NCBI RefSeq assembly: GCF_019059575.1
Contig: NW_024881669.1
Location: 682,001-746,000, forward strand
From: Amphibalanus amphitrite
Taxonomy: Eukaryota > Arthropoda > Thecostraca > Balanomorpha > Balanidae
Length of the DNA stretch: 64,000 nucleotides
Direction: 5' to 3'
Positions 1 to 64,000 of this stretch are shown piece after piece. A model generated the notes under the pieces. The model saw nothing but the letters and a program-made list of their open reading frames with translations. It had not been told where the DNA came from and ran no database searches. The stretch's first letter is position 1; every line of letters begins with the position of its first letter. The position numbers and the translations under genes were made by a program.

Positions 1-760
1 TTTAACAATAATTGCAAACACTATCCCGTCCAAATAGTGAGTGAGAAGGGAGCGATTCCCCAACCCCATGTTTAGCTCCTTTAATTGACCTAACTGCTAG
101 AGCCTCGCGGAAAAAAACGAGCGCTTGCGTCGTTACGTGACGCAGCGACTGGTACCCCATTTTAAAATATCAGTGACCTCTTAGGGCAGGTCAAGGGCCC
201 AAGGCATTGGATCGGTTTTTGGTAAATAGTTTCGCAAAAATGGTCGCATTACCGTCATTTCGGTACAATCGTGTTTTCTGCTCTCAGATGCGTCGATTTA
301 TATGCTTTTTTGTTTAGGTGAAGCACTTTAGGATGTTTACGTCAGGTCAATGTCATGTTAGGGCTACACAGGTCACGAATCTGTTGAAAGGAGGACATGT
401 TGCATAACATTTGATTCGGCAAGTCTTGCAAAGTCCATTGATGGCTGTCCCGACTGGCTAGCTCATTTTGATCGGGCACTCCTATGACCCTAGTTACGTC
501 ATAAATGACGTCACGCAAGGTGAACAATGCAAAAGAGAAGCATTAGATCTTGCCAAGAATGGATGAAGTCACGATTTAATGTGCTTGAGGTATAGTTTCA
601 GATCATTTCCGACGCCAAATTAACAGTTTCCATATTTCCCCATTAAGCTTATATGACACTAAGTGCATTACGGATTTGCATCATTTTATAACCGACAATC
701 ATGAAGAGGTTTACTTAAGACGTCATAGTTAAGTGACCTGACCTGAAAACGTGGTTGATG
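1..760 (-). repeat. AGGTCA-rich interspersed element, copy 1
   Basis: Read on the minus strand, this stretch matches 8600-9530. Shared landmarks are the GCGTGACGTCATTTATGACG block (near 500-520 here, 9020-9045 there), the 'gagtcgggacagccatcaatggact' region, and a string of AGGTCA/TGACCT half-sites. It continues off the left edge. The ORFs in it are short and not conserved between copies, so I call it a non-coding mobile repeat. Confidence 0.6.
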
Positions 761-1479
761 TCAAATGATCCGGCTTGAATCAAATGTAAGGCATATGAAA
801 TGTCAGCCTTTTATCATCAGTGTGTTTTGAACTACCGCAAAAAAAAAAAATACATGGTGGCGGCATCCACCCCTTCTTCTCGGCCGGCGAGGGTTAAACC
901 TCGCTTCGAATTATTGCAGATGATGCGACCGAAAACAAAGCATTTATCTGTGTCTAGAACGGCGGCTGACTTGTTGGACAAGATCCCCAATCTTAATTCG
1001 CTAGATGGGAATAAAATACTCCGTATGTGATACATATATACCCCTCGATTTGCCCTCGCGCTGTCTGTTCAAATCATCACTGTCGCTTTTTTATCCGAGA
1101 TGATGTCGTCGCTAAACGGGTTGTTTTGTTTGCTTGCTTGCGTTGAATGGTCATTACGGATTATTGAAGGATTATGATAAAATAGGAATGGGGGAAGGGA
1201 GGATATGCACTGCAGGTGTTTAATTTAGATCACAAAGGCATCATTTCCGACATCGTGCAGAGTCACTACCTTCTCCTCCTCTGCACTGCGGCATCTCTGC
1301 GCCCTACACGCGGCGTCCTCACTCCACGGCCGGCCGCCGCCAACTGACCCACTCGCCGGGCGCCGCGACCTGACCCGTGTCGCTGCCGCGGCCTGCGCAA
1401 TAGGGTCGGGGCTGGAATCCGGGGGTTCGGCCGGCCGGCCGCCTCTGGAGCGGGGGACTTTTTTAGTAGACCTACTGTA

Positions 1480-1655
1480 CGTTCCTGATTCGCATTAGCG
1501 GTGAATCCGATCGTGATACGCATTTGCTTTGCTCATGTAACCGCGGTTCGGATCGCCGATTCGTACTAGCAGGTGGCTACATGAGTCGGTAATGCGTTCC
1601 TAATTCGCATTAGCGGCTAAATACGTATTTACTGTGCTCATGTAACCCCGATAAT
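1480..1655. repeat. Two direct copies of an ~50-60 bp unit
   Basis: The segment around 1484-1545 (TTCCTGATTCGCATTAGCGG ... TTTGCTCATGTAACC) recurs at about 1591-1650 with the same order of blocks, roughly 105 bp apart. No coding potential is seen. Confidence 0.5.
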
Positions 1656-2090
1656 TGGCTCCATATGATACTACCAGCCATTTAGAGCCCTTCCACCCGT
1701 GCGCACTTAGAACGCGGCCATCCTCAGTTACCCACACAACAGTACTAGCAGTAACGCCAGAAGACACGCCGCTAGGATCCGATTCCGGACCGATGGAGCG
1801 GGAAGGTGGCGGGGCCGATGATGGTAAAGGCATTGTCTCAGAGCCCTTGGCTGGAGGGTCGCATTGTGTAGTCATATACCAGATGGCTGGACATTGACAT
1901 GGTTATCAGCTTCAAACATTTTAATGGCCTCACTTTCGTGGGTTATCACGGCTAGCCGCTTCATGGCAGTCGGAATCTCCGCCTCACTCTTATCAGAAAT
2001 CGTGGAGTCCTCTCGGATTAAGACGGACTGGAGCTCCGGTTCACAACAAGCAAGGAGTTGAGCGACCAGGTAGCACCTGAGGTCCAATGA
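1600..2090 (-). pseudogene. Retrotransposon gag-like remnant
   Basis: Between about 2090 and 1875 the minus strand reads as a charged helical segment (LLACCEPELQSVLIREDS, then AIPTAMKRLAVI-like spacing). This resembles the gag region of invertebrate LTR retrotransposons, where a 'CxxEL' helix is followed by 'MKxLAV'. A stop separates it from the next coding-like stretch at 1875-1600, which has a WVTEDGRVLSAHGWKG motif. No protease, RT or LTR was found beside it. The assignment is by resemblance only. Confidence 0.35.
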
Positions 2091-2137
2091 TGACTGACAT
2101 CTTCTTCAGCGCCGCAGATGCACCGATTTCAGTTTCA

Positions 2138-2413
2138 GTGAGCTTAAGGAGACTCCTTAAGCTCACCGCTTTCACAGTCCGTTTGACGGAAGTAACTCAC
2201 ACTCTGCTTCCATTGCTAGTTATACCACGCACCACGAAGTCCGAGTCTCTTCGTTACAGTCCCATATCTGGTTATTTAAGAGGGAAGCTCCATTGAGAGG
2301 TCAAAAGCTTCAGCCCCATAGTGAAGCTATCCTGCATGACTGTCATGCAGGACTATTCTTGCAGGATTATGTAAGAAATTGTTACGAGAGGATTATGTAA
2401 GAAATTGTTACCA
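2138..2413. repeat. Hairpins and a 23-bp tandem duplication
   Basis: 2138-2166 is a perfect palindrome with 14-bp arms around a single central base. 2328-2350 is a second perfect palindrome with 11-bp arms (TCCTGCATGAC ... GTCATGCAGGA). AGGATTATGTAAGAAATTGT begins at 2361 and again at 2391. These could be ends of a small palindromic element, but no flanking duplication was identified. Confidence 0.6.
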
Positions 2414-2502
2414 GGATCCTGCACAGAATCTTGCTTGGAACCTGCTCTCTGGCCGAGTGCAACTGGCTGAATACTGCACTCTGCACTGCACTCGTGCCGT
2501 CA

Positions 2503-2700
2503 GAAATTGTCACGTTTAATGTCCAGGCCGGAGATGCGGATGACGCTCTCAGAGATGCCGGCCACGGCCACGGCTGTTGCAGAGCCGATGCGCAGGCTGT
2601 GGATTGTCAGGCGGCCGTCTGACGCGAGCTGCATTCATCGAGCGCTGATGAGATACCATTTAGCGAAACATGCAGTCTCTGCAGTTCTTTCAGTTGCCTC
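2503..2700 (-). pseudogene. Tyrosine-recombinase fragment (THSLRIG type)
   Basis: On the minus strand the sequence reads LTIHSLRIGSATAVAVAGIS, followed by SESVIRISG. This matches the box-II region of phage-integrase-like tyrosine recombinases (HSxRxGxAT, the catalytic H-x-x-R). Such proteins are common in DIRS-like and other invertebrate mobile elements. It differs from the THAP-linked recombinase at 24-26 kb and 42-43 kb. A stop follows within 15 codons, so this is a fragment. Confidence 0.5.
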
Positions 2701-2739
2701 GGTCGTGATTCCTCCGTTCTTGTCCTGTGCAGTGCCGCT

Positions 2740-2935
2740 CGCCACTACTTCTCATTCTTACTGACATGTCTCAGACCCAATGGATACCTTATTGGTGTTG
2801 GTTCCAGGTCTGTTTGTGCGAGTTATGGTGACCGTCTTTCGGTTCGACACGTCTTGGTCGAGTGTCCGACACCTCCATTTGCGGGCCCAATTCAGCCTAA
2901 ACCAAATGGTGGGTAGTTGTGGTTGGACAATTGAT
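2740..2935 (+). pseudogene. Decayed LINE ORF2 C-terminus
   Basis: A plus-strand frame around 2825-2905 reads GDRLSVRHVLVECP. This is the conserved tail motif after RNase H in I/Jockey-type LINE ORF2 proteins (compare TVSHVLLSCP in the intact element at 14742-18596). Upstream the frame is broken. Only the last ~60 codons are recognisable. Confidence 0.4.
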
Positions 2936-3062
2936 GGCTGCGGGGTGGGGCGGGTAATGAAGTTGCAAAAATGTGGCATCTGTAATTCCGACGCTTTTTT
3001 TTTGCTTTTTAGGGATAGCTTCTTCGCCAGCTCCCGGGCCGAAGATAACTGGCCAGGGAGCA

Positions 3063-3296
3063 TCATAGCACCATTGCCAAATAAGTTCTGTGCAGGGACC
3101 GAATGAGGGTGTCATTGTACAGCTGCTCGCGAGGAACACCCAGCACTGCGATACTATCCTTTCCATAGATGACCAGGTCACACAGCTCAACAGGCAATAT
3201 AGCCATATTAAGCTGAACCTGTGAAGAGTAGCGGTGTCGCCTTTTCAGCTGGCACTCACCGTCCTGGCTATATAGCAGGGAGTCCACAGCTTATGA
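3063..3296 (-). pseudogene. Continuation of the YqaJ nuclease domain after two stops
   Basis: In the same frame as the upstream ORF, two stop codons (TAA, one codon, TAA) are followed directly by LKRRHRYSSQVQLNMAIL and CDLVIYG. These are the C-terminal motifs of YqaJ nucleases (K-x-x-HxYYxQVQ ... CDxVV). The domain is therefore continuous across the stops, which marks it as a recently broken gene unless the stops are read through. A third stop closes it at 3063. Confidence 0.55.
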
Positions 3297-4568
3297 TTAG
3301 AGGATCTCATGCGCTGAGAGATTCTCACCACACAAAGAACTTTTGACCTCTACAAGTTTAACAGGCCACCCATCTTTCATAAGGATCCCGTCAGAGTAGC
3401 AGCCAAGCCATGGGCAGCTGGTAGGCACAATCAGTCCACATCGCAGCAGGTGGTGACTCTCCTCAGTCACTGCCAGTGCTCTATACATTTCTAGGGCGGC
3501 TGCCTCAGACCTATGGCCATGTCGGGTAGCAGAGTTACCACCGAACTTCTCAGCCTGGTCTAGGGATGTCAGCTTCTTCTCCCAGTCAGGATTTCTATTT
3601 TGGTCATACACCGTTGGGGTGTTGGCGCCAAGCCGGACATGACCCAGGCGCAGCGCCGCCTCCGCCTCCGGGTCTTCGCACAGCGGGTCTTGCACATAAA
3701 TCTGCGCAAACTTCGGTACTTCGCCGTCGCGAGCACGAAGCGGTCCCAGTCGGTGATACAGGCGGCCCTGTATCACAACAGATGGCGTGTAACCGCCGTG
3801 ACCGGGGGGTGGCCGCACCTCCTGCACGGTCTGTGACGCCAGTGCCAGGGCGTAATTAAGATGCCGGACATGCTTGCGGAAAATCCGAGCGACCGCCGAG
3901 TCGTCCGTCCACAGCTGGCGCAGGGTAGGTGGAGGAGCTGGCAGAGGTGCGAGCCGGACCTTGCCGGCCGCACAGCAGAGGCTGGGTCGCTCGGCTGGCC
4001 ACAGCAGCGCTCCACAGTGCTGGCAGCCGCGGTCTCTGTCGCCGACGGTGTTGAGCGGCACGGCCTGCTCTCCAGAGAGGACGGCGGCGGTGTGGCGCGC
4101 CTCGCGAGACGGTGACTGGTCACGACGCTCCCGGCGACGGCGGTCTGCCCGGTCTCGATCTCGCTCGCGGTTCGCCTCGTCCAGCTGGCGCTGCTGCTGC
4201 CGCTGGCGCTCCCGCTCGCGGTTCGCCTCGTCCAGCTGGCGCTGCTGCTGCCGCTGGCGCTCCCGCTCACGATAGTCCTCGTCCAGCTGGCGCTGCTGCT
4301 GCCGCTGTCGCTCCCGCTCGCGGTTCGCCTCGTCCAGCTGGCGCTGCTGCTGCCGCTGGCGCTCCCGCTCGCGGTAGTCCTCGTCTTCACGCAGCCGACG
4401 GAGGCGCTCTGCGTCGGCTGCGCGTTGCTCCTCGTCGGCTTCCCGCTGCGCTCTGCGTCGCTCCAGCTCGGCCTGGCGTTGTTCTTCGGCACGTCTCGCC
4501 CTGAGCCGACGCATGCGCTCGGCGGCCCGCCGGCGGTCGGCCGCCGTTGGCGGACCCGCCCTCGGCAT
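3297..4568 (-). CDS. Helitron-like N-terminal protein running into a YqaJ-type nuclease domain
   Basis: 423-aa ORF. Residues ~1-150 are a highly charged coiled coil with tandem RERERQRQQQRQLDEANRE-type repeats. Residues ~185-225 contain CxxC ... CC-x-GKV with LPAPPPTLRQLW, typical of the Helitron helicase-like N-terminal domain. The FRKHVRHLNYALALAS segment follows. From ~residue 330 the protein changes: GHRSEAAALEMY, then PWLGCYSDGI and LVEVKSS. This is the G-x-x-x-E ... SPDG ... ExK pattern of YqaJ/lambda-exonuclease nucleases. No Rep (HUH) or helicase domain is present, so the Helitron part is incomplete. The fusion may be captured sequence or an assembly of two elements. The ATG at 4568 begins MPRAGPP and is the first in frame. 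Confidence 0.6.
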   Translation of the reverse strand: MPRAGPPTAADRRRAAERMRRLRARRAEEQRQAELERRRAQREADEEQRAADAERLRRLREDEDYRERERQRQQQRQLDEANRERERQRQQQRQLDEDYRERERQRQQQRQLDEANRERERQRQQQRQLDEANRERDRDRADRRRRERRDQSPSREARHTAAVLSGEQAVPLNTVGDRDRGCQHCGALLWPAERPSLCCAAGKVRLAPLPAPPPTLRQLWTDDSAVARIFRKHVRHLNYALALASQTVQEVRPPPGHGGYTPSVVIQGRLYHRLGPLRARDGEVPKFAQIYVQDPLCEDPEAEAALRLGHVRLGANTPTVYDQNRNPDWEKKLTSLDQAEKFGGNSATRHGHRSEAAALEMYRALAVTEESHHLLRCGLIVPTSCPWLGCYSDGILMKDGWPVKLVEVKSSLCGENLSAHEIL

Positions 4569-4999
4569 AGCGGGAAGCCACTAAATGTCTGAAATAACCG
4601 TATCTTAAGCCCCGGTCCCACTAGGCGTTGCGACTTCTTACGACCGCCCACGACCTAAATAATTGCCGACCACCGCCGACCATCACCGAATGCTGCTGAC
4701 CCGTCGTAATTACGGTCACATATATAAAGGGTCGGCAATCATCGTACGACTAATCGCACAAGAGGTGGCAGACCATCGTACGAAGTTTGCCGAACCAAGA
4801 AAAAAATTGGTGCATGAGTCGCACGAATGACGTGCGAAACTCGGTGACAGCCGTGAGTACGTCATGCGATAGGTAACGACTGGCCGCCGACGAGTGAAGA
4901 TCTGTTCAAGACCTATCGCCCATTGCCGCACGATTGGCAAAGAGCGGATGTTTCGCTAACCATATTAGTGGCAAGAGGGTTGTTTACATTCATCCCCGA

Positions 5000-6470
5000 G
5001 GCTTTTCGGGAATATCTTCGAAACGGCTGGAGCTAGGATGCTGAAAATTTCTGACTTTTCTTAAAACTAAGCTGGGCACTTTTCTTGGAAATTTTAAGTT
5101 GATATCTTTATCAGAGGCGTTTCCAGGGCATGGGGAATCGGGAGGTCCTATTCGTGAAGCGAGTCATTTGGTTAAAGTTCACGATGCTGATGCACTATAA
5201 CTGTAATTATTCATTAATATGTAGGTACATCAACATTTAGAAAAACACGGAACAAATAGTGCATGGACGCGTTTCGATTATTAAATCTTCATCAGCATGA
5301 CATAGTCACAGAGAAAACAAGATATTTGTTACTACACTGTTTGTTCCTATATATATCTATATTACTATTTGAGGAGGGTGCGTCTGTCCGTTACCGAGGT
5401 CCCGACTTGGTGGTGCTTTGCGTGGACTACAGGCCAGACCGTTGCACCTAGCCCGGTGAAATTTGCACAACTTATAGATCAAGGATGCGCGACGTGCCTT
5501 TGAGGGGTCTCAGCTCGATCGGATTGATAGGGAGCGCGTGGCGCGTGCTCAAAAAGTGCAAATTCGCGTCATAGACTTTACATGTATAAATCGGCGTGCG
5601 AAATCGGGCGAAAACGGCTAATTTTGGCCGACACGGGTCCAGTTCCCGTGCAATATCTTGGTGACCAGGGGTCCGACCGGCACGGGGAAAACAGCATCGT
5701 GTACAGAATTGAACGGGCTATTGAATGGTGTGCAATGCAGAGGATAGCACGCGCCACGTGCACCGGAGAGGGCACTTTTATTTGAAAAATTGCGGTTTTT
5801 GAGGGATTTTGGAATTAATTTTATTTTTAGGTGACTGTTAAATGGAGCGAGTTGAATCAACGCCTATTTGCAAGAGAAAGGTACCGCCTCTCATATAAAA
5901 ATTGTGAAAAGCTGATTGATACAAATCAAGGTTGTGCAAATCACAGGAGAAAATGGTGTTTGTCAATTTTGTGCCACTTTATTTATCACACGGGGTTTGC
6001 TGCATAACGTGATACCTTTGGCATTTGAATATGGTACCATTGGATAGAGCATTTAATTCTGTCCAATATTCACTCTTCATTTTTGCATGATGAGCAACAG
6101 TATTCTTAAAGATGTAAATGTTCCAAACCATTACATTGTCATTTTTAGCGAAATTCATCGATGGCCATCAAAAGACTTTACGCCAGTTTTCGAATCATTT
6201 TTAAGTAGAACGCATGATAATACGACACGGGCACCTCGATGCGATGTAGGTATCTTTTTTTGTTTTATTACAAAATGCTTGACCGTCAAAAAGCAATCGA
6301 ACGAAATGGATGCCAACAAATCGACACAGACCACCCAATACCCACGGGTCAAAAATAACCCTTCCTCGCGTTGCGGAGCACGCGGGTCACCCTAGTATTA
6401 CACTATTTGTTCCGTGTTTTTCTACTTGTCTCTATCAAAGTACATCAACATTATTTGTATGTAGGTAGGT
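5000..6470. repeat. Non-coding stretch with a perfect 24-bp inverted repeat
   Basis: 5238-5261 and 6401-6424 are exact inverted copies (core AAAAACACGGAACAAATAGT), 1.14 kb apart. This suggests the ends of a non-autonomous DNA element. GTACATCAACATT also occurs just outside the left arm and ~20 bp beyond the right arm. No convincing gene lies inside. Confidence 0.5.
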
Positions 6471-6471
6471 A

Positions 6472-7419
6472 CCAGTATGTTCAATAAGTAAGTTCCGTTT
6501 TGATATAACTTGTTTATTTTTTGACACATCTCAACCAAACATGGCTCACGGCTCGACGAACTCGCCCTGCAGGCGAACGCATCGGTCCCATCGCTTGGCC
6601 AGGTCCCGGATGGCCGCACGGAGGCTTTGAGTGAGGGTCTTTTCGCCATACTGGTAAATAGCAGACCCGAGTGCAGACCGCGAGCCGAACCTCCGGCCCC
6701 GGAGATTTTTCTTCATGTCTGCGAGCAGCCAATAGTCACTGGGTGCAAGGTCGAGATAAGGGATGGTGTTAGAGCACCTCGATGCCATCTGCCTGCAGAA
6801 CATCCCTCGCCACGAGGGCACGGTGAGAAGGCGCGCTATCCTGGTGGAGGATGAACCGACCACGGGCATTCTCGGGGCGGCAACTGGCGATTACTGGCAG
6901 GAGATGGTCTCTAATGATCCTGGCGTATGCTTATGTTTAGGCTTTCTATTATCGCCTGGACAGTAATCTTTCTGTTGGCCATCACCATCTCCTCCACTTA
7001 AGCGACGTTAGTGGCTGTGACCATTGTCCTCAGCCTGCCTGCACGTGCCAGGTCGCGCACGCTCTCCCTTCCCTCCCCAAACTTTTTCTTCCACTTCCGA
7101 ACTGCGGAATCACTAAGAGCATGGCTCCCGTACACATTCACGAAGTTGGCGTGGATGTTAGCCGCCGGCTAGCCCTGGATAGCTAGGAATCGTATCACTG
7201 AAGGTTGATCCTCTCGGGTGGCCGATGCCATTTCTAAAGCAGTCTAAAAAATGGTGTCATTTGATCTGCTCCATATCGTCACAGAAATGGAATAAGAAGC
7301 TGAAAATGCGGTCACTTCGACATAAAGGTCTGAATTCTAATCCCTGAAAAAATCACGTGCGTAGACCGCGTGAATTTTATGTAATTGCTCTTCGGAACTT
7401 ACTTATTGAACGCACCTAG
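6472..7419 (-). mobile_element. Mariner-type element, internally deleted
   Basis: The element is flanked by TA on both sides (6470-6471 and 7420-7421). It has inverted ends of about 26-28 bp sharing TTCAATAAGTAAGTTCCG. At ~950 bp it is shorter than the usual ~1.3 kb mariner. The loss is in the middle of the transposase gene. Confidence 0.8.
6546..7229 (-). pseudogene. Mariner transposase pseudogene
   Basis: The minus strand begins at 7229 with MASATREDQPSVIRFL, then SDSAVRKWKKKFGEGRES and DLARAGRLRT. These are the helix-turn-helix part of a mariner transposase. Frameshifts and stops follow. The tail reads DLAPSDYWLLADMKKNLRGR, ending with KRWDRCVRLQGEFVEP, the classic mariner C-terminus including the last catalytic-region landmark. 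The central catalytic segment is missing, so the copy cannot encode transposase. Confidence 0.8.
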
Positions 7420-7559
7420 TATAACAGCTTTAGAAGTGAATAAGAAACGGATCATAGGCGGTTCCAGGAAAAGGGAGAGAAGGTCAATGTCACCTCCCAC
7501 CTTCGGTGCCCTGACGCCACCCATGAATATTCAATCTAGTTTTAGTCATTTTATCACAC

Positions 7560-8245
7560 GTTTTTGTATTATTACGAGCGAGCGAGCGCAGCGAGCGAGC
7601 GAGTTCATACTGAATTAAGGGAAAATCCTGAGTATGAGCGGCCGGCCGGCCGTGGGGACGCTCTTCAAAAGCTAATATCTTAGGAACGGGACATCCGATT
7701 GACATGCGGTCTTCTTTACTGAATGTCACTTGGACGTAAAAGTTCTGTGGTGTGATGGCCACCATGCGTTCTTGCCAACCACCGCACGTGGCGCGTGGTA
7801 AAGTTGGACATTTTTTAAGAACCCCCAAAATTGCAACCTCAATAACGGCACAACGGTTGGGCCGATTGAATTGAAACTCGGTACACAGTTAGGTCTCCAT
7901 CAGATAATTCATCTGCATGTGTTAAGGTTGGGGTGCTACAGCACGTGCGCCCGTGCAGGGGGCGCTTCCAGATCTCGAGAACGGCTGGGCCGATTGCACT
8001 CAAATTTGGTACACGGCTGGGGACCAGTTAGTAGGGTGCCGTGCAAAAGTCAGTTTGGACCCCGCTTGCACGTGCGCACGTGCAGAATGCCGCTTCCAGA
8101 TCTCAGGAACGGCTGGGCCGATTGCGTTCAAATTTGGCACACCGCTAGCGACCGGTTAGAAGGGTGCTTTGCACAAGCCCGTTGGAAGTACCCTCTCGCC
8201 CTTGCGCACGTGCAGGGCTCACTATCTCGCTCGCTCGTTCTTCGC
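7560..8245. repeat. GAGCGAGCG palindrome block and three ~125-bp tandem units
   Basis: At 7573-7608 is ATTACGAGCGAGCG...GAGTTC, which recurs at 31779-31812. From about 7845, 7974 and 8105 come three diverged copies of a ~125-bp unit sharing GAACGGCTGGGCCGATTG, followed by TCAAATTTGG and a GCACGTGCGC segment. The ORFs crossing this region are by-products of the repeat. Confidence 0.55.
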
Positions 8246-8599
8246 CCAAAAGGCGTTTTACTGGTAATAAGATTATTAATTTGCCAGCCCGTTTTGGCGA
8301 CAGCACCAACAAAGTTACAAAACATCCGATTGATTATGCAATATGTATTCCATGTGCCTCCAAATTCCATAACCTGTATCCGATCCTATGATTTTTCTAG
8401 ATGCTTTTTTGTAATACATGCCAATATCTGTTTCACCCTGCTTTGATCGGCAGTAGTTGCGTCAAAATTGGTTGAAAAGTATGGCCGTGGTGAGGAGTTG
8501 AAAAAGCACCTGAAATGTGCAGTTTTTATCCCCTCTCTCTCCTGCCCCCTATTTGCGTTTTTTGGACTTTCTTTCTTCAAAATGTAGTTAGATCACGTT

Positions 8600-9530
8600 A
8601 CGGGAATCGAATGCCATTCGAATTTTGAAAAACGGCAGGTTATACTTTGACACCAGCCGCATTTTCGGGTCAGGTCAGGTCATTGACCTATGGCATAAGA
8701 AGTGAACCTCTGCACGGTCTTCAGAGGTCGCAACTTCGCAACGCTCTCAGTGCCAGAAGAGCTTTCACAAGGAGATTACCTAAACTTCCAGGACCTAGTA
8801 TCCTCTAGAGGTCTCACAACTTGTATATCTCAGATTATTCGTAAAGGTCACATGACGAAAGGTCGGTTACGTGACCTCACCATTTCAAGTCGATGGGAAA
8901 AAAATAAAAACTGCTATTTTGACGCCGGGAAAGATCTCGAGCTATCCCAACCCAAGCATATCGAATCGTGAGTTCATGCAGCCCTTGCAAGTTTGATGCG
9001 TCACTTTTGCATTGTTGACCTTGCGTGACGTCATTTATGACGTTTCTAGGGTCATTAATTTTTCGTCAATAATTCCCGATCCAATTGAACTAGGGAGTCG
9101 GGAGAGCCACCAATGGACTTAAGAAGACCTGCCAAATCAAAAGATATGCGACATGACCTCATTCAACAAACTTCGCGACCTGGAAGCCCTGACCTGACCG
9201 TGACCTGAGGTCAACACCTTAAGTTGACCTCACCCCAACAAAAAATATATCATCCGACACGTCTCAACAAGGCCAACACGATGATGTCAAAATCGCGGCT
9301 CTGCGGCCGCTTTTTGCCAAGTTATTCACCAAAAACTAACCCATAACTTATGACACTTGACCTGACGTAAGAGGTCCCAAGACCTTAAAATCGGGTATCA
9401 ATCACTGTGTCTCGCAACGGCGAACACGCTCGTTTTTACTGTGACGCGCTAGCTCCATCAGAGGCGAAACGGGGAGGGGGTCGTACCCCCCCCCCCCCTT
9501 CTCTCGGCCGGCGCGTAGAGGAAAGCCAAT
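8600..9530 (+). repeat. AGGTCA-rich interspersed element, copy 2
   Basis: Contains GGGTCAGGTCAGGTCATTGACC at its left and TCTCGGCCGG at its right, next to a C14 run. Blocks such as GTGAACCTCTG, AGAGGTCTCACAACTTGTAT and GAGTCGGGAGAGCCACCA also occur in the copy spread over 50811-55430. No gene is seen. Confidence 0.6.
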
Positions 9531-9954
9531 ATGTCCGGCGATGGTTAAGATCTCGTTCTTTTCCAGAGTCCACTCTTCAGCGTTTTTTTTTTTACACTTT
9601 CCGTGTCGTGTCCCTCATGTTCTGGAGCTGGGCCGCCTGGAATCGTCGGGCTTTTTGGGCCGGATCCCACCTCAGACTCCTGAGAGGCACTGTATAGTAA
9701 GCGGTGCATTACTTCTTATTACTTATTGCGCTGTTTTTATTTGAAAATCTAACTACTGGAAATGGACAATTTTTTACGTATCCCCTTCATCGTCTACGGC
9801 TGCTCTCAAAGTGAGAGCACTATGCTCGCGGCCGTGTGATAAGTGTCGGTATGAGATGAGATGTCCGTACCACAGTCGTCGACTAATTGCCGACTAGTGC
9901 CGTGCAATCGGCCACCATCGTGCGATTGCTCGGCGATCGAACCTCGGTGGTCTC

Positions 9955-10050
9955 GCGACTGGTTGCTGATGTTGGGGAGAACGCCGTGCGATTATCGGCG
10001 ACTTGTTGCTGATGTTGGGGAGAACGCCGTGCGATTATCGGCGACTTGTA
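9955..10050. repeat. Two tandem copies of a ~44-bp unit
   Basis: TTGCTGATGTTGGGGAGAAC followed by GCCGTGCGATTATCGGCGAC occurs twice in a row with no mismatches that I could see. It lies inside the right arm of the Harbinger-like element. Confidence 0.7.
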
Positions 10051-10365
10051 TACGACCGCCGACCGCTGCCGACTGCCCGCGACCACCGAAACCTGTCGTA
10101 CGATACTCGCCCTCCTACTAGCGCACAATGAAAGACTTGTTGCGGTTTCTCGCTAACTCTTTGCGACCAAATCGGTCGCCAGGAGGTTTTTAGTGCATCA
10201 TCAAAAACCTCTTGGCGACCAAAATGACCTCGCGACGTCTGAAGACAAGTCGTTCATATCAACATCCAATCGTACGAGCTCTTTAAGAATTGCGACAACC
10301 TTTTGCCGACCGCCGATCGTGGGCGGTCGTAAGTGGTCGCATCGCCTAGTGGGACCGGGGCTTTA

Positions 10366-12010
10366 CATAACTAAGACTATGATCGCGGGTAACAGGGAAT
10401 GCATTTCCATATGGTGAACATTCCACTATCTCAATATAAACTTGGAATAGCTTTTAAATGAGAATCCGCTTGTATATGTATATCTGGCTATAGGTATTCC
10501 GAACGTGTATTCCGGAAAAAAGCGTTATATTTACGTATATTTCGGTCATGTATTTTATATATACGATTATGTATGTGTATCGGGCTATATATGTACATTC
10601 GCTTGTATATGTATATCCGGTTATATCCCGAACGTATATTTGGGGTGCAGGTGTTGCACACAAACCGTTGCCATGGTACCATCGACATAAACACAGTATG
10701 CGACGTTTGGTACGTTATATGCGCCATAATTGTCTATTTTATGTTAAAATTTTGTGAAGCCCCCTCTTTTACAAGGAGCCTTTTATGACATGCCATTAAC
10801 CAAGTTCAAATTTTGTTCTTGTCTGTACATACGTTACTTGACACATTTATGCGAAGGATATCAACACGGTTCTTGGTAAAATTCCTACCTCATTCTTACT
10901 ACCCGCTAGGCCGACAAAACATAATTCCTGCGGTATATTATTGTTTATGACATAGACGGACTCACCTTAATTAGAGATCCTTAAACTCACAGGAAGAGTA
11001 AACCCGGATATGATACAACACATGTATGTGTTGTGTGTGCGCATGGTATGTGTTCAGCTCGCGGGACAGAGATGCTGTCACCCTGGGACCCCTTTCACTC
11101 TTCCACTGCGGGGAGCCCATCGGTAGGCATGCTATTCTCACAGACTCCTCTACGCTCGCCCTGATTTTGTTGAAAGCAGCAGGGACATCAGATCACTTGG
11201 TGCATTATCAGCAAACTGACCATGCATGGTCTGTCCTATGACTGAACGAATACTCACCCGTGTGTGGTCAGGAGTGGAACCGAGCTCCAGGCCAGAGTCT
11301 TCCGTGGCGTGCGATGTGCCGCAGCGGCACTGCACTTTGACTGTTGCCTGTCGCCAGTCTCACCCCCAAGGCAACTTATATAGCATTTGTATTGTTCTTG
11401 AACTCCCGAAATGTTTTCGCTACATGCGGGGTAAACCGAGTTGTTGAGGAGAACGTTTGGCGAAGGAGTTTTTTGTTCATGTCTGCAGATTCTTTGCTAA
11501 CGTCCTCTCGTCCTTTACCAGTGGTGAAGCGCTTCGTTATTTCACGTGTGAGGTCGGCTTTTCTTCGACCCAGCTGCATATCTGTCGAGTATCTGCGTCT
11601 GCCAAATTCATGAGGTGGGCTGAATCTCACACGAATGGGACAGAGATGCAAGCAGGCGGTCCTTCGATGCAGTCGTTGGTTTCTCGGTGGCCGTGATCAG
11701 CTTTTCAGGTACATGCACGTGATATTAGGTACTGAATTGATTGTATGCTGATGTATCAGATATCTGGTCTGATGATCGGATGACGGCCGACAGACCGGCG
11801 GCAGTATCGTCCGAATCTCCTCTGCCAGGGCGTCGCCATCGTGCTATTCTAGCACTGGAGCACCCACAACCATATTGCTGAGTGTCTGTCCCGGGCTGGC
11901 TTCGGGTAGGGCAAGGATGACAGCAGCGATGTCCATTGTCCGTCTGCTTACTGCCACTTTGTCGTGCACGACCCCACACTATAGGTGACGACTCGACTCT
12001 GATCCCTAAT
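10366..12010. other. Non-coding region with a duplicated ~45-bp segment
   Basis: CGCTTGTATATGTATATC begins near 10469 and again near 10600, each followed by a GGYTATA...CCGAACGT block. The rest shows no recognisable gene. A minus-strand frame at 11376-11651 has plausible composition, but I do not recognise it. Confidence 0.4.
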
Positions 12011-12025
12011 GTTTTTGAATTTCTC

Positions 12026-12640
12026 CCCGCAGGGGGCTGACCGTGGTCAGAGCTGCTGCTTAGCCGGGGTAACCTGGCCCCGGCTTTGCGGCGGCTGTGA
12101 CTTCGGCCAGTAAGGGGAGTGGCGCCCCCTCGGCCCCAGCTTGACTCGCGTTTGACCTGGACTTGCCTTGCTTACTGGATGGATTGTCTGCAGGATTGGC
12201 CCCGCAGGGGGTTGGCAGTGGCTCGGGTTGCTGTCGGACTGGGTTCCTTGGGCCCTTGCCCCGCGGCGGCCCTGGCCTCGGCCAGCAAGGGGAGTGGCGC
12301 CCCCTCGGCCCCAGCTTGACCCATGCTTGCCTACGACTTGCTTTGATCGCTGGATGGACAGATGGTACGGCCCGACTTTTCTCGGTTTCCGTGGTTTTGT
12401 TTCTCTTGAGCGGTCTTTGTTTGCTTTTGCTTTGCTTCTCACCGGATGTCCGCGTTTCGTTCGATCACAGCTTTCTGATTCCTTTTCTCCCCCTTTTTCG
12501 TTGTTTTTGCACCCGCAGGAACACAGCCGAGTTGGGCTAGTGTAAGGGGAGTGGCGTCCCCTCGGGTACCAGCCGGTTTTACTAGGCTAGGCGAGCCGAC
12601 CCGTACCCCAGGACAACGGGATCCTGGAGGTTGAGCCCCC
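12026..12640 (+). promoter_or_regulatory. Tandem 5' monomers of the LINE (likely internal promoter)
   Basis: The first monomer starts at 12026 (CCCGCAGGGGGCTGACC) and the second at 12201 (CCCGCAGGGGGTTGGCAG). Each ends with AAGGGGAGTGGCGCCCCCTC. A more diverged third begins near 12512. The unit is about 175 bp. Tandem 5' monomers act as promoters in some LINEs; that role here is inferred. Confidence 0.6.
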
Positions 12641-13028
12641 CACCGTGCGGAGCCAGTCGCGGTGGCTGGGCAACACGCCTCTTTGGCCCTGAGTTCTGTA
12701 AGGGCGGGACACTCAGTGGGGCGCCGCACTTGAGGAGCCATTCCCAGTCGTGATGCCGCCGGGGGTGGTGTCGGAGAGGTGTCGCCGGCGGGGTTCGGGC
12801 ACTTGTGCTCGTCCTCCGTCGGTGGGGCTGATCTGTCGCTGCCCCTGGCGGTGACTCGGCGAGGCGTCAAGGGAGGAGGCGGTATCCGACCGTGGGGGGT
12901 GGTGAGCCTCTCTCTCCCCCTCGGAAGGTGCCGCCAAGTCTCGTACAGTCAGCTCGGCCGTCCTAGGCCTTGTAGCGGCGCCGTTGCGGAGCGTCGGCGG
13001 CCGAGCTGGCGGAGACCAACTCTTTCAC

Positions 13029-14741
13029 ATGGATAACTTGACCGATCCCCCTTCCCCCCAGTCCAATCCCTCGGCCTCGGCCGATCCTCGCCCGTTGGCC
13101 TCGGCCGACGGGCGAACACTGCACGATCCAAGACCCAAAAATCCAAAAATCCTCATCTTCCGGAGCGCCGACAGGGAGCTGAGCTCCTTGACGCCCTTCC
13201 AGCGGAAGGATGGCTGCGACCGGTTTGGTTCGATCGTTCGTTGTGACCGGATGCGTGATGGCGCGCTGGAGGTCGAATTCAAGAAAAGCGAGGAGGCGGC
13301 GAAAGCGTTGGACGCTACTCGCTTCGTATTCTCCGAGGGACGGGCATCCGGCCGGAGGCTCGTCTCCATCCCGCTTACAGTGGAGCCCCACCGCTCTAAG
13401 AACTCCTCGCGAGGGGTCATTAACTGTTTCGACCTTAGGGGAGTGAGCGACGAGGACATTGCGGACGGGCTCGCCGATTTCGGCGTGACAGCGGCTCGCC
13501 GCATCATGGCGAAGAGAGGCACGGTCTCGACCAACAACATCATTCTGACGTTTGACTCCACTGACTTGCCGAGTGAGATTCGTGTGGGCTACGTGAAGGT
13601 TCGCGTGCGGCCTTTCGTCCCAGCGCCCATGCGCTGCTTCCGCTGCCAACGTTTCGGCCACACGAAGGACAACTGCCGAGGAAGACCCACGTGCTCCAAG
13701 TGTGCTTCGCAGGACCACACTGACGAAACCTGTGACTCGGAGACCCCCCGATGCGTCAACTGCGGAGAGGGGCAGACGCCGCACTCCGCGTATGATAGGT
13801 CTTGCCCTGCATACGTCAAGGAGAAAGAGATCATGACCATCAAGGCTACCAGAAATTTGTCTTTCAAAGAGGCCCGGGAGGTGTACAACCAGAGTCACCC
13901 GAAGACCTCGTATGCCCAGAAGGTGAGAGTCACAAACTCTACCGATGCCTCCCAGATGAGTGTAGCACAGCTCGTGCAGCTACTCAAACGATTCGGCCTC
14001 ACCGTCGTAGCCACTGGTGACTCAGCGGACACCACGGCGCCTCGTGCGCCGCCGAGCAACACAGAGCAGGCTGCTCAAGAGTCAGTGTGGGGTCCACCCA
14101 GTCCCGCTCCAGCCGCGAACGGTGATGGAGACGGCTGGGCCGTCGTCCAGCGCCGACAGGGTGGTCGGCGCCCCCCGGCGCAGGGTAAGGCGCCACCCAC
14201 CCCGCCCCGCCCCCGACCGCCCACGGCGGTGCAGGAGGCGCTGCGGCGGGGGGAGGAGGAGAGGAAGGCACGAGAGGCGAGGAGGGCTCGCCTCGTCCAG
14301 AAGGCCCTCGAGGCTAAGGGAGCCTCGGCTGCCGACTCCGCCTCCGGGAGTGCCAATGCGGCTGTTGCCGCTGACACCCCGGAGACACCTGAGGCGGGGA
14401 CTCGGCCCATCATGGGTCCCCCGCCGCCTCCTCCACCTCCGCAGCGGCGGCCACCACCGCCGCTGCCAGAGACGCCTGTGTCGAGGACACAGGCCGCCGC
14501 CTCGACATCCCCGTCGGGGCGGCAACAGCCCTCCGCGGCTCCAGGGCGCCTCGCCAAGCGGCAGACGCCCCCGAGCTGGTCACCTTCGGAGGGCAACGCC
14601 CCCCGGTCGAAAAGGCCCCAGCCGGGCCCGAGCCATGCCCGATCTGCCTCTGCTGAAGGGAGGCTTCACCGAGAGGGCTCAGGGCACCCCCGTATCCGCT
14701 ACGGGGGGAGCGCCTCCTCGGAGTTAGAGGACCTAGTCTAG
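13029..14741 (+). CDS. LINE ORF1, Gag-like nucleic-acid-binding protein
   Basis: 570 aa from the first in-frame ATG (MDNLTDPPSPQ) to a UAG at 14739. Residues ~35-190 form an RRM-like or basic domain (FRSADRELSSLTPFQRKDGC). It is clearly related to the ORF1 fragment on the minus strand at 19480-20106. Residues ~202-255 contain three successive zinc knuckles: CFRCQRFGHTKDNC, CSKCASQDHTDETC and CVNCGEGQTPHSAYDRSC. The C-terminal third is proline- and arginine-rich. In this family the protein packages LINE RNA into a ribonucleoprotein. It sits in the same reading frame as ORF2, with only the UAG between them. Confidence 0.9.
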   Translation: MDNLTDPPSPQSNPSASADPRPLASADGRTLHDPRPKNPKILIFRSADRELSSLTPFQRKDGCDRFGSIVRCDRMRDGALEVEFKKSEEAAKALDATRFVFSEGRASGRRLVSIPLTVEPHRSKNSSRGVINCFDLRGVSDEDIADGLADFGVTAARRIMAKRGTVSTNNIILTFDSTDLPSEIRVGYVKVRVRPFVPAPMRCFRCQRFGHTKDNCRGRPTCSKCASQDHTDETCDSETPRCVNCGEGQTPHSAYDRSCPAYVKEKEIMTIKATRNLSFKEAREVYNQSHPKTSYAQKVRVTNSTDASQMSVAQLVQLLKRFGLTVVATGDSADTTAPRAPPSNTEQAAQESVWGPPSPAPAANGDGDGWAVVQRRQGGRRPPAQGKAPPTPPRPRPPTAVQEALRRGEEERKAREARRARLVQKALEAKGASAADSASGSANAAVAADTPETPEAGTRPIMGPPPPPPPPQRRPPPPLPETPVSRTQAAASTSPSGRQQPSAAPGRLAKRQTPPSWSPSEGNAPRSKRPQPGPSHARSASAEGRLHREGSGHPRIRYGGSASSELEDLV

Positions 14742-17700
14742 TCTTTCAGTCTAGTCATTTCCTCTTTTATCCTTTTATCTTTTTCGCGCTATTGCGCTTT
14801 TTTACCAGGTGCATTTCTCTCGGTGCTTTTTACCTTTTTTGTGGTCAGTCAGGTGTCTGTGTGCGCCTTTGCCTCATGTTATACGCGCCCTTTTTGCGCC
14901 TTTTTAACCACGCCTTTTATTCTACAGTGGAACTGTAGAGGCCTCCGGGCCAACTACCAGGACCTACAGTCTCTTATCCGTTGGCGCACACCCCTTGTTT
15001 TAGGTCTCCAGGAGACCAAGCTAGCGCCAAACGTTACCCTTGCGATCAAGGGTTACTCTGTTTTTAGAAGAGACTTAGACACCCCGACCATTGCCCATGG
15101 AGGTGTACTTTTGGCAGTGCACCACAGTGTGCCCGCGCGTCAGGTTCCGCTGCAGACTCCTCTGCAGGCGGTAGCCGCTAGAGTTGATTTCAACCACCGG
15201 GAGCTGACAGTTTGTTCTTTATACCTTCCACCAGGTATAGCGCTCCCGGTGGTTGAACTGCATCGACTTGTCGATGAGCTTCCACCTCCGGTCCTGGTAG
15301 TCGGCGATTTTAACGCGCATAGCTTGGTGTGGGGATGCGACACGACTGGCACTCGTGGTCGAATTTTAGAATCTTTTATCCGCGATGAGGCGCTCTGTAT
15401 TTTAAATACAGGAAAGCGCACCCATTTTACCACGCCCTCCGGTCAAACATCGGCTCTGGACCTGAGCTTAGCCAGTCCGCGGCTAGCTCAGCTTTTTACC
15501 TGGTCCGTCCATGACGACCCACTCGGGAGCGACCATTTCCCAGTGTGGCTGGAGCACCAGGAGTCCCCAGTGTCAGGCAACCGTCCACCTAGGTGGAATG
15601 TTCGGAAGGCCGACTGGGGCGAATTCCAGGCCGCCGTAGAGGCCACGGTTTTATCCAGAGCCGACGCCTCTGTGATGTCCACAGATGATTTTACATCTTT
15701 ACTCATTGACTCCGCAAACGGGTGCATACCCAAGACGTCGAGTCAGCCTCGTCGTCCTCCGGTCCCGTGGTGGACCAAGGAATGCGGAGATGCGATTCGT
15801 GCCAGGAAGCGCGCTTTTAGAAAGTTTGACCGGAGTAGTACTACTGAGAACCTCATCGCTTTTAAGAAAGCGCGGGCTTTTGCCCGTCGCGTTTTAAAAG
15901 AGGCAAAGGCTGTTTCATGGCGCACGTACGTGAGTTCCTTAAACCGTTTTACTCCTACGACCCAGATATGGGCACGCATGAAGCGCATTGAAGGCCGGTT
16001 CAGCTCTGTTCCGCTTCCGGTTTTAAGAGTGAACAACACGGACATATCCCATCCTTTAGACGTCGCAGAGACGATAGGCCGTGCACTCTATCAGCGCTGC
16101 CGAGGAGAGCCGTCCTCACGACCTGCACCAGCCGCCGTGGACTTCAGCACAGCTGAAAATTTGGTGTACAACGAGCCTTTCTCTATGGCTGAGCTCACGT
16201 CTGCCATCAGCTCGTTGCGCAGCGTCTCAGAAGGTCCGGATGCTGTCCACAACGACATGCTCCGTCATCTCCCGGCAGTTGCCCTCGAGGCGCTGCTAGC
16301 AACTTTCAATTCGCTGTGGGAGACTGGCACTTTCCCTGAGACCTGGCGGGAAGCCACTATCATTCCTATCTTGAAGGCTGGCAAGTCGGGACATGACCCT
16401 CTCCACTATCGGCCCATCTCTCTCACATCATCGCTTTCAAAGCTGATGGAGAAGATGGTCAATGTGCGTCTTAGCTGGTTTCTGGAACATCACGGTGTTT
16501 TTACAAACGCCCAGTGCGGTTTTAGAAAGCACCGCAGCCCTGTTGACCACATTTTAGCCCTCGACACCGAGATACGCACCTGTTTTACTGCAAAGAAGCA
16601 CCTTGGAGCATTGTTCTTTGATATTGAGGCGGCCTATGATACAGTGTTACGACACAGAATACTTTCCAAAACACACAAGTACGGCATACGCGGCCGGATG
16701 GGCCTCTTTATCAAGAACTTTTTATCGGGTCGTCGGTTCAAAGTCCGAGTTGGCAGTTGTCTTTCGAGCAGTTTTACGCAAGAGAACGGAGTTCCCCAAG
16801 GCGGAGTTCTCAGTGTGGCGCTGTTCGCTGTGGCGATCAATGATATTGGCGACAAACTTGCACCATCCATCGGCAGATCGCTATTTGTCGATGATTTCGC
16901 GATCTGGCTTTCTGCCACTACCGCCCGTCACGTTGCCAGACAGTTGCAGCTCGCTGTAACCCGTCTAGAGAGGTGGAGCGACGACAACGGCCTTCGTTTT
17001 TCAACAACGAAGACCGTCGCTATGCACTTTTGCCGCCGCCGCTGCGACGACTTAGCCTTGGGAATCAAGCTCCGTGGACAGGTGATTCCTACTCGGCCGG
17101 TGGCGAAGTTTCTTGGGATATTTTTTGACAGTCGTTTGACGTATAGAGAACATTTTAGAACGCTTCGGGAACGATGTTTTAAATCCCTGAACGTTTTAAA
17201 ATGTGTCGCCCGCACATCTTATGGCGCGGACCGCAGGACGCTCCTTCTTTTATATCGGTCGATCGTCCGATCGAAACTGGATTACGCATGCTTTGTTTAC
17301 GACTCTGCCAGCGAATCCAGTAAAAAGGCTCTTGACTCCGTGCACCACGCGGCGCTACGTGTTGCCACAGGTGCATTCCGCACGTCGCCCAAGAGCAGCC
17401 TCCTCGCCGAGGCACACGAACCGCCACTATCTCTCCGCCGTCAGATGCTGGGGATGAGGTACGCACTGAAACTCCGCCAGTTCCCAGGACATCCGACGTA
17501 TCCGTACGTCTTTTCTCCTGATTTTAATCGTCTTGACAGAGTGCGACAATCGGTCTCCTTCGGATTGCGCATAAAAGAGCTCTTTTCTACAGTCAACATA
17601 GAGTTCCGTGAAGTGCGACGTACGTGGGGTACGCCCTCTCCGCCATGGAAATACGCTCCAGCGCAAGTAGACCTCACGCTCTCTGAGGTCAAGAAGGACG

Positions 17701-18596
17701 ACCTGCCGCCATGTGTGCAACGAGCACGGACATTGGAACACATTGCGTCATACGACGGTTTTATCTCGGTGTTCACAGACGGCTCGAAAACGGAGGACGG
17801 CGTCGGCTGCGCTTTCGTGGCTGGTCGCGACACGCGCACTTTTTCATTGCCTTCCTCTGCCTCCGTTTTCTCATCCGAGCTCGTTGCAATCGAGAAGGCG
17901 TTGTGTTTTATCGAGGTGTCTGACAACTTGTCTTACCTCATTTTATCGGATTCTCTCAGCAGCCTGCTGGCTATACGGAGGTTTAACCCAGACAATCCGA
18001 TAGTCCAAGACATTTTATCTCGGCTCACGTCGGTGGAGCAGTCAGGCAAAACTATTAAGTTTTGCTGGATTCCAAGCCATGTGGGTATAACTGGCAATGA
18101 GCTCGCCGACGCGGCCGCGAGACGCGCGGCCGCGGCTCCATGCCTTCGGCGTTTGCCCCTGCCGGCTCGTGATTTTTACCCAGCCATCCAAACCTTCACG
18201 ATGTCAAGCTGGCAGGCAGAGTGGCATCTCCAAGGATCTGGGAAGCTGCGGAGCGTAAAGCCTACCTTGGAGCCCTGGCAGTCTTGCTTCCAAAGCAACA
18301 GGCACCAGGAAGTGGCCCTCTGCAGATTACGTATTGGTCATACGTACGCGACTCATGGCTATCTCCTCCGTGGAGAGGAACAACCCACATGCAGTCGGTG
18401 TGCCGTGCCTCTCACTGTCTCTCACGTGCTTTTATCTTGTCCTCTCGCTGAACCGAACCGGACACGCTATCTCGGGCGCATCGCTCCGGATACCACTATC
18501 CGCCACCTTCTGGGTGACGACTCACCCTGGGTTTTATCCGGCAACATTTTCTCCTTTATCCGTTCGATCAACTTCCAAGTGATTTACTCGACCTGA
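14742..18596 (+). CDS. LINE ORF2: AP-type endonuclease, reverse transcriptase, RNase H
   Basis: Open from directly after the ORF1 stop. There is no in-frame ATG before the endonuclease domain; the first possible non-AUG start is the GTG at 14823. Endonuclease landmarks are ILQWNCRGLRANYQDL, LQETKL, VVGDFNAHSLVWG and SDHFPVW. The RT has YRPISLTSSLSKLMEK, GFRKHRSPVDH, NGVPQGGVLS and the catalytic FVDDFAIW (about 16888). RNase H has FTDGSKTEDGVG, SSELVAIEKAL, SDSLSSLLAI and WIPSHVGITGNELAD. A CxxC ... SHVLLSCP zinc motif closes the protein. Codon choice is odd: TTTTA motifs are strongly over-represented compared with ORF1. Synthesis as an ORF1-ORF2 fusion by stop readthrough, or by reinitiation, is inferred. 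Confidence 0.92.
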   Translation, partial: SFSLVISSFILLSFSRYCAFLPGAFLSVLFTFFVVSQVSVCAFASCYTRPFCAFLTTPFILQWNCRGLRANYQDLQSLIRWRTPLVLGLQETKLAPNVTLAIKGYSVFRRDLDTPTIAHGGVLLAVHHSVPARQVPLQTPLQAVAARVDFNHRELTVCSLYLPPGIALPVVELHRLVDELPPPVLVVGDFNAHSLVWGCDTTGTRGRILESFIRDEALCILNTGKRTHFTTPSGQTSALDLSLASPRLAQLFTWSVHDDPLGSDHFPVWLEHQESPVSGNRPPRWNVRKADWGEFQAAVEATVLSRADASVMSTDDFTSLLIDSANGCIPKTSSQPRRPPVPWWTKECGDAIRARKRAFRKFDRSSTTENLIAFKKARAFARRVLKEAKAVSWRTYVSSLNRFTPTTQIWARMKRIEGRFSSVPLPVLRVNNTDISHPLDVAETIGRALYQRCRGEPSSRPAPAAVDFSTAENLVYNEPFSMAELTSAISSLRSVSEGPDAVHNDMLRHLPAVALEALLATFNSLWETGTFPETWREATIIPILKAGKSGHDPLHYRPISLTSSLSKLMEKMVNVRLSWFLEHHGVFTNAQCGFRKHRSPVDHILALDTEIRTCFTAKKHLGALFFDIEAAYDTVLRHRILSKTHKYGIRGRMGLFIKNFLSGRRFKVRVGSCLSSSFTQENGVPQGGVLSVALFAVAINDIGDKLAPSIGRSLFVDDFAIWLSATTARHVARQLQLAVTRLERWSDDNGLRFSTTKTVAMHFCRRRCDDLALGIKLRGQVIPTRPVAKFLGIFFDSRLTYREHFRTLRERCFKSLNVLKCVARTSYGADRRTLLLLYRSIVRSKLDYACFVYDSASESSKKALDSVHHAALRVATGAFRTSPKSSLLAEAHEPPLSLRRQMLGMRYALKLRQFPGHPTYPYVFSPDFNRLDRVRQSVSFGLRIKELFSTVNIEFREVRRTWGTPSPPWKYAPAQVDLTLSEVKKDDLPPCVQRARTLEHIASYDGFISVFTDGSKTEDGVGCAFVAGRDTRTFSLPSSASVFSSELVAIEKALCFIEVSDNLSYLILSDSLSSLLAIRRFNPDNPIVQDILSRLTSVEQSGKTIKFCWIPSHVGITGNELADAAARRAAAAPCLRRLPLPARDFYPAIQTFTMSSWQAEWHLQGSGKLRSVKPTLEPWQSCFQSNRHQEVALCRLRIGHTYATHGYLLRGEEQPTCSRCAVPLTVSHVLLSCPLAEPNRTRYLGRIAPDTTIRHLLGDDSPWVLSGNIFSFIRSINFQVIYST

Positions 18597-18831
18597 CACT
18601 AAATCCAACTAGTCCTCTCTAGTCCTTACATCTAGTCAGTTGTCTAGGACGACACTCTTGCGCTGCTTTATCTTACCTTGCTCTTTTATATCGAGTCTTT
18701 TACTTTTTAGTCTTCGTATCTAGAAGGTTCTCTCTTTTGACACACTTGTTTTATTAAAACGACGTTATGGGCGCAAAATGACCTAAGTAGTCGGCGCGCC
18801 CAAAAGCCCCAATTAACAAACAAACAAACAA
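18597..18831 (+). other. LINE 3' UTR, terminal hairpin and AACA tail
   Basis: Three CTAGTC motifs lie just after the ORF2 stop (18609, 18619, 18632). Near the end, GGGCGC (18769-18774) can pair with GCGCCC (18796-18801) around a ~21-nt loop. The element closes with AACAAACAAACAAACA. A matching hairpin is present in a second LINE tail at 19004-19036. Such hairpins are candidates for reverse-transcriptase recognition. Confidence 0.7.
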
Positions 18832-18984
18832 GTTTTTGAATTTCTCAACCACGTTCGTTTTCCGGTCATCTTCTCGACGAACTCATAGGGCTGGTAGTCC
18901 GCAGTATTATCTCATTGTTTCAGCGACCTTTTCTCTTCTACATATTTACGATATGATTGATGTGTCGACATCCTCAAAAACGGC

Positions 18985-19045
18985 GATGTAAATCAGTCGT
19001 TATGGGCGCCATATAACCTCCCGAGTTTAGGCGCCCCTACACCCC

Positions 19046-19092
<47 letters not shown>
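18985..19092 (+). mobile_element. 3' end of a second related LINE with a CA-repeat tail
   Basis: TCGTTATGGGCGCC ... GGCGCCCCTACACCCCAA resembles 18760-18815 of the intact LINE and is followed directly by (CA)n. The CA microsatellite is therefore probably this element's tail. The 5' boundary is not visible. Confidence 0.6.
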
Positions 19093-19093
<1 letters not shown>

Positions 19094-19479
19094 GCTGGGT
19101 GGCGATATGTTCAGCCACCATGGCCAATACTACCTCACCAAACGTGTCACGCGCCCGTACCATTAACCGCTTCGAGTGGTGAATGTTGCGCATGTTGATG
19201 CCGCTCAGGGTTTGCATGATAATCAGTTTTTTTTTCGGAAGTTTGGTGAGTTTTTTTTTGCGCGCGCGATACACAGTCCGCAGAACTCACTTAAAGACAC
19301 TTGCTGCCACGTCTGTTGCGGAAACAGCTGCAGCTTCTCCAGGTTTTGAATCCTCATCCGCCTTTTGGTGCCCCGATCTTGCGCCATTGATGTTCCGGTA
19401 TCGAAGTCAAGCCGGTACATTTCTTTTGTCTTTGATTAAACCGTAAACGCGATCTTCATTCACCATCACGTTATTTGGC

Positions 19480-20106
19480 AACGAATTTTACTGGCCTGTG
19501 GAGGGAACATACACATACAGCCGACCCCCCACCCCCCCCCCCCCGACCTAGGAGCTGTCCCATTGCTGAACGCACACCTTGCATTACATTCTGGAACTGG
19601 GACAAGCTGATGTTCGTGGGAACTAGAGTGGTACCCTTCTTTATGCGGATTCGGCGAGCGCCAGTCACTCCGGACTCGGACAGGCCAGTGGCGATGTCCT
19701 CGTCCTCCATGTCCGCAAGCTAGGGGCAGAAGATAACCCCTCGGCTACTGTTCTTGGTGCGGTGAGGAGACACTCGGATAGGCAGCTGTACCTGTCGCTT
19801 TCCACTGCTATCTCTAACTGTGAAGGTGAAGGTTGACGCATTCAGGGCCTTCTCTGCGTCTCTCTCGTCTTTAAACTCAACCTCTAGACCTCCGTCTCTC
19901 AACTTCTCACAGCGAGCCACTTTGCCAATCCTGTCACAACCCTCCTTTCTCTGAAAGGGCGAAAGCGATGACAGTTTTCGTTCATCAGAGGACAGAAGCA
20001 GCACTCTTGGGCATGGGCGAGGCGCACTTCTGCCGCTTCCGGCAGCCGGAGCGGGGAGAGCATCGGCCGAAGCCGTGGTCCGTAAAGGGGGGTTTGAGGT
20101 ATCCAT
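19480..20106 (-). pseudogene. Second LINE ORF1, truncated
   Basis: From the ATG at 20106 (MDTSNPPLRTT) the minus strand reads LSSDERKLSSLSPFQRKEGC, KLRDGGLEVEFKDERDAEKA and PHRTKNSSRGVIFC. These follow the intact ORF1 at 13029 block by block. A stop interrupts after FCP, the frame resumes with EDIATGLSESGVTGARRI, and homology is lost at a C-rich run near 19530. The zinc knuckles and all of ORF2 are missing. Confidence 0.8.
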
Positions 20107-20660
20107 GAAATAAATAAGAGCTTCAGTCCCGCGGCCTCCCACCCACCTCGGAGCCTAACTGGGGACGGACACACTCCCCCGGAGGGTGGCGGTCCGCCAA
20201 GAGTACCGCAGGACTATACTGGGACCGGAACGCCAAAAGCAGCGAGACGAAGCCGCCGGGTGCGAGGCCGCGTGAGCCGCAACCACCGCAGAGCCAGGCC
20301 GCGCGAGACCGGACCAGGGCCCACGCGGGCAAGTCCCCACGGCGGGGCTAAGCCCCACGCTGAAGGACCAGGCGGCCCCTGCATACCCGTCGCCCGGCCC
20401 CCTTGACTCCAATGAGCCAGTGCCGCACAGGGCACGCCTGACCGGCCGATTTCCCGCGTGCGGGACCGACACGGGGCATCCCGCAGATCCGAGGATTGGC
20501 GTCAAAGACGTGTGTTGGAAGGCTGCCCCCCTTCGGAGTCCCGAGACTGCGAACTGTTTGCAGTGGTTGAGAGCTCTTTGTACCAACATACGTGAGCACG
20601 ACATTCAAATATTGGTAAGCAATATCACAGACTACATATGGAGAGAAGTCTAAGTCAAAA
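20107..20660 (-). other. 5' UTR of the truncated LINE copy
   Basis: GC-rich sequence directly upstream of the ORF1 fragment, with GTGGGGCTTAGCCCCGCCGT-type segments similar in style to the 5' region at 12026-13028. The ORFs on both strands here are uninterrupted only because of base composition. Confidence 0.45.
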
Positions 20661-20744
20661 TGCAATGAGCAATAATTTTTCGAATGCGTTAATAACAGTC
20701 CGACTGATAGTCGGATGCTTGTATCGAAGTAGCGCTGCGCAGCC

Positions 20745-21070
20745 TGCCTAAACTCAAGATCCTTAACATCGACCTCAGAAAGCTGTCGGCGAAATTCCTG
20801 TCGCTGCTGTCCGTCAATATGGAGCGGCTCGAGATGCGCGGTGTGTTCAAGCTGCAAGAGGAGGAGCTGGAAAGGGCACCCAGTTAAACGACCCTGGAAG
20901 AGCTGGACATCACGGGTCTGAAGAACGCATCGCGCCCCGCACTAGTCAAGCTGCTCTCAGTGTGTCCGCAACTGAGCATGCGCGATGCGTAAGGATCTTG
21001 TATCACCGGTACCTTCCTGGGACAACTCTCGGTAAAGATATCTGGTCTCCGCGTTCTCCACAAATCAGGA
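20745..21070 (+). pseudogene. Leucine-rich-repeat gene fragment with stops
   Basis: The plus-strand frame reads LKILNIDLRKLSAKFLSLLS, then LEELDITGLKNASRPALVKL and LSVCPQLS. This is the spacing of F-box-type leucine-rich repeats. Stops fall after RAPS and after MRDA. The reading strand changes downstream, so this is a decayed or rearranged host gene or gene-derived segment. Confidence 0.4.
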
Positions 21071-21400
21071 TACAAAAATCTCTCTGAGGCCGGCCTCACC
21101 AACCTGGCCCGTGAGGATGCGCTCCCTGTTCTTGACGGCCGTCGACAGGATGATGACCCAGGTCCTGTCCACCTTGCTCATGTGCTTGGTCAAGGACATG
21201 AAAATCTGCCGGTAGATGTGCGAGTTCTTCATGCCGAAGCCGATGAACTCCTCCGGCTTGATTTGGTCGAAGGTCTTCGCGTCGAAGCTGGCCACCATGG
21301 CCGCGAGCTCCCTCATCTCCCTGCTGTTCATCGTCTCCTCTCTCAGGTTGATGTACCAGTTGGGGTAGGCCTTCTATCTCACCACAATGACCTTCTTCGT
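21065..21400 (-). pseudogene. Unrecognised coding-like segment
   Basis: The minus strand reads INLREETMNSREMRELAAMV, then FDAKTFDQIKPEEFIGFG and VDRTWVIILSTAVKNRERI, up to a stop. The same frame then continues with FVENAETRYLYRELSQE. Composition favours this strand over the opposite one. I do not recognise the family. It lies between two plus-strand LRR-like fragments. Confidence 0.35.
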
Positions 21401-21439
21401 TTTAATAGCTCAAACGTTGTGCGATAAGAAATCAACCGT

Positions 21440-21745
21440 GCCTGGCCGGCGCCCGCCTGCGACTGACGGGCAACATCCACATTCGACCGGAGCAGCTGAA
21501 GGACGGCGAGCTGGTGGCGGCCTTCGCCGCCGGCTACCTCCGCCACAAGGAGCCCCTCATGGGGCTACAGGCGGCCCCGGCCGGCCCTGAGAGGAACACC
21601 ACCAACAACAACAACCTGGCCCGTCTGAAGGAGCTCCGCTGGCTGGATGTTTTCGACACCAACACCCCTGACGCGGTGCTGCGGGGGCTGCTCAGCGCCA
21701 CCCGGCTGGCCTTCCTGGAGCCTCCAGGTCGGTCATCCCCTCCAC
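21440..21745 (+). pseudogene. LRR-like fragment
   Basis: The plus strand reads LRLTGNIHIRPEQLKDGELV, then LKELRWLDVFDTNTPDAVLR and LLSATRLAFLEPPG, again with leucine-rich-repeat spacing. It may belong to the same broken gene as 20745-21070. No start, splice site or intact frame ties them together. Confidence 0.3.
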
Positions 21746-22676
21746 TATCCTGGCCAGCGGCTGCAGCTGAGTCGTGGCATCATCTGGTTGCAGGATGAAC
21801 CACAGATACCATTTGCAGGGTGGTCCGACCCGGCAGTGAATAGCCGATGCTGCTCAGGAACTCGTACTGCTGTTGGGACAGCTTGACGCGTATCCTCAGC
21901 GCCGCATGCAGCGAGTCGTCATCCCAGCGGGGAGGACGCACACCCGCGGTGAGAAGCTCAGCCTGAGGAAAACGGAGAGACTGAGCTAGAGATATTTTGT
22001 TCACGATGATAGTGACAATAACAATGACACAAAGTTTCGAGCGATTGCAACTCACTTAGACATAAATAAAAGAATGAATAAATATTCAGCAAAAGCTAGC
22101 ACAGAATTGTGATGGCTTGTTTTCAGCCATGGTAATGAATTCCAACCCTGCGTCGCTCTACACACAACGACACAAACGCCTCGAGATTTCCGTTTTAACC
22201 CGGGGGACCTCAAGCTCTTAGCTGTGTGCTCCTCATGAGGAGCCACAAGACACATGAGCGAGACCAGTGAGGGGTCTGCGGGTTGCTGCAGGAGCATGCG
22301 CGTCATGTACGATCTTACGCATAGTATGAACTTGAGTCAAAACTCACTGCGTTCAAAACTCACTCACAAGGCAAGCTGCATCACGCGGAATGTTCACCTC
22401 CATCGTATCGAGCTTGATTATATCCGTCTGTCTCATCCAAGGAACCATCCTCCCATCATCCTCAATCGTACCACCAGCTTGTCTGAACTGGTGGTCATCC
22501 CACCCATGCAACCGGTGAGTTCCAGTGAGAGCATGTCTCTCCCGTTGAGCGCCTTAGTTCAACATCCAAACGGGGCACGACAGTCTCAACAGGACGGTCT
22601 CAGCCGCGGTTAGCCAGTTTTACCTACTAGAATCGCACATCACGCAATCGATATATAAACACCATTAACAACTTAC
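21746..22676. other. No gene recognised
   Basis: Mixed sequence without clear repeats. Short ORFs on both strands lack conserved motifs. Confidence 0.3.
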
Positions 22677-22838
22677 TTCCATGAGTTGGCGAAGGCGGAG
22701 CTGTGTATAAGCTTTCCGCTCTGACTTCTTCATGTCGCGGTACACCTTTTCGACGACCGGGGTCGATTGACACCGCATCTCGGCGATGTCCATCTCGGTT
22801 ATGTCTTCCAGGAGACCGCGGGCTCGCATCTCGTTTGC
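22677..22838 (-). CDS. Orphan internal exon
   Basis: A 54-codon exon with a good acceptor (ATTCCAG before 22838) and donor (GTAAGT after 22677), phase 0 on both sides. It encodes ANEMRARGLLEDITEMDIAE ... SERKAYTQLRLRQLME, a charged helical segment. I do not recognise the gene, and no partner exon was placed with confidence. It could be host or transposon-derived. Confidence 0.4.
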
Positions 22839-22910
22839 CTGGAATGCATAGTTTGACATCAGATTCAGTTTACGTATGGACAGATGTCTGATTAGTAAGC
22901 TACTTGGCAA

Positions 22911-23216
<306 letters not shown>

Positions 23217-23219
23217 TAC

Positions 23220-23850
23220 GTGGGGCACCCACCGACCGAGGCCTCTTCATCTCCATGCGTCATGGTGCTACACCGCACGTGTACGTGCAAGGGCCGTTTA
23301 CACATAAACCGACGATTAAGCTCAAAGTTTGAACGCTGTTAGGACAGGCTTGGTGGGTTAACCGCACAAGTCACATGGGGTCTCACTTAGCACGTGCCCA
23401 GACGGCCGAGTGGATCCGTATTCTGTTGCCACGGATCTTGGAGGCCAGCGCCTCCGACAACCACTTGGGACGTCTCGAGCCCAGTGCCCCTGTCTCTTAT
23501 ACGTCCAGCTTGGGAAGGATGTCCTCGCCAACCTCGTCTGTGAACAATTGTTATCTCATTATATTCGAGCCAGCCCAGTGACATGTATCTCGCTAGTTGA
23601 AAACGTCTTATAATAAGTCCGGAGCACGTTGTAAGCACGGTGCATGTAAAATTCACATGGACTGACCCTAGCCACGCCATTGACAATGTCACCGTGCATG
23701 CACACAAACACAAACACACGCACAAACGCATGCGTGTAAGGCAGGTTAAACGAGGATGCCTGGCAGGTCGCACGACAACTGAGGACGTGGGTTTATACTG
23801 CACAGCTAACCGTGCAATGCAGCTCAGGGGACCCAGGGCATTGAGTGATT
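23220..23850. other. No gene recognised
   Basis: Short ORFs on both strands without motifs. I see no repeat structure beyond a short ACACAAACACAAACACAC tract near 23700. Confidence 0.3.
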
Positions 23851-24089
23851 TAATGACAATCTGAAAATATTAAAATAGTAAAACGATGGGGAACAATGAG
23901 AGTTGATACAACCGAGAACATATGTGATATCCGAAAACAGTGTGTATGAGTACTTGGCATGAGTACGAGTACCGAGACCAGCTGTGTGTATGAACACTTT
24001 TCACAGTACCGAGCACGGAGGATGAGTAGATGGGTAATTATGTACTTACATAGCACATGCCACACATCCTTTAGCCGACGACACCTCAT

Positions 24090-25390
24090 CAGCCGGGAGC
24101 CGCGGCGCCAGTGCCCGTCAGCCGGTGGGTCGTACCGCACCAGCCGGAAGCGACGCCGCATCAGAGCAGAAGCAACTACTGCTGTATGTAGTTTCCTTCG
24201 TTCAGAGACAGCTGTATTTCTCATCCAATTTTTTATATCAGTCCATGACCGCTGCTTCAGGACTTCTTCCTCCTCCTTGAGTCGCACGCACTCACTCTTC
24301 CCTGACAGTTCTTGGCGGTCGATGAACACACTAAGGTGTTTTTTTTTAACAGCTTCGTTCTCACTTTCCGTCCAGGGCAGCCTCTTCCTTATCGGTTCAG
24401 TACCCAAGACGCGGGTGCGTCCCTTGTGCGAATTCTCGTCCTGATGCGGTGCAGGGAGCTGCAGCTGCGGTGCAGGAAGCTGCGACTGAGGTTCGGGGAT
24501 CTGAGGCGCGGGGAACTGGGAATCTCCCAGATCCAGTCCTTCCAGCGTTTTCCCCCGGTTTCGCCTAACCAACCCTGTCTCTGCCGCCCTCAACAGCTTA
24601 CTGATCTTTGCGACCTGGGTGCATGGGTCTGTTAGCCGATAAAAGTTTCTGTGTATCAGGATGTCGTGCCCCATGAAGTTGGCGAGCATGTCCATCTAAC
24701 GATCCTTTAGGTTCAGGACTTGCGAAACCGTGGCGACATGCTGACGCAGGGCTGTGGAGGTTATTGCGCCCGGCCTCTGCATACTGCTTTCTCTGCGTCT
24801 TCCTAAGCCAGTCACTACCTCTGAGTGGATGGAGGCGCGGCGACGCGGCATTGACGAAAACGTACGGTGAATCACCGACTCCCACGAGCTCCTGTGTGCT
24901 CACCAGTAAATCCATGCTATCTCTTACTTCAGGAGTGAGGAGAATTGGCACACCCCTGCCTCTCTTACCTTTGATTACAACAGAATCAGCCAGAATGAGC
25001 ATCAAAGGCAACAAGCTATTGACACAAAATAAAGTTGGATTGGCATTACACAATAATACCTACATTGAAGGATCACTGGATGGTATCTTTTTGGATGGGC
25101 AAGCCGTCGGAGACAGTTTGGCTCTGGACAGAGGCAAGGATGAGCCTGGGTACATCAGTTCGAACTTGAGGCCCCTTTCATAGTCCTCATCTGTGAACTA
25201 TTCGGAACACACACGTGGATCCTTCACATCATCCATTTGTGCATCCCTTTTGATTTTTTTTTTGCCACCACAATCTGCTCATGGCTTGGTCCTTCGGGAA
25301 TCGGGAACCGAAGCCACTTCACCCCTGGCGGGCCGCTCCACACCACCTCCCCGACCCATTTAAACACCCTGGACCGCACAGTATGGCATC
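24090..25390 (-). pseudogene. THAP plus tyrosine-recombinase element, unit 3 (most complete C-terminus)
   Basis: Minus strand. An MPYCAV start at ~25388 opens a THAP zinc-finger domain (VKWLRFPIPEG, KDPRVCSE, FTDEDYERGLKFEL). A tyrosine-recombinase catalytic region follows: IKGKRGRGVPILLTPEV, GDSPYVFVNAAS, LRGSDWLRK, ITSTALRQHVATVSQVLNLK, then LANFMGHDILIHRNFYRL. The last two carry R-x-x-H and GH...Y. After a proline/glutamine linker comes a SANT-like tail (PWTESENEAV, RSWTDIKNWMRN). A UAG replaces the residue after NLKDR at 24695, and another stop sits at the last THAP zinc position. The recombinase N-terminal half is absent, a deletion shared by all units here. Confidence 0.7.
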
Positions 25391-25690
25391 ACCTGTGCAT
25401 ACTATGCTCCGGAAAGTATAAAATAAATCCTACAGCCTACAATGCCTCTTGAAGGTGATCTCGAAATAAATCCACAACAATATTACAAAACGAAAACTTT
25501 CACTTCAGCTAGGCAATGGCAAAAGTGAAGACTGTTATTGTTTTGTAACCTGCGTCAAAAATATGTTATCTTCTTACTGCCATATTGCTACCAGGTCTTG
25601 TGAAGTCACCTGGGCTGCAAAAATCTTATAGTGAACTAACCTTATAAGCAAAGTAATCTTGGCCTAACCAACCCTGTCTCTGTCGCCCTC
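25391..25690 (-). other. Leader between tandem THAP-recombinase units
   Basis: Non-coding sequence 5' of the unit-3 THAP start. It is nearly identical to 42310-42570, which sits in the same position before unit 2. It probably holds the unit's promoter; no specific motif was identified. Confidence 0.5.
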
Positions 25691-26144
25691 AACAGCTTAC
25701 TGATCTTTGCGACCTGGGTGCATGGGTCTGGCAGCCGATAAAAGTATCTGTGTATCCGGATGTCGTGCCCCATGAAGTTAGCGAGCATGTCCAGTCTGTC
25801 TTAAAAGTACCGCGCAAATTGACGGTGGATCCATCAAGCCTGACCGAGGCAGGGCCTGCTATAATTTGAAAGTCACCGAACCAATTGATCTGGGAAATGG
25901 ACGAGGATGTGAATTGCTTCGGTGACTCAAATTCAGCAGGCCCTTCCTCGGTCAGGGTTGATGGATCCACCCTTACTTTGCGCGGTACTTTTAAGACAGA
26001 CTGTCCATCTAATGATCCTTTAGGTTCAGGACTTGCGAAACCGTGGCGACATGCTGACGCAGGGCTGTGGAGGTTATTGCGCCCGGCCTCTGCATACTGC
26101 TTTCTCTGCGTCTTCCTAAGCCAGTCACTACCTCTGAGTGGATG
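25691..26144 (-). pseudogene. THAP-recombinase unit 2, downstream part
   Basis: Carries LRGSDWLRK ... LRQHVATVSQVLNLKD and then LANFMGHDI, split by a 210-bp palindromic insertion (25793-26002). It stops at 26144, exactly where the 15.6-kb CACTA element begins. The other half of the same unit resumes at 41745 on the far side of that element. Confidence 0.75.
25793..26002. mobile_element. 210-bp palindromic MITE with GTCC duplication
   Basis: The two arms (AGTCTGTCTTAAAAGTACCG ... and its inverse) match for most of ~90 bp around a short centre. GTCC flanks both sides (25789-25792 and 26003-26006). The empty site GCGAGCATGTCCATCTAACG is present in unit 3 at about 24682-24701, which proves an insertion with a 4-bp duplication. 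No coding capacity. Confidence 0.88.
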
Positions 26145-26610
26145 CACTCAAAACAATTCTACTCTCCGTCGGCGGGTAAAACCCGTTTATTACGGGTACC
26201 CCTACTCGCAACCATATTTGACTATGCACCAGAGGGTAATTTTTACACTTCCCTCGCGGATCACCCTATCCTGTTCTGACGGATATACCCCAGCAAGCTG
26301 ACCCCCCACCGTCGGGTTAACTCTTTACGTGTACCCGCAGAGAAGTGATTACTCTTCGCTCTGTTACCCACGCAGCCAATGTTTACTCTTCCCTGGGTGG
26401 TAGAATTTCAACCCGTTGCCGGCGTATAACCCGTTACTGGCGAATAACCTTACTCGCCAATATATTTAAACCACCCCTGCCGAGGGTACTTTTACCCCCT
26501 CTTGTCGGATACTTTACCCCCGTGCGCAGTCTTTACTCGGTATACACGCGGTTCTTACCCGGTCAGTACGGATATATTTCCCCGAAATACAACACGAAAT
26601 ATAACACATA
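26145..26610. promoter_or_regulatory. Left subterminal repeat region of the CACTA element
   Basis: Many diverged GCGGGTAA / TTACCCGC-like motifs on both strands, for example GGCGGGTAAAACCCG, TACGGGTACCCC, GTGTACCCGCAG, TGTTACCCACGC, CAACCCGTTGCC and ATAACCCGTTACTGGCG. In Spm such subterminal motifs bind the TnpA protein; the same role here is inferred. The 8-exon gene's 3' end faces this side. Confidence 0.65.
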
Positions 26611-26770
26611 ACAGAAGCATGCGCTTTCTATTTTTCTATTCACTGCACAGTCACAGTGCACAATCATTGACGCCTTCTCGTACCATTCGTTCCCTTACTT
26701 CAGGGATCCAGTTTTTTTTCTAGTTTTAGCGCTGCAAAAACGTAACCCTCTTAAACACTTAAACAAAGTC

Positions 26771-26942
26771 CCCTGTCACATATACACCACCATCAAAGCA
26801 ACGTCCGTGTCTAGGCTCCCATGAAGGGCGAATAAGGGGCAGGCGATGTGGCAGTGGGCCCTGTCACATATACACCGCCATCAAAGCAACGTCCGTGGCT
26901 CCCATGAAGGGCGAATAATGGGCAGGCGATGTGGCAGTGGGG
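26771..26942. repeat. Two tandem copies of an ~85-90 bp unit
   Basis: CCCTGTCACATATACACC starts at 26771 and again near 26859. Both run through CATCAAAGCAACGTCCGTG and CCCATGAAGGGCGAATAA to GGCAGGCGATGTGGCAGTGG. The second copy lacks a few bases. It lies downstream of the 8-exon gene. Confidence 0.8.
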
Positions 26943-27031
26943 CGTGACAGGACCACGCCCTCGTCCAGTTCGACCGCAGTCAATGAAAAACCGGCGAATG
27001 AGTCGGAAACCAGGACCTCTCTCTCTCTCGC

Positions 27032-30000
27032 TCAGTGCTGCAGCTCGCCGGCTGGGAGAAGTTTAGTGAGCACGGCCTGGAGCGCCGTCGGAACATCCTT
27101 CTTAACGTCGGAATGTACTACGTATACCGCCAGGAAAGTGGCCGTGTTCTTGATGCCAAGGTAGTAGAGCGGCTGGCAGAACACGGAAAACGATACCGCC
27201 CACGTGAGGAGCTGGAGCTCCTCGCTCCCACTGAGGGCGGCGCAGTGCACCCCCTCCACGAAGAGGGCAGCACTACCACCCCGCCGCACGATCACGGGGT
27301 ATGTATGATGTCCTTCCTCTTCTACAAAAACTGTTTCCAGTTCCTTCAGGGAGGCCACCAGACCTTCGGCGTCGTGGCCTATGCAGAGAACAGAACAATG
27401 CGCAATGTTATTCTCATCTATGCCAACACCTAGGCTCAGATCACAGCATCAACTCTTACTCGTATGTTACATCGCTACTCAATCACGGGAACAGCTGTCA
27501 TGTATTGTTTGCACTAAGTATAACTCACTAGATTTTGCACTGAACCAACCAAACGCTATAGATGTCTCCTTTCCTGACCATGAAGTAACCGCAAAATCTG
27601 AGTCATTTCAATGTACCGAGTCTCACGAAGAGGGTATTTTTCGCCCCAGCACTTGTTTCGATACCGCAGTGAAAACTGATTGGATTGGAGGAAACTGAAG
27701 TCATTGGGGGAAGGGAAATGGAAAGCAATTCATTATTTAACCCGCGTCCCGTTGGGGGAGGGGCATTTTGCCCCCCGGTGTTTTTTCGCAAATAGCAAGA
27801 AAGCGGCAGCGCGAAGCTCCGCCAAATTTTGGGTACCTTTCCGGACATCAATTTGACACCTTCATCAAAATTTCAGGTCATAGATCACCTTAGGTCAAGA
27901 GTTATTGAGGTCAAACTGAGGTCATGTCAAAAATAGTGTCATCTTTACACGCTCACCAAAGTCAGAGTTATTAATCAATCTTTAAGTTATTTGCATGATT
28001 TTGTAAAGAAAAGACGGGCCTACAAAACTGCCATCTCGGATTTTCAAAATTTTAGTTTTCTAAAAAAAATATTTCAAAAAATGATGTTTTTTTAAAATAA
28101 TGAATATTTTTTATATTTCAAAATTTTCAAAAAAAAACGGAACATATGTGTTAGAACCCTATCTAGTGCATGTACACTGAAAATTTCAGGCCGATATCAC
28201 TTTTGGTTACGAACTTATAGCTCTTAGGTGTTGACCGCCTGGTTGATCAATAGTGCAGACCCATCCAAACTTCAAATTTGGCATTTAAATGACTTCTTAG
28301 AGTATCCATGGTACAAATAAGAGTGTTAAAGAGTGTTTTAGTGACTTACGCTTGGAAAAATAACCTAAAAACATGTATCGCACAACTATGCGTAGTCATG
28401 TTACACATTTGACCTTGCGTGACCTTGAACTCATTAGACCTTGACTTCTCCTACTGAGTTTTCGCTTCCAAGTCTCAGATACACTTTCTAGACCATTACA
28501 GGTGGATTCCTGTCTGAAAGTTGACCTAAAAACATGTGTCGCATGACCATGTTTTTCATGTTTGAAAGTTGACCTTGTGTGACCTGACCTTGACCTGACC
28601 TTTGATGTGCACCACCCCTTAGGCCCTTCAGTGAGGTCGTGTGTCTGTCTAAGGGCTTCCCTGATAAAAAGAAGCATCTGGAAAGCTTCATTTCAGCAGG
28701 CGTCATAGTAAAACATAGCAAAAATGCGATATTTCACGTTTCACCTCGGTTTGACCTGACCCGTGACCTCGATTTAAAATTTATATGCTTTTGAGAGTTC
28801 ACCACCAGGTCTACCCAACGCCGTTTGTCGCTTGTCGCTACGTCGCGTGGTTCTCGAGATATCTTCGGGGGCCAAAATGCCCTCCCCCTCCCCCAACGGG
28901 GGAGGGTCGCCAGATCCCAACGGGGCGCGGGTTAACCTGGCAGTTACTAGGGTTGTTGTTGCGACGGGAGGGGGCGTTAAACGCCCACGGCCGATAACAG
29001 ACTCCCGAAGCAATAGGTGCAAGGGGGGAGGCAGGCGGCAAAGGAAAGCTATCAACGAGACGAGTTTATAGCACAATAACAATTTTCTTGAAAGGTCTTA
29101 GGTCATGTCAAAGAGCATGATGCGAGATGAACACTGGCGTCTCCTTAGCCGTAGAAACCAGTCTATCGGCAGCACCAATGTAACCCAAACTAGCATAATA
29201 CATTGACAAATGACAGGGAAAGGTGTGATAGGCACAATCAAATGCCAAGCTCAGGTCAAAACGGGTCATGTTAAGTGTGTAAAGGCCTGCGTCACATGCT
29301 ATCCTACAATTTTGTAGAATTCGATGACGAATCGATGACATCTATTTAGGAAATTTTCCTCAAGATCAGACGAAAAAAAGTTAAAAAGCGTTAACGAGTT
29401 AAAAAGGTCATACTTGAAAGAGTTAACTTTTGATTAAAAACAACTCCTTTGATGCAGCTTGGTGTCTTAATTTCCATCTTTTAACCCTTTGTGAAAGGGG
29501 AAGCTATGAATTAATGCGACCTGTCGAATTGGACGTGAGGCGAGGAAAAAAGATGCATGCAAATTACAAATCTATCGGGCAAATTGTTCCCCGACTGTTA
29601 CTGTCCCTTACCGGGTACGTTGCGAAGAACTTTTTTGAGCTCCCGTAGTGCATCAGCCTGGACGGCCTTGCCGCCCCGAGCGTCCGACTTCAGTCGCGCA
29701 TACTCTTCCCATATCTGCGGAACAGTGATGAACAATGGTGATAATTATTTTAATTACTAACAGAATATGATGTTGATTGGGGTGAGGAGCACTGACAGAA
29801 AGGTTACATAAACAAAACTACCGAAAACATTCCACGCGATTTGAGAATGGACGGATAACGAATATAAAACAGGACAGGACAGAACGAGACTGACGAACAG
29901 AGAGGAACTATATAACAATGACTAGGACAAGCTTCACAGACATAGCCAATACATTACTGGAAATTAAACACCAGGCCAACTAAACCCTATTACTGGTGGG

Positions 30001-33000
30001 CTTTCTGAACCTGGAGTTCGTTTACTGGTGTGTGTGTGTGTGGGGGGGGGGGCGATTCGGCCCCCTTAAGGTCTCTGACTAACCGGCCGATTTCGATGGG
30101 ACAAACGCCATTCAATTGCCCTCATCGTGAATTATTTGATGTGCTATAAAACAATTTAAAAGTCAAAAATTTGGGTTTACAGTGGCTTTCTCCCCTAATA
30201 TTTCACGATTTTCACGTTGTCACTAAAAACTCTATGATGTTGTTTTTTATCCAATTAAGATAATGTTTTAGGAGCAGCTACTTGATGAATAGGGCTATGA
30301 TATATACTCCGGTTTTTATAATATTCGAAAATCAGAAGCGGTCCCAGTATATCGAAATCGTCAAGACGGCCGAAAAGTGTCCAGGAGAAATTGGCCCTGG
30401 GGACGACAATGGGCTATACGAAAGGCAAAAAAATTGGCACACGGTGCTCAATAAAAAGTCATCAAATTTCAGGAAGCTGGCTCCAGACGTTTTCTGTCAG
30501 ATTTGAAAAACTACCGGCGGGGGCCGATCCCCCCCCCCCCCCAGTAATAGGGTTAATGTGTATGTGCACGATTGTGCAGAAAATGGCATGCTAAAAAGGG
30601 CAAGCAGGTGCGAACAAAAACGTGACTTATGCCCATTTATGCTCAATCGTGAGGTTTCGTCGACAGAAATTCACAATGCTCTGCATTGTCTTGCAATTAT
30701 TAGGTAAGATACAATATGTTCAAAGTGTCTTTCACACTTTGAACTCCCCGCTGGATAGGATGATGTTATCAAAATGCCATTTTCAGAAATTTTCAGGGCC
30801 AATCTCATTCAAACATTCAGGGGTAACGTCGAACTGGTGCAGAAGGAGGTTCTGTAAGTCACATGTCAATATCCGCTTATGAGCAATCGAGATGATTGAA
30901 GGGCCAGATTCACCCCCCCCCCCCCCGCTAGCCGAGCGTGGGCAGTCAGCCATTCGAATTACACATACCTCATTTTCGTTAAAAAGCAGTGGATACTTGG
31001 CTTTCACTCCTGCGATGCTTTTTCTTGCGCGTTTGACACCGGCCAGCATCCGACGCCGGTCTGGGAGAGTTATCTTCATCGCTTCCTGCACCTGCGGAGA
31101 ATCACGCCTTGTCGATAACTTGCCTTACTACTGAATACATTTTAATTTCACTTGAACAAGGAAACACCGCTTTTTATTCTCTTGAGCGTTTTAAAAAGCA
31201 GTACTTAGCGCTATTTTACTTTCATCCATATATTGCATAGATATTTTACATTATTGGAGGCCGCAAGACAAGGCACTTGACATGGACACACAAACAGTTG
31301 CCAGCCATTATCGTTGTTGCGACGATCAATCACAGACAAAAACGCAGGCACAAAGACGTGACCACAATTATGTATATGTATCAATATCAGCTACAGAAAT
31401 GACCTATCGAGCATTTAAATACTGAAAAGAAGATTCAAATACGTTTCACGAGTCCAAAGCACATATATGAAATTCGAGTGCAGTGGCCAGGGTCTGCTAT
31501 TCGTACTTTATACATAATTATGCACAGTGAACAGCCCAGGTAACAATTTTACGTTGTTACAAGGTACTAAGAGGGTTGAAAAAGGGTTGTCACAACGTGC
31601 CAATTTTACGTTGTCACAACGTAAAAATGCAGACGCCAGAAAACGTCATTTGAACGTAAGCCGAGTATGCAATTGAATGCCGTCGCAACGTTTCGACAAC
31701 ATCGTATTTACGTCGAGTGAACACTTAAATGGCGTTTGTGCAACGCTTTTATAACTAGCGTATAACCTCTCGACGACCTCATTACGAGCGAGCGCGAAGC
31801 GCGAGCGAGTTCTTCGAGGAATACTGGAAAAATCTGAGTATGAGCGGCCCGACACGGCACGGCCCCATTACGCTTTTGACGAACTTATATCTCTGCAGCC
31901 GCAGGCCCGATTCACGCGCGGTCTTCCTTGGTGGGTAGCTTCATCCCTTCTGCCTTGAATGAGACTAACCCCGGACCATATACGAGTATGCGTGATGAAT
32001 GTAGCACGTGGCACGTGCAGAATGAAGGATGTTATGAACATGTTTTGTGTTATATCTCCAAAATGGCTTGGCCGTTTGTGCTCAATTTTGATGTGTGGCT
32101 AGACATCACGTGCAATATGCATGGCCCATCTGTAAATTTCAGGATTCTTACCCCGTAATGCAGAAACGGTTGAATCTATCGAGTTCCAATTTGTAGGTAT
32201 TTGTAGGTTGTTTAGAGCGGCAGCGAGGAGCATAATGTAAATTAAAAGTAGCATAAATATGATAATGACAGTCTCCTCGGAAACTATACATATTTGAGTT
32301 AATTTCGTTTTGCTATTTACATCAAACATCAAACATTTGGATATGCTGCAAAACGCTGATGGAAGATTCGGTCGTCACCACTACAGAAATTAACTCAGGT
32401 CTGAGCACCAAAAATGACAGAAATATTTGCGAAATGATTGTTGACGACGCTTCCAAGACTTTTTCCGCTTCTAATAAACGATGTATAGGAGTCGAATGAC
32501 CTGGTGGGGGGGGGGGGGCATCCCCGATATTCCGAAGGTGGCGCCGATCACAGGATGACCAATGATGAATAATCAGGGACCAAACAACAAAGCAATTACA
32601 AAGCAATTCCTTGTTGGCTGTATGCCAGGAAATGGGGTTAAGGCTTTACACGTACCTGGCTTTCGTTGAGAGTGCCCTTCTTCATGTCGAGTACGCACTC
32701 GTGCACCTTCATCCCGTCCACACGGGAGATGTCTGGGAGGAAGTTGGGAAGCTTCTTCGGTGTCTTCTTGCGCTGCTGAACCTCGAGGTCGTCGCATGCT
32801 TTCCTCTTATTCTTGAACTTATTGATCAGTGACTCCTTCACAAGTTTCTGTAACATGCACACCATACCAATATTTTGTTAGTAAATATACCTACAAAAAG
32901 TTGCCAGCCATTAACGCTGTTGCGACGATCAATCACAGACAAAAAAAAAAAACGCAGGCACAAAGCCGTGACTACAATTATGTACATATATGTATCACTA

Positions 33001-35949
33001 TCAATATCAGCTACAGAAATGACCTATCGGGAATTCAAATACTGAAAAGAATATTCAAATACGTTTCTCGAGTTCAAAGCACATATGCGAAATTCGACTG
33101 CAGTGGCCAGGGTCTGCCAGTGTCAGTCACGGTATGACAGCTGCTGTATGTGTTATGACAGGTCTGAAAGCGAGCTTACTCAGTACCTACATGCTTGGCC
33201 CGGCACCAAGCCAGACTTGGTGTCATATTCCATAGATGATATTTGAGTTTATTGCTGGGCTTACAGATCTACTGGGTTGATAGTGGTGGGGGGAGGGGGC
33301 AGGCCTGGCTTGATATTTTAAGGGGATCTCAACATCTTTTGTCAATTGACTTCGGCTTGTACTCGTTCATTATACAGCAAGCAAATGAACAGAACAAACA
33401 ACGGAAATAAAAGAATCAGTAGATCATTACATGTCGGTGGCTAATATATTTGCTCAGTTCGCGCACTGGACAATGGAATCGGCGACAGGAGCGTGTAACA
33501 TTGGAGATTGGTGGGGACGTTGACTATGGTGAACAGTGATAACACTGAGTTGACGATGAGAGAAAGACATTTTATCACATGATTTCCAGAACTCACCAGC
33601 CGGTCCGACAGCCGCAGTCCTTTCCCGAACCCAGGGAATTGTTCTGCGACGTCAGCTGCGATAGCGTCTACGTTGTTCAGGTACCTGTTACAGAAAATCA
33701 TATCAGCGAATGCATTCCGACACAATGAATGGCACAGTGAATTCAGCGTCATGTCTCATAAAACGTACAGTTTAGAATAGAGATGCAAAATGAGAGTAAG
33801 TACAGGCACCGCGTTGTGAAAAATTTCCGGCACGGCGTGCCTGAAGCGATGTCTGGCCGCGGAAAGTGTTGGGCTCAAGCTGGTCTAAGCAAGTAAACAA
33901 CTTCATGAAAGTCGCTTGCGATGAAGCAAATGTATCAGACTTCGTGCCTCTTTCACACTCTTCTGCATCGAAACAATTAGGCACATCCCCTTAACCTTCT
34001 ACAATGGCTCACCATTAGTGGTCCTATGTTCCCCCCAAATTGAAATGTCTAGCTCATAAGGGATGCACGATTTCCACATGGTAGCATAATGTGCAATGTG
34101 CATGCACATTTTTAGGCTCATTGAAATACATTTAGGGGTCGCAGAAAACATGCAACATCCCTGGGATATTAAGTAAAAAGGCATTTACGATGGGTATATC
34201 ACTGCTTGTAGCCCCACGTACAACTTTCGTAAATAACTTTTCTAGGCTTTTCCAATACAATAGCAGGTTCATGAAATGCCAAGGAGACTAGCTGCCAGGA
34301 TGCTTCGTTGCTCTTTTGTTTGTTTGTTGGGAAGCAGCGGGACGGTTGCCCCATTCCGGCAGTCCATCCAATGACTGAGGTACGAGTTTACTGTTAAAAA
34401 CTATGTTGGGCTTCACAGATTATCGTTTTCATACCTGCTGCGACACGTCTTCGTGTACTGTTCATACACAGCAGCCATTATGTCTCTTCGCTCTCCTTTG
34501 CTGTGGTCACCGCCGTTTTCCATAGTCTCGCGGACGGATGGTGGAAGCGCTTTCGTGTCCAGGACGAACACCTGCCGGCTAAGAAACAATTACGTCATAT
34601 ACCAATGGCAAGCCACAGCAAATGGTGGGTGAAGGCTGGCGGGTGAATAGGGGGGGGGGGGTATCACTTTATACAGGAAATCTGTCACCATGTTTATTGG
34701 ATTGGATATTTATAGTGTTGCAACCCAAGAACACGAATTAATATTGCATTACAAACGATACAAATCAAAAGAGTAATGCACCTGTCTTCTTGTTTTCAAA
34801 TTGTACTCTTAGTCTCTTAGAGCATGAGTATGAACAATATTGAAAGAAGTCGGCTTCCCAATTGTTGTTTCCATGTTACAGCACATACCAGATGATTAGC
34901 ACATATATACCTCGCACTGGTCCCGGCGTCCTTGCTGGACTCGTTGTCACTGGTCCCGCCGTCGGTGAGAGCAAGCGGGTCCTGTGCCGTTTCGCCGACG
35001 GCAGAACTCACAGAGGAAGAGCATGGCACCAAAAGGTCACTGAAAGAAACGAATAGCAATGTTGAATCTTCAATTCATGGCTATGGAAGTATACCGACTT
35101 TGTAGCAGTGGCACACCGGGGACGGTATGGTGTTTGTAATGTAATGATACCATTAATTAAATAATATAGTCATTAATTAAACAATATAACAGACAACGAA
35201 AAAACTCTCAGAAGAGAATTTCAGCCTGTCGCCAAAATGTGTGTGATAATTAGAGATACACAAAGTCCCCATACCAAAGCCCCGCACCGGCTCCGCCCCC
35301 GCTCAGACCTTGGTGTGACCCGACCACGACCCGTAACGGTGACAGTCAGGCCTGTGCACCACCAAGGCCCTGCCACCCGGCGTCTAACAGTGTGACCACA
35401 TGGGCAGGGAGCCCGACACAGCCCGGCAAACACTTCATGCGAGACCCACTCTGCCCCGCCGGGCCTAAGTCCATGCCCCGCGCCAGGCCTGCGGGCTTCA
35501 ACTTTGCAACTCTAGTGATAATTAACATTTCCGGATGGTAATGAAAGACAAAGGTAAATCAAAAAGGAAAATGAATATGTTAGTAGGGTCGTACAAAGGA
35601 CTTACTCGATCACTGCTGAATCCTTGGAACAGGAGGGAGTTCCCAAGGCGCCAGGAGAAGCTGTCATCGTCAGGACGGGGATGGTGTCGGCCGTGCTGAG
35701 ACATCTTTGGATGAATGACACTGGTGGGCTGGAGACTTGGACGGGGACAAGGCGAATCCGTCCGCCACATGGTAGGTCGTCTACTGGGTTATCGATGCGA
35801 ACATACAATTCGGACTCCTTGTGGTAAAGCTCTAAGCAATAACTGCCAGACAGAGAAAACGCCTCTTTTGCGGCCGCCAAAACATCACCCTTATTCTTCA
35901 CAGTCACAAGTCGGTTGATGTCGTGTTGCTGCACCACGTAGGTCAGCAT
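27032..35949 (-). CDS. Eight-exon second gene of the CACTA element (TnpA-like position, SAMD3-like tail)
   Basis: Exons (minus order): 35949-35606, 35039-34911, 34578-34435, 33684-33597, 32847-32656, 31091-30969, 29714-29612, 27378-27032. Every intron is GT-AG. Coding lengths 344, 129, 144, 88, 192, 123, 103 and 347 sum to 1470, exactly 490 codons with the stop, and all split codons join in frame. The acceptor for the first exon is at 35962; the ATG reads MLTYVVQQHD. The N-terminus looks like a small ubiquitin/PB1-like fold (LYVRIDNPVDDLP). The middle is basic (KFKNKRK, QRKKTPKKLPNFLP). The end (YPVIVRRGG ... YYLGIKNTATFLAVYVV, VPTALQAVLTKLL) resembles the conserved tail of SAMD3-like proteins of fish and invertebrates. 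DNA binding to subterminal repeats is inferred. Confidence 0.75.
27741..28931. mobile_element. TTAA-flanked non-autonomous element with long inverted ends
   Basis: TTAA precedes 27741 and follows 28931. The ends CCCGCGTCCCGTTGGG and CCCAACGGGGCGCGGG are inverted copies, and the GGGGGAGGGGCATTTTG block is mirrored further in. TTAA with CCC-starting ends fits piggyBac-like elements. The interior is rich in TGACCT/AGGTCA like the repeats at 1-760 and 8600-9530. It lies in the last intron of the 8-exon gene. Confidence 0.65.
29995..30552. mobile_element. Small piggyBac-like MITE
   Basis: CCCTATTACTGG starts at 29995 and its inverse CCAGTAATAGGG ends at 30552. TTAA follows on the right, and TAAA (one change) precedes on the left. 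G- and C-runs lie just inside both ends. Intronic, no coding. Confidence 0.55.
31285..33120. repeat. Duplicated ~230-bp intron segment (31285-31500 and 32885-33120)
   Basis: GTTGCCAGCCATTA ... GTTGCGACGATCAATCACAG through CAGCTACAGAAATGACCTATC to GCAGTGGCCAGGGTCTGC occurs in two consecutive introns in the same orientation, with small differences. Each copy begins shortly upstream of an exon on the minus strand. This suggests local duplication within the 8-exon gene. Confidence 0.8.
31740..32160. repeat. Second copy of the GAGCGAGCG-type repeat
   Basis: ATTACGAGCGAGCGCGAAGC...GAGCGAGTTC, CTGAGTATGAGCGGCC and a GCACGTGCAGAATG segment match 7573-8215 in order. It is inserted in an intron of the 8-exon gene. 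Confidence 0.55.
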
Positions 35950-36008
35950 GGCGATCGTGGTCCTGTAAATATTCGAATTACACATTTAGCCACAAAGTCT
36001 GTCGCGGC

Positions 36009-36553
36009 CAGGGTTGGGCTGGAAGCCGTGCCGAAGCCAGGACGGTAATAGGAAGCCAAAACCGAAGCCGAAACCAATGGCTTCCAAAATTATAATTTGG
36101 AAGCAAAAACCGAGGCCAGTGACATTCAGACCTGAAACGTGGGAAGCCGAAACCACAGGCTAGACTTCGAAGCCGTCTAGCTTCGGCACAGAAGGAGCAC
36201 ACTTCTAGCACACTGCGGCAAGGAGCCAAACACGGAGCCGGGATAAAACTAACTGCATCCACGACGCATGACTTGGAAAGACAAAGTCTGAGTGAAAAGT
36301 GAAATAACCGAAAAGAGTTAAAATCACAACGAACTTTGCGCACGCGTTTTATCAAAAAGCGGACTAAATTAGGTTTCCGTGTCTGGCTTCTGCATATTCG
36401 CGGAGGCCAGACACGGAACTCGAGGCCGAAGTCAAGGCCGAAGCCAGTAGCTTTTGAATGCTAGGAAGCTGAAGCCGGTCTGCCAGCCACCTTTTTCACG
36501 AACAACCCGGCTTCCGAAACCCGAACCCGAAACCGGCTTCCAACCTAATCCTG
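36009..36553. mobile_element. hAT-type MITE in the intron after the transposase exon
   Basis: The ends are CAGGGTTGGGCTGGAAGCC and its approximate inverse (GGCTTCCAACCTAATCCTG). An exact 8-bp duplication GTCGCGGC lies at 36001-36008 and 36554-36561. The interior is made of GAAGCCGAAACCGAAGCC-like short repeats on both arms. No coding. Confidence 0.85.
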
Positions 36554-37333
36554 GTCGCGGCACACTGCGGCAGTACCTACATAGGTCCAAGTGCGCGATA
36601 AGGATATCTTTTCCCGGCATGTGACTGTAAGACCGAGCGACGAAGGAGCGAGGTCAATAGGTAAACATATCCTTACATCCGGGAAACATATCCTTACCCT
36701 GCACAAGTAGACTTGCAGAACCATAAATATTTCAATTTGGAGGTTGATTGAAGCTCCATTTGAATTTGAATGAATGAATGGTACAAAAATAGATAATATT
36801 TGTTTCGGTCTATACCAATTTCGTTGGCACAATTCATCCTTGATCTTTGCCTAAACGCATGCGACACGCAAAGACAGAGATATCTGCTTTGACAAGCACT
36901 GACAATGATAAATCAACCTGTAATGGAAAGGCAAACGGATATTTTCAAATTCCACGTGTCCATATATAGGTAAAGTACATTTTCATACGGCATCATGCAG
37001 TAAGCGCAGTTATCAACCACTGGTCATAATTTGGAGTAAATATAATATTTAAAAAATGAGTCGCCCGTAAAGTCGTCTTATCCCTGACGACAGGGTTACC
37101 AATACATAATGGCATCAGAGTTGGTCTAATATCGTTTACAACACGCTCGTTCTCTAACTCATATTTTGGCAAAAACAGCGGATTTGAGCTACGACTTTGA
37201 CTTTGCATCCCTGATTTACCGCATTTTGCGGTCGTATCCCGCGCAAGTGCACGTTGCAAAATGCAAGCATAATCACTGAAAGTGGATGCTCCCAATGTAA
37301 AGATATAAATGTTCATCACACTTACCTATCGTT

Positions 37334-39679
37334 CTACAGCATCCCGTAGCCGGGTATCAGCCTCCGAGGAACGGCATAGTGGTGGTCATTGATCCAGTAC
37401 GTGCCGAGGGGCTGGGGATCAACGAGACTCGCACAGTCGAATACATCATATTGATCTGTTCCAGAAATGATAAAAGCTCCCAAGGATGTGTCATAAATGG
37501 CCACCTGGTGCTGCACCAGGAATTGTTTGTCCGACTCAACGCTGCTTGGATGTTTGCAAATGCAGATAATCACAGCGACACCAGTGTGCAGCAGCAGAGC
37601 TTCACCCGCGCAGTACTTCTCGCCGTTTATTAGCGCCTTTTTGAAAAGCTGTGCCCCTCTCGTCAATGCAGCAGCCGCTTCCGGAACCTCTCCCCTGAAA
37701 GCTTGCCCGCCGCTCATACGACCGCGTAGTTCCATTGCATCTGCGACACTCTTCAGCTGATAACGAGTTGCGATGCTCTTGCATATATTTTTACGATTGC
37801 GCGAGTTTGCCACAGACCGCTTCAAGGTTTGATGTTTGGCTTCGTATCTCATGCTCCATAGATACCTCAATGGGCCATGTCTCCTCGTTTGATCGGCATA
37901 GTGTAAGAGGAAATGATGCTTCGGCGTCAGTTTGAACTCCGGAAAGCATGCGAGAAGGTCTGTCAAAAACTTTTCCACCATCCCTTGCAGGATATCCAAG
38001 TCTTGCAGTGACACCGTGAAGACAGTGAGTAGGAGCATGATTTTGATTAACTGCACGAGCAGGGAGTACATCTTGCTCCCAGACACAGCCGATGAGAGAA
38101 CACCTGCACTCAGGAGAATCAATGGCAAAAGCCTCAGAAGACACCAAGCCTCACTCGCCTGCTGCTTCACAGTTATACCCTTTCCATCACGGCGTAACGG
38201 GGCGGGATGATTTGTGTCCACCTGACTGTATGGGAATGACCTGATAGCTCTGTTCACATCGTTCAGAGACAAATCACCGCGAGAGCTCAAACCACCGCAC
38301 ACCAGAGCAATGGTGGACGGCACAACGCCCTCTAGAAGATCATGCATCACATCAGGGGGTATCGACGTCATCGGGTGAAAGCCCGTCAATGAGCTGAACG
38401 GACACGTGCTTCGGATGCCGTACGCTTTCGAGAGTGATTCACCGAAACCTTCTTCAAGCAAAAGCTTCACTTTGGAGTCATAATCTTCTTTGGAACGGAG
38501 GTCAAACTCTTCCAGCTTCGTCTTTGTTCGTATCTCATCTGCCGTTCCATGACAGTGTCGGCAAATCATTGCACCCCCACTGAAGCACTGTGAAAAGCCC
38601 GCCACACTGTGTACGCCCAGATTGTCACCGATCAACACTGCAACGTGTGCAGTAAAATGCGAGCCACCACGAATGTTTGCCACAAAACCGCTTGATTCAA
38701 GCTCTTTAAGTTCGGTGATGAGTGGGTCGAGCAGTGTTGCCCATGAATGTGTTGCCAGCAGTGCCTCTCGAAAGACTACCGAAAGGATGATTTTGTTGCG
38801 AAGTGCGCTGTTCTTAAGACTGTTCACTGAAAAATAAACAACGCCCACTTTCTGGTTCTTTGCTCTGCTGCCCAAGGGGTTGCCTACTTGAAAACTGTCA
38901 TAGTAGACTGAAAGAAGCAAACGACCTTCGCTGTTATTATTGTTATGGACGTATCCATCCTGAAGGCCACCAAGTATCCCATCTGGTGATGCAGTTGCAT
39001 CTTCGCAAGCATTCACTTGCTCGCAGAGTTGTTTAAGCTGAGGTGTAACTGGCAAGTATTGGAGCGTTTCATCTTTCCCATGTTCGTCTGTGCCCAATGT
39101 CACAGATACAGGATCAACCGTTTCAAACTCCTTGACAGCTGTGCGTTCTAGGTGGTCGCTACCCTGTAACTTGCTCAGCTCATTCAGAGTCTTGAGTTTA
39201 TGATAATATTCTTCAAGATGGCAGCATGGTGCCTCCCCACATAAGCTCAGACACTCTTGGATGACTTCTTTCGAAAAGTCCTCAATGAACTCCAGCACAG
39301 CATGGCAGCTATTTTCGGTCACATTTTGGGCGCGGAGTTTGATTATGAGTCCTAACAGTTGTTTTCTCACATCGTGAGCACCAGGGTCGTCTTCAACCTT
39401 GTCACCAGAGTCAGAATCAATCTCGACACCAGTTTCTTGTTGATTTTGAGACGAAGATGTCTCTGGAGCATTTGAAGCACAACCAGCAGCTTCAACCGGA
39501 GAACACTTTCTAGACAAAACATGATCTTTCCAATACCGAACAGTGGTGAACTTCTTGCGACACATCGGGCAATCCACGTGAAAATAAGGGTCTGATCCAT
39601 GTCGTCGCAAATGCAGGCAAAACTCTCTCAAGTCTGTGTCAGTGTGGTGACACAAAGAACATGATAGCTTCACATTCAT
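37334..39679 (-). CDS. CACTA/CMC-type transposase (TnpD/Tnp2-like position)
   Basis: 781 aa from an ATG that follows directly on a splice acceptor (TTGGTTTCAG then ATG at 39679). N-terminal C2H2-like fingers (CSLCHHTD ... CPMCRKKF). The catalytic triad can be read: Asp352 in LIGDNLGVHSVAGF, Asp443 in PPDVMHDLLEGV and Glu613 in LWSMRYEAKH. The CRHC (C-x2-C) lies near 372-375, and D-V-M-H fits the [C/D]-x2-H signature of CMC transposases. TPKHHFLLHY precedes the last acidic residue, as GPxxxxW...E does in Tnp2. The ORF is intact. Eight bases after its stop lies a donor (GTAAGT at 37325), so the exon can be spliced to or skipped in favour of the exon at 35962. Confidence 0.8.
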   Translation of the reverse strand: MNVKLSCSLCHHTDTDLREFCLHLRRHGSDPYFHVDCPMCRKKFTTVRYWKDHVLSRKCSPVEAAGCASNAPETSSSQNQQETGVEIDSDSGDKVEDDPGAHDVRKQLLGLIIKLRAQNVTENSCHAVLEFIEDFSKEVIQECLSLCGEAPCCHLEEYYHKLKTLNELSKLQGSDHLERTAVKEFETVDPVSVTLGTDEHGKDETLQYLPVTPQLKQLCEQVNACEDATASPDGILGGLQDGYVHNNNNSEGRLLLSVYYDSFQVGNPLGSRAKNQKVGVVYFSVNSLKNSALRNKIILSVVFREALLATHSWATLLDPLITELKELESSGFVANIRGGSHFTAHVAVLIGDNLGVHSVAGFSQCFSGGAMICRHCHGTADEIRTKTKLEEFDLRSKEDYDSKVKLLLEEGFGESLSKAYGIRSTCPFSSLTGFHPMTSIPPDVMHDLLEGVVPSTIALVCGGLSSRGDLSLNDVNRAIRSFPYSQVDTNHPAPLRRDGKGITVKQQASEAWCLLRLLPLILLSAGVLSSAVSGSKMYSLLVQLIKIMLLLTVFTVSLQDLDILQGMVEKFLTDLLACFPEFKLTPKHHFLLHYADQTRRHGPLRYLWSMRYEAKHQTLKRSVANSRNRKNICKSIATRYQLKSVADAMELRGRMSGGQAFRGEVPEAAAALTRGAQLFKKALINGEKYCAGEALLLHTGVAVIICICKHPSSVESDKQFLVQHQVAIYDTSLGAFIISGTDQYDVFDCASLVDPQPLGTYWINDHHYAVPRRLIPGYGML

Positions 39680-39759
39680 CTGAAACCAATAAGTGCAAAA
39701 ACATTCTGAGCCAATTGTAAATTCGCCTGGTCTGGTTGTGAGTAACAAACATTTTCACA

Positions 39760-41224
39760 GAAAATCTGCTTATTTCAGTTGCATTCATTTCAATTTTAGG
39801 TGCGTGAGTTATAAGTTCCTACTGTGTCTGTGAGTGAATCTTTCAACTTCCATGCCGGGTTCAAAGACTACTGTGTCTTTGAGTGAATATTTGAACTTTC
39901 ATGCCAGGTTCAAAGACAGACGAATGTTTATTGCAAATTAATGCAAAGGCGTAGGAACGTTGGAGCTCTATATACTCTGGGAACTTCACGCCTGATGGCT
40001 ATGCGCCTTAACCCACAAAGAAGAAGATGGGAACTTCACGAATAGCTACCTAGTGGACAGTCATCTGCTAGCTTTGGCGTTGACTACTAAAAAAAATTGA
40101 TCTTTTTATCCGAGGTAGTGTACACTGAGACAGTGAGAAGCGTTTGTCACTGTCCGCCAACTCACAGCCCAGCCCAGTCGAGTCGAGTCTATAAACTGAG
40201 CCCAGTCCAGTCGGGGTTCGTTGAATATCACTATATATGTTGCCCCAAGCATACCCGTTTGAAACATTATGCTATTTCAGTTTTACTTGATATTCACTTA
40301 GCCGCTATTATTATGCATCTTACTGAACAGGGCCACCGGCCAAGACCATTGGGCTACTTTCGTGAACACAAATCATTACTCCCAGTCCCTTACATAGGCA
40401 TAGGAACAGGGAGGGCAGAGCAGCAATGGCCCCTAACATTTAGCCCAAAAATTTCCTAAAATTTACATTTCTTCAAAACCAAATGCAGTGATTGATTCCT
40501 CAGGTTGAGATGAGTCCAAAAATGCAGAGAAAGTTGGTGTGCGTGTTGGGTGGGTGGGTTGAACTTGGGTTCACCTTAAAATAAGACCCAAAGTTTCGCT
40601 GAAACTGTTCGCCCCCCCCCCCCCAACTTTTGTGATGTTCCTACGCCTCTGCTTCTTTATTTTTCAAATTGTTGATAAAAGACGTGCAGAGCATGCTTTT
40701 CAAAAATGGCCTTATCCATCTAGGAAAAATATTAACTGTGATTTCTTTATGCTAAGATTGTGTACAAAAACTTACATTGAAATCAAGGAGAAGGTAAATC
40801 ACAAAAAAAAACTTAATCATTCATTGTGAATAATTTATTGAAAGGCGAATATTTGGTTGGAGAGCAAAATTATTCAGCAGAAAATGGTCAAATTCCAACA
40901 CTGAAGACTTTGGATTTGAATAGCATGTATCACTTGCACTTCCATGTCCCCCTCAACCAGGTGCAAAATATCTTAAATGGGTGACAAGTTGTGGTAACAC
41001 TGAAATACCTTGCACAAAAAATGAATGGTTGCCAGCAAGTAGCACAAGCATAAAATGTAGGTAGGTACGTACCTACCAAACATGTGCAAGTAACTGCAAG
41101 TAACTAACATAAGCTCAGTATTAGATAGCTGATAAAATGCATCCCACCCACACAAATAAATATTTCATCATAATCATATTGGTCCCATCACAATGCATGA
41201 TTACTCACCGTCTTCAGATAAAAG
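39760..41224. other. 5' region of the CACTA element, no ORF of note
   Basis: Should contain the promoter and at least one untranslated 5' exon, since the transposase ATG sits on an acceptor. I could not identify the exon. A tandem TTTCAACTTCCATGCCGGG / TTTGAACTTTCATGCCAGG pair with TACTGTGTCT lies at 39820-39920. A C14 run sits near 40612. Confidence 0.35.
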
Positions 41225-41744
41225 CCGAGCACTGTAGCGTCAGCAGACGCAGCGGACCCAACACTCCCAAGGCACCGCGCGCGGTAATATGGCGACCGTT
41301 GTGCCCGACCGTTGGCGTTACTCGGCCGCAAATCTTCCACGTCAGGGTACTGTACCCGGCATCCAAGAGTACCCTAACATCCGGGAACATCCGGGACTTT
41401 TAGTCCCGCGGATGTTCGGCGGCGGGTACAGATAACGGGCCAGGCGGATACTTCCTGCAAATATGTGAGTGTATCCCGTGTCGGCGGGTAATGGTGACGC
41501 CCAATGCGTGTACTGTTCACTCTCCGATCGCGAGTCATTTCTTAACCCGCTTGTCGCTGATTACAACAACGCATTCGAAGGGTCTTTCATTGCAAAAAGC
41601 GGGTAGTATGAATAATAGTCGAGTGTTTTACCTGATACTTTCCCAACCCGCAAGTATCAACCCGGTTACAAAGAGTGAACACGTGTGGCACCACTCCTAT
41701 GGCACGGATTCACCCACCAACGGCGAGTCGACTTGTTTTCAGTG
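41225..41744. promoter_or_regulatory. Right subterminal repeat region of the CACTA element
   Basis: Dense GGGTA/TACCC motifs on both strands: CAGGGTACTGTACCCGGC, GAGTACCCTAACATCC, GGCGGGTACAG, GTCGGCGGGTAATGG, TTAACCCGCTTGTCG, AAGCGGGTAG, CAACCCGCAAG and AACCCGGTTAC. It mirrors the left end and should be the regulatory side upstream of both genes. Confidence 0.65.
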
Positions 41745-42305
41745 TGGAGGCGCGGCGACGCGGCATTGACGAAAACGTACGGTGAATCACCGACTCCCAC
41801 GAGCTCCCGTGTGCTCACCAGTAACTCCATGCCATCTCTAACTTCAGGAGTGAGGAGAATTGGCACACCCCTGCCTCTCTTACCTTTGATTACAACAGAA
41901 TCAGGCAGAATGAGCATCAAAACACAAAATAAAGTTGGATTGGCATTACACAATAATACCTACATTGAAGGATCACTGGATGGTATCTTTTTGGATGGGC
42001 AAGCCGTCGGAGACAGTTTGGCTCTGGACAGAGGCAAGGATGAGCCTGGGTACATCAGTTCGAACTTGAGGCCCCTTTCATAGTCCTCATCTGTGAAGTA
42101 TTCGGAACACACACGTGGATCCTTCACATCATCCATTTGTGCATCCCTTTTGATTTTTTTTGCCACCACAATCTGCTCATGGCTTGGTCCTTCGGGAATC
42201 GGGAACCGAAACCACTTCACCCCTGGTGGGCCGCTCCACACCACCTCCCCGACCCATTTAAACACCCTGGACCGCACAGTATGGCATCACCTGTGCATAC
42301 TATGC
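41745..42305 (-). pseudogene. THAP-recombinase unit 2, upstream part
   Basis: Carries the THAP region (VKWFRFPIPEGPSHEQIV, DPRVCSEYFTDEDYERG, with Tyr where the last zinc His is expected), then IKGKRGRGVPILLTPEV up to VNAAS. It is cut at 41745 by the CACTA element and continues at 26144. Confidence 0.75.
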
Positions 42306-42580
42306 TCCGGAAAGTATAAAATAAATCGTACAGCCTACAATGCCTATTGAAGGTGATCTCGAAATAAATCCACAACAATATTACAAAACGAAAACTTTCA
42401 CTTCAGCTAGGCGATGGCAAAAGTGAAGACTGTTATTGTTTTGTAACCTGCGTCAAAAATGTGTTATCTTCTTACTGCCATATTGCTACCAGGTCTTGTG
42501 AAGTCACCTGGGCTGCAAAAATCTTTTAGTGAACTAACCTTATAAGCAAAGTAATCTTGGCCTAACCAACCCTGTCTCTG
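42306..42580 (-). other. Leader between THAP-recombinase units 1 and 2
   Basis: Near-identical to 25391-25690. Non-coding, in the same position before a THAP start. Confidence 0.5.
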
Positions 42581-43600
42581 TCGCCCTCAACAGCTTACTG
42601 ATCTTTGCGACCTGGGTGCATGGGTCTGGCAGCCGATAAAAGTATCTGTGTATCCGGATGTCGTGCCCCATGAAGTTGGCGAGCATGTCCAGTCTGTCTT
42701 AAAAGTACCGCGCAAATTGACGGTGGATCCATCAAGCCTGACCGAGGCAGGGCCTGCTATAATTTGAAAGTCACCGAACCAATTGATCTGGGAAATGGAC
42801 GAGGATGTGAATTGCTTCGGTGACTCAAATTCAGCAGGCCCTTCCTCGGTCAGGGTTGATGGATCCACCCTTACTTTGCGCGGTACTTTTAAGACAGACT
42901 GTCCATCTAATGATCCTTTAGGTTCAGGACTTGCGAAACCGTGGCGACATGCTGACGCAGGGCTGTGGACTGTGGAGGTTATTGCGCCCGGCCTCTGCAC
43001 ACTGCTGTTCTCTGCGTCTTCCTAAGGCAGTCACTACCTCTGAGTGGATGGAGGCGCGGCGACGCGGCATTGACGAAAACGTACGGTGAATCACCGACTC
43101 CCACGAGCTCCTGTGTGCTCACCAGTAACTCCATGCCATCTCTAACTTCAGGAGTGAGGAGAATTGGCACACCCCTGTCTCTCTTACCCTTGATTACAAC
43201 AGAATGAGGCAGAATGAGCATCAAAACACAAAATAAAGTTGGAGTGGCATTACACAATAATACCTACATTGAAGGATCACTGGATGGTATCTTTTTGGAT
43301 GGGCAGGCCGTCGGAGACAGTTTGGCTCTGGACAGAGGCAGGGATGAGCCTGGGTTCATCAGTTCGAACTTGAGGTCCCTTTCATAGTCCTCATCTGTGA
43401 AGCATTCCGAACACAACGTGGATCCTTCACATCATCCATTTGTGCATCCCTTTTGATTTTTTGCCACACAATCTGCTCATGGCTTGGTCCTTCGGGAATC
43501 GGGAACCGAAACCACTTCACCCCCTGGCGGGCCGCTCCACACCACCTCCCCGACCCATTCAAACACCCTGGACCCGCACAGTATGGCATCACCTGTGCAT
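42581..43600 (-). pseudogene. THAP-recombinase unit 1
   Basis: Starts with MMPYCAGPGC at ~43592, keeping the first two THAP cysteines, then VKWFRFPIPEG. Small indels break the frame near 43415-43480. Here the last zinc position reads CSEC, so Cys replaces the expected His. The recombinase part follows and is interrupted by the same palindromic MITE as unit 2. It is truncated after the GH...Y box at the unit boundary (~42575). Confidence 0.72.
42691..42900. mobile_element. 210-bp palindromic MITE, second copy
   Basis: Nearly identical to 25793-26002, in the same position of the recombinase gene and with the same GTCC flanks (42687-42690, 42901-42904). The MITE was present before the unit was tandemly duplicated. 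Confidence 0.88.
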
Positions 43601-43639
43601 ACTATGCTCCGGAAAGTATTAAATAAATTAAAAATGAAA

Positions 43640-44227
43640 AAAAAAAGAAAGTAAAAATAGATAACTTCACATCATACAGCGCTGTTAATTGCGTTGCAAG
43701 TCCCTCCCATTCACGAGATGCTCCGAGGCTCGACCTTACGGTGTTTCGGTGCGGCCTTTCGCTCGTCCCACCGGCTACGCCAGGCGTACATAGCGGCACT
43801 GGCACAACTTGCCATTGATCCGAGCGTTGTCGCTGGCTCATTCTTGTACCATGTTTATGCGTTGTGCAATGCCGAATTTGACGCAGTTATGCATTGTGCT
43901 GGTGGCGTATTTGAAAGAGAGCGTGTCCATGCACCTGTCCCTCAGAGCGGACTGGTTGACAGCATCAGCTCGCTTCTGGCTGTGCCTCCATGTCAGGCCA
44001 CCAGGCGTCTCATCCGGCTGCTAACCTCTGTATGATACTGTTTGTTAGTATAAGTGTTTTTACAACCCACGAAAGAAGTTTGGGGTTTCCTAATACACCC
44101 CATGCCGTGGTTGATAGCATTTCGTCGCATTTAAGCCGTTCGCGCGATCAAATCTTTGGTCATTTGAGCAGTACGGACAGTCTATCCTGGCACAGCCCCA
44201 CCCCGTCACGGGGGACGCACACCCAGT
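43640..44227. other. No recognised gene
   Basis: A plus-strand frame from ~43694 to 44035 is open for ~110 codons with reasonable composition (HRLRQAYIAALAQLAIDPSV). It lacks a clear start, splice sites or a family I know. Confidence 0.25.
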
Positions 44228-44548
44228 TCACGCGTCATCAGCCGCAGATCGCATGAACTGTTTCACTTTGGCCCACAGCTTCTGGCCGTCGTTGATAGGA
44301 TAGGCCATAGGACGGCCTACTCCTCGCGCCCCTGCCGTGTTTTAGGTTGAAGATGCTGTGCATAGCGATACATGCCAACAAAGCGGTATCTTGGTCATGG
44401 GCGGTTACGATTTGCTGAGATTCGGCCACCAGGATATAGGCGCCGTCTTTCGCCTGGATATGAGGATGGCCCGGCTCGATGACTTCCCGAACACCTGGCC
44501 TGCGGATTGCGGATCCCAGCGCGTTCTCTAGGTCCCTCCATGCGTCTT
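44228..44548 (-). pseudogene. Last-exon fragment of a gene like the CACTA second gene
   Basis: A good acceptor (TCATTTTGCAG) precedes 44548. The exon reads DAWRDLENALGSAI, HPHIQAKDGAYILVAESQQI and ALLACIAMHSIFNLK. After a shift of frame it continues GQKLWAKVKQFMRSAADDA and stop. Position and pattern resemble the terminal exon at 27032-27378 (PVIV... hydrophobic helix ... stop). The frameshift suggests decay. The relationship is a guess from layout. Confidence 0.35.
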
Positions 44549-44993
44549 CTGCAAAATGACACAAAAAAATACAGGCAATTCGGAGATAAGGCTACATCGA
44601 TTAACACGACACACGCGGGGGGGGGGGCGCAAGCGCAGAATAGGTATATGTCCCATCTCGTCTTTCTCCGATAGCTTCTAAACCGTTGGGAATATCGAAA
44701 TGAAACTTGCAAAAGGGCCGCTATAGGGATCAAAACAGCGGAAATACACACTACACAGAATATGCCTCAGTCTCAGCAAAGTTCGCCATGGTGGAGGCTG
44801 GAGAGGGACGCATTTAGCCACACCACATTATCTCAGAATCAAAGAAAGCTTGAGAGTTGAGAGACGCCGAAAAAGCATTATACAGCTCGCTATAAGATCG
44901 TTTAGACTCATTCTGGTCATTTTGTATCAAATATGTGTGGCAAAGACACCCCCCACCCCCACCCCCTATACGTGCGAAAGTTATCACATGCTT

Positions 44994-45110
44994 TTAATCA
45001 GACTGCGCCCTTTTCAAGACGGTAAGCATCTCCAGCTTCGCATCCGCTTTCTTGTCATCCTTCACGCGCTCCATCTCGAACCCCACCAGCTGGCCAAATA
45101 TGTAGTAGGT
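44994..45110 (-). CDS. Orphan terminal exon
   Basis: Acceptor GTAACCCAG precedes 45110. The exon reads TYYIFGQLVGFEMERVKDDK and ends LKRAQSD stop. It is short, charged and helical, in the style of BESS-type C-terminal motifs, but I cannot name the gene. Upstream exons were not found. Confidence 0.3.
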   Translation of the reverse strand, partial: TYYIFGQLVGFEMERVKDDKKADAKLEMLTVLKRAQSD

Positions 45111-46719
45111 CTGGGTTACGGAGGCTGCTCGCCGCGCGTTTTATGGGCGCTATGGCAGCGTCAAGCTTCTCGGCGCCACGAGCACCCTGCCCCCTGCCTG
45201 CTTGACTTGGCCGTTGGTGCCAGAAGATCGCGGATGACTCGGGCCGTCGACTTAGCTAGCTGCTGGTGGCACCGCGGACACCAGAGGCGCTCCGTGGAGC
45301 GTCGCAGCTGGGGAGACTCATGAGGCACAACTCGCTCCTGGTGGCACCCCGGACACCAGAGTTAGATCATCGTGAGTTACGGACGGACAGTTAAAATACA
45401 CGCCGTCTTGGGCCCAGGTAGATGTATGACTGGCTGACAGGCACTGATAGACCCTCGTGTCCTCGTTTTCTGACGTTGTGAAATAACGAGGTTGTGCTTT
45501 TTCGGAGTCCTGATGACGAATTTCATGTTAGTTTTGATTCAAGATGATGTCGTTATGCATTTGGGGTAGGTCTGGTCAGGTCAGAGATCAGATCAACCAG
45601 AAGGCGCCATGTCGGCCATCCGTAGTTGTAGATGTCAACCACCAGTAACAGTTTCGTAACATGCTAGTAAAAGAGAGGGCACTCTTTGTGTAAAACGTTG
45701 TGGTCGCCAAATTGCCTTGTATTTGTCGATCGCCCTCACACGCCACCGTGCAGTCCCATGGCTCTGACATGACTCCCCCTCCGTGCCCGACGTGTCCGTG
45801 TCCGACGCGACGGCATGGCCCCGAAACTGGGACAAACGGCCGCCGGGACCGCTCCGACGCCAGATGTGCCCCTTCGTCCACACAGGAGGCCGGAGGGGAC
45901 GGGGCAAACGGCGGCCGGCCGGCCGACGCTCCCCGCGGCGCCGAGGCGACTGATATCTAATAATAATAACAATAATAATAACACTTCAACAAACACAAAA
46001 ACACAAAAAGGGAATGTAGAAGGCATGTTTCCCTATATCCGGTACACAAACCGATCTGGAGCTTCAGCATTCTCCCTTCTACGCACAATTTCGTCGATCC
46101 GGGCAACAAAGCATTATGAAGCTCAAAAGGCGAGATAGCGGACAAATCCAAGTCATTGAGCTCATACTGCTGACGCAGTCGCAAGTGCTGCTGCGCTGCC
46201 AGACCCACCTGGCCAGCTTGACTATCCAACACGGCAGCAATCAGAGCATTGGGGGAGAGTGAAAGGCGGCGCCAGAACAGAATCTGTCTATACGCTATTT
46301 GCATTTGACATGCTAACATTGTAAGATATTGACATAGCTCATGATTACGGGCGCAGCTGGGAACCTTCATGGAAGTCTCTTCATGTAGTTATGATATGCA
46401 ATGCTAAGCTCGCGAGCTGCTCTCTGATCTCTGTACATGGTCCAGAGCTCACATCCGTAGAGGCTGGCGCAGTGTGCTTATTGTATTGTATTGTATTGAC
46501 GTAGGCAGACACTCCACATACACTGTGGCTATTCCGTGTCTAAAGTCATGGCGAGTAAAAAAAAAACATACGTCAGGGTAAAAGACAATAAAAGGTCAAA
46601 TCACACACCTATACATAGGTATACCAGACACTCGCCACGCACACAGACACACACACGCCATATGCAACCACACTACCGTCAATCACAGCCACTCGTCAGA
46701 CCATCAGAAGAACGCCTTC
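45111..46719. other. Mixed repeats, no gene recognised
   Basis: GGTGGCACCSCGGACACCAGAG is repeated at 45266 and 45331. 45460-45600 is a short piece of the AGGTCA-rich family (AATTTCATGTTAGTTTTGATTCAAGATGATGTC matches 47960-47995). A TAA/ATT microsatellite lies at 45957-45985. A minus-strand frame at 46150-46370 has coding-like composition but no motif I can name. Confidence 0.35.
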
Positions 46720-46724
46720 ACTGC

Positions 46725-46964
46725 TGTTCGGGTCTCGGCCAGACCCCTGGTCGGTCATGGCCGAACCTGTACTGCACTCGACACGCGCGGCACCGGTACA
46801 CATGCACAGGCGTCCGTAGGTCGGAGCGTCGGAGCGGACTGTTTAATTCCGGCATCCGGCCAACGGCTCAGAGCACGGGCCCCCGGCGGGACTGGTGCTG
46901 CCCTCTCTGTATTGCGTGGGAACTACAACTGCGACCGCTAAGGTATATGCGGCAGCCCCGCACA
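46725..46964 (-). repeat. 3' LTR of the Gypsy element
   Basis: Matches 61282-61510 apart from a few substitutions and two small indels near 46835-46860. The AATAAA signal of the other LTR is altered here (TTTAATT on the plus strand). TG...CA ends. Confidence 0.75.
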
Positions 46965-47730
46965 CCCCCCTATCAGTCGGAGGCCGGTTTTCACAAGTGT
47001 ACGGTTCTCCAGGGTATTAGTCGTTGGTCGCTCGGCGAGCGGGAGGGCAACCAGTTCCGCCCCTGTATCGCGTGACCCCTTGCTCCGCCCAGTTACGCAC
47101 GAGCGTACTCTACGCCGCGTAGTAGCGTGGGGAGGGGAGGGTTAGAATGGTGGCATGTGTAGAGGCTAGAACCGGTTTCCACCGCCATGCCACCGCCCAG
47201 CGACATGGAGCAGGGTCAGTGACCAGGGCGCAGGGAAAGGTCAGAGGTCAGCTATAACGTAGAACTTTGTGTCTCCCTCCCCTCCGCGTGTAACGACCGC
47301 ACGACAGCGGCCGGCCGCCGATCAGGCTTGACATGTCAAGGTCACCCGCAGTCAACGGGCTCAGAGGGTTGGTCGAGTGCGCGTCCGTGGCCGACGACAG
47401 TCTCGACCATGTGCTATGGTGCCGATAGACTAGCGTGGGTAATAAGTTTTTGTTCAGTGCATATGACTGCTGGGGTGTGTCATCTTGATATGATGCTTTG
47501 TAACATGTATGATACGCTTAAAACCTCGCTGGCAGTGGCCGAGAGGAGAGGGGGAAGGGGGAGGGCGGGGAGGCGGCTGCCGCCTCCACATGTTTATTTT
47601 TGTTGATAGCTGCGAGAGCTGAAATTTGGCAAGCCTGACCTTTGATTCAAGCTGAATTTTTATGACAGCAGCTGTATTTTCACCCTCGCCCATATTGGTG
47701 TTTTGTCAGCGTCTATCGTAAAGGGGGGGG
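46965..47730. other. Gypsy 3' non-coding sequence, no ORF
   Basis: Begins with the polypurine-like tract next to the LTR. Includes GAGGAGAGGGGGAAGGGGGAGGGCGGGGAGG around 47545-47573 and a G10 run at 47720. No gene is visible. Confidence 0.35.
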
Positions 47731-48208
47731 GGGAGGAGGGTCCGTGGACCCCTTTGCCGTTCAGCCCCTAATCGAGCTAGAGCTTCGCGGAAAAAGAGCG
47801 TGTTGCCCGTGACGAGAGGAGGCCGATGATACCCAATTTTAAGGTCCTAGGTCATTGGTTGACAGGTCAATATAACTCAAAAGTCGGGGAATCGGGACCT
47901 GTTAGAGCTTCGTAAAGTGAAGCTGTTATAGGGTTTTGCGGGGTGCTGATCACGAAATTCAAGTTAGTTTTGATCACAGATGATGTTTTTGTGCATTTAG
48001 GCCAGGTCGGGCCAGGTCAGGTCAGGTCACATGTTACGAGGGAACCAAAACTACTTCTTAAATGTTCAAACGGTTTCTAAATGCGAAATCAACTCCGAAA
48101 TCTACCCTAGAAACATGTAGAACTCGAAAGAGTGAACAAAGGTCATCAAAGGTCAGTGACCTGACTGACCTTCAGGTGACCTTGATACCCACTAGAATCC
48201 ATGGGATC

Positions 48209-50810
48209 CAGTGGCGGTCGCAGGGGGGGCCATCAGGGCCATGGCCCCCCCCCCAAAGGCAAATCAGGGGGGGCCATCATATCATTTGGCCCCCCCCAAA
48301 CAACCGATGGGCCCCCATGGCCGTATGGGGCCCTGGCCCGTATTCGATTGTCACGAGGCTCGAGAAACCCACGCCAGCTATTAACAGCTCCCATACCAGT
48401 CTTTGAGGGTCCTACACTGACCTCTGAGGGCCCTTCAGTGGCGGTCAAGCGTCCACATTGACCGCTGAGGACCCGTATTGACCTCTGAGGGCCCTCCACT
48501 GGCCTTTGAGGGCCCCTTAACCGGCCTCAGGGGCCCAACCGGCGTCTGAGAGCCTCACACCGGCCTCTGGTGGCCTCATTTCTGTCTCTCGAGTCCCAAG
48601 ACTAGCCTTTAAGTGTCTCTGAGGGCCCCGCACTGGATTCTGAAGACCCGATGTCGAGCCAGCATCGGCCTCTGGGGGCCCATCTTGGCCTTTGAGGGCC
48701 CTCCGTTGGTCTCTGGGGTCCAACGCCGGCCCATGCCGGCCTTTTAGGGCCCCACCCACACTGACCTCTAAGGGCCCATGCTGGCCTGTAAGGACCCACA
48801 TTAGCCTTTGAGGGCCCCCCGCACTGGATTCTGATGACCCAATGCCGGTCGCTCAGGGCCCGCATCGGCGTCTGAGGGCCCATCTTGGCCTTTGAGGGCC
48901 CTCCGCTGGCCTCTGGGGTCCAACGCCGGCCCATGCCGGTCTTTTAGGGCCCCACACTGACCTCTGAGGGCCCATGCTGGCCTGTAAGGATACACATTAG
49001 CCTCTATGGGCCCCACACTGGATTTTGAAGACCCGATGCCGGCCTCTAAGGGTCCGCATCGGCCTCTGAAGGCCCATCTTGGCCTTTGAGGGCCCTCTGC
49101 TGGCCCCTGGGGTCCAACGCCGGCCAATGCCAGTCTTTTAGGGTCCCATTCTGATCTTTGAGGGCCCCATGCTGGCCTGTAAGGGCCCATATTAGCCTCC
49201 GAGAGCCCCCCGCACTGGATTCTGAAGACCCGATGCCGGCCTCTAAGGGTCAGCATCGGCTTCTGCGGGCCCATCTTGGCCTTTGAGGGCCTTCTGTTGG
49301 CCTCTGGTGTCCAACGCCGGCTCATGCCGGTCTTTTAGGGCCCCACACTGACCTCTGAGGGCCCGTGCTGGCCTGTAAGGACCCACCTTAGCCTCTGAGG
49401 GCCCCGCACGGGCTTCTGAAGACCTGATGCCGGCCTCTAAGGGCCCGCATCGGCCTAGTCTGAGGGCCCATCTTGGCCTTTGAGGGCCCTCTTCTGGCCT
49501 CTGGGGTCCAACGCCGGCCCATGACGGTCTTTTAGGGCCCCACCCTAACCTCTGAGGGTTCCATGCTGGCCTGTAAGGACCCATATTAGCCTCTGAGTGC
49601 CCAATTCGGTCTCTGATGGTCTCCAACTGCCCTTTGCAGGCCCTGTACTGGTCTCTCAGGGATCTAAACTGGCCCCTAAGAGCCCAAACCAGCCTCTAAA
49701 GGTCCCACGACCCACACCGGCCTCTGATGGTCCCATTTCTGTCTCTGGGACCGAAACTGGCCTTATGTGCCTCTGAGGGCCTCGTACTGGCTTCTGAAGG
49801 ATCGATGCCGGCTTCTGAGGACCCATACCGGTCTTTAAGTGCCTCATAGCGACACCTGAGGCCCACACTAGCCTCTGAGGGGCCCGCAAACTGGCCTATG
49901 AGGTCTCTACACCGGCCACTGATGGCCCTATTATGTTCTCTGGGGGGCTCAAGCCTTACCTTTGGGCGTCACGCACTTGCTTATGAAGGCCCACATCAGC
50001 CTCTGGGGCCCTACCTGGGGCCTGAGGCCCTTCGCTGACCCTTGGGTCCAACGCCGGCCTCTGGGGGTCTGACACCGTACTCAAGGGCCCCATTGCAGCC
50101 TCTAGGCGATAGGTACCTATCGCCGAAGCGCTATCGATGGGCCCATAAGTGTAGGAACCATGGGTGCAGTGGGCGCAGTTGCACCAACAATAATTCTGCA
50201 GTGAGTGCAGACAATGTATTCGGCATCCACAATAATCTGGAACAAAACCCCCTTTCCTCAGCAACACTACTTTCCATGCAGCACGACAAATTTAGGATAT
50301 TTTGCCCACTATCCGTCTTTCGAAGCATTTCCTACTGTAATGGTCTTCAAAATTTGCATTTGTGCTCAAGTAAAAAAAAGATTAAACGGAAGTCGGAACA
50401 CATGTGATTGAACAGTGAACAGATACCGATGACCCACTGTTAAAAGTTTTAGCACGATGATCTTAAAAAATGGCAAAGTTTTTTTTGCAAAGAAAATGGC
50501 AAAGTTAGCCGCCTTTACTTTTGCGGTAGTCCATTCACGGTTGCGTGAATTATTGACATAATCAATGCTTCAAAATGCACTTTTCGGTACCTTTTCGACA
50601 TGGTGCACCCTCAAAGCTCTCAATGAGCCTCCGCTCGGGTGCCGCGCCCTACCCCCCCCCCCCCCCGCTTCACCGGCCATGGCCTAGATTTCTGCACCCG
50701 TGCACTACGCCCGTGGGCCCCTTTAAGCTAGCACCGGGCCCCCCGGGTCAGCGCAGGGGCCCCTTTGCCAAGTTGGCCCCCCCCAAACTCCAAGTCTGCG
50801 ACCGCCCCTG
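48209..50810. mobile_element. 2.6-kb hAT-like non-autonomous element
   Basis: The ends are CAGTGGCGGTCGCAG and CTGCGACCGCCCCTG (inverse with one difference). The exact 8-bp duplication ATGGGATC lies at 48201-48208 and 50811-50818. The interior is mostly a GC-rich minisatellite. No transposase. hAT assignment rests on the 8-bp duplication and CAGNGGCG-type ends. Confidence 0.85.
48400..50110. repeat. Higher-order minisatellite inside the hAT-like element
   Basis: A basic unit of ~28-32 bp (CTGGCCTCTGAGGGCCC-like) is organised into a ~195-bp higher-order unit. The marker GGATTCTGAAGACCCGATG and its variants recurs at 48635, 48826, 49020, 49217 and 49411, giving spacings of 191, 194, 197 and 194. 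The order becomes irregular after ~49600. Long ORFs here (repeats of GPQRPRWA) result from the repeat and are not genes. Confidence 0.9.
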
Positions 50811-51285
50811 ATGGGATCAACCTTTCACATGTTTGATCGCTTAAAGCCACAAAAAGACAATAAAACGCGCTCTACTCGAAATACGCCAAAACGCGATTCC
50901 GGCCAAACATGGTCTCGGAAAACAGGTCACAAGTCAAAGGTCTTTTGAGTCAGGGTCATGCAAATTATAGGGTAGGCGATATATTGATTAACTCGAGGGT
51001 ACTGAGAGTTTCGTCGCAATCAGCCGCTTTTTGCGCGAGTTATTTGCGAAAAACTGAGGGTAGGAGGTCTGTTCGACACCCTCCTACAAGTGCGAAGGTT
51101 GGTCAGGCCGTTGACCAATGACGTCAAAAGTGAACCTCTGTAAGGTCCCAAAATGTCGCGACGTCGCAGCACCTTTCGTGCCAGGGGACTTTTCAACGGG
51201 GAATGAAGCTTATATGATCTAGTACTATCTCCCAGAGGCCTCACAACTTGTATGCAGCTATCTCGTATTTTCTTAAGAGTCACCT

Positions 51286-53378
51286 GGGGCATTCCACGTC
51301 AAATCGAACAAAAATCGGCTGTTTTGCACCTTACCACCAGCGATTTCATTATAAATTTGTGAGCGGGTTCCTGTGTCGCCCCGAACATTACATTGATGTT
51401 TTTTGCACATTCTGACCACAGGTCTTCTAAATATAGGGCATCGAATTTTTACAAAATGTTGCATCTTTATATTTTTGAACGACCATAACTTTGGTTGTAC
51501 TTGTTTGATTTGAATGAAATAAACCTTACTGTTTAGGTAATTTCTTAAGCATTTGTTTAGAATTGCACCTACTTAAATATATGACCTTGAAATTTGCTTA
51601 ACTCTGTTCTTAAGCACAAAAATTGAAATAGCAAAAAACACGTCACCTTCGATTTGGCTATTTTTCATATATTTTATTGCCTACCATATTCTTAACAACC
51701 TGTGAAAAAATTAGAGTGGGCCATTCATAAGTTTTGAAGAAAATGGCACATATGCAAACGTATGTTAGCACGCCCAGTGGAGGGGGAAGAGTGAATTTCG
51801 CCCCACCCAGGCGCGGATACAAGGGGGGGGCCATGGGGGCCATGGCCCCCCCCTTGGCCGATTTTTTTCAAAAATAAAATAAAAAGTTAAAAAGCTGAAA
51901 AGGGGGCCTCCTGAAAATAAAGTGGCTATTCATGTTGAGATGTTGCCTGAACAGCTAGATAAGCTCAATAGACGCAGTTTTTTTTGGGGGGGGGCCCAAC
52001 AAGTGGGAAGATGGGGCCTCCAACAGGTGGGATTATGGGGGCCTCCTGGTTTCTAATGGCCCCTCCCTTGGAGATTTTCTGGATCCGCCCCTGGCCCCAC
52101 CCCTCCTGTTTTTCGCCAATATCTCATAGTATTAATGCGAAATTAATTATAGCTACCTGCCCAAAATTGAATTGCACATCTCATCGTGCAAGCAAGAAGG
52201 AAATCGGTTCACAACTGGTCTAGTAATAGCGGTGTAAAGTGAACATCCTGTCGCCGCGGCGACGCGGCGACTCGGCAGCCGGCGCCGACCACTAGCCGCC
52301 GCCTGAAATGTAGACTGTGCCGGGACGGAACGGAACGGTTCCGTCTTTACATCGCGCTCCTTACCGCTGATTACGTTCGATTCGCGTCAAATTTTGTGAG
52401 AAGACTAAGAAATGTACAGGCAATCTTATGGTGTAAGAATTTTGAAAATCGGTTGGTAAACAATTGAAATATGAACGTGTAAACACAAAATTGTGATTGC
52501 TGCGTTTCCCGCGTCGGCCGATCACGCCTCAGCCGGCGACATGTTACTCTTAGCAGGTCTCTAACTGCCATATTTATTATTGGATTAACTAGAAATTCCC
52601 CATACATACTCAAAAATGTATATTTTTTCGTATAGTGAAGATAAAAAGACGTGACGATATCGTTGCGTGATAATGTTTTCGTTGAATTTTTGGCTTCATG
52701 ATGCATTTCCACACGGCTCAAAATTCGCCGCAAAATACCGTTTGCCTTAACACTTTTACTATGGAACTTGAATGCTTGACTACGATGACTATGTATTTCC
52801 ATTCTCGCAGAGTTTGGGATATCACTAATCAGCAATGATTCATTTCAGAAAGTGTACACAAGCAAGCATGTCTTGACTCTGTCTTTCAAGGTCACGCGCG
52901 GTTGCGTGATGTTGATGCATGAAAACGGCGTTTGCCGCGAGAGTTATGAATGGCCCACCCCAATTTTTTCACAGATGGTTAGGAACATTGTGACGGACAT
53001 AATATGTAAAAATTACCCGAATCGAAGGTGACGTGTTTTTTGCTATTTAAATTTTTCTGTTTTAATTCAAGGTCAAATGCATTTCAAGGTCACTTCAATT
53101 TAATTTTATAATTAAAAATCAAAGCCTTATCAATTGCCTACAAGACCCTGTTAATATCATTTTGATACCAAAAAAGGAACCAGAGTTATAGACATTTAAA
53201 AAATTGATGTGTGGCATTTTTGGCTATATTCGATGACCTATATCTCAGCGATACTTTATCAAATTTCGAAAATATTATACGTAACTCAGTTTTGAACCAT
53301 GCCCAGTCTGCCTACAAATTTTCAGAAAAATCGAAGGGGATGAAGGATTTCGGTGTTTGATTTGACGTGGAATGCCCC
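51286..53378. mobile_element. 2.1-kb long-TIR element with ACCT duplication
   Basis: The outer ends GGGGCATTCCACGTCAAATC are perfect inverted copies. ACCT flanks both sides (51282-51285, 53379-53382). Similarity between the arms continues for about 450 bp: GAATGGCCCAC and CGAAGGTGACGTGTTTTTTG each occur mirrored near 51640-51730 and 52945-53045. No transposase is seen; superfamily not assigned. Confidence 0.82.
51808..52093. mobile_element. 286-bp hAT MITE nested in the long-TIR element
   Basis: The ends CAGGCGCGGATAC and TGGATCCGCCCCTG are near-inverse. The 8-bp duplication GCCCCACC is exact (51800-51807, 52094-52101). G/C runs sit just inside the ends. Confidence 0.87.
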
Positions 53379-53763
53379 ACCTGAAGTCAGGTCGGTCACG
53401 CGAGTCACGCAACCTCTCGGTCACGCAACGCAAAATATGAAAACTGTTATTTTGGCGCCGGGAACCATCTAAAGCTGTCTCAAGCGCAGGAGTTCGCGAT
53501 TTTATACAATATTTGCAAGCCCCAGCATTCACTTTTCCATTCTTAAAGTTAGGCGACTTCATTGATGACGTCACTAAGGTCATAGGAGATTTCACCAAAA
53601 AGTCCCGATCAAATTGAGCTAGCGAGTCGGGAAGCCACCAGTGGACTTGTAAGGACTAGTGGTGTCAGTTCAAGAAAATCAATGTCCAATGTCCGTCCGA
53701 TGTCCAAAGCTTACGTCGACTGTAGTCCAAAAATGTCCAAGCCAACCATGTGTCCAAAGATGT

Positions 53764-54743
53764 CAGTGGCGCGGGAACCAGGGGGGCTAGCGGGGGCTGA
53801 GCCCCTCCAACTTTTCGGCTGGGGGGGCTCGTAATGTATTTGAGCCCCCCCCCCCCCCCCCCAGCTGGAGGAATCGAAATCGGAAATCTACCAACATAAG
53901 TAACTTATCCACGACAGTTAGGATAAATGATAACAATAACAAGTCAAATGTATATTTAGACACACAAAGCTTTCGGTACGAAAATACCTTGATCACTGTG
54001 TTACAGAAAAATCTTAGAAGCGGCTCACATATCTGCACGTAATACCATCAATACTAGAACTGGATTTATAACTTTAGCAACATGCGCTGTGAACTTAGTG
54101 ACAGGACCCCGATAGCTAATCTCGTGACTGTGATATATTTTTCGAGTGATATTTTATATTTGTGTACAAGCTGCCGGTGATCATTTCTGTCCTCATTTCT
54201 GTAACACAGTGATCAAGGTATTTTCGTACCGAAAGCTTTGTGTGTCTAAATATACATTTGACTTGTTATTGTTATCATTTATCCTACCAACATAATTTCA
54301 TATATTCATACATAGGCGCGGGAACCGGGGAAGGGGGCAGTGGGGGAAGCTTGCCCCCACAACTCTGCGGCCGTGGGGGCGGTGCCCCACAACTTTTCAT
54401 GAGGCTAGGAACCGTTGGGCAGCTTGTCCTCCCCAAATTAGGGGTTGTGGGTCACAAAGGGAAGAAAGTATGTAAGTGAAAAATCCACCTCTTTCACTGG
54501 CTCGGCAACTCATTTGGCAGATTAAAACCTTTATTCCAGGTTGCCAAAACGGTAGTTTCTTCACTCAGCTGAGACGGAATACCTCACTTTTTTGCAAATG
54601 TTTTCTTTTTTTTTCGTTGGAAAGGCCAAGGTCTGAAAAACAAGTGGCCTAAAACCGGTGAGAAAACTAGATTTGGGGGTACCCTAGGTTGATCTCTATT
54701 ATGGTTCAGCCCCCCCAGTCTGGAAGAAGTTCCCGCGCCACTG
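53764..54743. mobile_element. 0.98-kb hAT element nested in the 1.36-kb hAT
   Basis: Perfect 15-bp inverted ends CAGTGGCGCGGGAAC / GTTCCCGCGCCACTG. Exact 8-bp duplication AAAGATGT at 53756-53763 and 54744-54751. A partial internal copy of the same end type starts near 54316 (GGCGCGGGAACCGGGG). Confidence 0.88.
53920..54285. repeat. Perfect 90-bp inverted repeat with 186-bp spacer
   Basis: 53920-54009 is the exact reverse complement of 54196-54285. CTACCAACATA lies outside both arms in the same orientation, as if the arm had been copied back (snap-back). RNA from here would form a long hairpin. Confidence 0.92.
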
Positions 54744-55430
54744 AAAGATGTCCAAAATCTACGCAATGGTTTACAGTCAACATTGTTATTTAATTTGCCT
54801 TTAATGCACTTCTACGAGCTCAAAAGTGTTAATCATATCGAAAGCTGAGCTTTCTATTCGCCAATCAATGTTGAACACGATTACTTTATAAAAATACTGA
54901 GCTGAGGCAAGTGACGTCCAAAGTTGTCCAAAGCTTGCTGTCATTTGTCCAACCAAATTCCGAATTGGACATTGGACAAAATCGGAATTCCGAAGATTCA
55001 AGTTCCGATTGACACCACTAGTAAGGACCTACCGAATCGAAGAAGCGATATGACCTCCTTGAGCCAGGCTCGTGGCCTGAGTGGCTCTGCCCTGACATGA
55101 CCTGAGGTAAACACCTTAAATTGACCTCAACAAAAACAAAGCGTATAGACGCGCTTGAGCATGCAAAACTCGATGGTGCCATTATCTTGGCTCTGTAACC
55201 ACTTATGATGAAGTTGTTTACCAAAAACCGATCCCGCGACTTGGAGCACTTATACTGACCTCAGAGTTTATCGGTGGACTTGAGATATTCAACTCGGGTA
55301 CCAGTTGCTGTATCTCATACGACGCACGCGCTCAGTTTTATCCGCAAGGCGCTAGCTCAATTAGGGGCAAAAAGACGGAGAGGGGTCGTAATCGCCCCCT
55401 TCCCCCCTCGGCCGGGGTATATGCAGAAAA

Positions 55431-56655
55431 CCCAAAATTCCGTTGAGGGCTAAGCACTGAAGTGATATATTATGATGCAAGAAGGTATAGGTCAAAACAA
55501 GTATGCACACGAGCGAATGTGAATAAAACTGTGTTTGAGGTATGCTTTTTTATTATACATTCGATTTGCTTTAGTTATTGGTAAGAACAGATACAACCAA
55601 GAAGAGCGCCCCTGAAGAAAAAATGGCGCACCGGACGGGTGCGATTTTAAGGTCTAAGGTCAGTCGGGGACCTCTAAGTTCGGATCAAGCGCTGCATGTT
55701 AGGGTTAAAAAAATGGGGGCAAAAAAGCGTCCCGATTTTGGCAGCATCGTCATGCTTTGTCACGACACTCATCCACTCCCTCGGCCGAGATATTAGCTCC
55801 TTTTTGTATGAGTTCTGGCATAATCCCGCACATTATGCTGCATGATGTTTGCCATGAAAAAAGCATGTTCAGCTACGTTCTACGCAGTACGCACTAACCT
55901 AACCACCATCCCATCATCCACCACTAGCCACCATCCCGTTCTGTGATCCCTTCCACCCCACACGAATCAGCCGAGATACTAGTCAGTCGGGCTAGCGCCA
56001 TCCTCCCCTCGCTTCCTGACTGCACAGCGCTAAAACCCAGAGCCGAGACTTCCCGAGCGCGACCTCTGACCCCACGCGGTCCGAAGGGTCGGCCGATGCC
56101 TAAGGGCGCGCCGCGCGCCGGACACCCGGATAGCCTCTGCCGAGTCTCCCTTCCATACACCGTTTGCTACGCGCTCGATTCATTCATGATTTTGTGTTTC
56201 CGCGTCCCTCTCGCTAGGTGGCACCATGGATGTCATAGGCGATCCCAGGAAGATTGCGGCCAGAATACCCCAAACGGCAGTAGGTAAATGAGGTTTTTGG
56301 TGAATATCTCGGAAAGTATTTGGCATACAACGATGCAATTTCACAGTCTCGTGGTAAATGTGCATACACATAATTCGGGTTGATACTTATGCATTTGAAC
56401 ATTATATAGGACCAGATATTTCCGAAAAAGCAAAACCAACAAGACTTTTACTGTAGAACCGTACATACAACCGGACTCCGATTCAATGACGAGAAACGCT
56501 CTCACGGTGGCTGAACATCTGGGCACATAGGTACAAATAAAGCCAGACACTGAGGGCTCTTTTAAAAACACGCAAAACAACACGCACGCCGATCGCGACT
56601 CACTTGGTCGCGGTTCAGCTCGCCGCTCGGTGCGCACACACGCGCGAATCACGGG
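55431..56655. other. Gypsy 3' flank, no gene recognised
   Basis: Sequence between the nested repeats and the end of gag-pol. A polypurine-like stretch (minus strand GTGGGGGAGTGAGGAGAGAG) covers 56665-56700 at the end of the ORF. Short ORFs lack motifs. Confidence 0.35.
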
Positions 56656-56659
56656 CGAA

Positions 56660-59600
56660 TCACGGCTCTCTCCCTCTCTCCTCACTCCCCCACCCCTCTG
56701 CCGGTGCGAGTGAGCCGACACGTCTCAATGAGCCGAGAGGGTCGGCGCCGGCTGCGCTCCGAGCGGCGTGGGGGCGCCGGCGGCGGCGGCGCGGCGGGCG
56801 GTTCGCCGCCCTGTGAGCCCGCGGCGCGCGACGGAGGCGGGCTGTCCGGCGCCGCGTGGCCGTAGCGCCGGCGCAGGAACCGTCTCGGTTTCGCGTGAGC
56901 ACGCGGCCGCTCGGCAGGCGCACGTAGTAGCGGCGGTGCGGGCCCACTGCTGCGATGACGCCGTGCCGGTCCCATCGTTTGCTGGCCGGGTCCTGGACGG
57001 CCACCTGGCTGCCGACTCGCAGGTCGCGCAGGTCGGTGGCGCGCCGGTCGTAGCGCTCCCGTGCGTCTTCTTGTAGTTCGGCGGCGACGGCGTCGGCCTC
57101 GTCGGCGGCGCGCTGCCAACAGGGCGCGAACGAGCGCCGATGGGCCGGAATCATGTCGCGCACCGGGTGACCGAACACGATCTGGGCCGGTGACCGGCCT
57201 TCCGGTCCCGGTGTGTTTCGGTACTGGAGGGTACCGCGCACCCAGGCGTCTTGGTCCACTGAGGCGGTCCGCTGGTTCCAGACGCGGCGAATCAGTTTGG
57301 CCGCATACTTCACACCGGCCTCCGCGCGCCCGTGCGACTGCGGGTAGTGCGGCGACGAGGTGCGGTGCTGCACTCCCCACTCTCGTAGAAATGTAGCGAA
57401 GGCGCGCGAGGTGTACTGCGGCCCGCCGTCCGACCACAGCACCTCGGGCACGCCGCAGATGCAGAATATGCCCCGCATCTCGCGAATCAGCTGGGCAGCT
57501 GTGGCGGTCGAGCCGAGGGGGCGCACGAACTGCGACCCCGACAGCGGGTCGACGGCGAGCAGGTAGTGGCGGCCGGCGTGCTCGAAAAAGTCCGTGCAGA
57601 GGTGCTGGAACGGCCGGCTCGGTGCCTCGCGCGGTCTGTATGTCTCCTGCGGCTGGGAGGGCAGCTCGCGCTGGCACGCCTGGCAGCTCCTCGTGACATT
57701 GTCAATGTCGTTGTTGAGGCCCGGCCAGAATACGATCTGACGGGCGCGGCTCTTTGTTTTTTCTTTTCCCTGGTGGCTGGCGTGCAGCTCGGCCAGCACT
57801 GCGGCTCGCATCGGCCGGGGAATAACCAGCCGGCAGCCGCACACGACCAGCCCGTCATCAACAGCAAGTCGGCTGTGGACGGGCCAGTAGGGTCGCAGGA
57901 GCGGCGGCAGATCGGTCTTCTGTGACGGAAAACCGTCCGTTACTGTCTGTAGGAGCAGCTGCGCCTCCTCGTCTCGGTCGGCCGCCCGGCGGAGCTCGTC
58001 CAGTCGGAGGTCGGTGCAGAGCTCGGCGGCCTCACAGAGAGCGATGGCAGAGACAGAGATGGCCGACTCGTCCTCGGCCAGCTCGTCATCTGCGGTAGGC
58101 GAGTCGACTGGAGCTCTGGAGAGGGCATCAGCTGCCTGGTGGTCCGCACCACGCTGCCATGTGGCCGTGAAGGTAATCATTGACAGTTTCTGACGCAGGC
58201 GCTGGAGACGCAGGTTGTCGATCTCGTCCATGTTTTTAGCGTTCAGAATGGGCACCAGAGGGCGGTGGTCGGTCACGATCTCGAACTCTGGCAGGCCACT
58301 GAGGAAGAGGCGGCATTTGTGGCACGCCCACGCGACCGCGAGCAGCTCCAGTTCGATGGTCGCGTAGCGGCTCTCAGCGCCTGTCAGGAACCGAGAGCCG
58401 GCTTGTACGACACGCCAGGTGCCGTCCGGCTGGCGCTGCTGGAGCAGAAAGCCGAGCCCCTTCAGCCGGCTCGCGTCGGTCGACAGCAGAGTGGGGCGCG
58501 ACTGGTCGAAGAAGGCCAGCGTGCGGACGGACGCCAGCGCGGCCCGCGCTCTCTCGAATGACGTCTGGTGGCCGCTGTCCCAGACGAAACTTCGTTTCGT
58601 ACTCAGCAGGGAGCGCAGCGGTTCCAGGTGCGCCGCCGTGTCTTCAGAGAACGAAGCCACTTGGTTAGCGAGACCGAAGAAGCTGCGCAGCTCTGTCAGC
58701 GACGCAGGGGCAGGGAACTCCGCTATCGCTTTTGTGAGGGCCGGATCGGGCGTGTATCCGTCGGCGGCCACGATGAAGCCAGCAAACTTCACACTCTGCC
58801 ACTGGTGCTGAGTTTTTGCTGGGTTCAGAGCCACACCGCGCTCTCGACAGCGGGTCAGGAACTGCCGGACTCGAGCGGTGTGCTCTTCTTTCGTCTTGCT
58901 GTAGACGATGACGTCATCAACCACTCGTTGGATGCCGTCCATGCCGAGGAAACACTCGTCCATCCGTCTGTCATAGTGCTCGCTGATGGATGATATTCCA
59001 TACGGCGCGCGCAGGTACTGATACCTGCCGAAGGGCGTGATGAAGGTGGTGAGGTGGCGCGACGACTCGTCCAGAGGGCACTGGTGGTAGCCCTTGGCGG
59101 CGTCGAACACGCTGAACCACTTGGCCTCCGTCGCCACGATCGACGCGGCACACTCAGCGGACGTGCTGGACTGGTAGAGCTCCCGTCTCACGGACTGGTT
59201 GAGCTTGGAGAGGTCCACACACAGGCGAATGCCGCCGTCTTTCTTCGGTGCGACGACGATGGGAGCGCACCAGTCGGTCGGGGTCGTCACCGGTGCGATG
59301 ATTCCGTCCTGCTCGAGTCGGCTGAGCTCTTGACGGAGCGGTTCGCGCATTGACAGCGGAATGCGCCGCGGCGCCCTCACTGCGAAAGGGGTGGCGCCGT
59401 CTCGGAGGTGGATTTTAAACGTCTCTCCGGGCATGACTCGGACGACTCCGTCCAGCACGTCAGCGAACTCTTCCAGTAGCGGCTCACCGCTCTCCGTGCG
59501 GGCCGTGCTGAGCGCCGACGGCTGACTGTGCACGGCCGGCCCGTGCGTAGGGGCGCCGGCAGGCACTGGCTGCGCACTGACCGCGCACTGGCCGCACACT

Positions 59601-61246
59601 GGTGCCGGCGGCGCCGGTTCTCTCTGGTCGGGCGCCGCTGCTGTCGTGCACGACGGCGCGCCGGCCCCCAGGCCGGGCGCGGGCGGCGCCGGCCGCGCGC
59701 TGCGCGGTGGTGCTGACGGCTGGGGCGCCGCCGCTGTCGGTCGCGGCGGCACTGCGGGCGGAGAGGCCCGCGGGTCGCTCACGGGTGGCACTGGCCGCAG
59801 GCTGCGCGGTGGTGCACCCTGGAGGGGCGCCGGCGCCGCCGGTCTCGGCGGCACTGCGGGTGGAGAGCCCCCCGGGCCGGGCGCGGGCGGCGCCGGCCGC
59901 GCGCTGAGTGGCGCCGGCCGCCCGCTGCGCGGCGGTACGGACTGGTGGGGCGCCGCCGCCGCCGTACTCGGCGGCGCGGCTGGCGGTGAGGTCCCCGGGC
60001 CGGGCGGTGGACAGGCGCCGGTGCGGCGCACGGCCGGAGCCTCCACCGGCAGCTGCCGCGGGTAGAGCTCGGGCACGATCCTCAGCGCCCTGGTGGTGCG
60101 CCAGGAGAGGAGAAGCCCGCGGCACCCCTGGACGATCAGCATCTCGTCGTTCACTTCCACGGTGCCGAACTTGATCGCAACCTTCAAAGTTCCGAGACAC
60201 TTTGACTGGCGGCCGTTTGCCAGCCGGGGCTGCGCGGTGGCGGGTCCCAAATTCTCGAGGAATTCACCCACCATCGCCGGAAAGTTCGTGCCGGCCACCG
60301 TCACGTCCGCGCCGGTGTCGGGGAGGGCTTCCATGGAGGCCGACGACCAGGCGCGGACCTGCACCCGAACGCGCGGTGCAGACGGCGCGGTGGCGGAGGC
60401 CACCATCACAGCAGGGGCCATCTTGTCGTTGTGACCTGGTGCCTGTGACTTGCACATGACCGCAAAATGTCCAAGCGAGCCGCATGTGTGACACTGGCGG
60501 CCGCGCGCGGGGCACTCATTTTCGCGCCGATGGACTCGCCCACATTTTGTGCAAGGGGAGGTCACATGGCGGCCGCCATCTTGAGGCCGACCAGCTGGCT
60601 GGCCACCACGGCGGCCATCTTGGCGGGCCCCGCCGGCGCCATCTTGGCGCCGCCCGCGCCGGGCTCCTGACGGGGCGCGGCACGCGGCCACGTCCACTCC
60701 CACGAGGTCGGCGACGTCCCGTGATGCGGCTTCCTCGGCCCGGCACACTCTCATGGCCTCCGCCAGGCCAAGGATCGGAATGGCACACAATTTACGCACA
60801 GTCTCTGGGTCGCGGAGGCCGACGACCACGCGGTCGCGCAGCAGGGACTCACCGCAGTCGTCGCAAAACCCGCACGAGCGGCTGAGGTCACGCAAGGCCG
60901 TCAAAAAATCGTCGAACGACTCTCCCTCGTGCTGACACCGCAGGTGAAAAGCTCGCCGCTGCAGTACTGGGTTGACTTGACCCACGGCGTAGGCCTCCAA
61001 GTGGCTCAGGACCACGGCGAGGTTAGTGCGGTCGGAGGCGGAGAGCGCAAAGTTCGCAACCACTTTTACCGCCTCATCTGACAAGCACGAGCGGAGCACG
61101 GCCATCTGAACCGCCGGCTGCTGGGTAGCGAGGCCCGACAGCAATGCGAAGCCATCCCATCGGGCCCGCCATGCACGAAACGATTCACCGCGATCGGTCG
61201 TCAGATCGAGCCGCGGCGGCGCGAGTCTCGGTAGCATCGCGGCCAT
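56660..61246 (-). CDS. Ty3/Gypsy Gag-Pol polyprotein
   Basis: 1528 aa from ATG 61246 (MAAMLPRLAPP). The frame is open further upstream, but that part lies in the LTR and PBS. Residue numbers from here: Gag ~1-230, zinc knuckles CTKCGRVHRRENEC and CHTCGSLGHFAVMC at ~230-265, aspartic protease ALPDTGADVTVAG at ~310. A ~200-residue proline/alanine-rich insert follows, before the RT. RT has DAAKGYHQCPLD and RVVDDVIVYSKT; the usual YxDD reads VVDD. RNase H begins LLSTDASRLKG (~920). Integrase has the HHCC finger (HASHQGK ... CQACQ) and a D-D-E core (LCTDFFEHAG, LWSDGGPQYTS, HGRAEAGVKY). No stop or frameshift. All parts sit in one frame. Confidence 0.92.
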   Translation of the reverse strand: MAAMLPRLAPPRLDLTTDRGESFRAWRARWDGFALLSGLATQQPAVQMAVLRSCLSDEAVKVVANFALSASDRTNLAVVLSHLEAYAVGQVNPVLQRRAFHLRCQHEGESFDDFLTALRDLSRSCGFCDDCGESLLRDRVVVGLRDPETVRKLCAIPILGLAEAMRVCRAEEAASRDVADLVGVDVAACRAPSGARRGRRQDGAGGARQDGRRGGQPAGRPQDGGRHVTSPCTKCGRVHRRENECPARGRQCHTCGSLGHFAVMCKSQAPGHNDKMAPAVMVASATAPSAPRVRVQVRAWSSASMEALPDTGADVTVAGTNFPAMVGEFLENLGPATAQPRLANGRQSKCLGTLKVAIKFGTVEVNDEMLIVQGCRGLLLSWRTTRALRIVPELYPRQLPVEAPAVRRTGACPPPGPGTSPPAAPPSTAAAAPHQSVPPRSGRPAPLSARPAPPAPGPGGSPPAVPPRPAAPAPLQGAPPRSLRPVPPVSDPRASPPAVPPRPTAAAPQPSAPPRSARPAPPAPGLGAGAPSCTTAAAPDQREPAPPAPVCGQCAVSAQPVPAGAPTHGPAVHSQPSALSTARTESGEPLLEEFADVLDGVVRVMPGETFKIHLRDGATPFAVRAPRRIPLSMREPLRQELSRLEQDGIIAPVTTPTDWCAPIVVAPKKDGGIRLCVDLSKLNQSVRRELYQSSTSAECAASIVATEAKWFSVFDAAKGYHQCPLDESSRHLTTFITPFGRYQYLRAPYGISSISEHYDRRMDECFLGMDGIQRVVDDVIVYSKTKEEHTARVRQFLTRCRERGVALNPAKTQHQWQSVKFAGFIVAADGYTPDPALTKAIAEFPAPASLTELRSFFGLANQVASFSEDTAAHLEPLRSLLSTKRSFVWDSGHQTSFERARAALASVRTLAFFDQSRPTLLSTDASRLKGLGFLLQQRQPDGTWRVVQAGSRFLTGAESRYATIELELLAVAWACHKCRLFLSGLPEFEIVTDHRPLVPILNAKNMDEIDNLRLQRLRQKLSMITFTATWQRGADHQAADALSRAPVDSPTADDELAEDESAISVSAIALCEAAELCTDLRLDELRRAADRDEEAQLLLQTVTDGFPSQKTDLPPLLRPYWPVHSRLAVDDGLVVCGCRLVIPRPMRAAVLAELHASHQGKEKTKSRARQIVFWPGLNNDIDNVTRSCQACQRELPSQPQETYRPREAPSRPFQHLCTDFFEHAGRHYLLAVDPLSGSQFVRPLGSTATAAQLIREMRGIFCICGVPEVLWSDGGPQYTSRAFATFLREWGVQHRTSSPHYPQSHGRAEAGVKYAAKLIRRVWNQRTASVDQDAWVRGTLQYRNTPGPEGRSPAQIVFGHPVRDMIPAHRRSFAPCWQRAADEADAVAAELQEDARERYDRRATDLRDLRVGSQVAVQDPASKRWDRHGVIAAVGPHRRYYVRLPSGRVLTRNRDGSCAGATATRRRTARLRRAPRAHRAANRPPRRRRRRPHAARSAAGADPLGSLRRVGSLAPAEGWGSEERGREP

Positions 61247-61265
61247 AGGAGACGCACTAGGATTA

Positions 61266-61281
61266 GTGGTGGGCTGCGCCA
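61266..61281 (-). promoter_or_regulatory. Primer-binding site
   Basis: TGGCGCAGCCCACCAC begins at the base after the LTR's final CA, as expected for a tRNA-primed LTR element. I did not identify the matching tRNA. Confidence 0.5.
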
Positions 61282-61510
61282 TGTTCGGGTCTCGGCCAGA
61301 CCCCTGGTCGGTCATGGCCGGACCTGTACTGCACTCGACACGCGCGGCACCGGTACACATGCACACGCGTCCGTAGGTCGGAGCAGACTGTTTATTGGCA
61401 TCCGGCCAACGGCTCAGAGCACGGGCCCCCGGCGGGACTGGTGCTGCCCTCTCTGTATTGCGTGGGAACTACAACTGCGACCGCTAAGGTATATGCGGCA
61501 GCCCCGCACA
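61282..61510 (-). repeat. 5' LTR of the Gypsy element
   Basis: On the minus strand it runs from TGTGCGGGGCTGCC to CCGAGACCCGAACA. It contains a CCAATAAACAGTC poly(A)-signal region about 110 bp in. The matching copy is 46725-46964. Confidence 0.78.
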
Positions 61511-61713
61511 ACTGCTCTCTTGAAACTGCCCGGATCGAGGTCTAAAAAAGTAAAAAAAAAAGTGCTTAGTGTTCATCCAAACCTGACATCCAATCCAAAC
61601 ATAGTACATTCATGTATTCATCCAATAGCGAAAGTATCTAGGCGCAATTCGAACTCGAAGCGTGTTTCAACCCAATATGTATTCATCCATGTATTCATTC
61701 CATGTATTTTGCC

Positions 61714-61806
61714 GGTCCCGTAGCTCAGTTGGTAGAGCGTTGGACTCCGCGTGGTGAGAGCACGCGTTCCCGGTTACAACAGTCCGGGTTCGAAGCGCGA
61801 CGGGCG
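61714..61806 (+). repeat. tRNA-like sequence, probable SINE head
   Basis: An A-box-like TAGCTCAGTTGGTAGAGCG and a B-box-like GGGTTCGAAGCG are ~60 bp apart. The anticodon arm region is too long for a plain tRNA (GTTGGACTCCG ... TTACAACAG), and the acceptor ends pair only in part (CCCGT / ACGGG). I favour a tRNA-derived SINE with a body extending to ~62060. An intron-bearing tRNA gene is the alternative. ATGTATTCATCCA occurs on both sides (61677, 62064). Confidence 0.55.
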
Positions 61807-62089
61807 CTTGACATTTATGGGCCTCCTGACAGGTATGGTTGCGGTTGGTGGCAGGCCGTAGCCAGGTGAAGTCAGTGAGGGGATCGGCCGTGCGCGGCTA
61901 TGTGCGCACGTTAAACTTTGGACTCTAAATTCTGCCATAGAACTGGAATTGCGCGATCGGAGGGTAGAGGGCAGGGTCACCGCAACAAGCTTTGCTTAGC
62001 GGTGGCTCTGTCCTTGTGAATCCTTCCCATCAAAAGGTTCGGACTAAATTTATGAAAAAATCATGTATTCATCCATCCAAACGTGTATT

Positions 62090-62420
62090 TATCCAAACCT
62101 GGAACGAACGGCATCAGCATCAGGCTCGGCATATTCATCTGGCACTAATGGTGAAGCATCTTAGGCTCGAACTACAGAACAATCAAGCATGACCACCAGA
62201 ATCTGACACGAACGGTAAAGTATAGACCCGACACCAGAAGCTGGTATGAACGGCACCATTAGGCATTATGAACTGTAAACGGTACCGGCATCAGGCACGA
62301 GCGGTTCCAGAATATTGCGCGATGGTACATCAGGAACGAACGGCACGATAATCTGGCACGAACGACATAGAATCGAGCGTGAACACCAGAATCTGACACA
62401 AACGGTAAAACATAAGGCAC
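62090..62420. repeat. Degenerate minisatellite (GGCACGAACGG type)
   Basis: Short diverged units around AATCTGRCACGAACGGYA and ATCAGGMACGARCGG follow each other for about 330 bp. No coding function is apparent. Confidence 0.55.
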
Positions 62421-63300
62421 AATCACGGGAAGGCGACGGCGCAGGGCAGTTGGGAGGCAGCCAGCAGCGTCCGGTAGGAGCCGGGCCGGTCGGCAAGAGC
62501 GCCGTCGAGCCGCGGGCCGGCGCAGCCCGCCAGCACCGCCTGCAGCTCGCCGCGCTAGGTCACCGGCGGGCTCAGTGTGGACATGTGCTCTATGCAGTGT
62601 CACGAGCAGCGGCACGTCAACGGCAATGTGCCATTACGGTGCACAACGGCTTCATAATGTTCATAATGTCCATGACTCTTAATGCTGCAGTAGCGGACTG
62701 TGGCACGTTACGTCGTTCAAGCGTTCGGCGTCGCTCGCAAAGTTGCCGCTGGCCGTTCGTCGGGCAGCTGCAGCGCCTCTGGTAGCACTGGCCATCGCCG
62801 AACTCGGTCCCCAGTTCGCAGCCCAGGGCCCGTTTGTCTCCGAGGCAATGCAGAGGTACGGTAGACCGGAAAGTGTCACCACACAATGGGAAGGCGCACG
62901 CACACCTCGCAAGGAACACTGGAGCAGCAGCGCATGGCACGTCACCTCGTTGAAACGCTCGTGGGTCGCGCGCTGGATCGGATACCAGCACTAGCGCTGT
63001 ACATACGTCAGGCCGCTCCAGCACGCAGTTCACTCCCGAGGACAGGCGCCGCCGAGCTGATGTTAGGCACGCTGTGGAGTCGGACGGAGTCATGGGCCTA
63101 TGTAAACCACATACCATACATATCGAGTCTACTACGAGCTTTCAAAGCGTGAATGAGATTGGCAGCTAAGCGACGGTAAGCGTTTCTTTCGTCTGATGAC
63201 CTACCTTTCTTACTTTACTTCATTGGACGCTCATTTGTGGCATTTTCCACAGGCAAGGCATCAAATATGTGCAGGGGAACGGCTATGCATGAAAACATGC
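62421..63300. other. No gene recognised; one diverged direct repeat
   Basis: TGGCACGTTACGTCGTTCAAGCG (62701) and TGGCACGTCACCTCGTTGAAACG (62935) are diverged copies. ORFs on both strands lack motifs. Confidence 0.35.
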
Positions 63301-63317
63301 CAAAGGAGTTGACAAAT

Positions 63318-63690
63318 GACAGGAGGGCAGCGATCAACGGAGGTCCCCAATATGTAGAAGGGTTGCGATCGACAGTAGAGTACCAGCAATGCTTGAAAGG
63401 GCGGCCATCATCAGGAGAGCGCCAAATAGGTAGGAGGGCTCCCGATCAACATTCTACACAAGGGCACCAATAGGTAAGCTAGGGTGGCGAGCAGCAGGAA
63501 GGCGCCAGCGGGAAAAGGGCTGCGATTAACAGGAAAGCACCAATAGTTAGAGGGCGCTTTTGCCCAAGACGGCCACGTTGATTAGGAGGACGCCTGTGAG
63601 GAGTGCGCCGATCATCAGGAGGGCGCCAGTGGGTAGAAAGGCGGTGATCAACAAGCAAGCGTCAATAGGTCGAAGGGCCCCGACCAACAT
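63318..63690. repeat. Degenerate minisatellite (AGGAGGGCGCCAAT type)
   Basis: Units of roughly 40-50 bp combine AGGAGGGCGCCAGTGGGTAG with AAGGGCGGCGATCAACAG-like blocks, repeated about eight times with strong divergence. Confidence 0.6.
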
Positions 63691-64000
63691 GCGCCTCTCC
63701 GGTAGCTCTGTTGGTGCCGCTCCCGGTCGGTGCCCCCCGGCGAAGAACGTGTGCGGAGGTCACAGTCGATGCCAAGGCGGGGAGGCGGCGTTTCCACCGG
63801 CACGTACTGTCGGAGGGTGCGGCGGTTGCTGAGACTAACTCGGCCCGACCCATCGACAGGTACGACATATTGGTCGAACTGTTTGATTTCGACGACCACT
63901 CCAGTTTTATCCCACTTGGTGGGGAAAGGGCCGACTTGATTCTGTATAGTCGGACCCTGTCACCCACTTGAATGGGATGAAAGCGTCGCGTGTATTCTGA
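63690..64000 (-). pseudogene. Gypsy integrase C-terminal fragment
   Basis: The minus strand from the window edge reads HPIQVGDRVRLYRIKSAL. After a frameshift it continues WDKTGVVVEIKQFDQYVVPV and DGSGRVSLSNRRTLRQYVPV. This is the conserved C-terminal module of Gypsy-type integrases. It comes from a different element than 56660-61246 and continues past the right edge. Confidence 0.7.

Follow-up and report, generated by a model that had tools for sequence, protein, structure and literature searches.

Maize En/Spm, with its transposase TNPD and its second protein TNPA, has ends of the CAC...GTG type, a repeated subterminal motif and internally deleted derivatives, and the barnacle element described here is similar in these respects. 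The two Spm proteins are described as products of one alternatively spliced unit (PMC1636069), and a counterpart of this unit may be proposed for the barnacle. In animals, the CACTA relative SmTRC1 was described as alternatively spliced, with two ORFs in tandem and a duplication of 2 bp; the second, short protein appears in that account as a fast-evolving orphan of one species, for which its authors proposed a TNPA-like role (DeMarco 2006, PMC1636069). As two-ORF SmTRC1 transcripts were thus reported in 2006 (PMC1636069), the two-protein idea is not new in outline; what is new here is a companion protein that is conserved across lineages.

The locus lies in a stretch of 64,000 nt of the Amphibalanus amphitrite genome (contig NW_024881669.1, positions 682,001 to 746,000), hereafter called the window. 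It differs from Spm in its crustacean host, in a second protein that reaches no Pfam cut-off and in ends that read CACT rather than CACTA. The PIF/Harbinger superfamily is distinct from CACTA elements in its transposase superfamily, its duplication and its ends. The likeness to it lies in the two element-encoded proteins, ORF1 and the transposase, that are reported to mobilise that superfamily (PMC2836001). In addition, the barnacle target site duplication (TSD) is 2 bp, in contrast to the 3 bp given for plant CACTA elements (PMC4158355), and the ends of SmTRC1 are described as starting with CCC (PMC1636069), whereas those of the barnacle element start with CACT. We consider it fairly probable that the locus is a young, full-length, apparently autonomous CACTA/EnSpm (CMC) element forming a two-component system, in which the protein of a second gene (gene 2) acts as a TNPA-like cofactor.

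Boundaries and subterminal zones of the element

The complete CACTA/EnSpm-type element occupies positions 26145..41744, with its genes on the minus strand, and is defined by its terminal inverted repeats and TSD, by a pair of empty sites in the window and by seven other copies. The left terminal repeat, CACTCAAAACAA... (26145..26183, plus strand), and the right terminal repeat, CACTGAAAACAA... read inwards (41706..41744, minus strand), match at 31 of the 39 terminal positions, and the termini read CACT...AGTG. The dinucleotide TG is present on both sides (26143..26144 and 41745..41746), so that the flanks read GGATG/CACT...AGTG/TGGAGG. Two uninterrupted copies of the same approximately 1.3-kb tandem unit, located in the left and right neighbour repeats in the window (24790..24872 and 43000..43090), give the reading of the target as GGATGGAGG; since both empty sites carry it, the TG was duplicated at insertion.

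Words resembling GCGGGTA are abundant in the left (26145..26600) and right (41261..41744) subterminal zones, the latter being the side on which a promoter for both genes would be expected. Counting both strands of the terminal 456 and 484 bp, GGGTA was found 17 times, whereas 300 dinucleotide shuffles gave 4.3 ± 1.9 (at most 10), and GCGGGTA with at most one mismatch was found 20 times in the subterminal zones, compared with 4.8 ± 2.0 in 60 shuffles, an approximately four-fold enrichment. The CACT-starting inverted ends, the 2-bp duplication and the GGGTA-rich subterminal zones noted in the initial annotation are therefore all borne out. The 15.6-kb unit proposed there holds in its boundaries, but its length is that of a variant: the window copy contains 931 bp between both genes (36201..37131) that are missing in five of the six other copies spanning that region (C330, with 11 bp instead, C1152, C703, C523 and C556) and present in C1012. 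Conversely, it is without the 3964-5489 bp that C330, C1152, C1012, C523 and C556 carry upstream of the transposase exon (insertion point 39728..39729), and the full element in C1152 measures 18.65 kb.

The two genes and their splicing layout

The transposase is encoded by a single open frame of 781 aa on the minus strand (37334..39679, from the ATG at 39679 to a stop that ends at 37334), with N-terminal C2H2-like zinc fingers, a DDE core and the motifs CRHC and HHFLLH. In an alignment of 22 sequences, D306, D397 and E658 (P0001 numbering, also used below) are invariant; the DDE triad is thus present, in agreement with the intact DDE exon first annotated, and the frame is intact in five copies. 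CRHC and HHFLLH lie between D397 and E658, with C421 and H638 invariant and C418 and H634 present in at least 90% of the 22 sequences. Members of the CMC superfamily are described as carrying C(2)C and H(3-4)H between the second D and the last E (PMC12730594), and the barnacle transposase has the expected C(2)C and H(3)H motifs. Against Pfam, it matched DUF4218 below the cut-off of 27 (22.7 bits, E 9.4e-5) and was not listed for Transposase_21, for which the relative P0074 also fell below the cut-off (E 1.3e-5); among solved structures, no relative was found, and the matches to zinc fingers were all weak (E of 0.03 or above).

Gene 2 follows the transposase on the same strand, as originally claimed. 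Its eight exons comprise 1470 nt encoding 489 aa, with GT-AG at every intron: exon 1, from the ATG, with an acceptor 13 nt before it (35606..35949), exon 2 (34911..35039), exon 3 (34435..34578), exon 4 (33597..33684), exon 5 (32656..32847), exon 6 (30969..31091), which is missing from the database proteins P0078 and P0079, exon 7 (29612..29714) and exon 8 with the stop (27032..27378). Exons 1 and 8 encode conserved N-terminal and C-terminal domains, respectively. The completeness of this eight-exon gene is confirmed by an A. amphitrite database protein that is 100% identical to the splice model over 489 aa. In comparisons of the exons with five divergent counterparts, pN (0.41-0.46) was lower than pS (0.67-0.78), indicating that gene 2 is conserved at the protein level.

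Neither gene 2 nor its domains came close to a Pfam cut-off, so that no known domain speaks for DNA binding. The search against solved structures gave one match (E 1.1) and none related, the protein search listed three matches, all from A. amphitrite, with no host orthologue among the 7999 scored candidates that share most words with it, and no relatives were found on viral contigs. A resemblance of gene 2 to fish and tick proteins annotated as 'SAMD3-like' was considered. The assignment of gene 2 to a host family of that name was rejected, as two protein searches listed just A. amphitrite and moth proteins and never returned the name, and Pfam gave nothing near the cut-off; in the literature, we found no paper that linked SAMD3 or CACTA to the sterile alpha motif, or EnSpm to the SAM domain.

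The splice signals offer a possible link between the two genes. A putative non-coding leader exon would end at position 41209 (minus strand) with the donor acg/GTGAGT (10.1 bits), and the acceptor TTTCAG immediately precedes the transposase ATG; acceptors lie 0-13 nt ahead of the start codons of both genes. The element's strongest donor (tag/GTAAGT, 11.0 bits) follows the transposase stop after 8 nt (37326..37333, minus strand). An acceptor likewise precedes the gene 2 ATG at 0-13 nt in the window, C1179, C146 and C1316; the donor just past the transposase stop, strong in the window, scores 8.5 bits in C1179, and no donor of at least 8 bits was found within 300 bp after the stop in C146 and C1316. 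Judged from the sequence, this arrangement suggests that the transposase and gene 2 share one alternatively spliced transcript. As for the Spm-like layout initially recognised, the position of the transposase upstream of a multi-exon gene was confirmed, and a single transcript fits the splice signals of the window and, in part, those of the other lineages.

Copies in the genome and divergent relatives

Near-identical ends occur in the A. amphitrite genome as eight left and seven right ends, and in their main aligned segments the other copies are 99.1-100% identical to the window. Gene 2 is complete at seven of the eight same-family loci (the window and six others), which are located on different contigs, and one internally deleted copy keeps just its last two exons. 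The TSDs agree in six of the seven copies with both ends read, as TG (C172 and C1152), CA (C1012, C133 and C330) or TA (C556). In C523, the flanks are unlike (TG/TA), and its left flank is shared with C1152, with different right flanks, which may point to misassembly or rearrangement at some loci. A search with the left end gave 40 scored matches from 166 candidates, 32 of them short (77-86 bp, 76-78% identity); as far as listed, these enclose neither gene, with no listed transposase nearby, and they are probably non-autonomous relatives. The element family is probably young and recently mobile in A. amphitrite.

Beyond the near-identical copies, a divergent gene 2 was found within 10 kb downstream of a divergent transposase, on the same strand, at 10 of 24 loci, compared with approximately 0.007 loci expected under uniform placement (0.0003 per locus). 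These 10 loci represent at most eight lineages with identical order and strand, and overall no more than nine barnacle transposase lineages show the arrangement of transposase followed by gene 2, their transposases being as little as approximately 31% identical to that of the window. At the other 14 divergent gene 2 loci, no listed transposase lies within 10 kb upstream, and three gene 2 queries found no gene 2 at 32 of 49 transposase loci, including the high-copy lineage with a 783-aa transposase. Some lineages may thus do without the companion, or its sequence may have diverged too far to be recognised. The expectation that other copies with these ends enclose both genes was met at seven near-identical loci, and the order recurs at the 10 divergent ones; that the two genes always travel together holds for these same loci (seven of eight in the family) but not for the 32 transposase loci without a visible companion. 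We saw neither single-copy loci of the two genes without these ends nor a set of ends that never encloses them.

In other arthropods, gene models from an aphid (P0074) and from Spodoptera exigua (P0071) also have a second protein in line with a related EnSpm-type transposase, and some motif-level likeness to gene 2, in a similar order, is apparent by eye. However, P0074 has an N-terminal SAM domain in place of the barnacle N-terminal domain, and the companion lies upstream of the transposase in both models, whereas gene 2 lies downstream. An hhalign comparison of gene 2 with the moth/aphid companion was not significant (E 0.043, probability 1.2%), and a two-row profile run against 86 collected proteins reached significance for gene 2 itself alone. 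A BLASTP search with pieces of gene 2 and of C146 likewise gave nothing among 76 transposase matches, and on these results homology to the moth/aphid companion was not adopted. Between gene 2 and the SAM-type companion, the score of the middle regions was reached by 14-329 of 1000 shuffles and that of the C-terminal regions by 12 of 1000, a weak hint. In the sea spider Nymphon, the stretch after the transposase part of the predicted protein P0018 resembles the middle region of gene 2 from C1179; this was the best of 12 comparisons (0 of 1000 shuffles reached the score; pairwise BLASTP E 0.003), with a two-row profile giving just E 0.82 and BLASTP against all collected proteins not returning P0018.

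Role of the companion protein

The two-component reading of this animal CACTA element, as first proposed, is supported by the recurrent gene order, and a TNPA-like role of the gene 2 protein may be suggested by analogy. The element would move by cut and paste in A. amphitrite, with transcription presumably starting in the right subterminal zone and the leader exon being joined alternatively to the transposase exon or, skipping that exon, to gene 2. The transposase would cut at the CACT ends, and the gene 2 protein, as an element-encoded cofactor, would most likely bind the GCGGGTA-rich subterminal zones or the transposase; such binding would assemble the ends and regulate the promoter, like TNPA in maize Spm. 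The second protein of such a system would belong to no Pfam family.

An alternative hypothesis is that the same transposon carries the same conserved companion, which acts on the host or against silencing (nuclear import, repair) and not on the element ends. Gene 2 has no known DNA-binding domain, an additional TET/JBP gene with a presumed role against methylation is described for fungal EnSpm elements (PMC12730594), and an auxiliary role would fit a companion missing or unseen at many transposase loci. However, no catalytic domain was found in gene 2, and the element is similar to Spm in the common strand of its genes, in how splicing is laid out and in its dense subterminal repeats; we therefore regard this hypothesis as unlikely, if worth retaining. 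A passenger status of gene 2, as a gene that the element had captured from the host, would agree with its spliced structure, its lack of a known family and the 14 divergent loci with no listed transposase close upstream. Nevertheless, its recurrence in the same place and orientation in up to nine transposase lineages, together with its conservation at the protein level, means that a single recent capture cannot explain it, and the protein search listed no host orthologue among the 7999 candidates scored; we hold such an origin to be quite improbable. A gene pair adjoined by chance or by assembly error, for which the flanks of C523 and C1152 would speak, is already contradicted by the constant order and strand at 10 loci and by seven same-family copies on different contigs, and just a wholesale assembly artefact could rescue this extremely improbable explanation.

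Returning to the two-component reading, our analyses suggest a two-protein system of the maize Spm kind for some animal CACTA elements. We put forward more tentatively, as a possibility that falls somewhat short of even chances, that animal CACTA elements are two-component in general, with a conserved, fast-evolving and previously undescribed companion family in crustaceans, sea spiders and perhaps insects (there with a SAM domain swapped in) that does the job of TNPA without kinship to it. As a single genome has the companion gene in several lineages, with a conserved protein and with intact, near-identical copies, the need of animal CACTA elements for two proteins is directly testable by an excision assay. 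If both proteins are needed and gene 2 is unrelated to TNPA, the same task would have fallen to different second proteins in plants and in animals, and the barnacle would provide a large natural transposon system of crustacean origin.

Boundaries, target site and copies of the element

The CACTA/EnSpm-type element (26145-41744) interrupts an array of ~1.3-kb tandem units (24560-26144 and 41745-43628), which provides an unusually clean empty-site control within the window. The left flank ends in GGATG and the right flank starts with TGGAGG, and two uninterrupted copies of the target repeat in the same window read GGATGGAGG; the comparison thus places the CACT start at 26145 and the AGTG end at 41744, with TG duplicated. 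The terminal inverted repeat matches at 31 of 39 bp, and GGGTA words are dense at both ends of the element (17 versus 4.3 expected) and scarce between them (0-2 per 500 bp). The CACT inverted ends, the 2-bp duplication and the GGGTA-rich subterminal zones proposed in the initial annotation were all borne out.

Within the array units are a 74-bp inverted repeat and an ORF with weak THAP-domain similarity (Pfam E 0.078). Elsewhere in the window, inspection by eye revealed a long two-ORF non-LTR retrotransposon (12906-18596, plus strand), with both ORFs open (611 aa with CCHC knuckles; 1284 aa, endonuclease/reverse transcriptase/RNase H-like), and a single gag-pol-like ORF of 1602 aa, Ty3/gypsy type (56660-61468, minus strand). 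Candidate long terminal repeats of the latter are two nearly identical direct repeats (46725-46964 and 61282-61510). An inverted repeat with perfect 91-bp arms around a 186-bp loop (53919-54286) and a tandem array of ~197-bp units (48658-49602, 4.8 copies) were also present.

In the 807.6-Mb assembly, in which the window lies on contig C172, near-identical left and right ends were found at 8 and 7 loci, respectively. Copies on seven other contigs (C330, C1152, C1012, C703, C556, C523 and C133) were compared with the window copy; that on C703 runs off its contig. Identity was 99.1-100% in the main aligned pieces, with one 57-bp piece of C556 at 98.2%; alignment rows at 84-86% are matches between two repeats internal to the element. 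Seven copies, including the window's, were read through both ends into the flanks; target duplications matched in six of them (C172 and C1152, TG; C1012, C133 and C330, CA; C556, TA). The flanks of C523 were mismatched (TG versus TA), and this copy shares its left flank with C1152 while their right flanks differ, a pattern reflecting either rearrangement or an assembly error.

The copies also differ in structure. A 931-bp stretch of the window copy (36201-37131) is retained in C1012, as a single piece over element positions 6501-13584 (99.9%), and is missing from C330, where 11 bp take its place, and from C1152, C703, C523 and C556. Conversely, the window copy is without the extra 3964-5489 bp found at 39728/39729 in C1152, C1012, C556, C523 and C330; in C1152 this stretch contains internal repeats and no open frame longer than 195 aa. 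C1012 has a further ~2.9-kb insertion between element positions 6514 and 6501, in the gene 2 intron region. The C133 copy has lost element positions 4454-14674 and kept both ends and its CA duplication, and it resembles the deleted dSpm elements of maize. The outermost ~78 bp of the left end have short matches (76-78%) at 32 or more loci of the assembly, none with a listed transposase nearby; these are probably non-autonomous elements of an abundant family whose ends are related.

The two genes and their predicted splicing

The transposase is a single exon of 781 aa on the minus strand, its ATG immediately following a TTTCAG acceptor, and is a 100% match to an A. amphitrite database protein. 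The frame is uninterrupted in C172, C1012, C330, C523 and C1152; in C703 the match begins at residue 9, and in C556 an internal deletion breaks the gene. In an alignment of the window protein and 21 relatives (three of them encoded in this genome; the rest including sequences of insects, a sea spider and a sea urchin), D306, D397, E658, GDNL, HD at 491-492, C421 and H638 were invariant. The invariant features include C(2)C and H(3-4)H, which one report gives as marks of EnSpm, Mirage, Chapaev and Transib (PMC12730594). Pfam DUF4218 matched at E 9.4e-5, below its curated cut-off.

The complete eight-exon second gene (gene 2) also stood: the model, built from splice signals prior to any protein search, is identical to database protein P0077 (A. 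amphitrite, 100%), which represents 14 sequences from 6 contigs. Two more database proteins, P0078 and P0079, are without exon 6, the latter also stopping just past exon 7. No Pfam family came near its cut-off for gene 2, and no related protein was found among solved structures.

Of all donor sites in the element, the highest-scoring (11.0 bits) is found 8 nt past the transposase stop; another, of 10.1 bits, lies at 41208, close to the right end. In the window copy and in three divergent loci, C1179, C146 and C1316, an acceptor precedes the start codon of gene 2 by 0-13 nt. C1179 has an 8.5-bit donor closely after its transposase stop; within 300 bp of the stop, the best donor in C146 reaches 6.8 bits, and C1316 has none of at least 6 bits. 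These splice signals fit a layout in which one leader exon would be joined either to the transposase or, by skipping the transposase, to gene 2; the SmTRC1 report describes a similar arrangement for Spm (PMC1636069).

Association of gene 2 with transposases

The whole genome was searched with the window gene 2 and with composites of the C146 and C1179 lineages, and 61 transposase rows were merged into 49 loci; the resulting counts are lower bounds, since best candidates were scored and exon-by-exon searches used single sequences. Eight same-family gene 2 loci were found, seven with a complete gene and one (C133) with exons 7-8, together with at least 24 divergent loci (13 by the window query, 8 more by the C146 composite and 3 more by the C1179 composite). 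Of the divergent loci, at least ten (C1179, C146, C1944, C314, C5, C1316, C302, C1038, C950 and C424) have a same-strand transposase 0.9-8 kb upstream; chance adjacency, assuming uniform placement, is 0.0003 per locus or ~0.007 in 24. Adjacency was tested at 21 divergent loci, the remaining three (C1179 composite) being on contigs without a listed transposase; 14 of the 24 listed adjoin none. As gene 2 exon pieces show no substitutions between C314 and C1944, nor between C5 and C1316, these adjacent loci represent at most eight divergent lineages, nine including the window's.

Gene 2 accompanies 17 of the 49 listed transposases (7 same-family and 10 divergent), and none was seen at the other 32 with the three queries. 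Open 783-aa frames, ~33% identical to the window transposase and with equal scores at 11 loci, form a high-copy lineage (C50, C575, C699, C2, C3, C937, C1261, C1271, C1631, C1654, C2141 and others), apparently another young CACTA-like family without visible gene 2.

Comparison of the exons of the window gene 2 with five divergent counterparts gave a pS of 0.67-0.78 and a pN of 0.41-0.46, with synonymous sites saturated and no exact ratio obtainable. Judged from these sequence comparisons, the gene 2 protein is conserved. The close pair C433/C70 differs in its C-terminal pieces by 1 synonymous and 3 other changes, too few for judgement.

Related elements in other animals

Two gene models outside barnacles also join a second protein to a related transposase. 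An aphid model (P0074; SAM_1, E 7e-6; Transposase_21, E 1.3e-5, the latter under its cut-off) includes a SAM-type protein, as does, by eye, a moth model (P0071, Spodoptera exigua); sequence comparison established no homology between these second proteins and barnacle gene 2. A sea-spider model (P0018, Nymphon) has extra sequence after its transposase, whose likeness to the middle region of C1179 gene 2 may offer a lead: 0 of 1000 shuffles reached its score, the best of 12 comparisons, with a BLASTP E of 0.003, while profile comparison lent no support (E 0.82). Against the middle region of window gene 2 it showed no resemblance (208 of 1000 shuffles reached the score).

For SmTRC1, an animal CACTA relative, a published report already shows alternative splicing and two tandem ORFs, proposes a TNPA-like role for the short protein, and gives that protein no match in other animal or fungal elements (PMC1636069). 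In the literature searched, most subscription journals lying outside it, no account was found of a companion protein whose conservation extends across CACTA lineages of animals. Our analyses indicate that the barnacle element is a genuine young CACTA transposon carrying a conserved companion gene, that it is apparently autonomous, and that, on the sequence evidence, it would most likely use a two-protein mechanism.
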